64,000 bases of DNA from Rhizophagus irregularis (Eukaryota; Glomeromycota; Glomeromycetes; Glomerales; Glomeraceae): contig NC_089450.1 in NCBI RefSeq assembly GCF_026210795.1, positions 992,001 through 1,056,000 on the forward strand, given 5' to 3'. Shown here piece after piece: positions 1 through 64,000 of this stretch (the stretch's first letter is position 1; each line of letters starts with the position of its first letter). Position numbers and translations under genes: made by a program. A model generated the notes under the pieces. The model was not told the origin of the DNA. It saw only the letters and a list, made by a program, of their open reading frames with translations, and ran no database searches.

Positions 1-1702
1 ATATCCTACATGGATTTACATAGAATATTTGGAAAATATTGAAACTATTCAGATTTCTACATAATTCCACAATATTTGATGTGAATTTTCATATAGATTT
101 TACATAAAAAAAATTTCTTGATAATGCTATAAAAGTGAATTAAATCTCTAAATTCAATGCTTTTAAATTATTTGAATTATGATGTAAGATTCATGGGAAG
201 AATTTGTTCATTAACTATTCAAGGAATAAGTGAGTACTTTTTCTGCAAACTGCTATTTAGATCAAAAGACAAACTTTCATTTATTTGTTTTTAACTATTG
301 TATCATAGCCTCATAGAAGATTAATTAATTCTTAGAACAATATTTTTAAGAGGAAAAGATGACTATAAGGTGTTCTGGTGCTATACTTCAAGAACTTTAC
401 CTGGATAATTATATCTTTAATATGGTATATACTGAATATTTAAGTTACTATAATATCAACATTTGAAATGATTAGTGTTAGTTAGGGTTAAGGTTAGAGT
501 TAGGGTTAGGGTTAGCACTTTGTTATTGCACTTATAATGCTTGATAAGAAAAAATTTTCTGCAACTTTTCCACTTAGTTAGCTAGGATTTTTGGTTCTAA
601 TTCATTGAAATATTTGAATTGATAGAGTTTATAATCATAGAATATCCAGATGTCATAAGAGAACTAATTAAGCATTCAGCAACTTTCAATCCAAAACTAT
701 ATTTCATAAATATAATAATTTTTGCAATCTTGAAATCTAAAATTCCTTCTAATTAAAGTATTTTATAATATTATAATATTAATTATTAATTTTAATTTGT
801 AAATATAGTTTTTTGAATATATTTAATATAATTTTTTTTAAATTTATAATAATTTATTAGAAAACAAAAGTTTTACAATATATGATAATATTTTGATATA
901 AAATAAAAAATAAATTTTTTAAAAGATAAATACCATCATTAAATATTATCTGTTATGAATCTATTTATTAATATTAATATTTTGCAAAAATTCTTTTTGT
1001 GTCTACACTCTTATAAAAATAATGTTAATGTTTTTAATTTTCAGATCAAGAAAAGAATATTTGCAATACATAATCATATATATTTTAACTGAATCAAGAA
1101 AGTAATATGAGAAGGTGATTTTGAAGTGAAGAAGGTAAAAAGAGCAGACAATTATTACATAACATTTCTTTTATTGTAGGAATAATAGATTTTTATAAAA
1201 TCATTATTATGTCTTTCATGTTTTTTACCATTTTGTAATAATTTTTTTGATGGATCATAAGATCTTATAAAATCAGACTTTCTATAATATTTCTGATTAT
1301 TCATATTTGATATTTGATAAAAGTTCAAAATACAATAAAATTTACCCTAATAATAAATATATCAAGTAAAAAATATTTATAAAATGAGTTAATGAAAAAG
1401 AAATTATATGTTAATAAATATTTTATAAAAAAATAACACCTAAGAAATCCATTTAGATTGAGATTTTAGAGACAAAAATCTCACAACACATGGTGAATTA
1501 AGTAATTGTAAATATAGTGAAAGACAACAAAGTATTAAAGTTTTTTTTAAACCTAAAAAAAAATAGAAGTGAAGAAGAAAAACTGCCAAAAAAATCACAT
1601 GTAAAAAAGAAAAGTATCAAAAATATGTGATATGAGCATTCATTCGTAAAATTGTAAAGAGCATCCTCCACAACCTTTTCCATAGAAAAAACCCATTTTT
1701 AA
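1..1702. other. AT-rich intergenic DNA, no gene seen
   Basis: Very AT-rich sequence with stops in all frames and no sustained reading frame on either strand. Apart from the telomere-like tract at 478-515 I see no RNA gene or repeat with clear edges. Confidence 0.6.
478..515 (+). repeat. interstitial telomere-like TTAGGG tract
   Basis: About six imperfect TTAGGG-type hexamers in tandem (TTAGGG, TTAAGG, TTAGAG variants). It is far from a contig end in this window, so it is an interstitial telomere-like sequence, perhaps left by break repair or an old fusion. It is too short and degenerate to act as a telomere. Confidence 0.75.
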
Positions 1703-2056
1703 CTATTCTGAAACTTTAATAAGTATTGTTGCCACTTTTATTTTTATTTCTTCTCGATGTTTAATGACTATTACTGAGAGAGACTTTTCAAGTTCATCAT
1801 CAGTCTGGCCTAAATCTTGATGGTCATAGTTTTCAGCATGAAAATTATTATTTCCTTCAGAGTCTGAATTATCAACCTCGCTCTGATTGTATTGCAAATA
1901 GTGATTAATTAGTTTTGATTTGTTAGTGTTTAAGTTGAAATCATATCCCAGCAATAATAAAACCAAATACCTTATTAGTTCTGGTACGTTTTGCCGTTTT
2001 TTCGTTGTCATCATCATAGAATCTTTTCGTGATGCCGGTGTTTGTTGATCTGGCAT
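1703..2056 (-). CDS. small hypothetical protein, 117 aa
   Basis: An ATG-started frame of 117 codons with a basic N-terminus (SRKDSMMMTTKKRQN), a hydrophobic stretch (IRYLVLLLLGYDF) and an acidic, Asn/Asp-rich middle. This bias is usual in proteins of this genome, but I recognise no domain. It could be one exon of a longer gene or a chance frame; no splice partner or neighbour supports it. Not recognised. Confidence 0.3.
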   Translation of the reverse strand: MPDQQTPASRKDSMMMTTKKRQNVPELIRYLVLLLLGYDFNLNTNKSKLINHYLQYNQSEVDNSDSEGNNNFHAENYDHQDLGQTDDELEKSLSVIVIKHREEIKIKVATILIKVSE

Positions 2057-2329
2057 ATTGTTGAATTTGTTCTATCGCCACTGTGGTAATGGTTACATGC
2101 TGATTCGCCTATGTATATAGAAGTAGGTCAAATGTAAATATCCCGGTCTAGCACGTTAGATGGTGGGAAAATTAATGATATACCTGCAATTTTAGAACTT
2201 TCGCCTTTGCCTTTTTCTCTTTTAACTTACTCCTCACCACAATACTTTGACTCTCAACTTGAAGTTTCCAAAAAACATTTACTACTGTCGACTGTTTACT
2301 TAACTACCAATGATAATATGTAAGTACAC

Positions 2330-2760
2330 GTTCTAGATTTTGTTTGATAGTCATCTCACCCTATACAAGTAAGAATAGAAGACATCCCGAACAAGCAAGC
2401 ACCCAGATTGTACATTATCTTTCGCGAGCATCATCGGTCTCAAAGTCCATGGAATATAGCTCACCAACAGACAAGCAGTCGTTCCCACTACAAGCGCGCG
2501 GGGTAGTTGGTGTACTCGTCTCCTGAACATTAGTATTTCCTGTCCAGGTTCGGACACTTCAGCATAGAATTTGCTGGTCTCATCAAGTTCTTTCTTGTAA
2601 CGATTGTATTCAGTTTCTCTTATCCGTTAAATCGCCAGCCAAAAGTCGAAAATCTAAGAAATTCTTGAGCGAAGGCTCGTCCGTGCTTTCCCAAAAGACT
2701 ACATAATCACAAGTATAAGTTATGAAATAAATATCACAAAAAAACATCGGCACAGTCTAT
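2330..2760 (-). pseudogene. unrecognised degenerate coding remnant
   Basis: This stretch has clearly higher GC than its flanks, and on the minus strand short blocks read as protein-like sequence in more than one frame (for example KNFLDFRLLAGDLTD and ETEYNRYKKELDETSKFY). No frame stays open across it, so it looks like an old broken gene or element remnant. I cannot assign it to a family. Confidence 0.3.
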
Positions 2761-2971
2761 CTTATCGCGGTACTTTACAGCGTTAAGACATTCAGGGAGA
2801 AGTTGCATTTTTTGTCTGTGTCTGACATTCAGGGAGAAAGTTTTTTTTGTCTGTCTTTTCAGCGCGACAAGATTTAAAATGATAATCAGCTGGTTAACCT
2901 GATTAACCAATCATATTATGGTGACGTATATATATCACTATTTTATTAGACATAGACTGGGCTGTAAGTTA

Positions 2972-3330
2972 TTACCGTATGCAAACAGTGTGTGAATGAT
3001 GAGGTGTTCTTCTAAAATAAACGTCCGGGTCGTTTATGATAGCTTGATCTTTCGAGGAAATAACATATCGCGCATTCGCGTTAGCTTTAAGGGTAACGTC
3101 TTCCATGATGCGGATTTCTTGTCGTTGTAAATAAAAGTTTCTGAGTCTGACAGCTTGTGCGTAACCGTAATTGTATTTGGGAATAGAGTTGACGTCGAAA
3201 CGACGTCGAATTTTATAATCGAGCAGATTGATGTTGTAGGTAATTTTGTAGTAGATACGTGGATCACCCGGTGTACCAGGCGGTCGGTAAAGGAGGTAGT
3301 TTTCTTTTTCTTGTTGATTCTGATTCCAAG
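2972..3330 (-). CDS. unrecognised ORF fragment, about 115 codons
   Basis: On the minus strand one frame stays open for roughly 115 codons to a TAA at 2974-2972. It contains protein-like segments such as PPGTPGDPRIYYKITYN, LLDYKIRRRFDVN and QAIINDPDVYFRRT. There is no ATG at its head, so it would have to be a 3' exon or a 5'-truncated remnant. Base composition is richer in GC than the surroundings, as for the remnant at 2330-2760, so the two may belong to one broken unit. Family not recognised. Confidence 0.35.
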
Positions 3331-3678
3331 TATAATATCACTGATGAAAAGTTACAATCACGTGACTTTTATCCTACCAACTTACAATTTATTACAGATT
3401 TTAAATACATAACGTAACTAATAAAATTATTAAAATTATAAGGAATTAGCCTATTATACTGGATACTTTCTTAATTAATGGAATTAATTGAAATTAATTG
3501 AATAAACAAGCAATTAATTTTTAAAAAATTGAAATTCTCAAATTAGAATAGAATAAAGGAATATTTACATAACAGATGTCTAAATCAAAAAATAAAATAT
3601 ATTAAAAAATTTTTATAAAAAAAATTTTTATAGTGCCACTATTTAAATTTTTAACCAAGTTCATTAAGAACCAATCAT

Positions 3679-6600
3679 TTATAAGAAACCGGATTCTTGT
3701 AATAAACGAGCTATCTTTTCATCTTCACGTTCCCTATTTATTTAAAATAAAAAAATTGATCAATTGATTTTTCTTTTGCAATCAAAAAATATAAAAAATA
3801 AGCAATTTACCTTGGCTCTAAAGCAAGACTCTGCTCATATAAATCCTTAACATCTTTACTTTCTTTTAAATGAAAATCTATAAACATTTGAATTTCTTGA
3901 ACAGAACTAAGATTATAAGGTACATTTTGATATTGTTTTATTTCACGTATAACATCAGCCGTTTTCATACGTTTTGAAAAGTTTATTAATTTATTGGAAC
4001 TTTTAAGAAAATCAGGATTACCATCTTCAATAAATGTAAGATCAGTCAAATATAAACCTAAATAAACAAATTAATATTATTATTATATTAAAGTAAATAA
4101 AATAAGATTTCTTTTTATTTCTTACCAAAGAATGGTACACATGGAGGATTTATACTATGTAACATCTCTCTATATTCAGCAAAATTCTTTGTTGAATTCA
4201 TAATTTTACTGAGAGTCTCAAGTGTTTGTACGGTTTTTGAATTAACCATTTCCCAAGTGCGCTTCAGACGATGAATTGGTGCAGAATACAATCCAGAAAT
4301 AATGGCCGTAAGCGAATTGAAGTTATTTAAACATCTACACTTATCGGCTATTCCAACAAAATGTTTAATATACATACATCTCTTTCTAATTTCTTTCTGA
4401 TTTAACACTGATTCGGCAACCCATCCCGTTATCTAATAAATTATTTTAGTTAGTTGAAAGGAAATATACATATTTCCATGAAATTTTATTTTACTTGCCT
4501 TATTACTGTTGAAAATCATGGCCTTAACATTTACTGCAATATTATCACCCTCACTTTGACTCCAAGCTTTACCTAGGCATTCAACAGCCTTAATATTATT
4601 ATATAGTTTACTTTCCATTAAAGTCAATTGTCTAGCAATTTCCAAGGGATCTATGTCTAAAAATTTGAGTTTCTTCATGTTCTTTGGTAAGATTGATGCC
4701 GGAGGTGCTGAAGCATTTGTTGCAATCAACTCTCTAAATTTAGCATCTTTTCGTTGATGTTGCTGCAATTAGAAAATAATTAGATTACTATTTTGGAAAA
4801 ATTATGCAATTTACGTATAAGAAATACATACTCTTTTCTCAATCACTTTTGTTAAACTCACAGAAGCAAAGGCCATATGTTCATACATGGTTGTTCTTGC
4901 AAACTCTCTCATTTTTTCTAAACAAAGTAAATCTTCTTTATCATCTATATAATAAGTTTCTAACCAAGATTTCATGATATTAAAAACTCTCAGCCTAACA
5001 GGTGTCTGTTTCTTTTCTTGCCAAACCTCTAATTCTTCGTTAGTTAAACCTTCAGGAGGTTGAATCATAAATCTTTTAACTAACATATCAAAGAAATCAT
5101 CCGTTGTACAGAAAGATCTATATGTCAACAAGAATGTTGCAATAAAATTATAATCCAATATATCATGCATAGTTAATCTTTCAACCAAAGCGGTAAGGGT
5201 TCCTCCCTTTACAGTAATTTCCTTATTAAATACTATCTCTGAAGTATCATAATCATAATTAAGGAACCAGGGTTTATCCTCTTTCAGTTTTTGCGATTGA
5301 GTGATATTAGGTGAACCATCTTCTTTCGTAACCTTAGATCGTACATTTGTTCCTACTGTATTACTTCCACTTATAACTTGAGAAGTTAAAGGATTTTCAG
5401 CTGAAGGGTGAGTATATGATCGTTGTAATTTGCCAGTAATTCTACTAGTTGAATTAGGTGGATCATCATCATTATTAAAATTACGATTATTACTACTAAT
5501 CGTATCATCATTTGTCACGACACAATTCTCAGGTACAGTTTGTAATGATTTGGAACTTGTAGTATCTAATGAAGAAATTGTGGATTGATTTTCTGCAGAG
5601 TGTTCTGTATTATTCCCATTAATTTGATCCAGAGAATTAGAATCATTTGAGATAAATTGCGAAACTTCAAAATTTTCAACAACACTAGAACGCATTTCTT
5701 GAATTTTCAAAACTAGAGATTTTGTTATAATAATAATGTCTTTAACAGACTTATCAACCACATTTGCGCAACCTATAATTTGATCCATAGCATTTAAAGG
5801 AAATAAGGGATCAGAAGCCATTTGAATACACATAACTAATCCTGCTATATTATTATACAATGATTGTTTAGAAACATTGAATTCATTTATATTAACAAAA
5901 CTAGATTCATCCAAGTCTTTCAGATTAATATTTTCAGTAATAAATAAAAATTGTCCAACTTGAGTAAGAATCTCCCTGGTTTGTGAAATAAGTTGAGGAG
6001 AAAAATAGCGTGGTGTAAAAGAATTAGGAGCATCAATTACTTTCCTAACATCATTAAGGAGCAATGTAATGGACTGAGTTACAATGCAAGAAATTTTATC
6101 CAACGAGCTAATGAGATCAGACGTTAAATGATATAATGGATTATTTGTAGAAGAAGTTGAAACACTAGTATCCTCTAGATTTATACTGGGTAATGTTGAT
6201 TTATTTCCATTTGTTTGTGTTTGTATTAAATTGTTTCCATGCCATGAACCACCGGTAGCACTTTCGATAATTTTTGGGTCAACTCTTCTAATATCAACAG
6301 TTTTTTGAGCAATTAGAATAAATCCACGAACTGCGTCTAAAACTTCATTGACATCACTTTTCATTTTTAGAGTAGCATCTGGTGGAGACCATGTACTTGC
6401 AGCTACTTTTGTAGAAAGAGTTAGCTTTGAGAGCGAAGTCATAATATTTCTATGATGATTTTTAAGATTCCTATTTTTCTTAATTGCAACTGAGTCTTTT
6501 TCAACAGTACCAGTAGCGTAAAGCATAATCCTAACATTCCCAACAATTGTACTAGTACATTCTGGATAATCCTGCCTCATGTTTTCTTGAATTGCTACAT

Positions 6601-7804
6601 TAAGGTTATGGATAGACAGATCAATACTCTGTGATAAAGTGTCCCAAGTAAGGTATTCATGTGCATTTTGTAACATAAGTATCGAGGACCCCGAGAATCT
6701 GATCGATTTGTTTGGTGTTATAACTGTAGGAGTTTGAGGTAATAGTTCGTTTGGTATTTCATCATCTGATCTGCTCTTTTCGTTATTTTCAGTTTTTATC
6801 TAAAATTGTATGATTTTAATTAGAAATCTTTAATTGATTCCTTTTTATATGAAATATGAAATAACTTACTAATTGACCATTAGCATTAATATTATCAAGA
6901 CTCCAAGTTGTCTCATTTGTTAATTTATTGCAATAATATACTCTCCCCTGAGCTGTAGTTTTCACATTCCAATTTGGTGGAAGCTAAGTGTGAAAAACGG
7001 TTAATAAATAATTATGATTAAAAATAAGTCATAATGAAAATTTAATAGTTACGTTGTCAATAGATTGACTTTGTTGTAGATTTTTTTGTTGAATAACGTC
7101 AATTGAAGCTGTGTTTAATTGATTATCTATTGAACTTGTAATATTTGCTTTGTTGGCAGGATCAAATTTCTCTAAATCGTCTTCTACAAGAGCAGTAACA
7201 TGTGAATCAAGTTCTTCGTCATCAATATAACTTGAGACAGGACCTTCAGAAAAAGTCCAATTAATTTTCTTAGTTTTTTTAGCATTAAAATAAAAATAAG
7301 TATTACCATTTTTAGTTGGTTCTTGATTTTTTGGAAACTGTTTTGACAGTTTTGACAACGAACTAGTGCAACTTGTCGTATCTCTTGCTGCAGGAGATTC
7401 ATAATTAACAGGTACTTTCCAAGATGATTCACCTGTCTTTATGTTATAATAAAATATCTCTCCATCTAGTGTCTGCTGAAGAATCCAGTCATATAACTAT
7501 AAATAGATAAACTATGTATTTAGCACATATACCAACAATTATTTTAAAATTATTTAATACTTACTTTTTCATCTTCATTTATCAATTTACCCTCTTTGTC
7601 AAATACGGTAACATAATTACTAGGAAACCAGCCGCGTTCACCATTACATAGTCCATCCCACCAGCCAGACTCTAATTGCATAAGCACTTGTATGATATCA
7701 TTCGTTTTGAAGGACAAACTCGAAGCATCATTTGATTCAAAATCATACAATGCTCTTACAAATAAGACTGGTGACATCTCATTTTTTTCTTTTTCTAAAT
7801 TCAT
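3679..7804 (-). CDS. Cdc25-type Ras guanine nucleotide exchange factor
   Basis: Predicted activator of Ras GTPases: it would catalyse GDP release from Ras at the membrane, upstream of cAMP or MAPK signalling. I read eight exons: 7804-7565, 7496-7053, 6983-6870, 6799-4832, 4762-4499, 4432-4126, 4057-3811, 3733-3679. They join in phase to 1212 aa ending LLQESGFL. Domains: SH3 at about 9-70 (ALYDF, GWWDG, WFPSNYV); WW at 84-109 (W84, W106, P109); a weaker WW-like segment at about 143-166; a good WW at 229-258 (LPPNWNV, W255); a long low-complexity linker; RasGEF_N at about 785-905; catalytic RasGEF at about 950-1195 (FLDIDPLEIARQLT, ITGWVAESVL, PFFGLYLTDLTFI). Introns are short GT-AG, except intron 5, which starts GCAAGT. 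The start is the first ATG before the SH3 domain. All frames are intact, so this is very probably a working host gene. Confidence 0.93.
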
Positions 7805-9225
7805 GAAGAATTAATAAACTGGATAATAAATAAGAAAGGGGGGTAGCATGCTATTAAATTGTTAGGTTTCTAGACCTTTATTAAATACTGTATAAAGTTA
7901 AATATTTGGGGTTTCATAGGTTTCATAGGAGTTGTAAAGAAATATGTGATATTTTTTTTAAGGAGGAAAAAGAATTTTTTTTGGGTATAACTATTATTAA
8001 GCTCAGTTGCACAATCACACATACTCCTTAATTATTGTTAATTATGTAAACCATAAAAGACAATTTTTAAAAATTTTCAATCGATCATTGGTATTTTGTG
8101 TATTGAAAAATTTCCGAATTTGTGCTTAGAATGAGTTTAGAATGCAAATTTTGTGTTACTTTTCGATCCAATCAATACAATAAAATATCAATGTCACGTT
8201 TGTTGAATTTCGTTACGGACTGTACTGCCGGTAATAAAATTTTTCCCAATGTTTCCAGTTTGATGTTAATCGGTTCACGTTTTCACATGTCCACTTATAT
8301 GGTTTTCCTAGACCCCTTGGGGCATGGGCCAGTTACGTATTTACGTTTTAGCTTCTTTAGCTTCTTTCTCATGTGTCAGAGTTATGTAGAGGTATTTCTT
8401 CGAATGATCTAAGCACTTGAACATGAATTTTAGATACACGTTAAAAATCCGGGTATAGCGAATCTATATTGCAAGATCAAAAGCAAATCAAAGCAAAAAA
8501 ACACCCGATTTTTTTAATATTATTCAATATTAATGATTATTCAGCTATATCAATTTCCCATTAGATGAATGCCTTATATTTTATCAATGGATGGAATTTT
8601 TTTTGGATATAGCATTTTAGGTTTCCGAGAAATTTATAAATACCGGCAAAATTCATTAGTTCTAGTTTATATATTCTTCCAGAACCAAATTTTTTCCGAG
8701 ATTTTTTAAGTGCTGATTATAAAAGGTAAATGATTTTTTATCTTCATTGTTCGAGTTATATTAGTTATATTTTAATATTAATTTAAAAAACAATTACAAA
8801 TTGAAATTGTACATTTATTTATTTCCAAAAAAGTGAAATAATGTATTTTTTTTGATTCTAAAATTATATTTCTATAAAAGGAAAATAATTATAACTAAAT
8901 TATTCTACTATGAAAAAGAATATTTGATAACATATCTCCCGCGGTGACCAATAGGAATTAATGCTACTAATAATTGGCCGATGTCTCAAAAATATCGGTC
9001 ATTAAAATCCCAATCGACTGAACAATATTTTTTATAATATAAACATTTTAATATAGCCTATTGTAAATAAAGAAATAAAAATGATAGATATATAATTTTA
9101 TTTAATAATATTAAATAAAGATGATAGAAATGTAATTTTATTTAATAATGTGAAAGATATATAACTAATTTCTCTTTTTTCAAAATTAGTAACTGATAAG
9201 TGTGAAGAGTAGGGAGGCGCAGTGA
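7805..9225. other. intergenic DNA upstream of the RasGEF gene
   Basis: AT-rich DNA that must hold the RasGEF promoter in its first few hundred bases. A 96-codon frame at 8122-8412 (+) has no recognisable domain and I do not count it as a gene. Nothing else can be supported. Confidence 0.5.
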
Positions 9226-9234
9226 TTAGGCGAT

Positions 9235-9476
9235 GATTTCCCCTGCGTACCCTTCAAAAAATGTCACGAAAATTCACGTGACGTTTTTTTGTCACATCCG
9301 TCACACCCTTCCTTGTTTCCATTTTTCATAAGTATCTGAGGGACTTAGTTTTTTTCGAGTAAGTAAAACCCTATTCGTCACACCCTTATTCGTCACTGTT
9401 TATTTTCACGTGTTAGTGCATAACGCCGTAATGCCGGCCGTTTCGTGACATTTTTGAAGGGTACGCAGGGGTAGTC
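9235..9476. mobile_element. MULE-type MITE, 242 bp, with 9-bp target duplication
   Basis: Terminal inverted repeats of about 36 bp start GATTTCCCCTGCGTACCC on the left; the right end reads GACTACCCCTGCGTACCC on the other strand. The match runs on through CTTCAAAAATGTCACGAAA with a one-base indel. The flanks are TTAGGCGAT (9226-9234) and TTAGGTGAT (9477-9485), a 9-bp duplication with one mismatch, which is the length made by Mutator-type transposases. There is no ORF. Confidence 0.8.
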
Positions 9477-9485
9477 TTAGGTGAT

Positions 9486-10775
9486 TGTGCAATTGCTGAT
9501 GACAGGCCTGTGAAACAGAATAATTTCTCACTATTCTTTTTTACTCTTGTCATCAATATCATCAGAAGCAAATTCACCCGTAAATCAAGTTTTCTCAGCT
9601 CATCGGATAGGCGTAATAAATTACAAAAGCAGATGTAATAATATTCATTAAATAAATACACTTATATTTTAAAGATCAAATCAAATGAATTCTTTATTAT
9701 ATTTTTTCATGAAGTAATACATGAGAAAGGGCCAGCCGGCTAAATAAAAAATGCGTATATATTGTGAAATTATAACCATACATATTTAGATTATATTACA
9801 AACATGGAAAAACTTCAGCAAGTATGAACAGGTGATCACAGTTGAGTAAAATTTGATATACTCCAAAATCGGGAAAAATTTCAGTAGCTGTTCATACGAG
9901 TAAAATTTGGCGCAGTAAATCCAGCCAGAAAAATCTTTAAAGAACTAAGTTTCATAAATCTTTTTGGGATATTCACCCTTTAATTTATAACTATGCTCTC
10001 AATAGATAAATATTGTATCTATGAAATTGTGATCGGTACCTAACGAGAGAGGGATTATCAGATAAGGGAGTACTGTTTTTTTCTCTAGGCGTCTTGAGCG
10101 GTTCTGAAATCAGCTCGTTATTTTGTTCAGAATCCATCATATTGCTCTCTGGGCAATAGGTTTCGAAAAAAGATACTGTCCTGTTTTTATATCACTTGTA
10201 AATTTCGCAGGAGAAAACATTCCCAGATTTTCACTGCAATTACGCACTGCATTTCGTCATTACGCTATCTCCCTGCAATAGGAATTGGAATCGATTCCCA
10301 TTATTGGAATTGATTTTAAAATTGATTAATCATAATTAATCATTTCACAAATATTGATTTTAAGATTCGATTTTCAATTTTTGATAATCGAAACTAATCG
10401 AATTTATATTTTACAAAAAATACAAATTATGGTGCAAATTTATAATTATACTTAAAAGATTATTTATAATAATAGAATTTTTATATTTTAATGAATTTAT
10501 TCAATTAAAAGTAATATAATTTGAGAATGTCAAATTCACTGATTACACCCACATTTTTGATTGGTTATGCGATTACGTTATCATCAATAAATGTTTATTT
10601 GTTTATTATTTCTAGTACTTTCCCAACTTTAAACCCTTCGCTCAGCTGGTATATTTTTCTTTTTTTTTCTTTTATTGTTTTTATATTTTATTTCTTGCTA
10701 ACTTTATTTTATTCTCTTTAAGTTCTTACTCCTTTCAGTCTTTTGCTCTTTGCAATTAAGGTGTGTTTAGTATTA
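9486..10775. other. intergenic DNA, no gene seen
   Basis: AT-rich with GATTTTAATCG-like runs near 10280-10420. Short frames at 9413-9661 (minus) and 10521-10721 (plus) show no domain and look like chance. Confidence 0.5.
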
Positions 10776-11738
10776 CAGTCAACTCTCTTTATAGTCACAC
10801 ATTTGGGACAGTCCATATTTGGTGATTATAAAGAGATGTGACTATATAAAAAATTTCTTATATTAGTATATCATAATTCCGGCCAAAAATTAACATAATT
10901 TTGGCCAAAATTATACTTAAAACTTTATTGTATCGTAACTCCTCCAATATTAATCATAGAAAGATGATCTTACCGCCATTCGATTCGTCTTGATGAGACG
11001 GTTCTAATGGTATAAAATACATCGAAATCCAATTACTAGATTAATTTCCGAAATTAAAAAAATATCAATGGTTTTTGTGTAATAACTCTGCCAATATTGA
11101 TCCTAGAGAGACGATCTTACTACCATTCGATTCGTCTTGATGCGACGAATCTAATGGAATAAAATACATCGAAATCCAATCACTAGATCAATTTCCGAAA
11201 TTAAAAAATATTAAATAGTTTTTAAGTAGTAACTCCGTCAATATTGATCATAGAGAGATGAGCTTACCACCATTCGATTCGTCTTGATGAGGCGATTCCA
11301 ACGAGCTATTAATCGTCTTTTTACAATCACTAGGTACCGAGATATTTAGCAAAATGTTAAATGGCGCAGTAAACGTAAATCAAGGAATATAATAATGCCG
11401 ATGCTTAACATTTTGTTGAATAACTCATCAGCCAGTGATCGTAAAAGGATAAAACTACCACCATTCGATTCGTCTCAGTGAGACGATTCTAACAAGCTAT
11501 GGTACATCTTTGTACGATTATTAGATGCCAAGTTATTTAATATATTCTTTATATAACTGTGATTATAAACGGTTCTTTTTAATATAAGATTTTTGATGAT
11601 AGGTGTGATAGTGACTATAGATAGATTGTGACTATATAGGATAGATTTTAATAATAAAGTGTTTTGAACATTCAACTGGTGTGACTATATAGTAGAATGT
11701 GACTATAACGGGAGTGACTATAGAGGGAGTTGACTGTA
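10776..11738. mobile_element. M1: TA-flanked non-autonomous DNA element, 963 bp
   Basis: Ends are CAGTCAACTCTCTTTATAGT on the left and, on the other strand, CAGTCAACTCCCTCTATAGT on the right. Both are flanked by TA, the target duplication of Tc1/mariner-type elements. A second copy (M2) lies at 15118-40634 with many insertions inside it, which confirms these ends. There is no transposase ORF, so it is non-autonomous. The middle is a string of about 145-bp direct repeats (see 10926-11470). Confidence 0.85.
10926..11470 (+). repeat. tandem ~145-bp repeats inside M1, each with a small hairpin
   Basis: Three to four diverged units each read: TAACTC, CAATATT, a GATCTTAC-like word, then CCATTCGATTCGTCTTGATG, a complementary GACGA word, and CACTAGAT. 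The GATTCGTC...GACGAATC part forms an 8-bp stem around a 7-base loop in unit 2 and a weaker stem in the others. The third and fourth units are longer and more diverged. The same repeats appear in M2 at 28620-29060. Confidence 0.8.
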
Positions 11739-11744
11739 CATAGT

Positions 11745-12523
11745 CACAATTTTTTAAAGTTTTTATTTTTTTTTATTTTGGTTCTTACACTTCGTTTCTT
11801 ATATTTTGTTCCTTACATTTCCTTTCTAACTTTATTTTGTTTTCTTTTAGGTTCTTAGTTCTTCTCGGTGTATTCTTTCTTTTATTTTTTTTTATTTTTT
11901 TTATTTTGTCTATCATATTTCGTTTATTTTATGGTTTTTATTTGGTCAGTTGGTTTCCTTCATTTTTTTATTCCCTACTATTTTTTTATCTTTTGTTTCC
12001 ATTGTTACTTTTATTTCCTTAATTTTTCATTCCTTTTTCACTCCACTTCATTTTTTTTCATTCCTTTTCGCTCATCCCTCGTTTTTTTCACTCCTTTTCA
12101 TTTCCCGTATTTTATATCGCATATGCAAATGATTAGAAATTGACAGAGAAGTTGGCAAATTTTTTTCTGTCTTTAAGTGGGCTGAAAATATGTTATAAAG
12201 GCCTTCATTTTCTTTTTTTTCTTTCGCTTTCCTTCGTTTTTTTCATTCCTTTTTACTCCTTTATTTTTTTCGTTCCTTTTTATCCCCTTCGTTTTTTTTA
12301 TCACTTTTTCACCTCTCTTTTGCTTTTTTCATTTTTTTTACTCCACCTTTGTTTCTTTCATTACTTTTTATTCCTCTTCATTTATTTTGTTCTTCCCTTC
12401 ACTTCTTTTATTGATCTTCATTTATTATTTTTTTCATTATATTTTGTTTCTTACTCTTCTTTTTGTTATTGCACATTCTCTTCATTATTTCTGTTATTTC
12501 CATAAATAAATAAATAAATAAAA
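11745..12523 (+). repeat. polypyrimidine low-complexity tract, then (AAAT)n
   Basis: About 750 bp of nearly pure T/C on the plus strand (TTTTTCATTCCTTTTT-like words), ending in a short AAATAAAT microsatellite near 12503-12523. The long Phe/Leu/Ser frames here come only from this composition and are not genes. Confidence 0.8.
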
Positions 12524-12568
12524 ATTGTTAATATTTATATTTTTAATCAATAAAACGTATCTTTAATT

Positions 12569-14887
12569 GGTTATGGGTCAAAAGACCGACAAACAAAAGA
12601 CCGATACTACATAATCCCGATCTACAAAATCGCGAAACTACAAAATTTCAACTAGGATAAAATATCGACTAGTTCAAAATCCCGAAATACAAAATCGTCT
12701 AATACAATAAATATTTTATAGATTGTAATTAATAGAATTGTTACAATTGTACAAACATATATTTACTATTATAGTTAAAGAACAAATAAATCAATATAAT
12801 TGCATAATTATTATTTATAGTATATCGTGTAAATCATTTAATGTACATACAAATTAGTTAATATTCCATGTTCTCATGTTCTAACTTGCTTAGTAAATAT
12901 AGCATATTGAAAATTCATATGAAAATTTTTTTATGGTTATGTAATTATTCTGATTAACAAATTGCGCGTTGCATATTATTATTTGACAAATTTGATTTAC
13001 GCGTAATTATAAATATTTACTTCATTTCAATAAAAGCTTAACTTTTTTTTCTAGCCAAGAAACCTATCTTAAAAATGGATGAAGTCTGTGAGATTATACA
13101 ATCACAAAAAGGAAATAATAAAATAAATGTTCGTGGTTATTTAATGATAAAAGAACGAACAAAAGGAAATACGTATTATTGGTGCTGTGAAAAAAAAAGA
13201 CTGGAGAAATATAAAGGTTGAGCAACAACAATATTTCTTGATGGTAAACATTATCTTAAAAACTTTGTTGGCTATCATCACTCACCTCAAGCTAGTAAAG
13301 TGAAAGTTGCAAAAACTGTTGCTCAAATCAAACAACAAGCACGTGAAACAAGAGACAAGCCAGTACAAATAATTCAAAATAATATCATTAATATGTCACA
13401 AGATGATCACCCTTACATGCCATCTAAAAATGCTCTTAGGACAACAATTAAACGTGTGAGAAAAGCAGAATTGCCTCCACAACCACAAAACATTGGAGAA
13501 CTTAATGTTTCAAATCCACTTTGTTTAACATTGAATGGTGATCCCTTTCTAGTCAAAGACTTGATGGTTGGTACTGATCGAATTTTATTATTTACCACAC
13601 AAATGAATATTCAACGCCTGTCTCAAGTTCAATTTTGGTTGATGGATGGTACTTTTCGAACAGTCCCAACAATATTTTGTCAACTATATACAATACACAC
13701 ACCTGTTGGTTCAACAAATTCAAGGATTCTTCCTCTCATATATGCACTAATAACAAGCAAGACAGAACAAATCTATAGATGTTTGTTTGAAGAGATAGTT
13801 GACTTTGCAGCAGAACATAATATAATCTTACAACCTTCAACCATTCTAACTGACTTTGAACAAGCATCAATTTATGCTTCTCGTTATGTATTTCCTAATG
13901 CCAGAAATAAGGGATGTTTTTTTCATTTGGGACAGTCTGGGTGGAAAAAAATTCAATCATGTGGACTTGCCATTAGATATGGCAATGATGAACAGTTTAG
14001 TTTGATGTTGAGACATTTGTTTGCCTTAGCATTTTTGCCATCACAGGAAATCCCTGATGCCTTTGATACACTAAAACTTGTAATGCCACAAGAAGCAAAT
14101 GTAGTTACTCAGTGGTTTGAAAAAAACTATGTACGTGGAAAGATACGTCGGCATCTTCGAAATGGTAGCACTACTCGGTCAGCTCCTTTATTTCCACCAA
14201 GTTTATGATCAGTATATGATTCAATGGAAACAGGTGTACCACACATACAAAATGTTGCTGAAGCTTGACATCATCGGTGGAATACATTAGTTGGGCAAAG
14301 TCATGCTGGCATTTACACAATAATAAAAGAGCTGCAAAAGGAACAACAAAATGTTGATTTTCAAATTGAATGTATTGTACGTGGTGAACAGCAACCAAAA
14401 AAAAAGTCCTTAATTGACAGAGAAAAAAGAATCATGACGATCATCAGTGATAAAGAAAACCGTTCAGTGATGGAGTAACTTCGTGGCATTGCTCATAATC
14501 TTACATTATAAGTAAATTTACAAAAATCTAGTTCTTTTATCTAGTTCTTTTATAAATTATAAATAAAATAAATGATATACAATATTTTGCGCAATTTACT
14601 TTTTTAATGTCTAAAGAATAAAAGATTTCCAAATAATTTTTACTCAATAATATATAAATAATATAAATATTCTAAATATTCTATTAAATTATTTTGCAAA
14701 AGACAGATTGAAACAAATTATTAATAGTATCTAATCTGTTGAGATTTTGAATCGTCAAAATTTTATATTTCAGGATTTTGAACTAGTTGATATTTTGTTC
14801 TAGTCGGGATTTTGTAGTTTTGCGATTTTGTAGATTGGGATTATGTGGTGTCGGGATTCTGGATTTCGCGATTTTGGACGGATCCCC
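12569..14887. mobile_element. MULE transposon, about 2.3 kb, with long inverted repeats
   Basis: The ends carry inverted repeats of over 100 bp at about 12573-12715 and 14750-14885. Shared words include TACATAATCCC, CTACAAAATCGC, AAACTACAAAAT and ACTAGTTCAAAATCC. TTTAATT lies just outside each end (12562-12568 and 14888-14894), probably part of a 9-bp duplication. It encloses a MULE transposase pseudogene on the plus strand. The outermost bases are the least certain. Confidence 0.75.
13075..14511 (+). pseudogene. FLYWCH + MULE transposase, broken by stops
   Basis: One frame from ATG 13075 to TAA 14509 encodes a Mutator-like transposase. The N-terminus is FLYWCH-like (NTYYWCCEKKR, then YHHSPQAS). 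The MULE core follows with WLMDGTFRTVP (first catalytic Asp), TILTDFEQA (second Asp) and KGCFFHLGQS, and a C-terminal QNVAEA, RWNTLVGQSHAGIY segment. The frame has four in-frame stops, at 13219 (TGA), 14206 (TGA), 14266 (TGA) and 14476 (TAA). At 14206 and 14266 relatives would be expected to have Trp, so these look like TGG to TGA changes. It lies inside its own inverted repeats (12569-14887). Confidence 0.85.
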
Positions 14888-15637
14888 TTTAATTAATAAA
14901 TTATTATTAATATCATTATAAACGTGTAAATATTTAGTTTGCAAATAAAAATTTCATTACATTTTAAAAGTTACTCTAAAAAAATTTTTTGATATTTTGA
15001 TTACAAATGATGTAATACATATTATTCTAACAAAGAGTTCGTCTGCTTCATCGCATGTCTGAAATATGTGCCAGGTTAGCGGTGCAGCTGCAGCTCCACA
15101 GCCACAATCACGTGATACAGTCAACTCTCTTTATAGTCACACATTTGGGACAGTCCATATTTGGTGATTATAAGCAAAAAGTCTTATGACTTTATCTTTT
15201 ATTTTAATTTTTAAACGAAAAGTACAATAATCAAATTGAACAATATTACAAATAACAAATATAGAAAATAAACATAAAAAATAAAAAGAACTAGCTTCAC
15301 AAATCATACAAGTAAAGAAATCTAAACAAAATAAAATTAAGTAAAAAAAAACTAAACTATTACAGAAACGCATACCCCAACTTTACCCGAAAGCCAGTGT
15401 GAGTCAACTATCCAGCATGTCCTAAGATCCAATCCGTTACCAAAAAGAAATCCTAAGTAGAGGCTGAACTGTTAAGCGGTGCCAAAAATCCAAGTGCGAA
15501 ATCCAAGATCCCCTACGGCGGATTACATAAGAGGAAACCCAAGAAACTCAGGAATCCAAGGAAACTGTTACCAGGAAAGGTGTCGAAAAATCAGGAGAAA
15601 TTTATGAGGAAGGATGAAAAATAGGAGAAGGTCCAAT

Positions 15638-16021
15638 TAAAGATGTGATATGTAATTATTTTTAAAAGGTTGTAAGGTTGCAACTATTACAACATATATA
15701 CAACACTTTTGTTGTAATTGCAATACAATATTATAATTATTATATAGTATTATAATACTATTAAAATTGTAATTATTATATAGTGTTGTAATTATTTTTA
15801 ATTATACAAATATGTATTATAATATATTAATTATTTCTTTTTATAATGATATTTATTCTATAAAAACTTATTTTTGTAATTTTTATTTTTCAAAAAGAAA
15901 ATTTTTGAATAATCATAAGTGTTGTAATATTACAACACTTTAACTTTAAAAGTAGTAATAGATTGCAACCCTTACTATTACAACATAAGGTAGTAATTAT
16001 CAATTACATACTACATCTTTA
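15638..16021. mobile_element. hAT-type MITE, 384 bp, in LINE3
   Basis: Ends are TAAAGATGTGATATGTAATT and, on the other strand, TAAAGATGTAGTATGTAATT. The flank GGTCCAAT is at 15630-15637 and again at 16022-16029, a perfect 8-bp duplication. Further inverted words inside (TGTTGTAAT, ATTACAACA) make it fold back on itself. There is no ORF. Confidence 0.85.
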
Positions 16022-16205
16022 GGTCCAATAGCGGACAATTTCATTTTATTAGTAATACCTTGAGCTGATTCTCAATGATGAAAGAAAACAGAACGGCATA
16101 ACCAGATTTGAACATAAAGATCAAAATGAAAGTTGTGTAAAGGTGTATCAAAAATAGACCAAATAATGGATGGTGAAAAATAGGTTCCAAGAAAACTTGT
16201 AAGAG

Positions 16206-16494
16206 TAGTGTTTGGAATCGAATATATTCAAATATACTCGAGTATTCATTTAAATTTATAAAGTGTATTCGAATAATATTCGAATAAGTTAAATTTCCTT
16301 TTATAGTAATGATTTATATAATTTTTAGCCTGAATTATGATTTTAATTCAGTTAAATTTAAGGATTTAATGCCCAATTAGAATTTTAACTATACTATATC
16401 TGGCTTAATGAATACTCAAATAACCACTATGCTTATTCGAATACTCGAATATATTCGAGTTATTCGAATAACTGTTACATGCTTCCAAACACTA
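16206..16494. mobile_element. hAT-type MITE, 289 bp, in LINE3
   Basis: Ends TAGTGTTTGGAA / TTCCAAACACTA; flanks TGTAAGAG at 16198-16205 and 16495-16502 (perfect 8 bp). Rich in the word ATTCGAATA, with several palindromic copies near both ends. The TAGTGTTTGG end is close to ends seen in many hAT elements. Confidence 0.9.
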
Positions 16495-19400
16495 TGTAAG
16501 AGACATCAGTATAAGTCCACGTGTGAGTCGCAGACAGGAATTTACATTTCCAACAATCAATAGCCATAAATTTCGCAACAAAGGAGTCCGGTAAAAGTTG
16601 CAAAAGAGTTGCGGAAAGAAAGTTCTCAAGACAAACAGTTTTAAGGTCCAGCAGAAGTGTTTTGAAGGTATTAATATAAAAGGACTAAATTCAGGTAAAA
16701 TATAAGGACAAGTCCATAAGTGGTCTAAAGTTTTAGGAGAGGAGTTGCACTGAGGACAGGGCCAACTCGGATCATAGATATGAGCCTTTCGTTTTTGAAG
16801 AGTTGTGAGTATTGGAAGCATATTCAATAAAATCTTGATACAGAAGACACAAAATTCAGAGCGGCCATTTCGATGGGAAATTTGTAATTGTTTATTATTA
16901 AAACAAAATTTGGTACATATACAAGCCCAATCAATATCTGAAATAGAGGAATTAAGATTGAATCTTGGTAATAAAGCACGAGTCAAAAGAGTCTTGGCAT
17001 TAAAAATTTCTCTAATGAATTTCCGGATATTCATATCCACTGGTAAAAAATTAAATTGTAAAATACAAGGAGCCAAAAGTGCAGGTGACTGAAGGGAAAG
17101 ACGCGAGTCCGTATGAGCAGCTTTCGCTAAATTATCAACGTGATTATTCAAAGAATCGTCAGCGTGAGCAGGAACCTTGATTAAAGTAACTTCCAGATTC
17201 TTTTGTAAAATAATAGCTCATACCGAAGACTATAAAAGATAGTTAGATTCTTTAAGCATTCAAGGAATGAAGGGAGCGTCCACATACGTAAACCATAAGG
17301 AAATTAATTGAGTACAATCAGTGGCGACAGTAATGTTGAAATTCCGAGGGAGGGAATCCAATCCATGCAATAAGGCAAAAATTTCAGAACGCAATGCAGA
17401 AGGAAAAAAAGAAGGAATGGTATTATAATGAAATTCAAGAATAAATCCATCAGAATCGATAGCAGTCCATACATAAGCCATCGAAGGTATCGAATAACTA
17501 GAAAAAGGAAGGAAAGAACCATCGATGTAGAGTGTAGACACCGAAGAAGGAAGTTGGATATCGGAAATCTTAGACACTTGGTTGTTCATAGGAAGTGGTT
17601 GAACCAGAGCAAAAAGATGAAATAATAATAGAGATTTGGCATAGCCTAACGAGGCGGAAAGTAAAACTGAACGAGTATCCGCATGTATATATGTATGAGG
17701 CTTCGTAGGGTAACGGATAAGATTTGATAGAGGCACATAAGAGAAGCACTTTTCAGAGAGACATTGTTTAATCAATGTTTTGGAGGTAGAGGATCGCGGA
17801 ATAGCAGAAGTACAACTTTGGTATGCAGTAAATTCGGATAATAAGTCATCGACAGATAACGCAATCCAATGTGAAATAAGAGCTTCATTTCGTGGAGCAG
17901 GATAGATAATGATCACACGGCCAACAAGGAAAGAGTTAGTATTACGATTAAAAGAAATAGCCCATTGAAGATTAAACAAATAATTTTGACTAATTAGAAA
18001 AAATAGAAGCTACAGTATAGGAATTAGGTATTCTAAATTGCGGTAAAACAAAAAAGGAAGAAGAATTAGGAATAACAACAAAATTAAATAAATAAGTAAA
18101 CCAAGCAGGCACAGATCCTTTGTTTGAAACTTGTTTAAAAAAACGTAAATCTTTCCATGAGAGAAGTCAAGAGCCATACGGAATAACCAATTGTGCAAGG
18201 AAACGAGTACAAAAATTTTTTTGAATGTTTTTCATAGAAATAAATAATTCTTTGGGTAATATAGACCGGAGTGGAATCGCCAGATGTAGATCTTTTCTCG
18301 GAGGTCAGAATAATAAAGACCACATAATATTCAATCGAGAAGAGAACAATAAAGAATTAAATAAAGAATGTGTTCGAAGAGAAAAGGTATGAGACCATGG
18401 TTCTAAATCAATAGTAGAAGGACAGGCATCACAATCTAGAAAGCCTTAGAGATAAGTAATCATATAATTGGCAAAAATTTTGTATAAAGGGTGAGAAAAA
18501 ATTCTTTGCTATGAAGCCACATGAAATGATAAAAAGCGACCAAATGCTTGTTGGATTGAAAATGGCAACAATGTGAAAAGCGCAGAAAGAGGAGTGACTG
18601 AAGTAAAACCAGCCTTCTGTCGAATAAGGGAAAGCATTGGAGAAACCATGCGATTAATGGTAGATTCAGCAAATAATGTGGTTTGTAGGCGAAATTCTAG
18701 TCTCGGAAGTAAGACAATATTATAAAGATAAGCCACATGTTGTGCCAAAAGTTTTTTAGGACTAAGTAAAGCAGCCATATCTTTGACCATAGAAGTACAT
18801 TGATCGTGAACAAAATGAGAGGAAGCCGAAAGGCAAAACTAAACACCTAAAAAATGGAAAGACTTAGATAAAGCTAACGCCTTTAAAGTAAGGGAACAAA
18901 TTGGGATTAAGGGAGATGGAAAAAAATCAAACACCATAGTTTGAGAAAATTGTTCAGAAGAAAGAAGGATATATTTAGCGAAATTTGCTTGAGTATTATT
19001 TAAAGTATAAAATTCAGCAGTAATGGAAAGGTGATCTTCAATTCCTCGTTTAGATGAAGCAATCAAAGTAGAATCATCCATAAATGTAATATGTGAAACA
19101 GGAAGATTATGTTGTTCATATTCAATCGGAGAATAATCCAATAATGCAGAGGATTTCAAAATAAAAGAATCACAAGCTTCTTGATTAAGTGTTATAAGCA
19201 AAGGATCTAAATAAATCACCCATAATAACGGGGAAATAATTTCACTCTGGTCAATACCTATTCTAACTTTGTAACCAGAAGTATCACCATAATGGGTAAG
19301 AATTTTGTTATTGCGTCTTGTAAAAAGATTAATGATAAATTTGATCAACAAAGGTGGGATATGTAAACGCATTAAAGCCAATTTAAGCATATTTAGGTCA

Positions 19401-20532
19401 ATCAAATCAAAGGCCTTTGAAATGTCTTGGGAAACAATCCATAACTCTTGGTCATCAGTTTTATCAAAGCGGCGTTGATGAATAATAACATCAAGCATTT
19501 TAATAGGAATGTTAGTGGAACCGCCAGGTAATCCAACAAAATTACCACCTTGCAATACTTGGTTATCAGCTAGGATTTTTGAAAGACGAGTTGTAACGAC
19601 CTTAACCACACATTTTTGTACAGTTTCTAATAAAGTAATAGGTCATGTATTCTTTAACTGGACGTCAAATTCATGAGGCTTGGGAATGGGATAAACAAGC
19701 GCTTCACGCCAATCGGCAGGAATATTTTCATGAATAAGGTAGGCATTGGCTAATACAAGGGACAAGTTGAAAGCTTCTCCAGTTAAATGTTTGAGCATCT
19801 CATAAGAGATCTTAGAAGGACCAGAGGCTTTGTTATTAGGCATAGACTGGATAGTAATCTTCCATTCTTCATCCAGAATAGGAGACATGACTGAGCTATA
19901 TAAAGACGAGTCAATATCAGAAATAGGAGTATATGCTCTTTGCCAACATGGAGGAAATTCATCAATAGAAGAATATTGGACTAAAGGAGGAGTAACAACC
20001 GATTGGAAATGTTTAATGGCAGCTTGTTTGATGTCTGAAGGTTCAGTAAGTAATGTGGGTTTGGAGTCAATTACAACCAAGACTCTATCAAGAACGATAG
20101 AGCGATGTTCCATCAACAGAGCTGAAGAAATAAAAGAACCTGGTGACGTAGAGAAATGCTCGTCTCTAAGAGCAGTATAATATTCAATGGAATCCACACG
20201 ATGTTGATGAAATTGCGTAGAAAGAAAGGCGGAGATCAAAGCTTTTTGTAAACACAAAAATTTGACAAAAGCAGGAAGTGGTGTTGTACTATAATCAGGT
20301 ATAGTATAATCTGTAAAAAGAGATTTCAAAAGAATCAATTGTGTAGGTAAAGAATTAATCTTTGCAAAATTTGAGCGGGATGACTAATCCTAGATGTGGT
20401 CAATTTAAACAATAATCTGTCCAAGAATTTGTTGATAGCAATAAGCATTGTAAGATCGGGAGGATATTTATGGTGATGAGTATTGAAATGGTAGAGAATC
20501 AATGGCACCACCAAGAATAGAACATTTAAGAG

Positions 20533-23500
20533 CAGGGTTGGGATTCGTGCTGTACTGTACCAGTACATTTTGTACAGTATGTACAATACTGTACTGTACT
20601 AAAACTTTTTAGTACAGTACATTTTCATATATATGCAATATATTATATATGTAACTTATTAATTAATATTTATACAAGTTATGTAAATTTATTTATTATA
20701 TATTATAAAAGAAAATTATACATTAAAAGGATTACACAAATTATCTTCAAACATAAATTCTAATTTCCATTTAGCATCAATATTTTCTGCTGGATGCTCA
20801 ATATCTTCAACATTTATATCACTAAAATCTTTTTCACTTTCACTATATTCATCATGTTCACCATCATATTCATCATTTTCCTCTTGCTGTAGTTCTTCTA
20901 ACCATTCGTTTAAATGATCGTTAAATTGAGAATTTAAATTTTCTTTTAAATCCATGCTACCTTGATCATTATTAAGATCATTATCATTTAATTCTTCATT
21001 TTGTAAATATCTTTCATTTTCATTTTCATCTCTGATTTCATTTTCATTATCATTTTTATTTTTATTTTTATTTTTGGTCATAGTATTATTAGCAGATTTT
21101 TGTTGATCATTACGTCGATTATAGTTAATATCAGCTCGTAATTTAGCCATTTCTAATACTTGAGTAAACTACATAATTAATATAAATATATAAAAAGATT
21201 ATTAATTTAGTATTAATTAATTTAATGTAATTACGATATAATATAAATTTACCTTTAATCTATTTCTATTTTTTGTATGAAAGAATCCTATACTACTCCA
21301 TAATCGCTCTACTGATGCTGCATTAACACAAATGCCAAACATATGCGCCACGACAGTTCCAATTTCTGGGTAAGTATCACGAACCCAACACCAATATTTG
21401 TGAATATTACCTTTAAATTGAGCAACAGATGCTTCATCAAAAGGATATTTAATTCCTTGCGAAAAATCATCAAATTCTGTAAGAATAGATTCAGGATTAT
21501 GACCAATTTAAGCTTTATAATAGTAAACTAGCCATTTTTCCATGTGTAAATAACTAATTTTTGATTTTGAGGGCATTAGAAAATATTTCATTTTGTATGT
21601 AGGATGAAGTAACCAGAATAGTATGAAAATTGGTTGCTCCCACATCTCCCATCTTTTCTGTAATCGTAATAGAATTTCATCAGCCATATCATCATCTGGA
21701 AATTCTTTCCAAAATTGATATAAATAAATAAGCAAAACAATGCAAAACTTCATGTAATCTTGCTTTATCAGTTTGCAAGATATTAAGGACATGACAATAA
21801 GGATCTAAAAGAAATTCTAAAGTTGTTAACAATTCCCAAAAAGTGTCATCCATAATTATAGAATAAATTTCTCGTGATATTGCTAATGGCTCAGTTGCTC
21901 GATGTCGTTTTGAAGAAATAGATGGCTCAAATTTTGCAGCTAAAGACTATAAATAAAAAATTATTTAATATAAATAATATATATTATATTACTAGTAAAG
22001 ATTTATTAAAAAAGAAAATTTCTTACACGCAAAGCTTCCTTAGTTGAAATTAAACTTTGACAGCAATTAAGATAACTGTTCCACCTGGTATCTCCAGGAA
22101 TTGCAGGCTGAATGTATTTTCCATATATTTCCTTTTGAATGTTTCGAAGTTGACCTATAAAATATTTGTGATTTGCATTTTTAAAATAAGCCGCTAACTT
22201 TAGTGCTTGATCCGATGTTAATTTAAAATCTGGTAATGCCTTAAAGATATCCCCAACACACAAATTTATCTGATGAGCGAAACAAGGCAAAAAAACAATA
22301 TTATGATATTGAATTCAAAGTCTTTTTCTAAAATTTTAATTTAATAAAATTAGTAAAATATAGTAAAGCATTTAAAAGTATTTATTAATTAAATAATTAT
22401 TTACGTACCGTGCAGCATTATAAGCAGGTGCACTATCTGTAACAATAGCTAAAAGTGTTATTTTCATCTTGTTTATTTCAGATATCATTCCTTCAGTTTT
22501 AGACATAACTTCAGTAGTTGTTGCACGCTCACAACTTATATCTTTAGCTTGCCATGCAAAAGGTTGCCCATCAGATGTTACGAGCATAGTTCCCATCAAT
22601 TCCTGTTCACGAACATTTGTCCAACCATCAAAAGACATCGTAACTCCTATCCGATCTAATTTCAATTTTTCTAGCATTGTCTTATCAAGCTCTTCAACTG
22701 CATCACCCAAAATTTTATTAGATAAAGTTTTTCAATCTGGTAATTTGATTTCTGGATTAAGAAATTTAAATAATTCAATAACTTCTGAATTATTTACCCA
22801 ATTCAACGGAAATCCACAAGAAATAGTAACTTGTAATATCAGATGATGGAATTTTTGATTTTCTGCAGTTGAAAGAGGCCGGCAAATCCATTTATCTAAA
22901 GGTCCATGATTTGACTATTGGGATGGAAGGGAAGATAAAGAAGAGCGGGATGAAACTGAATCTCTTTGTAATAATAGTTGTTGATTGGATGAATCATTCG
23001 TATTTACTTCCATTAAATTACTCTTTTTCATGGCAAGAGCAAATACTTTACTTTTTTCATCATTATCATACGCATCATGAAAATTTCTACAATTTTTGAA
23101 ATGAGTAATCAACCTTTCAGTTTTATCTATAATTGTTTTTAGCTTCAAACTATTTTTGCCAAGCTTTGTAAAACATGCTTTACAATAACATAAATTGTTG
23201 TTTCCGCTCTTTTTATTTGTTTTAACGATATAATTTTTCAAGCTTTGAACCATTACGAAAGTTAAAAAAAAGATGTAAATCATGATTATCGTCATATATA
23301 AAATAATGCGTATTACCATAAATAGTATGATACATGAGATACGATAAATAAATATATGCATTCTTATCATTTATTACTTTGCGTCTTGCATCTTTGGTTC
23401 AAATAAAAAAAATCATTTAAATTTTTTTTTTTCAAGATACTTCATTCAAATGAACAATCTTAAATTTCATCCCATCTGTTACTAAAAAAAATGAAAAAAA

Positions 23501-24402
23501 CCGTTCAGTATTATTTTTTAATTTAATATTAAAAAAAGTATTCTTCCACGTCTAAATGGCCCAACCTATTACAATTTACCTTCAAACATCCACATATATC
23601 TCAGAATCTGAGAGCTAGTATAATAACATTAAACAATAATTAATGCAATTTCTTTAAATAAATATTAAAGAAATATATAAGTAATATAACTTTGCACTCC
23701 ATCATTCGTATTTACCTTAGAATTATATCTCACCTATTATAACATTGGATTTTCTTAAACCAAATGAATAAATAATATTAGTGAGCTGAACTTTATTTTT
23801 TTATTTCATAAGCAGTCAGTTCTTCAGATCTTTAGAGGCAAGTATCAATTAATTTTTTTTTAATTCATCTTCTTAATAAATGGTAGTTAATATGGCTAAT
23901 TTGTTATCTCACGTTCTTAAAAAAGAAAAAGAAATGACATTAATATAATTTCTTTAATAATTATTAAAAAAATAAAATCTAACTCAAAAATTACCTTCAG
24001 TTACAACTTATGAAATATATCATTAATATATTTTGAACAATTAGAATAATTATATTTTTTCTTTCTTATTTAAACTTTTTAAATAGCAGCAAAGATAATT
24101 AATTTATTATGTTAAAACAGATAGTACAAAAATAAAATATAGTTCATTATTGATACGGGAATAATAAAAAAATAGTTAGAAAAAAATAAAATAAAATAGT
24201 AGTTTGGAAAATCAGAGATAAAATATAATAAACAAAAAAAAAAATTCTGTATGAATATACGAAAATTGTACGAAGTACATTCGTACAGTGTACAACCTCA
24301 TCAAAATGCAACTGTACTAAATTGTACTGAGTACATCGTACAATGTACGAGTACTGTACTTGTATGAAGATTTGGCTCGTACACCACATTTGGACAACTC
24401 TG
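20533..24402. mobile_element. hAT transposon, 3.87 kb, in LINE3 ORF2
   Basis: Flanked by TTTAAGAG at 20525-20532 and 24403-24410 (perfect 8 bp). Ends CAGGGTTGGG and, on the other strand, CAGAGTTGTCC, so the inverted repeats are short and imperfect. Both sub-terminal zones (20549-20630, 24255-24365) are crowded with TGTAC/GTACAA words in both directions, probably transposase-binding sites. It encodes a degraded hAT transposase on the minus strand. Confidence 0.9.
20716..23253 (-). pseudogene. hAT transposase, intron-bearing, degraded
   Basis: Begins ATG 23253 with a BED-type finger (CYCKAC ... ITHFKNC). The hAT core follows: MSFDGWTN (near 22650), AIVTDSAPAYNAAR (near 22440), PCFAHQINLCVGDIF (near 22270), PGDTRWNSYLNCC (near 22090). 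Then comes the dimerisation motif ASVERLWSSIGFFHTKNRNR (near 21300) and an Asn/Asp/Glu-rich tail ending at 20716. A phase-correct intron (GTAAAT...TAG, 21253 down to about 21172) joins NRNRLK to FTQVLEMAKL. The segments between 21500 and 22010, and between 22710 and 22915, lie in different frames without obvious splice sites, so the gene is probably inactive. Confidence 0.8.
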
Positions 24403-25459
24403 TTTAAGAGCGTGCCAAAGTTTGTCCAATGAAAGAGCTGAAAGTGAAGATATGGAAGGATGGTGTGTAGCCAAATACAACTAAAGACGTGAGCTTACTT
24501 CATTGGAAAATGTGTCCCAAGTATCTTCTTTTAAATTCTTGTACAGAAAAATGGTGCGTTGTTCACTTTTCTGCTTTAATCTAACTTTGGCTAAGGTAGC
24601 AAAACAAAAGCTAAAGTCGAAGGCCGTAAAAAGAACATGGTAATCAGTAAATTAATTATCATTCAACTTAGGACAAGATTCAACATGAGAGAAAAGACCG
24701 GGAGCAGGAAATCCAGAGGATGACCAAATATAATCAAGTCTGGAAGAACCATTCTGATAATAAAAAGTAGGACTAGGATCTGAAATTGAAGAAGTATGGG
24801 ATTGATGATCTGTAAAATATCGAAAAGAAAGTGATCGCAAAATTTTCAAATGATGTTGAAGAAGATGTGAATGTGAAAGTTCATCTGCATTAAAGTCACC
24901 AAGGATGACTACATGATAATTATTAGAACGGGCTTTATCAAGCCATAAATTAAATTGTGCAAAAATAGCATCCCGTTCTTTATAATGAATAGAATGATAA
25001 GGAGGAATATAGACAAAAATGATGGAAATTTTTGTTTGATGGAAAAAAAGATCCAATTTTAAAAGACGACCTTTCCAAAGATCAATCTTTTGAACATGTT
25101 TATGTAAAGGATGGTGAAGTAAAAGACCAACACCATCATGTGGTCGTGAATTAGAAGGGGAAGGAGCCCAATAGGACTTAAAATTATGTTGAAAATGTTC
25201 ATTTTGATAAATAAATTTAGCACTAGAAGAAGTAAGACGAGTATCATTTAAAGATAAAACGCTGAAAGAAGAATGAAGAAAATAATTTAACAAATGCAAT
25301 TGTAGAACGGGGGAGCACAAACCATTAACATTGATTTGTCTAAAGTTAATAAGAGGGGAAGAAAAAGAAGGAGAAGACGGATTGTTAGGACTATTATTAT
25401 TAGATATCGTACTATTAGGGGGGTGAAATCCCTGTGATGCACCCGATATAAATTGGTGT

Positions 25460-28020
25460 TCAATCATTAGAAGGGGAAAGTTTTGAGAAAGAGAAGGAGT
25501 CCAATTTTTCCATAATCGAACCAAGTTGGGCAGAAAGATTCTTTTGTACATTAGTGACACTAGAAATTTCCAATTGCAGACAGGAAGCAATAGCATCGGA
25601 GTAATGATAGTAGGCGGGAGTTAGGTAATGGGACATATCTGCGTGATAAGACGGAGTTAGGATCTAGAGTTGAGAAGGAGGCATCAGGAGAAGTGTCCAT
25701 AAGAGAAGGGGAAGTATGGGAAGAAAGATTGAATCCAGAAGTCATGTCTTGGGTTGGGGCATCATCCCATCCATTATCATAAGAATGATTTTGATTTTCA
25801 TGATCATCACGAGGCAGATACAAATCAGAGTCACCAGGGGTGTTATAATTCATCATTGATTCAAGCTCAGAATGCCTATACTCATGGGCCATGATGGTAT
25901 CATTCATCCAAGAGACAGTTTCCTCTAAAGTATTGAGGGTGTTAGCAATCTTTTCGATTTGCGCCTTTAACTCATCAATGATGTGTTGAGAAAGCGTACA
26001 ATTAGGTTGTTACTTGGAGAAGTAGATGTAGAACTATTAGAATGAAGAGTGTACGGAAATTGGGTAGAACTAACAGAATTTGCATTGTTCCTAGAATTGG
26101 TATTATTGTTACTGGACTGATTGTTACAGTTAGGAACATTGGAACGGGAAGTATTAATGTTATTATTGTTATTGTTAGATCTGGATGAGGACGAATTATT
26201 ACGGGATCTAGAGGTGGATCTTGATCTTGAGCGGGAAGTGGATTTATTACGTGATTGGCGTGAATTCTGATGACCACGTCGAGGACCAGCATTAAAGCGT
26301 GAATAGAGTTTGTTAAGGCGATCATCTACTTTACATGTGGGACGAGGGTTACATACAGAAGGGGAGCAGCCCAAACGTCCGCAAACATAACATAAAGTGT
26401 GAGCTTCATTAGGAAAGTGCCATGTTAAACCTTTACCGCGGAAAGCCACGGATAATTCTTTCGTGGCCTCAAGGGTATCAAAAGAGGAGAAGTTTAAATA
26501 TACATAAGGTTTGGGCTTGTAAGAATTGATAGAAAGGGGAACATTAAGAGCTTTAGCGTTAACTTGAGTAGCAATTTCTAAAAGGTCAGCTTCTTTGATA
26601 TTTTTTGGGATACCGGCAAGGATGGCGACATGTTCTCTTCGGCTGTTGTGTTGGGATTTCGAGAAAGATGTCAGACAGACACGTAAAGAATTACCTAGGC
26701 AAATAATCGCCCAGATATCGTTGAATTGGGTAATTGCATCTGCGGAAGAAAATTGGATATGACTATTATAATAATGTTTTTTAGGGGTGAGTTTGCACTT
26801 GATCACAGTGCCATATCGGGAAAATGCCTGGCGGACTTGCATCTCGTTTAGGAAAAGTGGGATGTCGGTGACAAACAAAGACTTCGCTTCATCACTGAGT
26901 TTAGCACAGCGCGGAAAAAAACCTTGGAAAAATTTCAGAAAAATTCCGGTTAAATATAAAAATTCTGGAAATTTATTTTTTCAACCGGTATGGAATTATG
27001 GAATTAAAAAAAAATTCCGGTTTTAGATGGTATTACCAAATATATAATAATCTTTTCTTTTTTTTATTCGTGCATATACAATATGGAGTAACCAGAAAAG
27101 ACGTACTGGCTTTAAATAATCATATTGTAATAAACTACTGAAATAATAAATAATAAAATTAAAGATAAAAACTTTTTTGCGATATAAATTTATTAAATGA
27201 AATTTCCGGTATTTACAAAATATTCCGGAAATCTGCTACGCCACGACCGGAACAATTCCGGGATTATAAGATTTTACCGGTTTTATCAGAAATTTACCGG
27301 AAAAACCGGTTAAATTATAATGGATTTTCCGCGCTGGTTTAGCATCTGCAGGGAAGTAATGAGTAAAGATTAAATTGAGAAGATCTGCACGTGAGGAGCT
27401 GACACAATCGGTAAAATCATGCTGATCATTGAAGACGACAAGAATCTTTTTGTTATTGCCTGATCCATCGCAGCATGCGCGGGCACCATAGGAGGAATAT
27501 CGGGAGAGTGAACAATCCACTTCGTCACACATAGAGCGATTGGTGATGAATTTAGCTTTGAACGCGTTAGGCGTATTACGTAAATAGGCTGCAGCATGAT
27601 AACGAGATGGTGCGGATTTTATAGCGGCAGCATTACCATCGGAGAATGGCCGGCGTTCAGGAACATCGAAGGCAACAGATTTACCTTTGTCATTAAGGGA
27701 AGGGTTTGTAGAAACAGGAAGGGGTGGGCATATATAGAAGATTCTAAAGACGTATCAGCAGAAGGAGGTTAAGTTATAACAGGAACTTTATTAACGGGAA
27801 GTCCAGAAAAAATGGTGAAAATGTGGGTGGGAGCAGGAGCAGAGGGTGAAGTTATATTAACATTCATAGCGTCATCAAAGACAATACACGAACATTTGTT
27901 AGGCGCGCCAGCGGTATTGGTAGGAGACAAAGGTCGGTCTCCAGACGGAGCAGAAGTATCAGGACGTGGTGGCGGCAGAATATCTGGGTTAATAACAGAA
28001 AGAGCTAGAGGTATAGTCAT
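25460..28020 (-). pseudogene. LINE3 ORF1: RRM-like RNA-binding protein with CCHC knuckle
   Basis: Starts ATG 28020 (MTIPLALSVINPDILPPP). Pro/Ser-rich N-terminus; an RRM-like fold at about 26640-26880 (FVTDIPLFLNEMQVRQAFSRY); a second RRM-like part at 26440-26640; then a zinc knuckle CYVCGRLGCSPSVC (C-x2-C-x4-C-x4-C) near 26380 and an Arg/Ser-rich run at about 26130-26290. It is cut by the MITE at 26907-27336 and has other frame breaks. Such ORF1 proteins coat LINE RNA. The same domain order is seen in LINE2 ORF1. Confidence 0.75.
26907..27336. mobile_element. hAT-type MITE, 430 bp, in LINE3 ORF1
   Basis: Ends CAGCGCGGAAAA / TTTTCCGCGCTG; flanks GTTTAGCA at 26899-26906 and 27337-27344 (perfect 8 bp). 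The interior repeats the words ATTCCGG, ACCGGT and TTTTCCGG near both ends. No ORF. Confidence 0.9.
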
Positions 28021-28169
28021 AGTTTAAAGCTCAGTAAAGAGGAAGGCAACTGGGAAATTATTAGTGTTATGAACGAGCACTTAGAAATTTTCGAACGAAA
28101 ATTTCAAAAATAAATTTTTTATTAGTATTTTCAAGTTTTCAGCAATGATTCTCCATATTTGGTGATTAT

Positions 28170-28393
28170 GAGCAAACAGTCTTATGACTTTATCTTTTAT
28201 TATAAATTTTAAACGAAAAGTACAAGAATCAAATCGAACAATATTACAAAATATAGAAAATTAAACAAAAAATAAAAAGAACTAGCTTCACGATTCATAC
28301 AAGTAAAGAAATCTAAACAAAATAAAATTAAGTAAAGAAAAACTAAACTATTACAGAAACGCATACCTCATCTTTACCCGAAGGCCAGTGTGA
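28170..28393 (-). mobile_element. 5'-truncated LINE copy, 3' tail only
   Basis: About 224 bp matching the last part of LINE1/2/3 in minus orientation, cut off at CACACTGGCC. Flanked by ATATTTGGTGATTAT on the left (within 28152-28169) and the same 15 bases at 28394-28408. This is the usual result of incomplete reverse transcription, at the very site already used by LINE3. Confidence 0.85.
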
Positions 28394-28408
28394 ATATTTG
28401 GTGATTAT

Positions 28409-28526
28409 TTTACAAGTGTTTTGTAAGTTTAGTGGCCACTACTTTCCGCATTCTCTATTGAAGGCTATGGAGGTAGGTCGTTCATTGCATCATCCTCACT
28501 AAGCCATGATGTAACCATCCCCGCCA
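28409..28526 (-). mobile_element. SINE-like insertion, about 118 bp
   Basis: Lies between the second and third copies of ATATTTGGTGATTAT (28394-28408 and 28527-28541), so it is a third insertion at the same target. On the minus strand it begins TGGCGGGGATGGTTACATCA and holds TGGCTTAGTGAGG, a good match to a tRNA-type A box. The B box is weak. The ATGGTT...AGTGAGGATGAT part resembles the piece at 40247-40340. Confidence 0.5.
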
Positions 28527-29167
28527 ATATTTGGTGATTATAAAGAGATATGACTATATAAAAAATTTCTTATATTTGTATATCATAATTCCGGCCAAAA
28601 ATTAATATAATTTTAGCCAGAATTATACTTAAAACTTTATTGTATCGTAACTTCGCCAATATTAATCATAGAGAGATGATCTTACCGCAATTCGATTCGT
28701 CTTAATGAGACGGTTCTAATGGTATAAAATACGTTGAAATCCAATCACTAGATTAATTTCTGAAATTAAAAAAATATTAATGGTTTTTGTGTAATAACTC
28801 TGCCAATATTGATTCTAGAAAGACGATCCTACTACCATTCGATTCGTCTTGATGAGACGAATCTAATGGTATAAGATGCATCGAAATCTAATCACTAGAT
28901 CAATTTCTAAAATTAAAAAATATTAAATGGTTTTTAAGTAATAACTCCGTCAATATTAATCACAGAGAAATGAGCTTACCACCATTCGATTCGTCTCGAT
29001 GAGGCGATTCCAACGAGCTATAAATCGTCATTTTACAATCACTAGGTACTGAGAAATCTAGCAAAATGTTAAATGGCGCAGTAAACGTAAATCAAGAAAT
29101 ATTATAATGCCGATGTTTAACATTTTGTTGAATAACTCGTCAGCCAGTGATAGGAAAAGGATAAAAC
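28527..29167. mobile_element. middle part of M2
   Basis: Aligns base by base with M1 from ATATTTGGTGATTATAAAGA to the GATAGGAAAAGGATAAAAC site, including three of the 145-bp internal repeats. It links the left end at 15118 with the right end at 40634. Confidence 0.85.
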
Positions 29168-32100
29168 AAAAACTAAAAAGGATAAAACTAACTCTCTCCC
29201 GTTGCCCTCACGACATTATTTACATAAAAATAAAAAATTTTTTTTTCAAAGTTTTTTATTACTTTTTCTTTTATTTTTATCTTTTCTATTCTTATTCTGG
29301 CCTATGGCCTCTTCTCACGACTTCTCAACCTTGAGTTGGGATGAAGTTCTTTCCAAACTTCGCGAAGTTGAAGACCTTTGCGCTAAGTGCGCCCTTAAAC
29401 AAGAAACTCTTTTTGCTTGTTACAACTCTCTTCCTGATAACTCTTCCGCCAAGTCACTTGCTTACCTCGCTTTTGGCCCCCTCCGCCTTCTAGACGACTC
29501 TCTTTCTGAACAAAAACGCCTTTTACACTTGCGTTTGGACTCTCTTTCGTCTACTGCGGATTCAGAAAAGGATTTCGCTATCCCCCCTGTTGACGATCAT
29601 CTATCACATGATGATCCAATGAATGATGATCCACCTCCTCTTCCATTAGCTATTTGGGCTTCTAAACACGAGGCTGATCCTAATAGTATCTTAGATTTAT
29701 GCACCCCTTCTACACGACGCACCAATCATTTACGCCCTTCACGGCGTATTCCTAGATTTCTTTGTAAACGCGTATCCTCTATGATTTCCCCTGCATCTTT
29801 TAAACGCGCACAGAAAATTAAGACAAAATTGTCTTTTACGCGTCTGGTTTTATCCCCTTCTACAATACGTTTACTGGTTCCACCTTTATTACGTTCTTCC
29901 GAACCTAAAAGTTCCTTTCAAGATGATCTCCCGGACTCCTCTTTCATTACTCCCCAAATTTCAGCTCTAGTAGATACTGTTGAGTATGACAATAATGTTC
30001 CTTCTCCGGCCCTTTCTTTAAATAGTACTCCTGCGGAAATTTTTCCTGCAACTTCTGCTTCAGCCCTCCCTCTTGATCACACACGGTGTTCATCTTACAT
30101 TTTTACAATACGTACCATTCTGGATGGACGGATACGTCCTGTTCGAAATGTTGGCTCTAACCGTTTATATTCTATTCGACGAGGCAACTGTTACTTCCTT
30201 TTGGACCCCACTCCTGATTCGGATAGTTGTTATTCGATTCATACCAATTCTCCTCTTCTTTCATCTACTGATCCATTTCAATTTACATCTGATCGTCCTT
30301 CTCCTAACTTAAAATTTATCTTATCCAAATTTTTAACCTTTTTCTTTTATCGACAAAACCGTATTCCCTCTCATGCTCGACGAAAATATTTCAATAGGTT
30401 ACGCCAGCTTTTATTAACACAACGTGTTACCTCTCTTGCCCGTTGGTCATCTTCTCATCGTAATAATAGACGTACTCGTACCTTTATTCAATTTCGATAT
30501 CATCAATCTTGCTTTTACCTTGGCCTTTATTTTGGTTGCCCGTTTTGCAAGACTCCTGCTGCCTATGTTATGTCTCAATTTCGTCATGCTTGTCATCTTC
30601 ATGACAAACAACTTGTTCATACACCTCCCCCTCCTACTTCTCCTCCTTTCACTTTACCTTGTAACCGTGTGTCTAAACGACACGCTGATGGTTTTTATAA
30701 AGATGTAACTTCCCGACGTCTAGGACTTTCTTACCGCAAATCTTATGCTTTTCATCATCTTCTTGAAGACAATAATGGTTCACTTTCTGCACGAACTCTT
30801 GTCTCATATTCTGCTCACACTTCCATCTCCCACCCTACGAAGAAACAACTTGCTCGTCAAGCACGCCATAAAGACCTTTTATTAGACCGGAGTAAATTTT
30901 CACGACATGTTGTTCACCCCGATCTTCTCGACTCTTCTATGTGGATGGCCACTAAGGATCCTGCTATAGTCATTCCTCCTACCTCCTATAACTTGACTAT
31001 GTCTACTACTGATTACTCTATTGTCCAGAATATATGTAATCTTGTATCCTCGCGTCCTGATGTTTCCTTCTGTTTGAAAAAACGTTCACATCAGTCTTCT
31101 GTTGCGTTCGTATCTTCTAAATTTACGGGTTCTATCCAAAAAGTGGTTTTGAATCCCTCCTCTGTAGTTGCAAATCATTTTATTACTGACAAACCCACCT
31201 CAGGTCCTTTTGTTGGTCCAAATTGTCCTGTTATTGATTATCAAGATTTTAAAACTCTTGGCTTTAGTCGTTTTATTATTGATATGGTTCGAAGGATACT
31301 CTCGAATAGTGCTTCCATTTATGTACCTTCTCACAATTTCCTTTGGTTAATAATTTCCAAGCACAACACTTCCTCAGTATCAAAGAAATATCTTCGAGAT
31401 GCCATCCAATCTGTTATCACCAAATCGGCCTCCTCTTCGACATTTTCACAATTTTGGAATAGTGATACACGGTTTTCTTTCAAACTAGGTCGTGTTAAAC
31501 CTTGTGATATCTTATCGTTATTGGACATTTGTGCACCTTGGTTTGATTCACATCCTTACCCTGCTCCTTCTGATTTTCGATCACAGTGGGTTTTACCCGC
31601 TGATTTTGTTCATCCTACCTTTTTAATGCGCTAATAACGCTGGTTCCCTTTTATTTAATTACTTTCTTTTATTTTTTTTTAATCGTTCTCCTTTTTCACT
31701 TCTTTTATGCTTATTTTAAGCTTTCCTATTTCCCTTCTCTCTATGAATACAAATTTTATCATTCTGTATCGGAAATTTATATACAGCGCTTTAGCGATTG
31801 ATGAATTTACTTTATTGAACTACAAATTTTTACAACATTTTATGTCAGCCAGAATTTACACATAAAACTTCGGTTAAAGATTAATTCGACTAGCTTGCTA
31901 GTGGGGTATCTCAGCTGCTTCCAAATTACGTAGCCCATCTATTAATTCTTCTCCTAATACTACTTCTCCACGACAACACAACTCTTCTTTGGCGTCAGTT
32001 TCTCAGGATTCCTGGATTTCTTGGATATCCTCTTCTATAATTCGGGGTGGATCTTGGATCTCGCACTTGGATTTTCTGCGCCGCTTAACAGTTCAACCTC

Positions 32101-32374
32101 TTAGGATTTCTTTCTGGTAACGGACTGGATTTTTGGATGTTGGATAGTTGACTCACACTGGCCTTCGGGTAAAGTTGGGGTATGCGATTCTGTAATAGTT
32201 CAGTTTTTCTTTGCTTTAATTTTATTTTAGTTTAGATTTCTTTACTTGTATGAGTCGTGAAGCTACTCTTTTTATTTTTTTATTAGTTTACTTTCTTATT
32301 TTGTAATATTGTTCGATTATATTTTCGAAGTCCAAAAGTATAAATAAAAGATAAAGTCAAAAGACTGTTTGCAC
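29168..32374 (+). mobile_element. LINE1: LINE-tailed non-autonomous element with orphan ORF
   Basis: Flanked on both sides by the same 16 bases, AGGAAAAGGATAAAAC (29152-29167 and 32375-32390). The 5' leader (ACTAACTCTCTCCCGTT) is shared with LINE2. The last 470 bp (about 31905-32374) match the end of LINE2 (39764-40230), including the last codons of its ORF2. In between there is no endonuclease or reverse transcriptase; instead there is one intact 776-codon ORF of unknown function. It probably moves with proteins of the full LINE. Confidence 0.8.
29304..31634 (+). CDS. intact 776-aa orphan ORF of the LINE1 element, C2H2 finger
   Basis: ATG 29304 (MASSHDFSTLSWDEVLSKLR) to TAA 31634 with no break. 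The frame is also open upstream to 29202, but without an ATG. The N-terminal 80 residues look helical (EVLSKLREVEDLCAKCAL). Residues 90-330 are Ser/Pro/Asp-rich. A basic Arg/His-rich block at about 345-400 (FFYRQNRIPSHARRKYFNRL) precedes CPFC...HACHLH at 412-433, an exact C-x2-C-x12-H-x4-H C2H2 finger. The C-terminal 300 residues are Ser-rich with no motif I know. I find no RT, endonuclease, RNase H or RRM. The pyrimidine-rich codon choice is the same as in the LINE ORFs, so it belongs to the element and not to a captured recent host gene. Function unknown; nucleic-acid binding is an inference from the finger and the basic block. Confidence 0.75.
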   Translation: MASSHDFSTLSWDEVLSKLREVEDLCAKCALKQETLFACYNSLPDNSSAKSLAYLAFGPLRLLDDSLSEQKRLLHLRLDSLSSTADSEKDFAIPPVDDHLSHDDPMNDDPPPLPLAIWASKHEADPNSILDLCTPSTRRTNHLRPSRRIPRFLCKRVSSMISPASFKRAQKIKTKLSFTRLVLSPSTIRLLVPPLLRSSEPKSSFQDDLPDSSFITPQISALVDTVEYDNNVPSPALSLNSTPAEIFPATSASALPLDHTRCSSYIFTIRTILDGRIRPVRNVGSNRLYSIRRGNCYFLLDPTPDSDSCYSIHTNSPLLSSTDPFQFTSDRPSPNLKFILSKFLTFFFYRQNRIPSHARRKYFNRLRQLLLTQRVTSLARWSSSHRNNRRTRTFIQFRYHQSCFYLGLYFGCPFCKTPAAYVMSQFRHACHLHDKQLVHTPPPPTSPPFTLPCNRVSKRHADGFYKDVTSRRLGLSYRKSYAFHHLLEDNNGSLSARTLVSYSAHTSISHPTKKQLARQARHKDLLLDRSKFSRHVVHPDLLDSSMWMATKDPAIVIPPTSYNLTMSTTDYSIVQNICNLVSSRPDVSFCLKKRSHQSSVAFVSSKFTGSIQKVVLNPSSVVANHFITDKPTSGPFVGPNCPVIDYQDFKTLGFSRFIIDMVRRILSNSASIYVPSHNFLWLIISKHNTSSVSKKYLRDAIQSVITKSASSSTFSQFWNSDTRFSFKLGRVKPCDILSLLDICAPWFDSHPYPAPSDFRSQWVLPADFVHPTFLMR

Positions 32375-32522
32375 AGGAAAAGGATAAAACAAAAACTAAA
32401 CTAACTCTCTCCCGTTCTGCTCACTTGACAATATTTATGGAAAAAATAAAAAATTTTTTCGAAGTTTTTTATTACTTTTTCTTAATATTTTCTTTATTTT
32501 AGATAACTACGACACTCTACAA

Positions 32523-34543
32523 ATGGCTAAAGATAACAAAAAGAAAGATAACAAGTCTAACAAAGATACTACTTCTAAACGTCCTGCCTCTAGCTCTCCA
32601 GAAGGCAATGTTTCTGGTCAAGGTCCCTCTATATCTGGCCCTTCAAATACTCCACCTTCGACCACCTCTACTAATAAACGTACCAGAGTCAGTGCTGATG
32701 ACTCTGTCATGGATGTTGATAAACCTCTCACGCCTTCTGGCCCTGTTGAGACAACTTCCGCTGAGACACCTTTTCAACCTATTACCTCCTCTCTTGACGC
32801 TTCTCTACATGCACCTGCTCATAACAACGATAAAGGCAAAAGCCCAGAAATTACTCCCGCAGTTTCCTTTCCCGAACGTGCTGGTTCCCCGGACGCGTCC
32901 TAAGCTGCAGTACAATCTCAACCTACACTTTTCTACGCTTCGGCCGCTCCTAATGACGTCGAAGGCTTTTGGAAATACTTCGCTTCGAACCGCGACGCGT
33001 GTGACGCGGTTGATCGACAACTTTCCTTGTTCTCCTCTTATGGTAGTCGTGCCACGTGTAGTGAATCCAACGATTTGAAGAGGATCATCGTACACTTCTG
33101 AAAAAAGGATGATCTTGACAAAGCCATAGCTTCCCCTATGGATTCTTTGTTTGGCCTGCATTTCCATGCATATGACCCCCAGGCTATTAAGGCAGATGAA
33201 CACGCACGTACCCTGGTGGTTACCGATATCCCCCTTTTTATAACTGACGTTCTTTTGCGTGGTACCTTTTCCCGTTACGGCAATATTACTCGCTGCCATA
33301 CCCGTTTATCTAAACTTTACCGTACTGCATACATTACCTTTAAATCTACTGGTGCTTTACAAAATCTCGACTCTACCTGGGGCGTCCTTTGTGGAGGACA
33401 TTGTTTGAGAATCTGCCCCGCTACTTTCTCACCTGACTAACGCGCTGAAAGACGAGCTTATGTTGCTTTACTTGCCGGTCTTGCGCGTGGTACTATAGCG
33501 GTTGATCTTGCTGAAATTGCCGATGAAATTTCCGCTAAATCTATCAATGTTCCCTTCTCTATGAATTCTTACAATCCCAAACCTTACGCTTATTGCCATT
33601 TTGCCTCTGAAACGGCTATGGAAAATGCTAAATCTATTTCATGTGCCCTCAAGAAAGTTGGCCTTACCTGGCATTCTCCGGATGAAGTCACTTCTCTTTG
33701 TCATCGATGTGGTCGCCCTAATTGTAACCCTGATCGATGTGATTCTTCATCTAGACTTAATCGCCCATCTCGCCCTTGGCAATCTAATAATAATTACGTG
33801 CTTTATATAACAAGCATTTACCTCCTTCTCACCCTGCTAAATGACACAACCGTTTTGCCCGCCCTGATAACAATAATGATGGACAAAACCGTACCAGTGC
33901 TTCTCGCCATCGCTCTAAATCCAGACCTAATAACCGACAACAATCTCGTTCTCGCTCTCAACGTTGACCATAGAATCGCGATAATCTCAATAATGACAAT
34001 AATAATCAACGTCGTCGTATTCCTGACGCAAATAAACTTGATCACTATGCTGATGGCATGGATGTTACATACCCTGCCCCTCCTACCGTGCTTACCGATT
34101 GGAAATCTATTGGTGCTGCTCTTGAAAAAGTAGTTGCAGAATTAGCCCTTCTTACCACACAATTTGCTACCATGAACAGCCGCATCACTAATTTGGAATC
34201 TGCTATGGCTGCTCGTGCTCCTGTTCCAGGACCTTTTGTTACAAAACCTCCTTCCTACATCCCTTCCTCTATGCAAGGATTAGATGATACAGTGAATCAA
34301 ACTAATAATAATATCCTCGTCGATGTTAATTTTCCCCCTTTGCAATCAACAAGTGGATTTTCCCCGATTCCTCATTTTGCTCCTATTCCACCTACCAACG
34401 TCGCTCCTTCCTCTCCTATTGATATGGAACAGCGTCTCTCCTCTCTCTCTGATACCGTTGCCTCTTTGGCTGGCTCGATTAAAGAAGGAATTCAACAAAA
34501 TAATCTCATCTTAGCTCGCCAAAACGGCCAAGCTAATCATTAA
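32523..34543 (+). pseudogene. LINE2 ORF1, broken
   Basis: ATG 32523 opens with a Lys-rich head (MAKDNKKKDNKSNKD) and a Ser/Pro/Thr-rich part. An RRM-like part follows at about 33200-33430 (LVVTDIPLFITDVLL, FSRYGNITRC), a second at 33450-33690, then the zinc knuckle CHRCGRPNCNPDRC (33708-33749) and a C-terminal helical part (LEKVVAELALLTTQFATM). In-frame stops lie at 32901 (TAA), 33099 (TGA) and 33438 (TAA), and the frame changes near 33800. The plan matches LINE3 ORF1. Confidence 0.8.
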
Positions 34544-34593
34544 TTGTCCTCTTTCTTTCCCTTTCTTTATTACCGTTTTATCAGTGTGTAATA

Positions 34594-37500
34594 ATGATGG
34601 ACAACAAAAAACACAATTTTTCTCCTCACCCTTCTCCCCTTATTAAATTTGGTCAAATAAATGTTAATGGTTTATGTTCTCCAGTTCGACAACAACATTT
34701 GCTTAATTTTTTTTTTCACTCTTCTTTTGGTGCTTTATCTATTAATGATACGCGTCTTTCCCCTTCAAATGCTAAATTTATTTTTAAAAATGAACATTCC
34801 CAACATCACTTTAAGTCCTATTGGGCTTGCTCATCTTCTTCTCGCCCTCATGATGGTGTTGGTATTTTGCTACGTAATCCTCTTCATAAGCATGTTCAAA
34901 CAATTGATCCTTGGAATGGTCGCCTTCTTAAATTAGATTTGTTTTTTCATCAAACTAAAATTTCGATTATTTCTATATATTATCCCCCTTCTGGTTCTAT
35001 TCATCAATCCATTTGTAATGATCTTATTGCTAAACTCCTTTCTTGGCTTGATTATGCCAGAAATAATAATTATTTTGTAATAATTCTGGGTGACTTTAAT
35101 ATTGATGAAGTCGCTCATTCCCATTATTCATCCAATCATTTTAAGCTTCTTCGCTTGCTTTCTTCTTGGTTTTTTACTGATCATCAAGCTCACTCTTCTA
35201 CACATGGTCCTGATCCCACCTTTTTTCATGATAATGGATCTTCTAGACTGGATTATATCTGGTCTTCACCTGGTTTTCCTGCCCCTGGTCTTTTTTCACA
35301 AGTGGTTACTTGTTCGAATCTCCTTGATCGTCCTTTTACAGATCACAAAGTTCTTACAACTGTTTTTGACTTCAGCTCATGTCTGGCTATTTTAGCCAAA
35401 TCTCGTCTTAAACAAAAAAAGGAAATGCGTACTATTTTTTCTTACGCTTCCACTTCAGTTGAACAATGGAATAATTTCACCACTGAAGTAGATGATTCTC
35501 TTGGAGTTTATTTAGATAGACAATATCAATCTAATTTTGATTTCTCCTCTCTTTCTCTTGATCGTATGTGGCATGCATTGAAAGCTGCCATAATCAGTGC
35601 TGCAATTGCAACATTACCCTTTCAAAAAGTTTCCAATACACACCGACATTCGTACTCTCCTGAATTAACTAAACTTATTGCTATTAACAAGTTTTTAGAT
35701 CGATTTTTATATCGCCTTACTACTCGTCGTTCTAATCGGCCTACTCAGATTGCGCAAATGACTGCTGCTTTGCCTTCCCATCTTGAAAATTTAGCATCCT
35801 TACTTCCTGATTACTCAGTTTCTACCTATTCTACAACCCCTGCATCTGTATTTAAATCATTTTTACGATCACAGAAGAATTTAGTTTCTGCCTTTCTATC
35901 TACTAAATTCGCCCAACATCTCGCGGACTCTGTAGAATACTATACCGCATTACGTGACGAACACTTTTCGAACTTGCTCGGTACCTTTATAGACTCTGCT
36001 CTATCAGTTGAAAAACGTTCGATTATTCTTGATCGCGTCCTGGTTGTCCTGGACTCAACTCCTACTTTATTAACGGATCCTTCGGACATTAAACAAGCTG
36101 CTATTTCTCATTTTCAGTCAATTGTTTCTCCTCCGTTGGTCTGCTACTCTTCCATCACTTTATTTCCCGCCCGATGGCAACAAGCTTACACTCCTCTTGC
36201 TAATGTGTCTGCTTCATTATATGATCCTGTTTTGGTACCTATTTCCCTACAAGAATGGTCTGCTGTGATTTCTTCCATGCCTAATAACAAAGCTTTCGGC
36301 CCTTCAAAAATTTCTTATGAGATGATTAAACATCTGTCCGGTGAAGCCTTGGATTTCTTTTACTTGCTAATACCTGCCTTTCCCGCGGTGATATTCCTGC
36401 TGACTGGCGTGAAGCTGTGGTTTATCATATTCCTAAACCTCACAACTTTGATGCCCAACTCAAGAACACTCGACCTATTACTCTTCTGGAAACGGTTCGC
36501 AAATGTGTAGTTAAGGTCGTCACTAATCGTCTTTCCAACATCCTTGCTGAAAATAAAGTTCTTCAAGGAGGTAACTTTGCGGGCCTACCTGGTGGTTCTA
36601 CTGATGTCCCTATCAAAATGCTTGATGCGATTATTCATCAACAAAAACATGACTCTACTGATGATCAGAAACTATGGATCGTTTCTCAAGATATCTCTAA
36701 AGCTTTTGATTCTATGGATTTAAATATGCTTAAATTAGCTTTAGATAGATTACATATCCCTGCACTTTTAGTGCGATTTATTTTGAATCTTTTTACATGA
36801 CGAAATAATAAGATAATTACTTGTCATGGCGATACAGCTGCTTATAGAGTACGTGTGGGTATCGATCAAGGAGAAATCATTTCTCCTCTTCTTTGGGTTA
36901 TTTATTTGGATCCCTTACTTACTGTTTTGAATCAAGAAGCACAAGATCCTTTTATTTTAAAATCTTCAACTCTTTTAAATTATTCTCCACTTGAATTTGA
37001 ACAACATTCCTTACCAATTTCACATTTAACGTTTATAGATGACTCTACACTTATTGCTTCTTCAAAATCTGGAATAGAAGATCGTCTTTCCATCACTGCT
37101 GAATTTTATACTTTAAATAATGTTCAAGCCAATTCAGCAAAATATGTTCTTCTTTCATCCTCTTCGCCTTCTTCGAAGATTACTTTTGAACTTTCACCTT
37201 CTTTCTTAGTTTCCAATACCTTTCTTTCCCTTTCTTCTTTACCCCTCAATACTTCCTTTCGCTTTTTAGGCGTTTGGTTTTCTTTGTCTGCCTCTTCTGA
37301 TTTTGTTCTCAAACAAGCGCGCTCCATGGTTAAAGATATGGCTGCTCTCCTGGGACCGAAGAAATTATTAGCACAACATGTGGCCTATCTCTATAATGCT
37401 GTCCTTCTTCCGCGATTGGAATTCCGTCTTCAAACTACCCTTTTCTCTGAAAGTACTATTCAATCGATAGTCAAGCCTATATTTTCAGTACTTCGAAGAA

Positions 37501-39980
37501 AAGCTGGACTCGCAGCAACTACTCCGTTGGCTTTGTTATTTCTTAAACTTCCCTTTTCGATTCGAAATGCTTTTTATCGATTCCTTTCTTACCATATCGC
37601 ATCTTGGCAAAAAATTTTCACTCATCCTGATTTCAAAGATTTTGCCCTTTATGCTATCTCCTATCTTCAAGGATATTTGGGTGCTGAAAGTTGCCCGACT
37701 ACTATTAACTTAGAACCATGGTCACATATCGTTTCTTTGCGAACGCACACTTTGTTTAATTCGCTATTGTTTTCTTCGCGTTTAAACATCACGTAGTCTC
37801 TTTCCTTCCGGCCTCCGAAGTGTGATCTACAACCTGCTCTGCCTCTCCGATCTATTCTACCACATTCCATTTTTCAATTGAGTTGGAAATTTTGGAAAAA
37901 TTTGAATATATTTGTGCTTGCCCAATTGGTTTCTCCTTGTGGACGTTATCTTATGAATTGGCCTGACCTTCGTTACCTTGGCATCGTTGGTCGTAAAGGA
38001 CGGATTCCTAATTGGTTTACATTTATAAAAAATAATTTTCTTTCTTCTTCCTTTTCTTCTTTACTTTTATCTTCATATTTTATTAATTCTTCTTTTACTT
38101 TAGCTTCAATTTGTTTATTAGATCATACTGTTAAAGATTATCAATTTTATCCTCAATGGGCTATTAATCTTGATTCCGCTACTCAAACTTTATCTGTTGG
38201 TCGTGTGTGTATCACTTATAAGAAACAAAACTCGGCTATTATGTCTCATTGGCTTCCTGTCTCTACCTCGGCTGATGAACGCTCTTATAATCCTTGTCCT
38301 GGTTGTGCTTTTAACGTTCCTGCCTTATCCAAGAAATCTGCTATCAAACAACGCTGTAATAGCAAAAAGTGTTTTTTCAATGTTACCCTATCAGAAACTG
38401 TGGGCTACCCTACCAGAAATGCCAAAGTATTTGCGGCTTACCTTCCCATAACCTTATCTACTTCATGGAATTATGCTTCTTCTTTGGCTATTGTTCACTT
38501 GACGAACTCGTCCTTACCCGCTTTTTCCACCCTTTCTCCGCCTCTCAAGAACAGGATTGAAAATGATGTTTTGCCATCTTCTGTGCAATCTTTGTATACT
38601 GATGGTTCTTTCCATCCTGCCAAAGAATCTTTACCTTCTTCTATGACTTCTGCTTGGATCGCTCTCGATGACGATGGATTTATTCTCAAATCTTCCTCCA
38701 TGCATCTTCCCTCTTGTTTTCCTTCAGCTTTACGTTCTGAGATCTCGGCTGTTATATTAGGACTAAGTGCCCTCTCTCATGATTCTTCAATCACAATTTA
38801 TACTGATTGTAGTCAATTAATTTCACTATGAACACGTTTTGTTAATGCTCCTTTTTCACCAAAATTGCTTCGAGAACCTAATTATCTTCTTTGGCTTTCT
38901 ATTCGACAACTTATCATGGATCGTAATCTTAAAGTCGATTTGATTAAAGTCCCTGCTCATGGCGATGATATGTACAATATACAAGCGGATTCTCTGGCAA
39001 AAGATGCTCATTCGTCTTTACAACCACCCACTGTTCCACCTTCAGCATTTTGTAATACTCCATGCTTGTTAACTTTTAATTCTTTGCCTATTGACGTGAA
39101 TATTCGTCATTTTCTCCGCTCCATAGCTGATGCTCGTGCTCTTTTATCTTTTTATTCACTGGCACGTTTTACTGCTCTTGGTCCTCCTTCACACTTTGAT
39201 TGGGCTGGTATCTATTTTTGCCTTTCACAAATCAAAGGTTTTGCTTCACATAAGAATGGTCGTCCTGAATTTTGGACTTTCCGTATCAAACTTCTCCTGG
39301 ATATGTTGCCTACCTTAACTACTCTTCAACAACGCAAACCTTATTTATATTCTCCTGATTGGCTTTGCCCGCAATGCAACTCTACCCCTGAGGATTTAAA
39401 CCATCTCTGGACTTGCCCTTATATTCTTCCTGATCTGAATCCATGTTTAACACATCGTTCTGAAGTCATTAAATTTAGAGATTTTTGTTTATCTTCCTTT
39501 TTATCTTTGAAGTCTTTGGATATTTCTTTCCAAACTGAATTTTCTGCTTTAGATTGCTGGAACTATGAAACTCCTTCTCCGTTCTGTCTCTGGCTTACTC
39601 GAGGATTGTTGCCTGCGCATTTAACTACATATTTGAATCAACACTTTCCTCTCTCTGTTATATACAAGACTATTTCTCCTCTTCTTAATGACTTCCAAGT
39701 CGAATTGTATGGTGAAATTTGGCTATGTCAGAATGTTCTTTTCCATGCTTGGGAAGAGTCGCAGGGTATCTCGGCTGCTTCCAAATTACGTGGCCCATCT
39801 ACAAAATCTTTTTCTCTTGTCACTTCTTCACAAATCAACAACTCTTCTTTGGCGACAGTTTCTCAGGATTCCTGGATTTCTTGGATATCCTCTTCTATAA
39901 TTCGGGGTGGATCATGGATCTCGCACTTGGATTTTCTGCGCCGCTTAACAGTTCAACCTCTTAGGATCTCTTTCTGGTAA
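34594..39980 (+). pseudogene. LINE2 ORF2: endonuclease, RT, RNase H, CCHC finger
   Basis: Starts ATG 34594. Endonuclease at about 34650-35370 (FGQINVNGLCSP, IILGDFNIDE, SRLDYIWSSPG, TDHKVL); RT at about 36200-37300 (QDISKAFDSMDLNMLKLAL, FIDDSTLIASS); RNase H at about 38590-39010 (LYTDGSFHP, LRSEISAV, YTDCSQL, AHGDDMYNIQADSLAKDA); C-terminal CPQCNS...HLWTCPY near 39370. There is one frame change near 36360 and in-frame stops at 36798 (TGA, an Arg in LINE3), 37794 (TAG) and 38829 (TGA, a Trp in LINE3). In live form it would nick the target and copy its RNA onto the broken end. Confidence 0.9.
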
Positions 39981-40246
39981 CGGGCTGGATTTTTGGATGT
40001 TGGATAGTTGACTCACACTGGCCTTCGGGTAAAGTTGGGGTATGCGATTCTGTAATAGTTTAGTTTTTCTTTGCTTTAATTTATTTTAGTTTAGATTCTT
40101 TACTTGTATGAGTCGTGAAGCTACTCTTTTTATTTTTTATTAGTTTATTTTCTTATTTTTGTAATACTGTTCGATCATATTTTTGATGTTAAAATATAAA
40201 TAAAAGATAAAGTCAATAGACTGTTTGCACAGGAAAAGGATAAAAC

Positions 40247-40340
40247 TTATAATGGTTGCCCAGTGAAGATGATAGGATACAGACCCGAGATTAGTCTCAT
40301 AAGAGGCAATGGGTGGTCTGGCCGTAAACACTAGCAAAGA
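40247..40340 (+). mobile_element. SINE-like insertion, about 94 bp
   Basis: Lies between AGGAAAAGGATAAAAC (40231-40246) and AAAAGGATAAAAC (40341-40353), so it is the third insertion at this target. It begins TTATAATGGTTGCCCAGTGA; the GTTGCCCAGTGAAG part is A-box-like, and the end is AGCAAAGA. Relation to the piece at 28409-28526 is suggested by ATGGTT and AGTGARGATGAT but is weak. Confidence 0.45.
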
Positions 40341-40644
40341 AAAAGGATAAAACTACCACCATTCGATTCGTCTTAGTGAGACGATTCTAACAAGCTATAA
40401 TATATCTTTGTATGATTATTAGATGCCAAGTTATTTAATATATTCTTTATATAACTGTAATTATAAACATTTCTTTTTAATATAAGATTTTTGAGGATAG
40501 GTATGATAGTGACTATAGATAGATTGTGACTATATAGGATAGATTTTAATAATAAAGTGTTTTGAACATTCAACTGGTATGACTATATAGTAGAATGTGA
40601 ATATAACAGGAGTGACTATAGAGGGAGTTGACTGTATATCCAAT

Positions 40645-40721
40645 CAGAAAACTTATGATCGTCGTGTCGCACTGATAAACATATCTACATATTACGATAG
40701 ATTTTTTCACTTTTTTCTCAC
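40645..40721 (+). repeat. left 77-bp terminal inverted repeat
   Basis: Begins CAGAAAACTTATGATCGTC and ends TTTTTTCACTTTTTTCTCAC. It pairs with 54177-54253 with four mismatches, and starts only 10 bases after the end of M2. Confidence 0.85.
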
Positions 40722-41102
40722 ACTCTCCCAAAATATTTTTTGATTTACTATTTATGATTATTAATAAAATTTAATAAAATTTAGATAATAAAAATTCATT
40801 AAAATTTGTTAAAATTAGACAAAATCCATTAAATTTCGTTAAATTTGTTAAAAATTCATTAAAATTCATTAAAATTCAATAAAATTTCCTTAAAATTCAT
40901 TAAATTTTAGAAATTAGATTCTATACATTGTGTAAAATATATGTATAATTATTATTATTAATAAATTCAATTCTATACATGATACATCGTGTAAATAATT
41001 ATTATTAAAATGTTAAGAAATATTAAAAATTGTATAAATATTATTTTAAAATTGCATAAAACATTAATACAAACGATACCTCACTTCAATTTGATTGATT
41101 TT
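40722..41102. other. sub-terminal AT-rich repeats
   Basis: Many loose copies of AAATTCATTAAAATT in tandem, most regular at 40760-40910. No ORF. It may be the sub-terminal repeat zone of the 13.6-kb unit. Confidence 0.5.
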
Positions 41103-42689
41103 TTAATATGTTCTTGCTCGGCAGATTATGCTCCTTTTTGCCGGCTTGCTTTGTTTTTCAACTAGGAATAGCTTGAGGGTCCAAATTTTTACATGAATCA
41201 TAGGACCACTTTTAATCTTAATTGTTGGATCTAAATCACAGTTCATGTCATATAGAAAGGAGACAAGCCTAAGTACGGATTTCATCTTTGCCACTTTATA
41301 ATGTTCTGCAAGTCTATTTAATGCAGTACATAATTGTACGTCACCGTTTTAGTAGTCTTCTTTGATTTCTTCTAAGAAATCAATAAATGTGGAAGTATTA
41401 TCGACTTTTTCAATTGAATCTCTAGTGTAAAAGTGCTTAAAATTTAGGATTTTCACAATACAATGGCAAATTATCAAGAAAAAAATTTACAAACCTAAAT
41501 TCAACAGACGCGTTAGATGCATTGCTACCTGATTTTTTTATTGTTATTTGTAGACTTTCTTGATCTTGTGGAGTAAATTCTGCGTGTAATGATGCGTAAA
41601 AAGAATTATCTTTTGCGGTATAATCTAGTAAAGAAATACATAACAAGATAAGAATAGAAAATACTGCGAAAAATATATATAATTTTTTAAAGGAGAAAAA
41701 TTATACGTTACCCAGTGCAATATAAGCATAAAGTATACGATCATTGGAAGTTAAAGACGGCAGAAAATTGAATGTTGATATATGAAATTTAACTAAAACT
41801 GCGCCCTGATGTTTGCAAGGAGTACCAGACGCGCTAATTGGACATGTACAAGTACCGATTTCACTATTCACAGTGTAGAAAAGATTAGCATTATTTACAC
41901 TTTTTACATAGAATTCATGTTCCACATTACTTTTTTGAATAGTATCTATATTCACGGTGTCCCAGCCAGGACATAAAAAATGTTTTGCTATTCGCAAATG
42001 TCCCGTGTGTCTATGTACCAAACTAAGCAATTGAAGTGCATAGAATCTCTCCATAGTCGTTATAACAAACTGGAAAACCTGCACACAGTTGTACGCTTGT
42101 GATCTTGCAAACACTATATCTTTAAGTATGCCGAAGCTTCTCTCAATATAGTTGTTTGTGTTGTTTTTGCGCATATGTAGTTCAGAACGGAAAGAGAAAG
42201 TCCAAAAATAACGATGTTCCCATAAGAGCTCGAAATGTTTGCGTAGTTGAGAATAATGATGATAAAATTGTTGTTTGAATTCATCGTAATGAGTATACAT
42301 GTCTAAGCCAGTTTGTGCATAAAGTATTTTTTCATCTTTGCCATAATGGTCACCTGGTCTTCTTTATTAATGTGATGTTTCAAATTATAGAGCCATCTCC
42401 AAAATGCCTGTAAAACGTGGAATGAGCACAAAAGACGGATCTCTTATATATTTCAGTTGAATAAATTGATAATTTAGTTAAATTAAATATATACAAATTA
42501 ATTTAAAAAAAATTTCAATTTGAATTCTTTATTTTCTGGCCAATATAATTCTAGTACATTACGTTCAGCACTTGAATCGTCAGTTAGAATAACCTTTAGA
42601 CCAAGTAGCGGTCCACGTCCAAAGAAGGCATGTTGTGGACACAGGTCGAAGGGGCGCCATTGTCTAAAATTCAAAAAATGCAAATTCCC

Positions 42690-43680
42690 CATTTTCCTGG
42701 AAAATGGTGGGAAATTGTGGAAAATGCTGCATTACGCTGAGCAATTTTTTGGAATAGCATTATTACAACATTATCCGATTTAGCAAATCTTATGAAATTT
42801 TGGGAAAATGCTACATTATATCTCAAATGTAACATTTTTGTAACATTTCGTAACATTGTTATAACATTGTCATTAAAATCAAATTTTGCTTTTTTTTTGT
42901 TAAATGTTCCAATTTTCTTGCAAATGGTGCATTTTTATGAAAATTTCACATTTTACCTCAAATGTAATAACATTTAATAAAATTGTTATAACATTGTCAA
43001 TTAAAATCAAATTTTGCTTTTTTTTTGTCAAATGTTCCAATTTTCTTGCAAATGGTGCATTTTTATGAAAATGCCACATTTTATCTTCAATGTGATATCA
43101 TTGTAACAACATTTCATAAAATTGTTATAACATTGTCAATTAAATTCAAATTTTGACAAATATTCCGATTTTCTTGCAAATGGTGTATTTTTTTATGAAA
43201 ATTCTATATTTTCTGTCAAATGTTGCATATTTTCAGCAAATTTTACGTTTTTTTGGTCAAAATGTTTCATTTTCGTCAGAATGTTAAGATTTTACATTTT
43301 TTTTTTTGGAAAATGCTCAATAATATAGCATTACACTGGAAAATGTAGCATTTCACCAAATTACACTAAAAAGTATCACAATTATCACATTTTTTGGAAA
43401 ATTCCACATTACATTAAATTATACTAAAAAATGTAGCACTATACTAGATTATGTGGCATTGCACTAAAAAATACCACAATTACACTAGACAATGTAGCAT
43501 TACACTAAAAAGTACCACAATTATCATTTTTTTTTTAAAAAATTTCGCGTTATACTGGAAAATGTAACATTATGCTAGAAAATGTGGAATTGCACTAAAA
43601 AACACAAAAAAAAATACTACAATTACATTGGATAACGTAGCATTACACTTAATTACATTAAAAATTGATGATAATTTTTA
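42690..43680 (+). repeat. left repeat arm of the 5.08-kb element
   Basis: About 1 kb of diverged copies of short words: GGAAAATG, CAAATGTAACATT, TTGTTATAACATTGTCAATT, TTCTTGCAAATGGTGCATTT and later CTAGAAAATGTAGCATTACA. Periods vary, so it is a scrambled satellite and not a clean tandem repeat. Several words resemble the complement of words in the right arm (TTGTGG...TGGTG against CACCACAATTT). Confidence 0.7.
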
Positions 43681-43794
43681 TTTATTTAATTACGTACATT
43701 ATTAAATTTATAATATTTATATTTTAAACGCATTATTTAACATTAAACACATTGTTAATATAACACGATGTGTTGTGATGTAATTTAATACTAA

Positions 43795-44138
43795 ACCTTA
43801 CTACTGAAGACTCCCTCTTTTTGTCACTATAAACAGGCGGAGGGAGCAGCAATGGCTCTCTCCCTATAGGTACTTTATGACCTCTACCTGTTTACAGAGG
43901 AGAGGCTTTTCGTAAAGTATTAGTTAATAGATATATATATATGTATATATAAGCATATATATACATCTATTTAAAATTATTAAAATAAAAAAAAAAATTC
44001 CGGGGCGGGGGAAAGCCCCTATTTATATAAAATTATATATCACATGCGTCACGTGATATTACTTAATAATTACCGCAGCTTCAGCTGCGGTATAACGAAA
44101 AAAAAAATTAAGCTTTTTTTAGCAAAAGCTTAATTTTT
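43795..44138 (+). other. cluster of a fold-back and three hairpins
   Basis: A fold-back at about 43826-43900 pairs TAAACAGG with CCTGTTTA and GGAGGGAG with CTCTCCC. Three hairpins follow: GGGGC...GCCCC near 44002-44019; TACCGCAGC-TTCA-GCTGCGGTA at 44071-44092 (9-bp perfect stem, 4-base loop); and AAAAAAATTAAGCTTTT against its complement at 44101-44138 (17-bp stem). No ORF. They lie just before the pyrimidine tract. Confidence 0.75.
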
Positions 44139-44395
44139 TTTTCTCACGTCCTCTTTCTTTCTTCCCTTTCCCCTTTCCCTTTCGTTCCCTTTCCCTTTCC
44201 CTTTCGTTTTCCCCCTCCCTTTCGTTCCATTTCCCCTTTCCCTTTCTCCTCCTCCCTTTTCGTTTCATTTCCCCCTTTTCTCCCCTTCATTTTCCCTTTC
44301 CCTTTCGTTCTCTTCCTCCCTTTTCGTTTCATTTCCCTTCCCTTCGCCCTTTTTCTCTCTCTTTCTCTCCCCTTCCTCTTTCCCTTCCCAGAAAA
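44138..44395 (+). repeat. pyrimidine tract (CCCTTT / CTTTCGTTC words)
   Basis: About 260 bp of C/T with scattered CG in the words CCCTTTCC and CTTTCGTTCC. Positions 44286-44311 are a perfect 26-base inverted match to 46018-46043 in the purine tract beyond the array. Confidence 0.85.
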
Positions 44396-44408
44396 TTCCA
44401 ACGAAATG

Positions 44409-46495
44409 GTAAGTTTTGAAGCGTTCGCTTCGAAACTTTTAATATATTTTTTTTAATTTCTTTTAGGAAACGTTTCTAACGCTTCCTATACTCTCTTTTT
44501 TTTTAGATCTCGATATTCGATTTCAGAAATTTAGGAAATTAAGGGTAAGTTTCGAAGCGAGTTCGCTTGTTTTTTTTTTAATTTCTTTAGGAAACGTATC
44601 TAACGTTTCTTATTTTTTTTTGTGTAGGTCCTTCGGCATGCTTCTTTGGGATTCGAAATGGTAAGTTTCAAAGCATATGCTTCGAAACTTTTTGAAAATT
44701 TTTAATTTCTTTAGGAAACTTTTCTAACGTTTCCTTTCTTTCTTTTTTTGTGTAGGTCTTTCGGTATTCGACTTTGGGAAGCAAGGAACCGAAAGGGTAA
44801 GTTTCGAAGCGTTTCGCTTCGAAACTTTTTAAAAAAAATTATTTTTTTTTTAATTTTTGTAAGGAAACGTTTCTAACGTTTCCTATTTTTTTTTTGTAGA
44901 GATTTTTCGATATTTGACTTTAGAAGGCGAATCGGTAAGTTTCAAAGCGTGTTGTTGTACGCTTCGAAACTTTTAAGAAAAAAATTTTTTCTTTTTTTTG
45001 TAAGGAAACGTTTCTAAGTTTCCTTTTTCTTTTTGTAGGAACGCCGGACGTTTGAATGATGAGTTCGAAATGAACCGGTAAGTTTCGCAACATTGTGTTG
45101 CGAAACTTTATTTTTATTTATTTCTTTTTAAGAAACGTTAACTAACGTTTCTTTATTTTACTTTTTGTAGGTTCCGGACGTTAGGATGATGCTAAGTTTC
45201 GCAATGTTACATTGCGAAACTTAATTTTTATTTTTTTTATTATAAGAAACGTTTATATTAACGTTTCTTTTTTACTTTTTGTAAGTTCTGGACATTAGAA
45301 TGATGGAAACAAACCGGTAAGTTTCGCAATGTTACATTGCGATACTTAATTTTTTATTTTTTTTTATTAAAAGAAACGTTAACTAACGTTTCTTTCCTTC
45401 TTTTTGTAGGTTCCGGACGTTTGGATGAAATGACCCAGTGAGTTTTGCAATGAATCGTTGCGAAACTTAATTTATTGTTTTTTTTTAAAGAAATGATATT
45501 AAATGTTTCTTTCCTTTACTTTTTGTAGGAACGCCGGAACGAATTCACGAACCGGACTTTGGGTGGAAGGTAATAAAGGGAATTTTGTTTTTGTTTATAT
45601 TTTTTTCTTTATTTCTTAACAAAACGTTAACTAACGTTTCAATTTTTTTTATAGATCACCTTAACATCCACTTCTGCCAAATTGGAACTAAAATGGTTAA
45701 GAAGTTCAAAAAGAAAGTGCTTGGCAAAGGTGAATGAATTGAAGAACCCATTCAAGTAATTGGAAGAGACAAAGGAAACTCCGGGCATTTGGTGGGGTGT
45801 TCTTTTATTATATAACGAAACATTATTTAAATTTCGTTTATTTTTTGTTTTTTTATAGGTTAAAGGAATGAAAGGAAAAGGTGAGAATGAAAGAAAAGAG
45901 AAAGATGAGAACGAAAGGGAAAGGTGAAAAACGAAAGGGGAATGTGAAAAATGAAAGGGGAAGGTGAAAAATGTAAAGGAAAAGAGAAAACGAAAGAGAA
46001 GACGAAAGGGAAGGGTAAGAACGAAAGGGAAAGGGAAAATGAAAGGAAATATTTCGAAGGTATACTTCGAAATTTTTTTATTTTATTTTTCAACGAAGTG
46101 TTTATTAACGCTTCATTTTTTTTTTTTAGGTTCAGCGGCTATTGGACAGACCGGAATTCAATATTTTGAAGGTATACTTCGAAATATTTTTTATTTTTAT
46201 TTTTTTCAACGAAACGGTTATTAATGTTTCGTTTTTTTTTCTTTTTTAGGTTCAGCAGCTCATTGGACGTATGGAATTCAACATTTCGAAGGTATGTAAC
46301 TTCAAAATGTTTCTTTAATTTAATTTTTTTCACGAAACATAAATTAATGTTTCATTTTTTTTCTTTTTTAGGTTCAGCGGCTTATTGGACATGCATATGG
46401 AATTCAACATTTCGAAGGTATATAACTTCGAAATGTTTCTTTAATTTATTTTTTTTACGAAACGTATATTAATGTTTTGTTTGTTTTTTTTTTAG
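44409..46495 (+). repeat. tandem array of ~15 intron-like units with paired hairpins
   Basis: Unit boundaries (donor GT to acceptor AG): 44409-44506, 44545-44627, 44661-44755, 44797-44899, 44935-45038, 45078-45170, a degenerate unit at about 45191-45284, 45317-45409, 45438-45528, 45570-45654, one with an unclear donor ending 45858, 46060-46129, 46172-46249, 46292-46371, 46418-46495. Most are 70-104 bp. Typical unit: GTAAGTTTCGAAGCG, loop, CGCTTCGAAACTT (hairpin A), an A/T spacer, AGGAAACGTTTCTAACGTTTCCT-like hairpin B with the branch-type CTAAC in its 3' arm, a T-rich run, TTTTGTAG. Mini-exons of 28-46 bp between them are repeats too. Orientation is plus, opposite to the MULE gene. In the first part the joined mini-exons hit stops, so a long protein is unlikely. 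Confidence 0.85.
45859..46059 (+). repeat. purine tract (GAAAGG / GAACGAAAGGG words)
   Basis: About 200 bp of A/G rich in GAAAGGAAAAGG and GAACGAAAGGGAAAGG. It behaves as one long exon between two intron-like units. It is complementary to the pyrimidine tract at 44138-44395, with a 26-base perfect match at 46018-46043. Confidence 0.85.
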
Positions 46496-46619
46496 GTTTT
46501 CTATTTTGGCACTGGTGCAGATTATCCATAGATTATCGGATATCTGATAAATATAGATTATCGTTAAATAATAATAATTGTGCATTTATTAATAAATAAA
46601 ATTATAATAGATTATAAAT

Positions 46620-47640
46620 CAGTGTTTTAAATTGTCATGGCGTTTACACTAAATTGTTTAAAATTATTACTAAATTTCGCTCAATTGCCCGAAAATTTCA
46701 CTTAATTATCTGAAATTATTGCAAAATTTCACTAAATTATCTTCGAAAATGTTGCATTTATATCGTTTACACTCAATTGTCCAAAATCGGTAAAACATTT
46801 TCACTCAATTGTCCGAAATTATCCTAAATTTCACTAAATTATTCAAAAATCTAGCTAACATTTACCAAAAAAATGCAAAATTCACCACAATTTTCCACAA
46901 TTTGTATTACGTTTGCACAACATTGCTGAAAAATTTACCTAAATTTTCAACAATTTACATAATATTACTAAAAATACACTACAATTTACCACTATTTGCA
47001 TTACGTTTGCATAACATTACTAAAAATTTAACTAAATTTACCATAATTTGCACTTCGTTTGCATAGCATTACTAAAAATTTAACTAAATTCACCACAATT
47101 TACATTACGTTTACATATAATTACTAAAAATTTAACTAAATTCACCACAATTTGCACTTTGTTTACATAACATTACTAAAAATTTAACTAAATTCACCAC
47201 AATTTGCACTTCGTTTGCATAGCATTACTAAAAATTTAACTAAATTCACCACAATTTACATTACGTTTACATATAATTACTAAAAATTTAACTAAATTCA
47301 CCACAATTTGCACTTTGTTTACATAACATTACTAAAAATTTAACTAAATTCACCACAATTTGCACTTCGTTTGCATAAAATTACTAAAAATTTGCCTAAA
47401 ATTCACTACAATTTACATTACGTTTGCATAAAATTACTAAAAATTTAACTAAATTCACCACAATTTACACTTCGTTTGCATAACATTACTAAAAATTTGC
47501 CTAAAATTTCCCACAATTTAATGATAATTTACTGAAAAATTTCTCAACATTTGAATTAGGAATTCTGTAGGAATTCCGCCATTTTGACAAAATTTGCCAA
47601 ATTGTAAGTCCTCCATTATCCCAAAATTGTAACACAATTT
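46620..47640 (+). repeat. right arm: 52-bp tandem repeat with a 156-bp higher order
   Basis: From about 46900 the unit CTAAAAATTTAACTAAATTC-ACCACAATTT-GCAYTWCGTTTRCATAR is repeated about every 52 bp. Between 47050 and 47361 three slightly different units form a 156-bp block that occurs twice in a row almost unchanged (GCACTTCG at 47050, 47206 and 47362). Before 46900 the repeats are looser (AAATTTCACTAAATT). No ORF. Confidence 0.85.
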
Positions 47641-48779
47641 ACCTCAATTTACCGGGATAATTCTCAATTTGCCAGAAAAATTCCAGGCAAATTTTGTGAC
47701 AATGACATCTGTTCGACCTGTGTGGAAGAATCGATTTTAGTAGGTTAAGTGCCTTTTCTAGTGTGATTTCAAGCTCATCTGAGATTATGAACAATCCAAG
47801 AGGGAGTGCTCCGACCGCACAACTGGTACAAAGAAGTGTAATCGACGTATTTAAAGGTTCGAATGATGCTGAAACATCTACATAACATATTTCACCAGAT
47901 TGTGGGATTTTTTCGTGCACGCGACTCATTAATCCAGTTACCACACATAGAATAAGTGCCTTTTCCGTACGTGAATCGTATTCTTGAAGGATTGCTTTTC
48001 CACGACCTGAGCTGTTATATTCGTTTACAATATCTACGAGACATCTAAATATTAAACTACCATTACAATCACCAAGTGAAGTTTCTCGATATTTTTGAAA
48101 TAACTTGGCAATATAATCGTAGTCAGGATTATTTGCCCGATCTGCAAGTAGAACTAATAGATCCTGTTCATCCATAGAACTAAGGTACAACTCATCTTCA
48201 TGGACATTTATCGCCGATGCAGGCGAATATCCATCTTTGAAAAGTTGCAAGAACTTCTCGCAGAATTTTTCATTGACACGACGAAAGCTTAACGATTCTG
48301 CCGAATTAATTACATGATTGTGCGTAAACTTTATATTAACCTCTAGGAGATGATTAAGTTCAACGCGCCAACTCTCTAACCGAAGATGAATTGTTGCTTT
48401 GCAACTGGTATTTCGTAATCGAAGCAAATTTTGGCGTTTAACTTCTCGACTTCCTTGCTTTTTCTTCACTGTATCGCTATGTATACAATGTCTAGTCTCG
48501 CAAAAAAGAACATATTTTCCCTTGATTTCATAACGCTTGGTTTCCAGCATCATTGTTTTTGACCAGAATTGAAACGTCACAAACCATTTGGATGCCTTCT
48601 CTTTATCATTGACATCTACAAATACGTCTAGTTCAAATTGTGGTATCACAAAGTCCTCAGCAGTTTGATACGATGGTAGTTCGTTAAAGTTTATAATTGA
48701 ATATGTGTAGTGCTGGGGAAGTATCGATTTTAAAACATTGGGAAGAGAATTCCAAGAAAAGAACTACAAATTTAATTAA

Positions 48780-50234
48780 TAACAATACTGAAAAGATAAA
48801 TAAATGATACTTGTAGACGATAAAAAGAACTATATTTTAAAATTTAATACATGATAAAAAACAATGAAAATTCAATGATATTTAATGAATAGCATTTAAA
48901 AATAATGAAATCAATAAAATATATGCTACATGAAAAAAAAAACAATGAAGAATCTGATATTTAAAAAAAAGTATATTTAAAATCAATGAAATATGATAAA
49001 AAAATTAAAAATTAAAATACAAGCTTAAACTATATTAAAGAAATGATATATTTTCGTTATATTAAGTTAAATAGATATACACTATATTATAAATATATAA
49101 TTATTATAATTGAAATACTTGTTTTGCTCAAAATCTCGGTTTTTTTAAATATATTCCATGTGATTATATTATCAGTCACCGAAAATGTCACATGCAGATC
49201 ATTTTCATAATAAATCAATTTTGTGTAACATTAATCCAACAACTTTATTTTATAATTAAACGTCAAATTCCAAATGTACCACGCTTGTGTAAATTACAAA
49301 ATTTATAGATAATCATGTGTTCTATAAATTTTATCATTACTTTCCATTTTAGTAATTTTTTTTTTTCGTTTTACATTTCTTGCAAAAAACCCTTAAAAAA
49401 AGCTTTTCTTCGAGATTAAAGTTGAGAAATGGAGTAAAAAATATTTTTAACAATAGTAATATATGCAAATTCACGAGAAGAAAATGTTTTTTTAAGTTAT
49501 TAATGACGGTCAGTTAGGTAGTTTTTGTGTAAAACGTAAAAAATTGGATTTTTTTTTATTATAAGGAGCTTTTTAATATAAAAAATGAAAAAAAAGTATA
49601 TTAAAATCATTTATTTTTGTAAGTTATCAATATCCTCTTGTATCTACAACTCTTCAATTATACTTGTTAGTTATACAATACTATATACTAATACTAATTT
49701 CTCTTCTCTAGGCGGTCTGGAATTATTTTTGATGATTTGGAATTTCTTATTTTTTCAGCTTAGAAATTTTGCCTAAAGTAAAGATAATTATTTTTTTTCT
49801 CATACTACCATTACTTATTTTATAACTAATATGGATTGTTTGTCCTTTTTTTTATATAGGTTTAATAGTAGTTAAAAATTATTTTTGACGATTTCTTAAT
49901 TTTCGTGATGGACGTCAAATAATATTAATTAATCAGATGAAAACAAGTTGATTATTCATGTGAGTTTATTTTTTGCATAGATAATTTTGTATTCATATAG
50001 GATAGATTTATTTTTATGTAGAACAATTATTTTTTCGTGTATAATAGAAATTTTTTTATCAATTTTCATAGATAAATAAATATAAATTTATTTTTTAAAA
50101 TATTTTATGCTGCCATCAAAATTTTTTTTAATATTTTAATTAAAAATAATTTATTTTTTTTACAAATTACTATAGCATGAACGTATAATAGTTTGGGATT
50201 TAAGTATCAGTTGCTTCATCATCATCATCAGATA
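48780..50234. other. AT-rich gap between two genes of the 13.6-kb unit
   Basis: Mostly A/T with T-runs; it may hold the first exon and promoter of the MULE gene, but I cannot place them. Short frames such as 49585-49776 have no support. Confidence 0.5.
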
Positions 50235-50398
50235 GCATGTTTGTTTCTTCTTCTTCCTCCTCCCCCTCCCTCCCTTCCCCTTCCCCCTCCCCTCCCTCCC
50301 TCTCCCTCTCCCTCTCCCCCTCCCCCTTCCCCTTCCTCTCCCTCCTCTCCCTTTTTCTTTTTCTTTTTCTTCTCTTATTTCTATTTTTTTTTCTTTTT
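50235..50398 (+). repeat. CT-rich microsatellite
   Basis: TCATCATCATCAT followed by about 150 bp of C/T words (CCCTCCC, CCCCTTCC, CTTTTT). The Pro/Leu or Gly/Arg frames across it are composition artefacts. It lies just past the 3' end of the gene at 50399-53462. Confidence 0.85.
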
Positions 50399-53300
50399 TC
50401 ATTTTAGTAATATCAGCAACTGTAACCCGTGTGATATTTCTTGCTTTCTTCCAATAGTTGTATAACTTTCTGTTAAAAAAATTTCTTGATTTGCTATTGT
50501 TTGTAATCTCTTAATTCCAATATCATACGCAATAATTAATTGATTAACTCCATCATCATTTAAATTGTTACAGAATTCAAATACTGGATTTTCAAGAGGA
50601 TTTAAAGATTCAAAAGCATTTATCAATAAGTGTGCGAGCTCCCAAATCTTTTCCTTTCGAGATTGAACATTACGTGGTCGGGAACTTTGAACAGAATCTC
50701 CAATGTAATCACAAATCAGCATTTCTGTTCGTTCCTTTTCTAGTTGAGTAGCTTTTATTCTTAATTTCAACTCTTCTTTATCTGCTGGAATTCTTGTTAC
50801 ATTTTGTTTTACAAATTTTACTCCAAATGTTTCTAGTGCTTCGTCATATGCAAAAAAATGTCCAGGACTTGTTAAATTAATGGATGGTGCTGTACGAAGC
50901 ATTTTACGAAGTAGAGGATTATTTTCTATGCAATGTATATGATACGTTACAGATCTAGCATAATTTGATTTACCGGCAATGGGAAATAAAGGTGAAAAAG
51001 CTTTTAAACTTTCATGTTGTAAATCAAATATTCCCCATCTAATACTAAACCAATGTGCACGCCAATAACTAGCCCATTGAAAATATAAATACCAAACTTT
51101 TACACAATTATTTTCTTCTTTTAAAATATTATCTAATGTCTGTTTTTTCTTTTTTACATATATATGAATTGCTATTCCTACGGAAATCCAAATCAATTCC
51201 AATACTCTTGAAGTTGCTCTGAAATCTACACCTTTCTCTAATTTATCTAGAAATCGTATACCTAATATTCCTGCCATATTGAATATTCCGTAACCAGAAA
51301 AAATTGTAATTAATGCCATCATCATATCCTTATTGGTATGCCATTGTCCAAGGATCATTTTTGTTTTTTGATTTGTTTTACAATAACTAATACCTCGTCT
51401 AAAAATAGCTTCATCCGCAACTACATTAATATATTCATTATTTTCCATACCAATTTCATTTTTATACATTTCTAGACATTTATGCACAGCGGAATCACTT
51501 GATGGTTGATCTCCAGCATCAAGAATTATAACATTAGGAGGCGGAAGATTAAAACTAACTTCAAAATGTGTCATAATTTGATTACGTATATCATCTTCAT
51601 TAAAATCTGAACGATAATTAGGAGTGAGATTTTCATTAAACGTAAGTAATTGTTCAAAAACTGAATTAAAAATATTAAATGTTTGTTGTGAAAAATTATT
51701 TTGCCCAATAATTTCAGGTAATTCATTAGGTAGTTGGTATTGAAAGAGCATCCGTAATGTAGCGTGTGAATTTCCTCTAACAGCGTCAAAAATGTTTCCA
51801 TAACCAAATGTAGTTTCTTTAAAATCCACATTATCAATAATACCAAGATTCCAAATATTCTTTTCATGGCAAATTCGATCAGTTGGGTCTACTAAGAGAG
51901 CACGAATTTTTTCCAAATTTCGTTCATGTCTTTGAGAGTGGCTTGTAATATTAACAACTTCTAAAATTCCCTGCAATGATGACAAAAGTTTTGGTTTTCG
52001 GCAAAGACTTGCCATTGTTCGAGGTAACCAAATTTTCCATCTTTTAAATGCAATGTTTAAAATTATTGAAATAAAAAATGTGGTTTGTTTAGTAATTTTT
52101 TCATAATTTAAAGGTTTTAATGGTTTTTTACGATATTTTCTTTGTCTATCTATAATTTTTTTTTTGTTTCATATAAAGTTTTTAAAAGACCATCATAAAA
52201 TTGTACTAAACATGAAGGAAATATAGAACGATATTCTTCTATAGAAGTAGGTGATTCAAGTAATTTTTTGTGAATTTTTAATTCATTTTTCGCGAGTATT
52301 ATTGAATGTGCTAATGCTTCTCCAAATTCAAAAAAATGTTTTGACGTAAGATTCTTAGGATTTAATTTTTTATCAAAATTGTAATTAAATTTGACTAAAA
52401 TAAGAATAATAAGAATTATAAATAAAGAAGGTACTTCATTTTTTATATTTTGTACTGATAGTAGCGTTGATGATGTAGTCTCAGATTTTTCTTGAGTATT
52501 AATAATACATAAAATAGGAGCTAAATGTGCTAAAATTTTTTCTTGAAATGCTAAATTATCAGAATTAGCAATATTAAGAATCCAATATCCAATTACTTCT
52601 AATGCCTTTTTGGTATCGTTTTTATGATGTGACAGGTTATCACAATTTGGATCTTTTTTTATACCTTGTCCAACACGTTGATAAATATGCCCACCCTTTT
52701 CTTCATAACAATTCATACATATATATCGTGCATGTTTACTCGAATTTGTTGGAATTACAAAAGAATGGTATGTTTGCAATGCACCACATTTCATTTGCCT
52801 TATACAAGGTACCTCGATTATTTTTACCTATAACTTTATATGAGTGATTTTCACAATTAGGACCACGACTAAAAAAAATTTTATTTTTATTACAAAATAA
52901 ACATCTGCGTCTATGAATAATACTTTCCATATAATCTTTAGTTTGTTTTAAATTTGATGAATGCAATTGATTTTGATCATATAAAAAATGCGAATAACAA
53001 ACACCTAAATCTTCAATTAAAAAATTTTTTGCTTTAACTTCTTCATCGTCAATTTGCCAAGTTCCAATCATTTGCCAAAGTCGTCTCAATTTTTTTTTTA
53101 GAGTTGCACTGCTGAATTTTACCATCTAACATATCAATTACAACGCATGGAGTTAAATTTTCATTATTTGGTACTTTAGTAATTATTTCATCACGCTCAT
53201 CATCAGATTCTGTCTCAGAAAAATTACTTCCTATATCACTCAGATCCTCCCAATTGTCTTCTTCCTCTGAAATATTTTGTTGAACTAATTTTTTTGCATT

Positions 53301-53462
53301 TGTAAGCATATTAAAATCTAATTCAAATAAAGATTCTAAAGATTCATTTTCCTCTACATTATCGAAACTCTCATTTTCATCATATTCACTATAAAAAGTT
53401 TCATTCTTATCCGTTAAACTTTCCTCTAAATTCTCATATTCTAAGCTTTTCTCTAAATCCAT
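50399..53462 (-). CDS. large gene in the 13.6-kb unit, perhaps DUF6589-like, in three frames
   Basis: Three consecutive minus-strand blocks read as one protein type: an acidic N-terminus (53462 to about 53100); a Cys-rich middle (53100-52150: RRRCLFCNKNK, ICMNCYEEKGGHIYQRVGQG, EVIGYWILNIAN); a long C-terminal block (about 52135-50399: NVIILDAGDQPSSDSAVHKC, INVVADEAIFRR, MILGQWHTNKDMM, GIFNMAGILGIRFLDKLEKG). The last block reminds me of fungal DUF6589-type proteins, which are linked to mobile DNA; I hold that loosely. The frame changes at two runs of ten A (near 53090 and 52157 on the sense strand) and at an A5 run near 52830. These could be true decay, homopolymer sequencing errors or slippage. 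No splice sites fit the changes. It may be cargo or a second movement gene of the unit. Confidence 0.55.
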
Positions 53463-53469
53463 TATATAA

Positions 53470-54176
53470 ATCTAAAAAAAAAATTTTTTTTTTAAGAAAA
53501 AAACACGTTATATTTTACTAGTTTTTGTTTAAAACTTTAAATTTCTTGTTATCTTTGGTAAATTTCAAGTTTTTCTTACCTTTTATTATTTTTAATATCA
53601 AAAATACAACAACTTCCAGCGAAGATTAAAGTTGAATAACAAAGAGTATGAGAGATTTTTTTTAATAAGGTTATAGAAGCGGTCAATATGTTCGTTTTTT
53701 ATTATTTAATTTAGATCGATCATATTGTGTAAATTTGGTGTTACATATGATTTAATTTTTTTTAATTTAACAAAATTTAGGCCGGCATTACGGAATTGGC
53801 CAGAATTAACAAAAATTTGGCCAGAATTATAAATTGTTGATCGGCAAATTTAACCAGATTTAATTAATTTTGGCCAACTTTAATTATATATTTGTATTAT
53901 ACATTTGAAGAGGGTACTGCGCCATAAATTTTTTTTTCTCGACCTTAATAAAAAAAATTTGCCTTTTTTTATTGTGACATTTCCAGTGACTGTTATAGGA
54001 TATACTCTAAAAGCTTCGATAATACAAAAAAATATGCAAAATTAACTAACCTGTGAGATATTTTGTGAAGTATTTCCTATGGTGTCCATTGCTGTTTCAC
54101 GAATCACGCCGTAAGCTGTGTAACTTTAAGCTTTGTGATAAATCAGATCATTAGACTACTTAGCCAAAATAAAAAG
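53470..54176. other. AT-rich sub-terminal DNA of the 13.6-kb unit
   Basis: No ORF. Contains repeated GGCCAGAATTA/GGCCAACTTTAATTA words near 53780-53890. It must hold the promoter of the gene at 53462 if that gene is expressed. Confidence 0.45.
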
Positions 54177-54253
54177 GTGAGAAAAAAGTGAAAAAATCTA
54201 GCGCGATATGTAGATATGTTTATCAGTGCGACATGACGATCATAAGTTTTCTG
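54177..54253 (-). repeat. right 77-bp terminal inverted repeat
   Basis: Inverted copy of 40645-40721 with four mismatches; ends CATAAGTTTTCTG. Confidence 0.85.
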
Positions 54254-54294
54254 TGCTGCTTCATCACGTAATGACGTAATACTTCCGCATTTGG

Positions 54295-54717
54295 GGGACC
54301 GTTAAAGCAGAGTAGAATCGCGTGACTTTCGAAATTTTTCTTTTTTTTAAATAAAACTCTTTATTATATATAAAACCTTCCAAATAAATATATACTAAGT
54401 GCATTTTGACCTGTTCTGCAAGTTTACTTAGAGCACAAAATGAGGTTTAGAACACCGTTTTCGATTTATTCAACTTTTTCAATTTCGTTAAAATTGATCT
54501 ATCCTTTTTTGGGTATGATCAGCAAAATTCGTTTGCTCATATGTAAAGTCAAAAACATTGTTCTTTTTCCACTTTTTCTCCCTAAGTAAACTTGTGGAGC
54601 AGGCCGAAATACACTTATCTAATGATTTTCAAGTTCACTTTAATTTTAGTTTATAAAAAATTTATCAAATCATAATAATTTTAAATCACGTGATTCTATC
54701 CCGCTTTAACGGGCCCC
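54295..54717. mobile_element. fold-back MITE, about 423 bp
   Basis: Inverted ends GGGACCGTTAAAGCAGAGTA and, on the other strand, GGGCCCGTTAAAGCGGGATA, running on through GAATCRCGTGA. Flanks CCGCATTTGG at 54285-54294 and 54717-54726; the duplication is 8-10 bp, its exact length hidden by G/C runs. A second inverted pair lies inside (GCAAGTTTACTTAG at 54418-54431 against CTAAGTAAACTTGT at 54583-54596). No ORF. Confidence 0.8.
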
Positions 54718-54729
54718 CGCATTTGGTAT

Positions 54730-55526
54730 AAATATTATTGTTGTTTAATACTAACTTGTGTCATTAATTAACGATACTGCGCCACAATAAGTAGATTTGA
54801 TTTTTATTCGATAATCGATTTAAAATCGATTCTTGTCGATTTTCGATAGATACGATTTTAATCGAATCTTTTCCAATCCCTACCCTGCAAATCTATAAAA
54901 ATGACTTCGTGATTAGCATACACATCCTCAAATCCCATATGCGAAATAATGATTGTTTGAAGAAATGTCTATATCCGAATATTGTTTTATTGATATGATA
55001 ATAGCGTGGCCGGAGACATGACATGCAAAAATAAATCATGCGAATATATATGCCAATCTTACGTCGCACAGCCGGCAAGAATTTTACCGATATCTTCTGC
55101 GCATTTCAGGTGATCATCGATCTCACATGATTTATTTTTCTCTACTGTTGAGCGATCAAAAATATACAATGCCGTTACGCACACTTTAACACTTCCTCAT
55201 CTGTACATATGTAAAAAATTATATCCCCGAGGGGCGAAACTTTATTGATATTTATATATGTGGAATACAGATACATAATACTAAGGATAACAATCGTATA
55301 TGACTTGTGGCGCAATAGCATACTTTATTAGGTTAAAAAGATAATGTGAGTAGTTAAGATACATTTAATTTTTTAAAATAATGCATAATTAATAATTTTA
55401 ATCATATTAATGATACTCTTCACCCCGAACTTTTGTCTTTCTTGTTTTACGTTCCCCTTATTGTATCAAACTGGAAGAAACAAGCTAGAAGAAATAGAAC
55501 AAAAATTAAATAAAAAATGACAGCAA
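54730..55526. other. intergenic DNA, no gene supported
   Basis: AT-rich, with GATTTTAATCG-like words near 54800-54870 like those near 10300. A 61-codon frame at 54893-55078 (minus) has no domain. The last part is the 3' flank of the next gene. Confidence 0.45.
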
Positions 55527-56639
55527 TCAAATGTACATATCACCATAACAACTTTTTGCATACTTACGTTGAGGTTTCTTAATATACATATATACATTTC
55601 CATTCTCCACAAACCATCCCAACTTATCTCCTCCTATTGATCTTTTTGATGCTTCTTCAGGGGAACCCCCAAGTGGAAACACCATTTGACCTTCATCTTC
55701 CCACACAAAAACACGACCATAACAATCTAAAAAGACAATTCCAGAGTAAATCTCCCCAATAATAATTATATGATTAAAACCAAATTCTGAAACGCTTGTT
55801 ATATAGCTAGTTAGTTCTTTTGGATCACTATCCTTGAGAATCTTAAAACCAATAAAAGCTCCAATACGAGATCGTCCAGATTTCCCAAAAGCATCAACTA
55901 ATATGGAATTATTGTTGTAACGCAATGTTTTTCCATTCTGGACTGCACATGCTGGCACTTGGGACACGGTTCCTTTATCTTCAATGGTTGATGATTCTTG
56001 GGTAGGGAAAGAGTGCGCGTGTATAAAACGACACGTTTCTGAAGGGGTTCCATCAGTTGTCCACGCATTATTTCCCAGGGTACCGATTCTGAACAATTCC
56101 CCAAATCGTGTCTGCAAAATTCCAATTGATCGTCGGTTAGGACATTCACCACATCTGATGCCCGATACAACGTCTGCATATTTTGTACTCTCGAACTTGT
56201 CACCTTGCAGTTCATTGGTACTCTGCAACGAACTGAAGCACCCATCATGTACTTCACAGCTATTCCTTTTTGAGTCTCTCTTGAGTACGTTATGTTTACA
56301 GTTGATGGTCGTAAATTTTGATTCGGTTGAATTGTTATCAAGCTTTCTGCTAAGCATTCCAGACTTCTCATTAAATAATCTATTTGCGTTTTTAATTTCA
56401 TCTTCCCTGAAGGCGGGTAAGCATAGGTCCAAAGAATAGACCAAGCGTCCCAAATGGTGAATATCAATATCGGACGAAAGTCGGTTAAGGGTACTCTTCT
56501 TCCCCTCTCGTTGAAAGGTGTTATTATTCCGTACGTTCTACATAAAATACGTTTTATGAACTTGTTCAAGCATCTTTTTTGTACTCACTCTCCTTACCTG
56601 AAAGGTTCCACGAATTCCCTGATCAAACGCCTCTGCCAT
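55527..56639 (-). CDS. hypothetical 350-aa protein, two exons
   Basis: Exon 1, 56639-56598, reads MAEAFDQGIRGTFQ and ends at GTAAGG; exon 2, 56537-55527, begins after TTTTATGTAG in the same phase and is open for 336 codons. The middle is Ser/Asn/Thr-rich. The C-terminal 120 residues look folded (SRIGAFIGFKILKDSD, FNHIIIIGEIYSGIVFLDCY, GRVFVWEDEGQMVFPLGG, KLGWFVENGNVYMYIKKP). I recall similar tails in other Rhizophagus proteins but no function. A second frame is also open for over 220 codons across exon 2. I prefer this frame because it is longer, joins exon 1 in phase and has a credible C-terminus. Function unknown. Confidence 0.55.
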
Positions 56640-56932
56640 GGTTCTTTCAGATTATTTAGCCAAATATATGGACTAGAGAACTGTGTATAAGTACCGTATA
56701 TGCTAAATTAGTGAAACAAACTAAACGTACTTGTTTCTGTCCCAAGTCACCATTTATACATAAATCGTGTTACTAACGGCCAGTAACGGGATTAAGCACG
56801 TTGATAGATAATTAGTAAATCCTTATCTTTTGGTCTTATATGTTAAAGATTTACAAGTGTGAGTCATAATTAAGTATTTCTGTATTACGTAATACACGTT
56901 TTAAAAATAAATCCTACTGTGCTGGGTGATAG

Positions 56933-58077
56933 TTACTCCATATGACCGGTTAGTGAGTCTGGAAACACTATAGGTAACCTGATTAACCATATGCCTTTAA
57001 TCTTTTTCAGAGTTATAGGATCGTAATCATATCCAAATAGCTTATTGATCTTCCTTGCTTTGCTTGTTATCTTGCGCAAATATTCATCAGAAACGCCTGA
57101 AAGGTATAGTTTCATTTCATTATAAATCTGGGACCTTGCTGTCTTATCCTTAAGATTTTTATCCTCGGATCTGAGCTTCATGACCTTATCTTCGAATCTT
57201 TCAGAGTAGCGACCCCAAGATGAAATCTCTTCCTGCTTAGCTTTGATCGAATTTTTCCTTGCTATACTCGCTTGATGAAATAAACGGGCAAGCTCTTCTG
57301 TGACAGGTGAAGAATTAGAATGCTCTCTATCAATAAATTCGGTATTAATAAATTCTCTCTGGAAATCATCCACCAGAAATCCTTGTAATAAGTCTCGTAC
57401 AATTTCAGTTACTAAGCCTGAATCCGGGAAACATCCTCATTAAGTCTTTCAGGCATTTTTTGCACAGAGTCTTCCAATGAAATCTTTTCTTGATCGTGAA
57501 CAATGTTCACGGTTTTTGTGTTACTTTCGTTTTCATCATGATTTCTTAGAGAAGTTTCTGTAACACATGATAAGTCGGAAGGGACAGTTGACTCACGCTG
57601 AATTTTCTTCTCTTTGTTACGTTGCCTTATCTCATCACTAACCCTTTTCTTACGTACCTCATCCAAGAAATCATCCGTCCCTTTATCCTCCAATGACTTA
57701 GTTTCTGTGCGAATAGGTTTGCATACATTAGAATTAAATGTGCTATCAGATGTATTTGATGGTTTTGCCATCTTTTCTAGTTTACCCAGGCGAACAACAT
57801 TGTTTGGGTTCTCGACAGAGCTGGCATTGGCCGATGATTGTTTGATTTCCTTGATATCATCATCCATTTTGGCAATAAGGTTGGTCTTTTCTTTATCTCT
57901 CTGCTCTAGTCTCGTGAACCTAGCTTCATGTTCTTCCAAAGCGCACCTTAACTTTGCATTCTCAGCCTTGACCTCTGCATTCTCATCCATAACCTTGATA
58001 TATTTGGCCTTAACCTCAGCATTCTCGGCCTCAAGCTCAATGATGCGTTGTCTCAATGAATCAAGTTCGGTTGACAT
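56933..58077 (-). CDS. coiled-coil protein of a Rhizophagus-type expanded family
   Basis: Begins ATG 58077 (MSTELDSLRQRIIELEAENA): about 70 residues of coiled coil with repeated ENAEVKA words, a variable linker, then FLDEVRKKRVSDEIRQRNKE near 57650 and a C-terminal folded part (ELARLFHQASIARKNSIKAK, ITSKARKINKLFGYDYD). This order matches a large family I recall from R. irregularis, of unknown role. The N-terminal frame stops at 57412, while the C-terminal half continues one base out of frame from upstream of it (LVTEIVRDLLQGFLVDDFQR). So there is a frameshift near 57420, or a splice I cannot see. It is probably a recent pseudogene or holds an assembly error. Confidence 0.6.
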
Positions 58078-58482
58078 GATAATATTTTAATGCTCTATAA
58101 TGCTAGTATTCAAAATCAGAAAACTATGTAGGCCATTTTGGCTGATCGTGAACATTGTTCACGGTTTTGCCAAGAATTTTTTTTATTATTATATGCAAAA
58201 AATAATACATAGTTTGGGGCAAATGTTTAAGACAGCACCAGTTAGTACTCTGGAGTAATACATCCCTTTTGGCTGTGATAAGACTCTAAGCGGGTGCAGA
58301 CTCGGCCACAAGTGCTCCCATCCTTTCTAATATGTGGGCAGGTAAGACGATCCATTTATTATATTCTTGCACCTTTCACATTATAGAATTCGAATTTCAA
58401 AATGAGAAAATCCTAATTGAACTGTGGTGGAAAAAGTATATCGTAAACGATTAATCATATACCACAGCATAAATCATCATCT
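58078..58482. other. divergent intergenic region with a palindrome
   Basis: Lies between two genes reading away from each other. It holds CGTGAACATTGTTCACG at 58147-58163 inside a 25-bp word also found in the neighbouring coding region (57491-57517). Confidence 0.5.
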
Positions 58483-59034
58483 ATGGACGCGGAAAAAACA
58501 GTACTCAACATTCTAACCGGCCGATGGATCGATCCAAACAGAAAGCTATTCCAGAAGTTGATTCGTGAAGGCTATAAATATGTTGATAGACTCTCAGATT
58601 ATTTAGAAGACATTGGAATCATATATGTAGGTGAATTTGAATTAGATCCCCTAGCCGACTTCTACTATCCAGCCTTAATTCCGCCTTTATCTGTCTTAGC
58701 AATTAGAGCAGATATTCGTGAAAAATTTATTATTAGTGTGGAGTCTGCTGTTATGGGAGGAATGAGTCTATTTATTCTAGAAAAAAATAAATGATCTTCG
58801 CTCCAGAATCTAATCCAAATGAACTATTCCATTGATAACTTGACTACGTTAATAGGAATAACTTGGGAGCAAGAAGAGATGAAAACTTGGAGGAACGGCG
58901 TGCTTATGAAATTCCTCCATCATTCAAATTTAGCTCCTTCGAAGCATAGACCGGGTGCATTATATGATGCATTTACCAAGACTAGTGTTTTAGGGCCAGA
59001 ACATATATTGGCTCTAGCGCGAGCATTTTGCTAA
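58483..59034 (+). CDS. hypothetical protein, 103 aa, or 183 codons with one in-frame TGA
   Basis: ATG 58483 (MDAEKTVLNILTGRW) opens 103 codons to TGA 58792. The same frame then stays open to TAA 59032 (SSLQNLIQMNYSIDN ... VLGPEHILALARAFC). Both halves look protein-like, so this may be one gene broken by one stop, or a short gene followed by unrelated sequence. The first half has RKLFQKLIREGYKYVDRLSD and a hydrophobic FYYPALIPPLSVLAI. No domain recognised. It reads away from the coiled-coil gene and could share its promoter region. Confidence 0.4.
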
Positions 59035-59210
59035 GGCGTGATTATGATATAAATAAATTGTTTATAGTCCTGGAATGGCAGTTTATTTTTCGCTTATCAT
59101 ATATACCTGCAAAATTCAATTTTTTTTTTTATTATTACATGCGAAAAATAAATACGAAGTTTCGGGACGTAGCCCGGGATACATGACGTCTATGCTAGTG
59201 TCCTATACAA

Positions 59211-60412
59211 TTATTTTTTCTTGATTATCTCTTCTACACGGCGCTTCTTAGTTGCGGGTTCCTCACTACCTACTGCTCTATCCTTTAATAATCCTACGAT
59301 CACTTCTAAAACCCTCTTCACATTCTTACGCAATTCTGTATCATCTTTGAGAGCGCCTTCTGTAAGTGAAATTCGATACTCGGTCCTGCTCGTGCTATAG
59401 ATGCCCTCAGTACTATGCAGGATGAAGTACCAGTCTGTCCCAGTACTGACTATACCATAGACGTAGTCATAGTCGGGATCGAACGCCTCATCAACCTTCC
59501 GTTTTTTCTTGTTCATATTTATATTCATCTAGAGGGAAATAGAGAAGTAAGTTAGCAATAGCCCATGATCATCCTATAGCGAGCGAGCTAGTAGAATTTG
59601 TTATACTTACATCACAAGCGCTTCGACATTGTAGTAAGTTTTGGCAGATACCCATAGTTGCTTGATTCTGTTTGCCTTCGGTTATGCAAATTATTTCCTC
59701 CAATAACTCGCTGATAATTTTTTTGATGGCATAGTCGACACGGCCTGTGTTTTCTTCACCAATTATATTTGCCTGAGGTGTGATTACCAAGTCGCCGAGA
59801 ATACTTACAGCCGTATGTAAGATCGTTGAAATATACTCGCACCGCATAGCTTCGTTACTATCTACAACTGGACCCATATTTTTTATTCTACGAAGGATGT
59901 CGTCAATACATAGCTTAAATTCGGGGGCGCTTTCGTTGATAGTGTGGATGGCTATATTATGATATGTGAGCTCGAAATATATAAAAAAGAACTCCTTTAA
60001 TCTGATATTACTTACGTGGTATGAACTGTGGAATGCGAGTTATATCCCCGCTAACAATCCCATATTTCTCCAACACCTCACTCAACTCTTTCTTAGTCTT
60101 GTACGAGGAGAACGACCTCAACTTTTTATCTTTACACTCCTTAGCGAACTTCACGAGTCTCTTAGCTGGCCCCAATTTCATTCCATGTCGCTCAAGCTCT
60201 TCCTGAGTCAAGTCGAAGAAGTCTTGCCCACCCACTCTCTCATTTTCGATTATATCAAAGTCATCCTTCACAAGGTTTAGGTTCTGTTCCCGCAAATATT
60301 CTATAAGCTTGGCCGTGTCATATTTTTTAATTTCGTCAGCCAGCGAGACCGTCTCATTATTACCAAAGGTAATGGTGGAAGCTGGAGTATAAGGTGTACT
60401 AGTTTCAGACAT
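59211..60412 (-). CDS. SAM-domain protein of an expanded Rhizophagus-type family, 351 aa
   Basis: Three exons in phase: 60412-60016, 59951-59611, 59528-59211, with GTAAGT donors at both introns and TAG acceptors. The protein starts MSETSTPYTPAST. It has a SAM-like domain at about 28-100 (YDTAKLIEYLREQNL, FDLTQEELERHGMKLGPAKR), then KKLRSFSSYKTKKELSEVLE. A C-terminal folded region follows (YISTILHTAVSILGDLVI, NIIGEENTGRVDYAIKKII, EEIICITEGKQNQ, DPDYDYVYGIVSTGTDWYFI) and a basic tail (ATKKRRVEEIIKKK) that could be a nuclear signal. The GRVDYAI...ICITEGK...YGIVTTGTDWYF order is what I recall from a very large R. irregularis family; the region looks nuclease-like (D, E-x-K), but that is inference. 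All frames intact. Confidence 0.85.
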
Positions 60413-60666
60413 AGTGTTACGTTTTTATAGGGATATTTGGCTCGGACAAAAAAATAGTGTTACTTTCCGGAGTGAGATAAAATTTTATTTCTGGGATGGG
60501 AAAGAGAATACTGGCCATTAATATAGGTTTTTATGTAGCACAGGCATTGCATCATCACACGTGACCCGTTTCTCATATACGTTCGATAAAATAATACTTT
60601 ATTTATGAAATAAAACGTTGCCGGAACCCGGCCTACAATACATAAAAATTGCGACTATATCGCATA

Positions 60667-60978
60667 CTAGTTATAATAACCATATACATCCTCCTCTACA
60701 AGAATATGGCAAACGTCCGCAGTGAGATTCTCATCGAAAAAATCAGAAATCAAGCTCCCTTCTCGCATAGCAACGTATTTTACAGGTCCAAGGCGATATG
60801 CGCGAAGATAAAATGGAACGTTTCTGAATGGCTGTGGTAGCAGTTGCTGAATCTGAGTGTGGAGGTTTCTGACCGCATTTCCAAGAGGGATTGTAACTAT
60901 TAGAGTGACATTATTGTTTGGAATTCCAGTGAAGCGACCGGTGGGAATTATAAGGCAGTTGAGAGTAATATTGGCCAT
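60667..60978 (-). CDS. small protein resembling a Crinkler-type N-terminal domain, 103 aa
   Basis: ATG 60978: MANITLNCLIIPTGRFTGIP, then VTLIVTIPLGNAVRNLHTQI, FYLRAYRLGPVKYVAMREGS and ISDFFDENLTADVCHILVEE. The xTLNCLxxP start and the later LxxDFF...HILVxE resemble the ubiquitin-like N-terminal domain of Crinkler proteins, which are numerous in this fungal group. It is here on its own without a C-terminal effector domain; a further exon downstream could be missed. Confidence in the reading frame is higher than in the family. Confidence 0.5.
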   Translation of the reverse strand: MANITLNCLIIPTGRFTGIPNNNVTLIVTIPLGNAVRNLHTQIQQLLPQPFRNVPFYLRAYRLGPVKYVAMREGSLISDFFDENLTADVCHILVEEDVYGYYN

Positions 60979-61777
60979 ATTTTCGTTTTCTGGAATGTAA
61001 GGGCCCGTTGTGAGAAATTATCGCTTGCAGTAAACATGACTTCTGGCATATACATACCTCAATTATTTTTGCGGAAAGTTGGCTGAACTTCCACATACCT
61101 CTACATGCTTTATATCTTGCTGGGAAAAAGAGCGCCAAGCCGAAGTTAAGGAGATAAGAATAGTGATTAGTATTGTCGTATGATGCCAAGAGTTCTTTGA
61201 AGGCACATGCAAATGGAATCTTCATACCTTTTCACATGGAGATCTACCGGAGAGACGCAAAAGTAGTTAGTTCTTGTAGATCTCGAAATTCCAAATTCCT
61301 CAGCCTTTCATAACATATGCTTTTACCGTAACTATTTACTTTTGGAGTTGGTCCTGTGTTGTAACTAGACCTCCTTTCACATTTTGTTCGGGAAAAAAAT
61401 AGAGGTACTAGTTAGCTTCTTTTTAGAATATATGTGAAAATTATTATGTCGCACAAGACCTGACTGATGATCCTATTTTTCTGTCGCACAGGAGTGGCCC
61501 AGCAAATTCTTCCGAGCTGGTGATCACCGCTCCGGACTAGTTGGATCGAACTCCCAGATATTCACTCAGCTCGGGATAATCGAACACGCCTACAATCCTA
61601 TCCTTTAAACCCACTATACCAGTTGTCATTTTAGTGATTTATTCTATAACTGAATATTTATCATGCCAGAAAAAAAAAATCTAATAATTATGTAAATACT
61701 GTGATTTGCCTCCTCCGACTTGCATATATGCACCATATCACTAGTCTAGCCATGGCAGTGACTTAGACTCGATGATT
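60979..61777. other. intergenic DNA with a tRNA-like segment
   Basis: No supported CDS; a 104-codon frame at 60911-61225 overlaps the small gene above and has no domain. Near 61492-61555 lie TGGCCCAGCAAATT (A-box-like) and, 48 bases on, GGATCGAACTCCC (B-box-like). That could be the head of a SINE or a decayed tRNA gene; I cannot fold it into a full cloverleaf. Confidence 0.4.
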
Positions 61778-62834
61778 TCAGTTGCAAAGTAGACAAGTGA
61801 GGCGTACATTCCCTTTGATATGCCCCAAACTATTGTGGATTCGATCTACTGTCCACTGGGATATATCTCCTGGCCGATCCCATTCAAATTTCATTTCTAT
61901 GAGACATAATGCACATCTGTCTTCTTGAATACGTTTTAATGTAAGGATATAGTCAACTGTTAGATCGAATTCACGGCCTTTTTCCTTATCCTGGCCCATA
62001 TATCTGACAAGTTTTTCCTGAATAGATGATCTCAATTCATGCTCTAGCCATCTATTCTTTTTTGCCTCCTCAATCTCTTGGGCAATTTCAGGAGGTAATG
62101 GAGGCGCCTCAACCCGAATGAGTTGACTTAAATATTCCACACAACCAACTGCTAAATATATTAGGTTATCCCAAGCTAGGTTTTCATCAATGACCCAAAC
62201 ACGCTGTAGAGCTTTGAGAGTCATTCCTTAACTAGTGTGAATTTTCATAGCATATCCAAGCTCACAATCTATGACTTTTTTGTCTGCTAACACATCTTTT
62301 AAGAATTTGTCAGGAAGTGTATTTAAGGGTAAGTGTATTATATCATTTTTCACTAGTTCCTTTTTTTCGGATAAGCCGGGAATCTGGACAAGGCAATTTT
62401 GTTTACGTCCATCTCTTGACCTATAGATTAATGGGATCGGCACATTAGGATATTTTGCCTGATGAAGTTCTAAGCATTTTTGGGAAGCAATTCTTCGGGA
62501 AAGTAGGTGTGCTGATAAGATATGATCTGATGGCTTCCATTCACCTTCAAGATATTTCCATTTTTCTGTGACCAGAAGTGCTTCACGGAATAGATTTGAC
62601 TGCACTCTTTTATTTTGCCATCGCATTTTTTTCTTAAGCTCTTGTAATCTAAGACATTTAGCCCAATAGTCAGTCAAGACTTCCTCATAATAATCAGCTC
62701 GCTCTTTTAACTAGCTATGAGGCATCTCTCCAAAGAATGGTGGAGGCTGAGCATCGTCTTCACAACAGATTACTTGACACTTCTGTTCTAGCAAATAGTT
62801 AATAAACATTTTGAGAATATGCCTAGGTACCATA
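61778..62834 (-). pseudogene. helicase / HNH-type endonuclease remnant
   Basis: A fragment of a superfamily 1 helicase followed by an endonuclease-like region. Seen: DDAQPPPFFGEMP near 62740 (motif III-like), GYAMKIHTS near 62240 (motif V/VI-like), RVWVIDENLAWDNLIYLAVG, then RCALC, WTVDRIHNSLGHIKGNVRLT and CLLCN near 61780-61900, which looks like a His-Me/HNH nuclease with two Cys pairs. The N-terminal ATPase motifs are missing, and the piece is broken in a few places. Similar modules are common in this fungal genome and may come from a mobile or virus-derived element. I treat it as a fossil. Confidence 0.6.
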
Positions 62835-62849
62835 CATACACTAGTTGAA

Positions 62850-63325
62850 ATAGTTCAAATCAAATAGAAATCGATCATCTGATTTTAATCTGATTTATAA
62901 CTCAATTTTGACCAATTTTTTTAAAAAGGCAATATTCCATTTGGGTTCTGAGTGGTTGCCACTCAGATATAATTCAGAATAAGAAATCAGATATAAATCG
63001 GATATAAATCAACAAATACTACTAAATTTGACATTATTAATTAGACATAAATCAACTAAATTTATTATATAAATCGGATATAATTCAGATATAATTCAAT
63101 TACAATTCAATTTATAAATTCAGATATACTATAAAATATATTATAATACGCAAAACTAAAAATTAGAGTAAAATAAATTCATATATGCTATAAAAAATAT
63201 AATATAATATAATACGCAAAACTAAAAAAAGAGTAAAATTAATTCAGATATGTAATAAAACATACTATAATATGCAAAACTAAAAAAAGAGTAAATTAGT
63301 AATAAAATAGAATTCTGAAATTCCA
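62850..63325. other. AT-rich gap with GATATAAATC repeats
   Basis: Scattered copies of GATATAAATC/CAGATATAATTCA at 62970-63130 and AATACGCAAAACTAAAAA at 63145-63290. No ORF. Confidence 0.5.
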
Positions 63326-63329
63326 ACTA

Positions 63330-64000
63330 TTAATCTTCTTGCATAAAACTTTCTGATTTATCCGCTTTATCTTCCAAAATTGCATCTAAATCTTCATCAT
63401 CAATATTTAAATCGTCTGTATATTCTGTGTCATATAACATATCCGGTTGATCAATATATGACCAATCGGGAGCATCATCTGGTGATACTTTATCATAGCA
63501 TTGTATCTCGTTATCATAATTCCGAGATCGCAATTGCTGCGCCGTTTGTTCCACTTTTAAATATTTATTGAGAACATTTTCTTAATAAAAGTCTCAACTA
63601 AAATGTAAAAATAAATAAAATTGGAAAATGTAAAAATAAGTAAAATTGGAATTAGTGAAAATAAGTAAAATCGGAATTAGTAAAAATTTATAGCAAAATA
63701 AATAATCAAGATAAAATAAGTAACATTTTCTAAGCGCCACGATAGATCATAAACATTAATGACCGATTTTGAACTTTCATCTTCGGTTTCACTCACTTCC
63801 GGTGAATGATATGCACGATTTGCCAGAATTTTTAACAGATCCTATTTTTCATAACTCGTAATTCGGCTATCCTTTTTATTAAAGAGATCTTTCGCAGCCT
63901 TTATCCTTCGCAATTTTTTCTGATTGATAATTTTAAAATGAGTTAATATGGATTATTAATTTGCCGCTGGATTACATTACATACATCATTTAATCTATTG
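63330..64000 (-). CDS. partial unrecognised gene running off the right edge
   Basis: Two coding-like blocks on the minus strand. Block 1 (about 63985-63740) reads KAAKDLFNKKDSRITSYEK and LLKILANRAYHSPEVSETED, with a stop-like interruption between them. Block 2 (63554-63330) is acidic: QQLRSRNYDNEIQCYDKVSP, DDLNIDDEDLDAILEDKADK, ending SFMQED. They may be two exons of one gene, with the intron between about 63730 and 63554, but I cannot fix the splice sites. No domain recognised. Confidence 0.35.

Follow-up and report, generated by a model that had tools for sequence, protein, structure and literature searches.

Why should fifteen intron-like units stand in a row inside a non-autonomous DNA transposon? 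The question is raised by positions 44409–46495 (forward strand) of the window, a 64,000-nt stretch of Rhizophagus irregularis DNA, where the original prediction had placed a tandem array of about fifteen such units. Parsing of the window copy returned 15 units within the same limits. The first parser recognized 12 of them by GT donor, branch word and YAG acceptor; units 5, 7 and 11, which are weaker, came from a looser parser only, so that the expected succession of donor, branch word, T-run and TAG stands for most of the array and is weak in these three. The expected intron length of 70–104 nt applies to every unit save unit 7 (108 nt as parsed) and unit 11 (129 nt). The spacers, foreseen as exons of 28–46 bp, span 18–46 nt with two exceptions, one of 75 nt (45655–45729) and a purine-rich one of 201 nt (45859–46059), and these two long spacers divide the array into two blocks.

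Units 1–10, the first block, mostly read GTAAGT...CTAAC...TAG and are separated by exons of approximately 18–41 nt. They occupy 44409–44506 (unit 1), 44545–44627 (unit 2), 44661–44755 (unit 3), 44797–44899 (unit 4), 44935–45038 (unit 5, with the branch word CTAAG), 45078–45170 (unit 6), 45191–45298 as parsed (unit 7), 45317–45409 (unit 8), 45438–45528 (unit 9, GTGAGT donor) and 45570–45654 (unit 10, GTAATA donor). Unit 7 is damaged: its GT donor is lost, AAG stands at the usual acceptor place near 45283, where the unit may end, and the parser took a later TAG; in another copy of the array, L010, both GT and TAG are present. The weak unit 11 (45730–45858) is followed by the 201-nt spacer, and beyond it the second block comprises unit 12 (46060–46129, with a donor hairpin that spans the exon–intron border), unit 13 (46172–46249), unit 14 (46292–46371) and unit 15 (46418–46495). 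Donors in this block are GTATAC, GTATGT or GTATAT, branch words are TTAAC or TTAAT, and exons measure 42–46 nt. Overall, the window copy is decayed, with units 5, 7 and 11 imperfect.

The sequence on either side of the array contains candidate transcription signals, all on the forward strand. A TATA-like word (TATATAA, 44024–44030) lies upstream and may serve as a promoter element, and a pyrimidine tract of 90% C+T (44121–44400), possibly a 5' leader or promoter tract, directly precedes the first donor; comparable tracts were seen by eye ahead of the first donor in L010, L021 and L051. Past the last acceptor, an AATAAA word (46591–46596) is a putative polyadenylation signal. The purine-rich spacer is also partly complementary to the pyrimidine tract, with 87% complementarity over 45 nt between 44283–44327 and 46002–46046. 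Pairing of these segments within one RNA could loop out units 1–11 and favor skipping or a circular product.

The intron-like unit is not a product of chance. Across the 146.7 Mb of the genome (32 contigs), the exact pattern from donor hairpin to CTAAC had 252 matches (130 and 122 on the two strands) and its reversed control none on either strand. The branch palindrome GGAAACGTTNCTAACGTTTCC, allowing up to 3 mismatches, matched 1,032 times (518+514), compared with 17 (8+9) for the control. We then picked 296 palindromes in 21 arrays without any splice criterion, and 108 of them had YTAAY, a T-rich run with YAG at its end, and a donor upstream; the same combination occurred in 0/296 mirrored and 0/296 reverse-complemented sequences, 0/12 palindromes of block-shuffled arrays and 4/121 upstream flanks, in a test that addresses the order of the parts and not the choice of places, as loci and array limits came from earlier parser steps. 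RNA folding of six of the 15 window introns gave z values of −2.2 (unit 2), −7.8 (unit 4), −6.3 (unit 6), −5.8 (unit 8) and, including 10 nt of exon, −4.7 (unit 13) and −5.1 (unit 15).

To characterize the units beyond the window, we called introns in 22 sequences without any hairpin term in the parser. Given that a listed donor and a YAG were required, the 260 introns obtained had mainly GTAAGT (185) or GTGAGT (34) donors, CTAAC as the branch word in 150 cases, and TAG (251) or CAG (9) acceptors. Their median length was 92, and the distance from branch to acceptor was 22–28 nt in 215 of 260. Donor hairpins with a weight of at least 8 were present in 206 of the 260 introns compared with 17 in shuffled windows, and branch hairpins of this weight in 188 compared with 4; the branch A sits in the stem in 133 of these 188. 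Among the arms listed, stems mostly have about 7–16 pairs. Donor hairpins are not a general feature, since in the L049 and L050 arrays, which were discovered through their branch palindrome and retain it, no donor hairpin was evident by eye.

Both hairpins covary. The alignment consisted of 43 rows, namely one window intron and 42 introns less than 86% alike out of 146 candidates, and includes at least three poorly aligned rows. RNAalifold returned no consensus pairs on this gappy intron alignment; the structure was therefore named by hand from the window unit and then counted, a procedure that somewhat favors it. Under this structure, 88.2% of cells pair compared with 81.9 ± 0.6 after shuffling, and the two hairpins contain 71 double-change cells compared with 27.4 ± 5.2. 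The covariation score was 0.210, against 0.114 ± 0.007 for shuffled and 0.059–0.085 for slid versions; the relatedness of rows inflates the shuffle test, and the slid controls keep this relatedness but favor a structure named from one of the rows. In a swap test, all six inner donor pairs formed in 17% of introns with their own partner arm and in 3% with that of another intron, and the corresponding values for the outer branch pairs were 26% and 9%. Among 189 distinct introns, the donor helix (1,382 Watson–Crick and 83 G-U of 1,583 cells) pairs better than the outer branch helix (920 Watson–Crick and 100 G-U of 1,318 cells). In a weak test of RNA-level selection, G-U cells outnumbered A-C cells in both helices, with 83 against 52 at the donor and 100 against 90 at the branch, and whether pairing would be selected at the RNA rather than the DNA level is less clear.

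The array is carried by a complete transposon of 5,083 bp (42640–47722, with the array on its forward strand). Its ends read CACAGGTCGAA ... TTCGACCTGTG, with a short terminal inverted repeat starting in CAC (CACAG ends), CACAGGTCGAA, at both termini, and it is flanked by a 4-bp target duplication, TGGA (42636–42639 and 47723–47726). Subterminal repeats lie on the left (42804–43660, with periods of about 128 bp and of 20/41 bp) and on the right (46954–47519, about 11 copies with a 52-bp period). Open frames contained entirely within it all fall short of 100 residues, and we therefore call the element non-autonomous. It interrupts a transposase-like gene on the opposite strand, part of which corresponds to an open reading frame at 47639–48649 whose end, up to 47722, falls within the element; a later part, apparently of the same gene, encodes a SWIM zinc finger at 41701–42300 (PF04434, E 1.4e-4). 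When the flanks are joined without the element, one open frame of 392 residues runs across the junction. The 47639–48649 part had no Pfam match, and the words at the junction resemble a MULE transposase. Ends, flanks and frames thus agree with the prediction that the array lies in a transposon without a transposase, antisense to the gene it interrupts. The window is rich in other transposons, with MULE transposase, reverse transcriptase and endonuclease-type domains at 13300–14208, 18839–19609 and 34594–36510. It also contains two closely similar tandem repeats of a 147-bp unit (10936–11295 and 28648–29007, 2.4 copies each), the second of which directly precedes a long frame at 29202.

A genome-wide scan for the termini returned 66 left ends as exact matches to the extended word, with one in the control, and 82 right ends within 2 mismatches, with five in the control. 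Of the left ends, 54 have a right-end partner 4.0–9.5 kb away. Among the 11 fetched copies with both exact ends, the window element included, duplications as judged by eye were 3 bp in 10, the exception being the 4 bp of the window. The 100 branch-palindrome matches listed fall, in our own grouping, into 61 loci. Paired elements hold 32 of these, an end lies within 6 kb of a further 8, and the other 21 have neither. By position, at least 8 of the 66 left ends had a tnp2 match within 9.5 kb inward, compared with a mean of 0.6 and a maximum of 4 in 2000 random draws; the figure is a lower bound from 150 scored candidates out of 605, with the lengths of 21 contigs approximated. For seven of these eight ends the match was 2.2–3.7 kb in, five are in paired elements of 8.2–9.1 kb, and the C25 match, 9.3 kb inward, falls beyond its own element. 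Because of the CACAG ends, the 3-bp duplications and the larger same-ended elements whose positions overlap tnp2 matches, the window element is classified, on sequence evidence, as a non-autonomous CACTA/tnp2 element. In the parts of larger elements inspected, namely eight 3.4-kb tnp2 loci (L037–L044) and 1.5 kb of L052, no run of several intron units was present. In L016 (7049–7095), the first element is followed after five bases by a further CACAGGTCGAA end, backed by different sequence, a layout that adjacent insertion of such elements would produce.

Related arrays are carried by at least two further end types. Three loci (L045, L047 and L048) contain a 3,580-bp element with CACTGGTCRAATGA ends and an AGG duplication, which holds 15 parsed introns, a sixteenth parsed one lying outside. 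This element is antisense within an apparent tnp2 gene, with a PF02992 match on one side (E 1.3e-12) and no significant Pfam match on the other. The CACTGGTCRAATGA end word matched 110 times genome-wide (control 1). Among the 100 of these 110 matches that were listed, all 10 array places of the CACTGGTCRAATGA group had such an end within 1.2 kb, 16 of 19 convergent end pairs spanned 3.1–3.9 kb, and such an end lay within 6 kb of 14 of the 22 best tnp2 places, the last being a raw count. In the second type, arrays lie between CATCAGCAAG... ends in L013, L015, L022 and L024, with matching 2-bp flanks by eye in three of the four, and L012 has a right end of this type only. Arrays with 42-nt exons were found in L035 and L036; in L035 the parsed units exceed 20, extend over about 8.7 kb and are interrupted by another transposon; the outer ends of their carriers were not found in the sequence read.

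Some other features of these loci belong to different elements. At approximately 1961–5714 of the reverse complement of L035, a transposon with CATATGGGCT ends and long frames sits inside one intron unit; we considered the gene it brings as a component of the array and rejected this in favor of a nested insertion of another element. A second-family end word near one tnp2 locus was attributed to chance, since it does not continue as the end of that family. L052 comes from an element of 7.8 kb that has CACAGGTC ends and whose tnp2 match is broken; at 173–550 it also holds a frame of Arg-Asp-Ser repeats resembling an RS domain beside ordinary short introns.

The arrays tested have no detectable reading frame, the blocks with 42-nt exons and L013 aside. 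A first, poorer parse compared with letter-shuffled exons had suggested coding frames in 6 of 21 loci (L027, 145 codons; L010, 125; L013, 121; L014, 114; L019, 104; the window, 98), a result we discarded as the excess vanished once the missed introns were spliced out. In the corrected test, the longest run of closely spaced units was spliced throughout in 13 of the 21 parsed loci (units 1–10 only for the window), and in all 13 the longest open frame was no better than in exon-order shuffles, being reached by 141–500 of 500; for L013, whose exons stay open in nearly every order, the test is uninformative. Stop codons interrupt the common 31-nt exon in two frames and the 38-nt exon in a single frame; neither length is divisible by three, and the two exons differ in number from one array copy to another. 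All three frames are open in the 42-nt exon typed for the second block and in the one typed for the L035 family.

These data bear on several alternative explanations. A protein-coding micro-exon gene, such as one for an effector-like repeat protein, would account for the open 42-nt exons and for the first-pass frames that stood well above the letter-shuffled null; those frames contained unspliced units, however, none of the 13 corrected arrays, the same six included, exceeded its exon-order shuffles, and the 31- and 38-nt exons neither keep phase nor occur in constant number, which makes this reading highly improbable. If the palindromes acted at the DNA level, serving a transposase or host protein as binding or cruciform sites, the splice-like words would be a by-product. 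Their great density (296 compared with 12 in block-shuffled arrays) and the weakness of the G-U bias expected from selection on RNA are in line with such a role, whereas the fixed order of donor, branch, T-run and TAG on one strand (0/296 in reverse complement) and the tight spacing of branch and acceptor are not predicted by it, and we regard it as very unlikely. Mirtron-like introns acting as a hairpin source of small RNAs, or stable intronic RNAs comparable to those of snoRNA host genes, would fit the covarying structure within the introns and the spacer-like exons. The stems are nevertheless short, and an Rfam scan of 42500–48500 gave three matches with E up to 0.1, none at the gathering score and none a snoRNA; we assign this explanation a low probability. 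It is likewise unlikely that the arrays are a neutral satellite of old intron-like origin that rides in a transposon and is no longer spliced. Tandem repeats within transposons are common and the window copy is decayed, but two carrier types keep the same architecture with different sequences and compensating changes.

The original prediction had also offered introner-type repeats, in which each unit would be a mobile intron inserting alone into genes and the arrays would be nurseries or pile-ups. The units are indeed near-repeats with palindromes and working-looking splice signals, fungal introner-like elements are described as structured or with inverted repeats (PMC8469720), and several exact donor-hairpin-to-CTAAC matches stand alone, by position, in the genome list. 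On the other side, the branch-palindrome places that were read are tandem arrays: the 20 ten-kb loci fetched for such matches yielded parsed runs of 7–18 units, and three of three seemingly single matches turned out to be arrays on reading. No lone intron between clean coding exons occurred in the loci read, a small sample drawn by the branch palindrome, and the mobile boundaries that we observed belong to the carrier and not to the unit. The introner reading is so far not supported and seems quite unlikely. Taking an absence of lone copies as the mark of a chance satellite, as had been proposed, is too strict, since architecture, covariation and copy number already argue against chance.

Of the two options originally put forward, the sequence is best explained by the other, a transcript built for repeated splicing. 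We propose that the array is probably a non-coding Pol II transcription unit, made mostly of short spliceosomal introns and borne as cargo by non-autonomous CACTA (tnp2) transposons. The 15-unit array and the carrier analysis support tandem amplification of intron units in a transposon lacking a transposase. A typical unit would comprise an exon of about 20–45 nt followed by an intron of 70–105 nt with a donor hairpin, a branch-word hairpin, a T-run and TAG. Transcription would start from the TATA-like word and pyrimidine tract, each intron unit would be spliced out, and polyadenylation would take place near AATAAA at 46591. Tandem duplication of exon–intron units may make the arrays grow and shrink, and they may spread through tnp2 that full elements supply in trans to move the carrier. 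The introns, and not the exons, appear to be kept by selection. Least certain of all is the mechanism that we propose, in which local hairpins may keep each donor close to its own branch site, with many near-identical units then removed singly and not skipped, and dense splicing might mark the RNA as a proper transcript and help the element escape RNA-directed silencing. Some hairpin properties speak against this reading: pairing of part of GTAAGT in a donor hairpin could hinder U1, most strong branch hairpins enclose the branch A in their stem, and neither hairpin is universal. In searches for exon–exon junctions, no spliced retrocopy was recognized: a first search gave 17 matches, all at 2 mismatches (control 6), of which the nine placed in context lie inside 42-nt exons of the arrays L031/L036 and L035, and a second gave one match at 3 mismatches (control 2).

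A broader and more tentative interpretation is that these arrays are selfish intron-array genes, non-coding units in DNA transposons in which replication and selection would act on the intron, with its RNA hairpins pairing each donor and branch site, and hundreds of units would be dispersed through one genome. Splicing itself, and not a product, would then be their function, for example in evading RNA-directed silencing or in sequestering the spliceosome like a sponge.

Comparison with known systems sets these arrays apart in several respects. The window element shares CACAG/CACTG ends, a 3-bp duplication, subterminal repeats and larger tnp2-overlapping relatives with non-autonomous CACTA (EnSpm/CMC, tnp2) elements, and differs from them in its cargo, a tandem array of intron units; no such case is known to us. 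A partial literature search by title and abstract opening returned no arrays of this kind, and we do not claim their absence from print. Known introners are, to our knowledge, single introns at gene positions. Introners and fungal introner-like elements are likewise repeated, structured, spliceosome-type introns, some with marks of DNA transposition (PMC9860276, PMC8469720), whereas the units here are in tandem inside a larger transposon. In PMC9860276, one passage names Pezizomycotina as the fungi concerned, and the main text contains no "Rhizophagus", "Glomero" or "tandem". The symmetrical stwintrons of Hypoxylaceae (PMC8469720) similarly combine inverted-repeat structure with proliferation of fungal introns, but have terminal repeats of 45–55 nt in place of the two separate local hairpins, at donor and branch, found here.

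Among other genes with many small exons, snoRNA host genes such as GAS5/UHG share numerous short non-coding exons and conserved introns with the arrays, and in those hosts the introns are the product. The array here lacks a snoRNA in the Rfam scan, its tandem introns are near-identical, and it is transposon-borne. Schistosome MEGs and aphid bicycle genes also have many tiny exons and short introns, yet they encode proteins, while the arrays tested contain no frame beyond exon-order shuffles.

If the units are spliced, they would show that an ordinary DNA transposon can spread spliceosomal introns that have multiplied in tandem. Introns could be gained and non-coding genes born by this route, of which we know no description. 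Transcripts with many near-identical introns and covarying structures would also provide a natural test bed for the steering of splice-site pairing by hairpins, as well as a test of whether splicing shields transposons from silencing.
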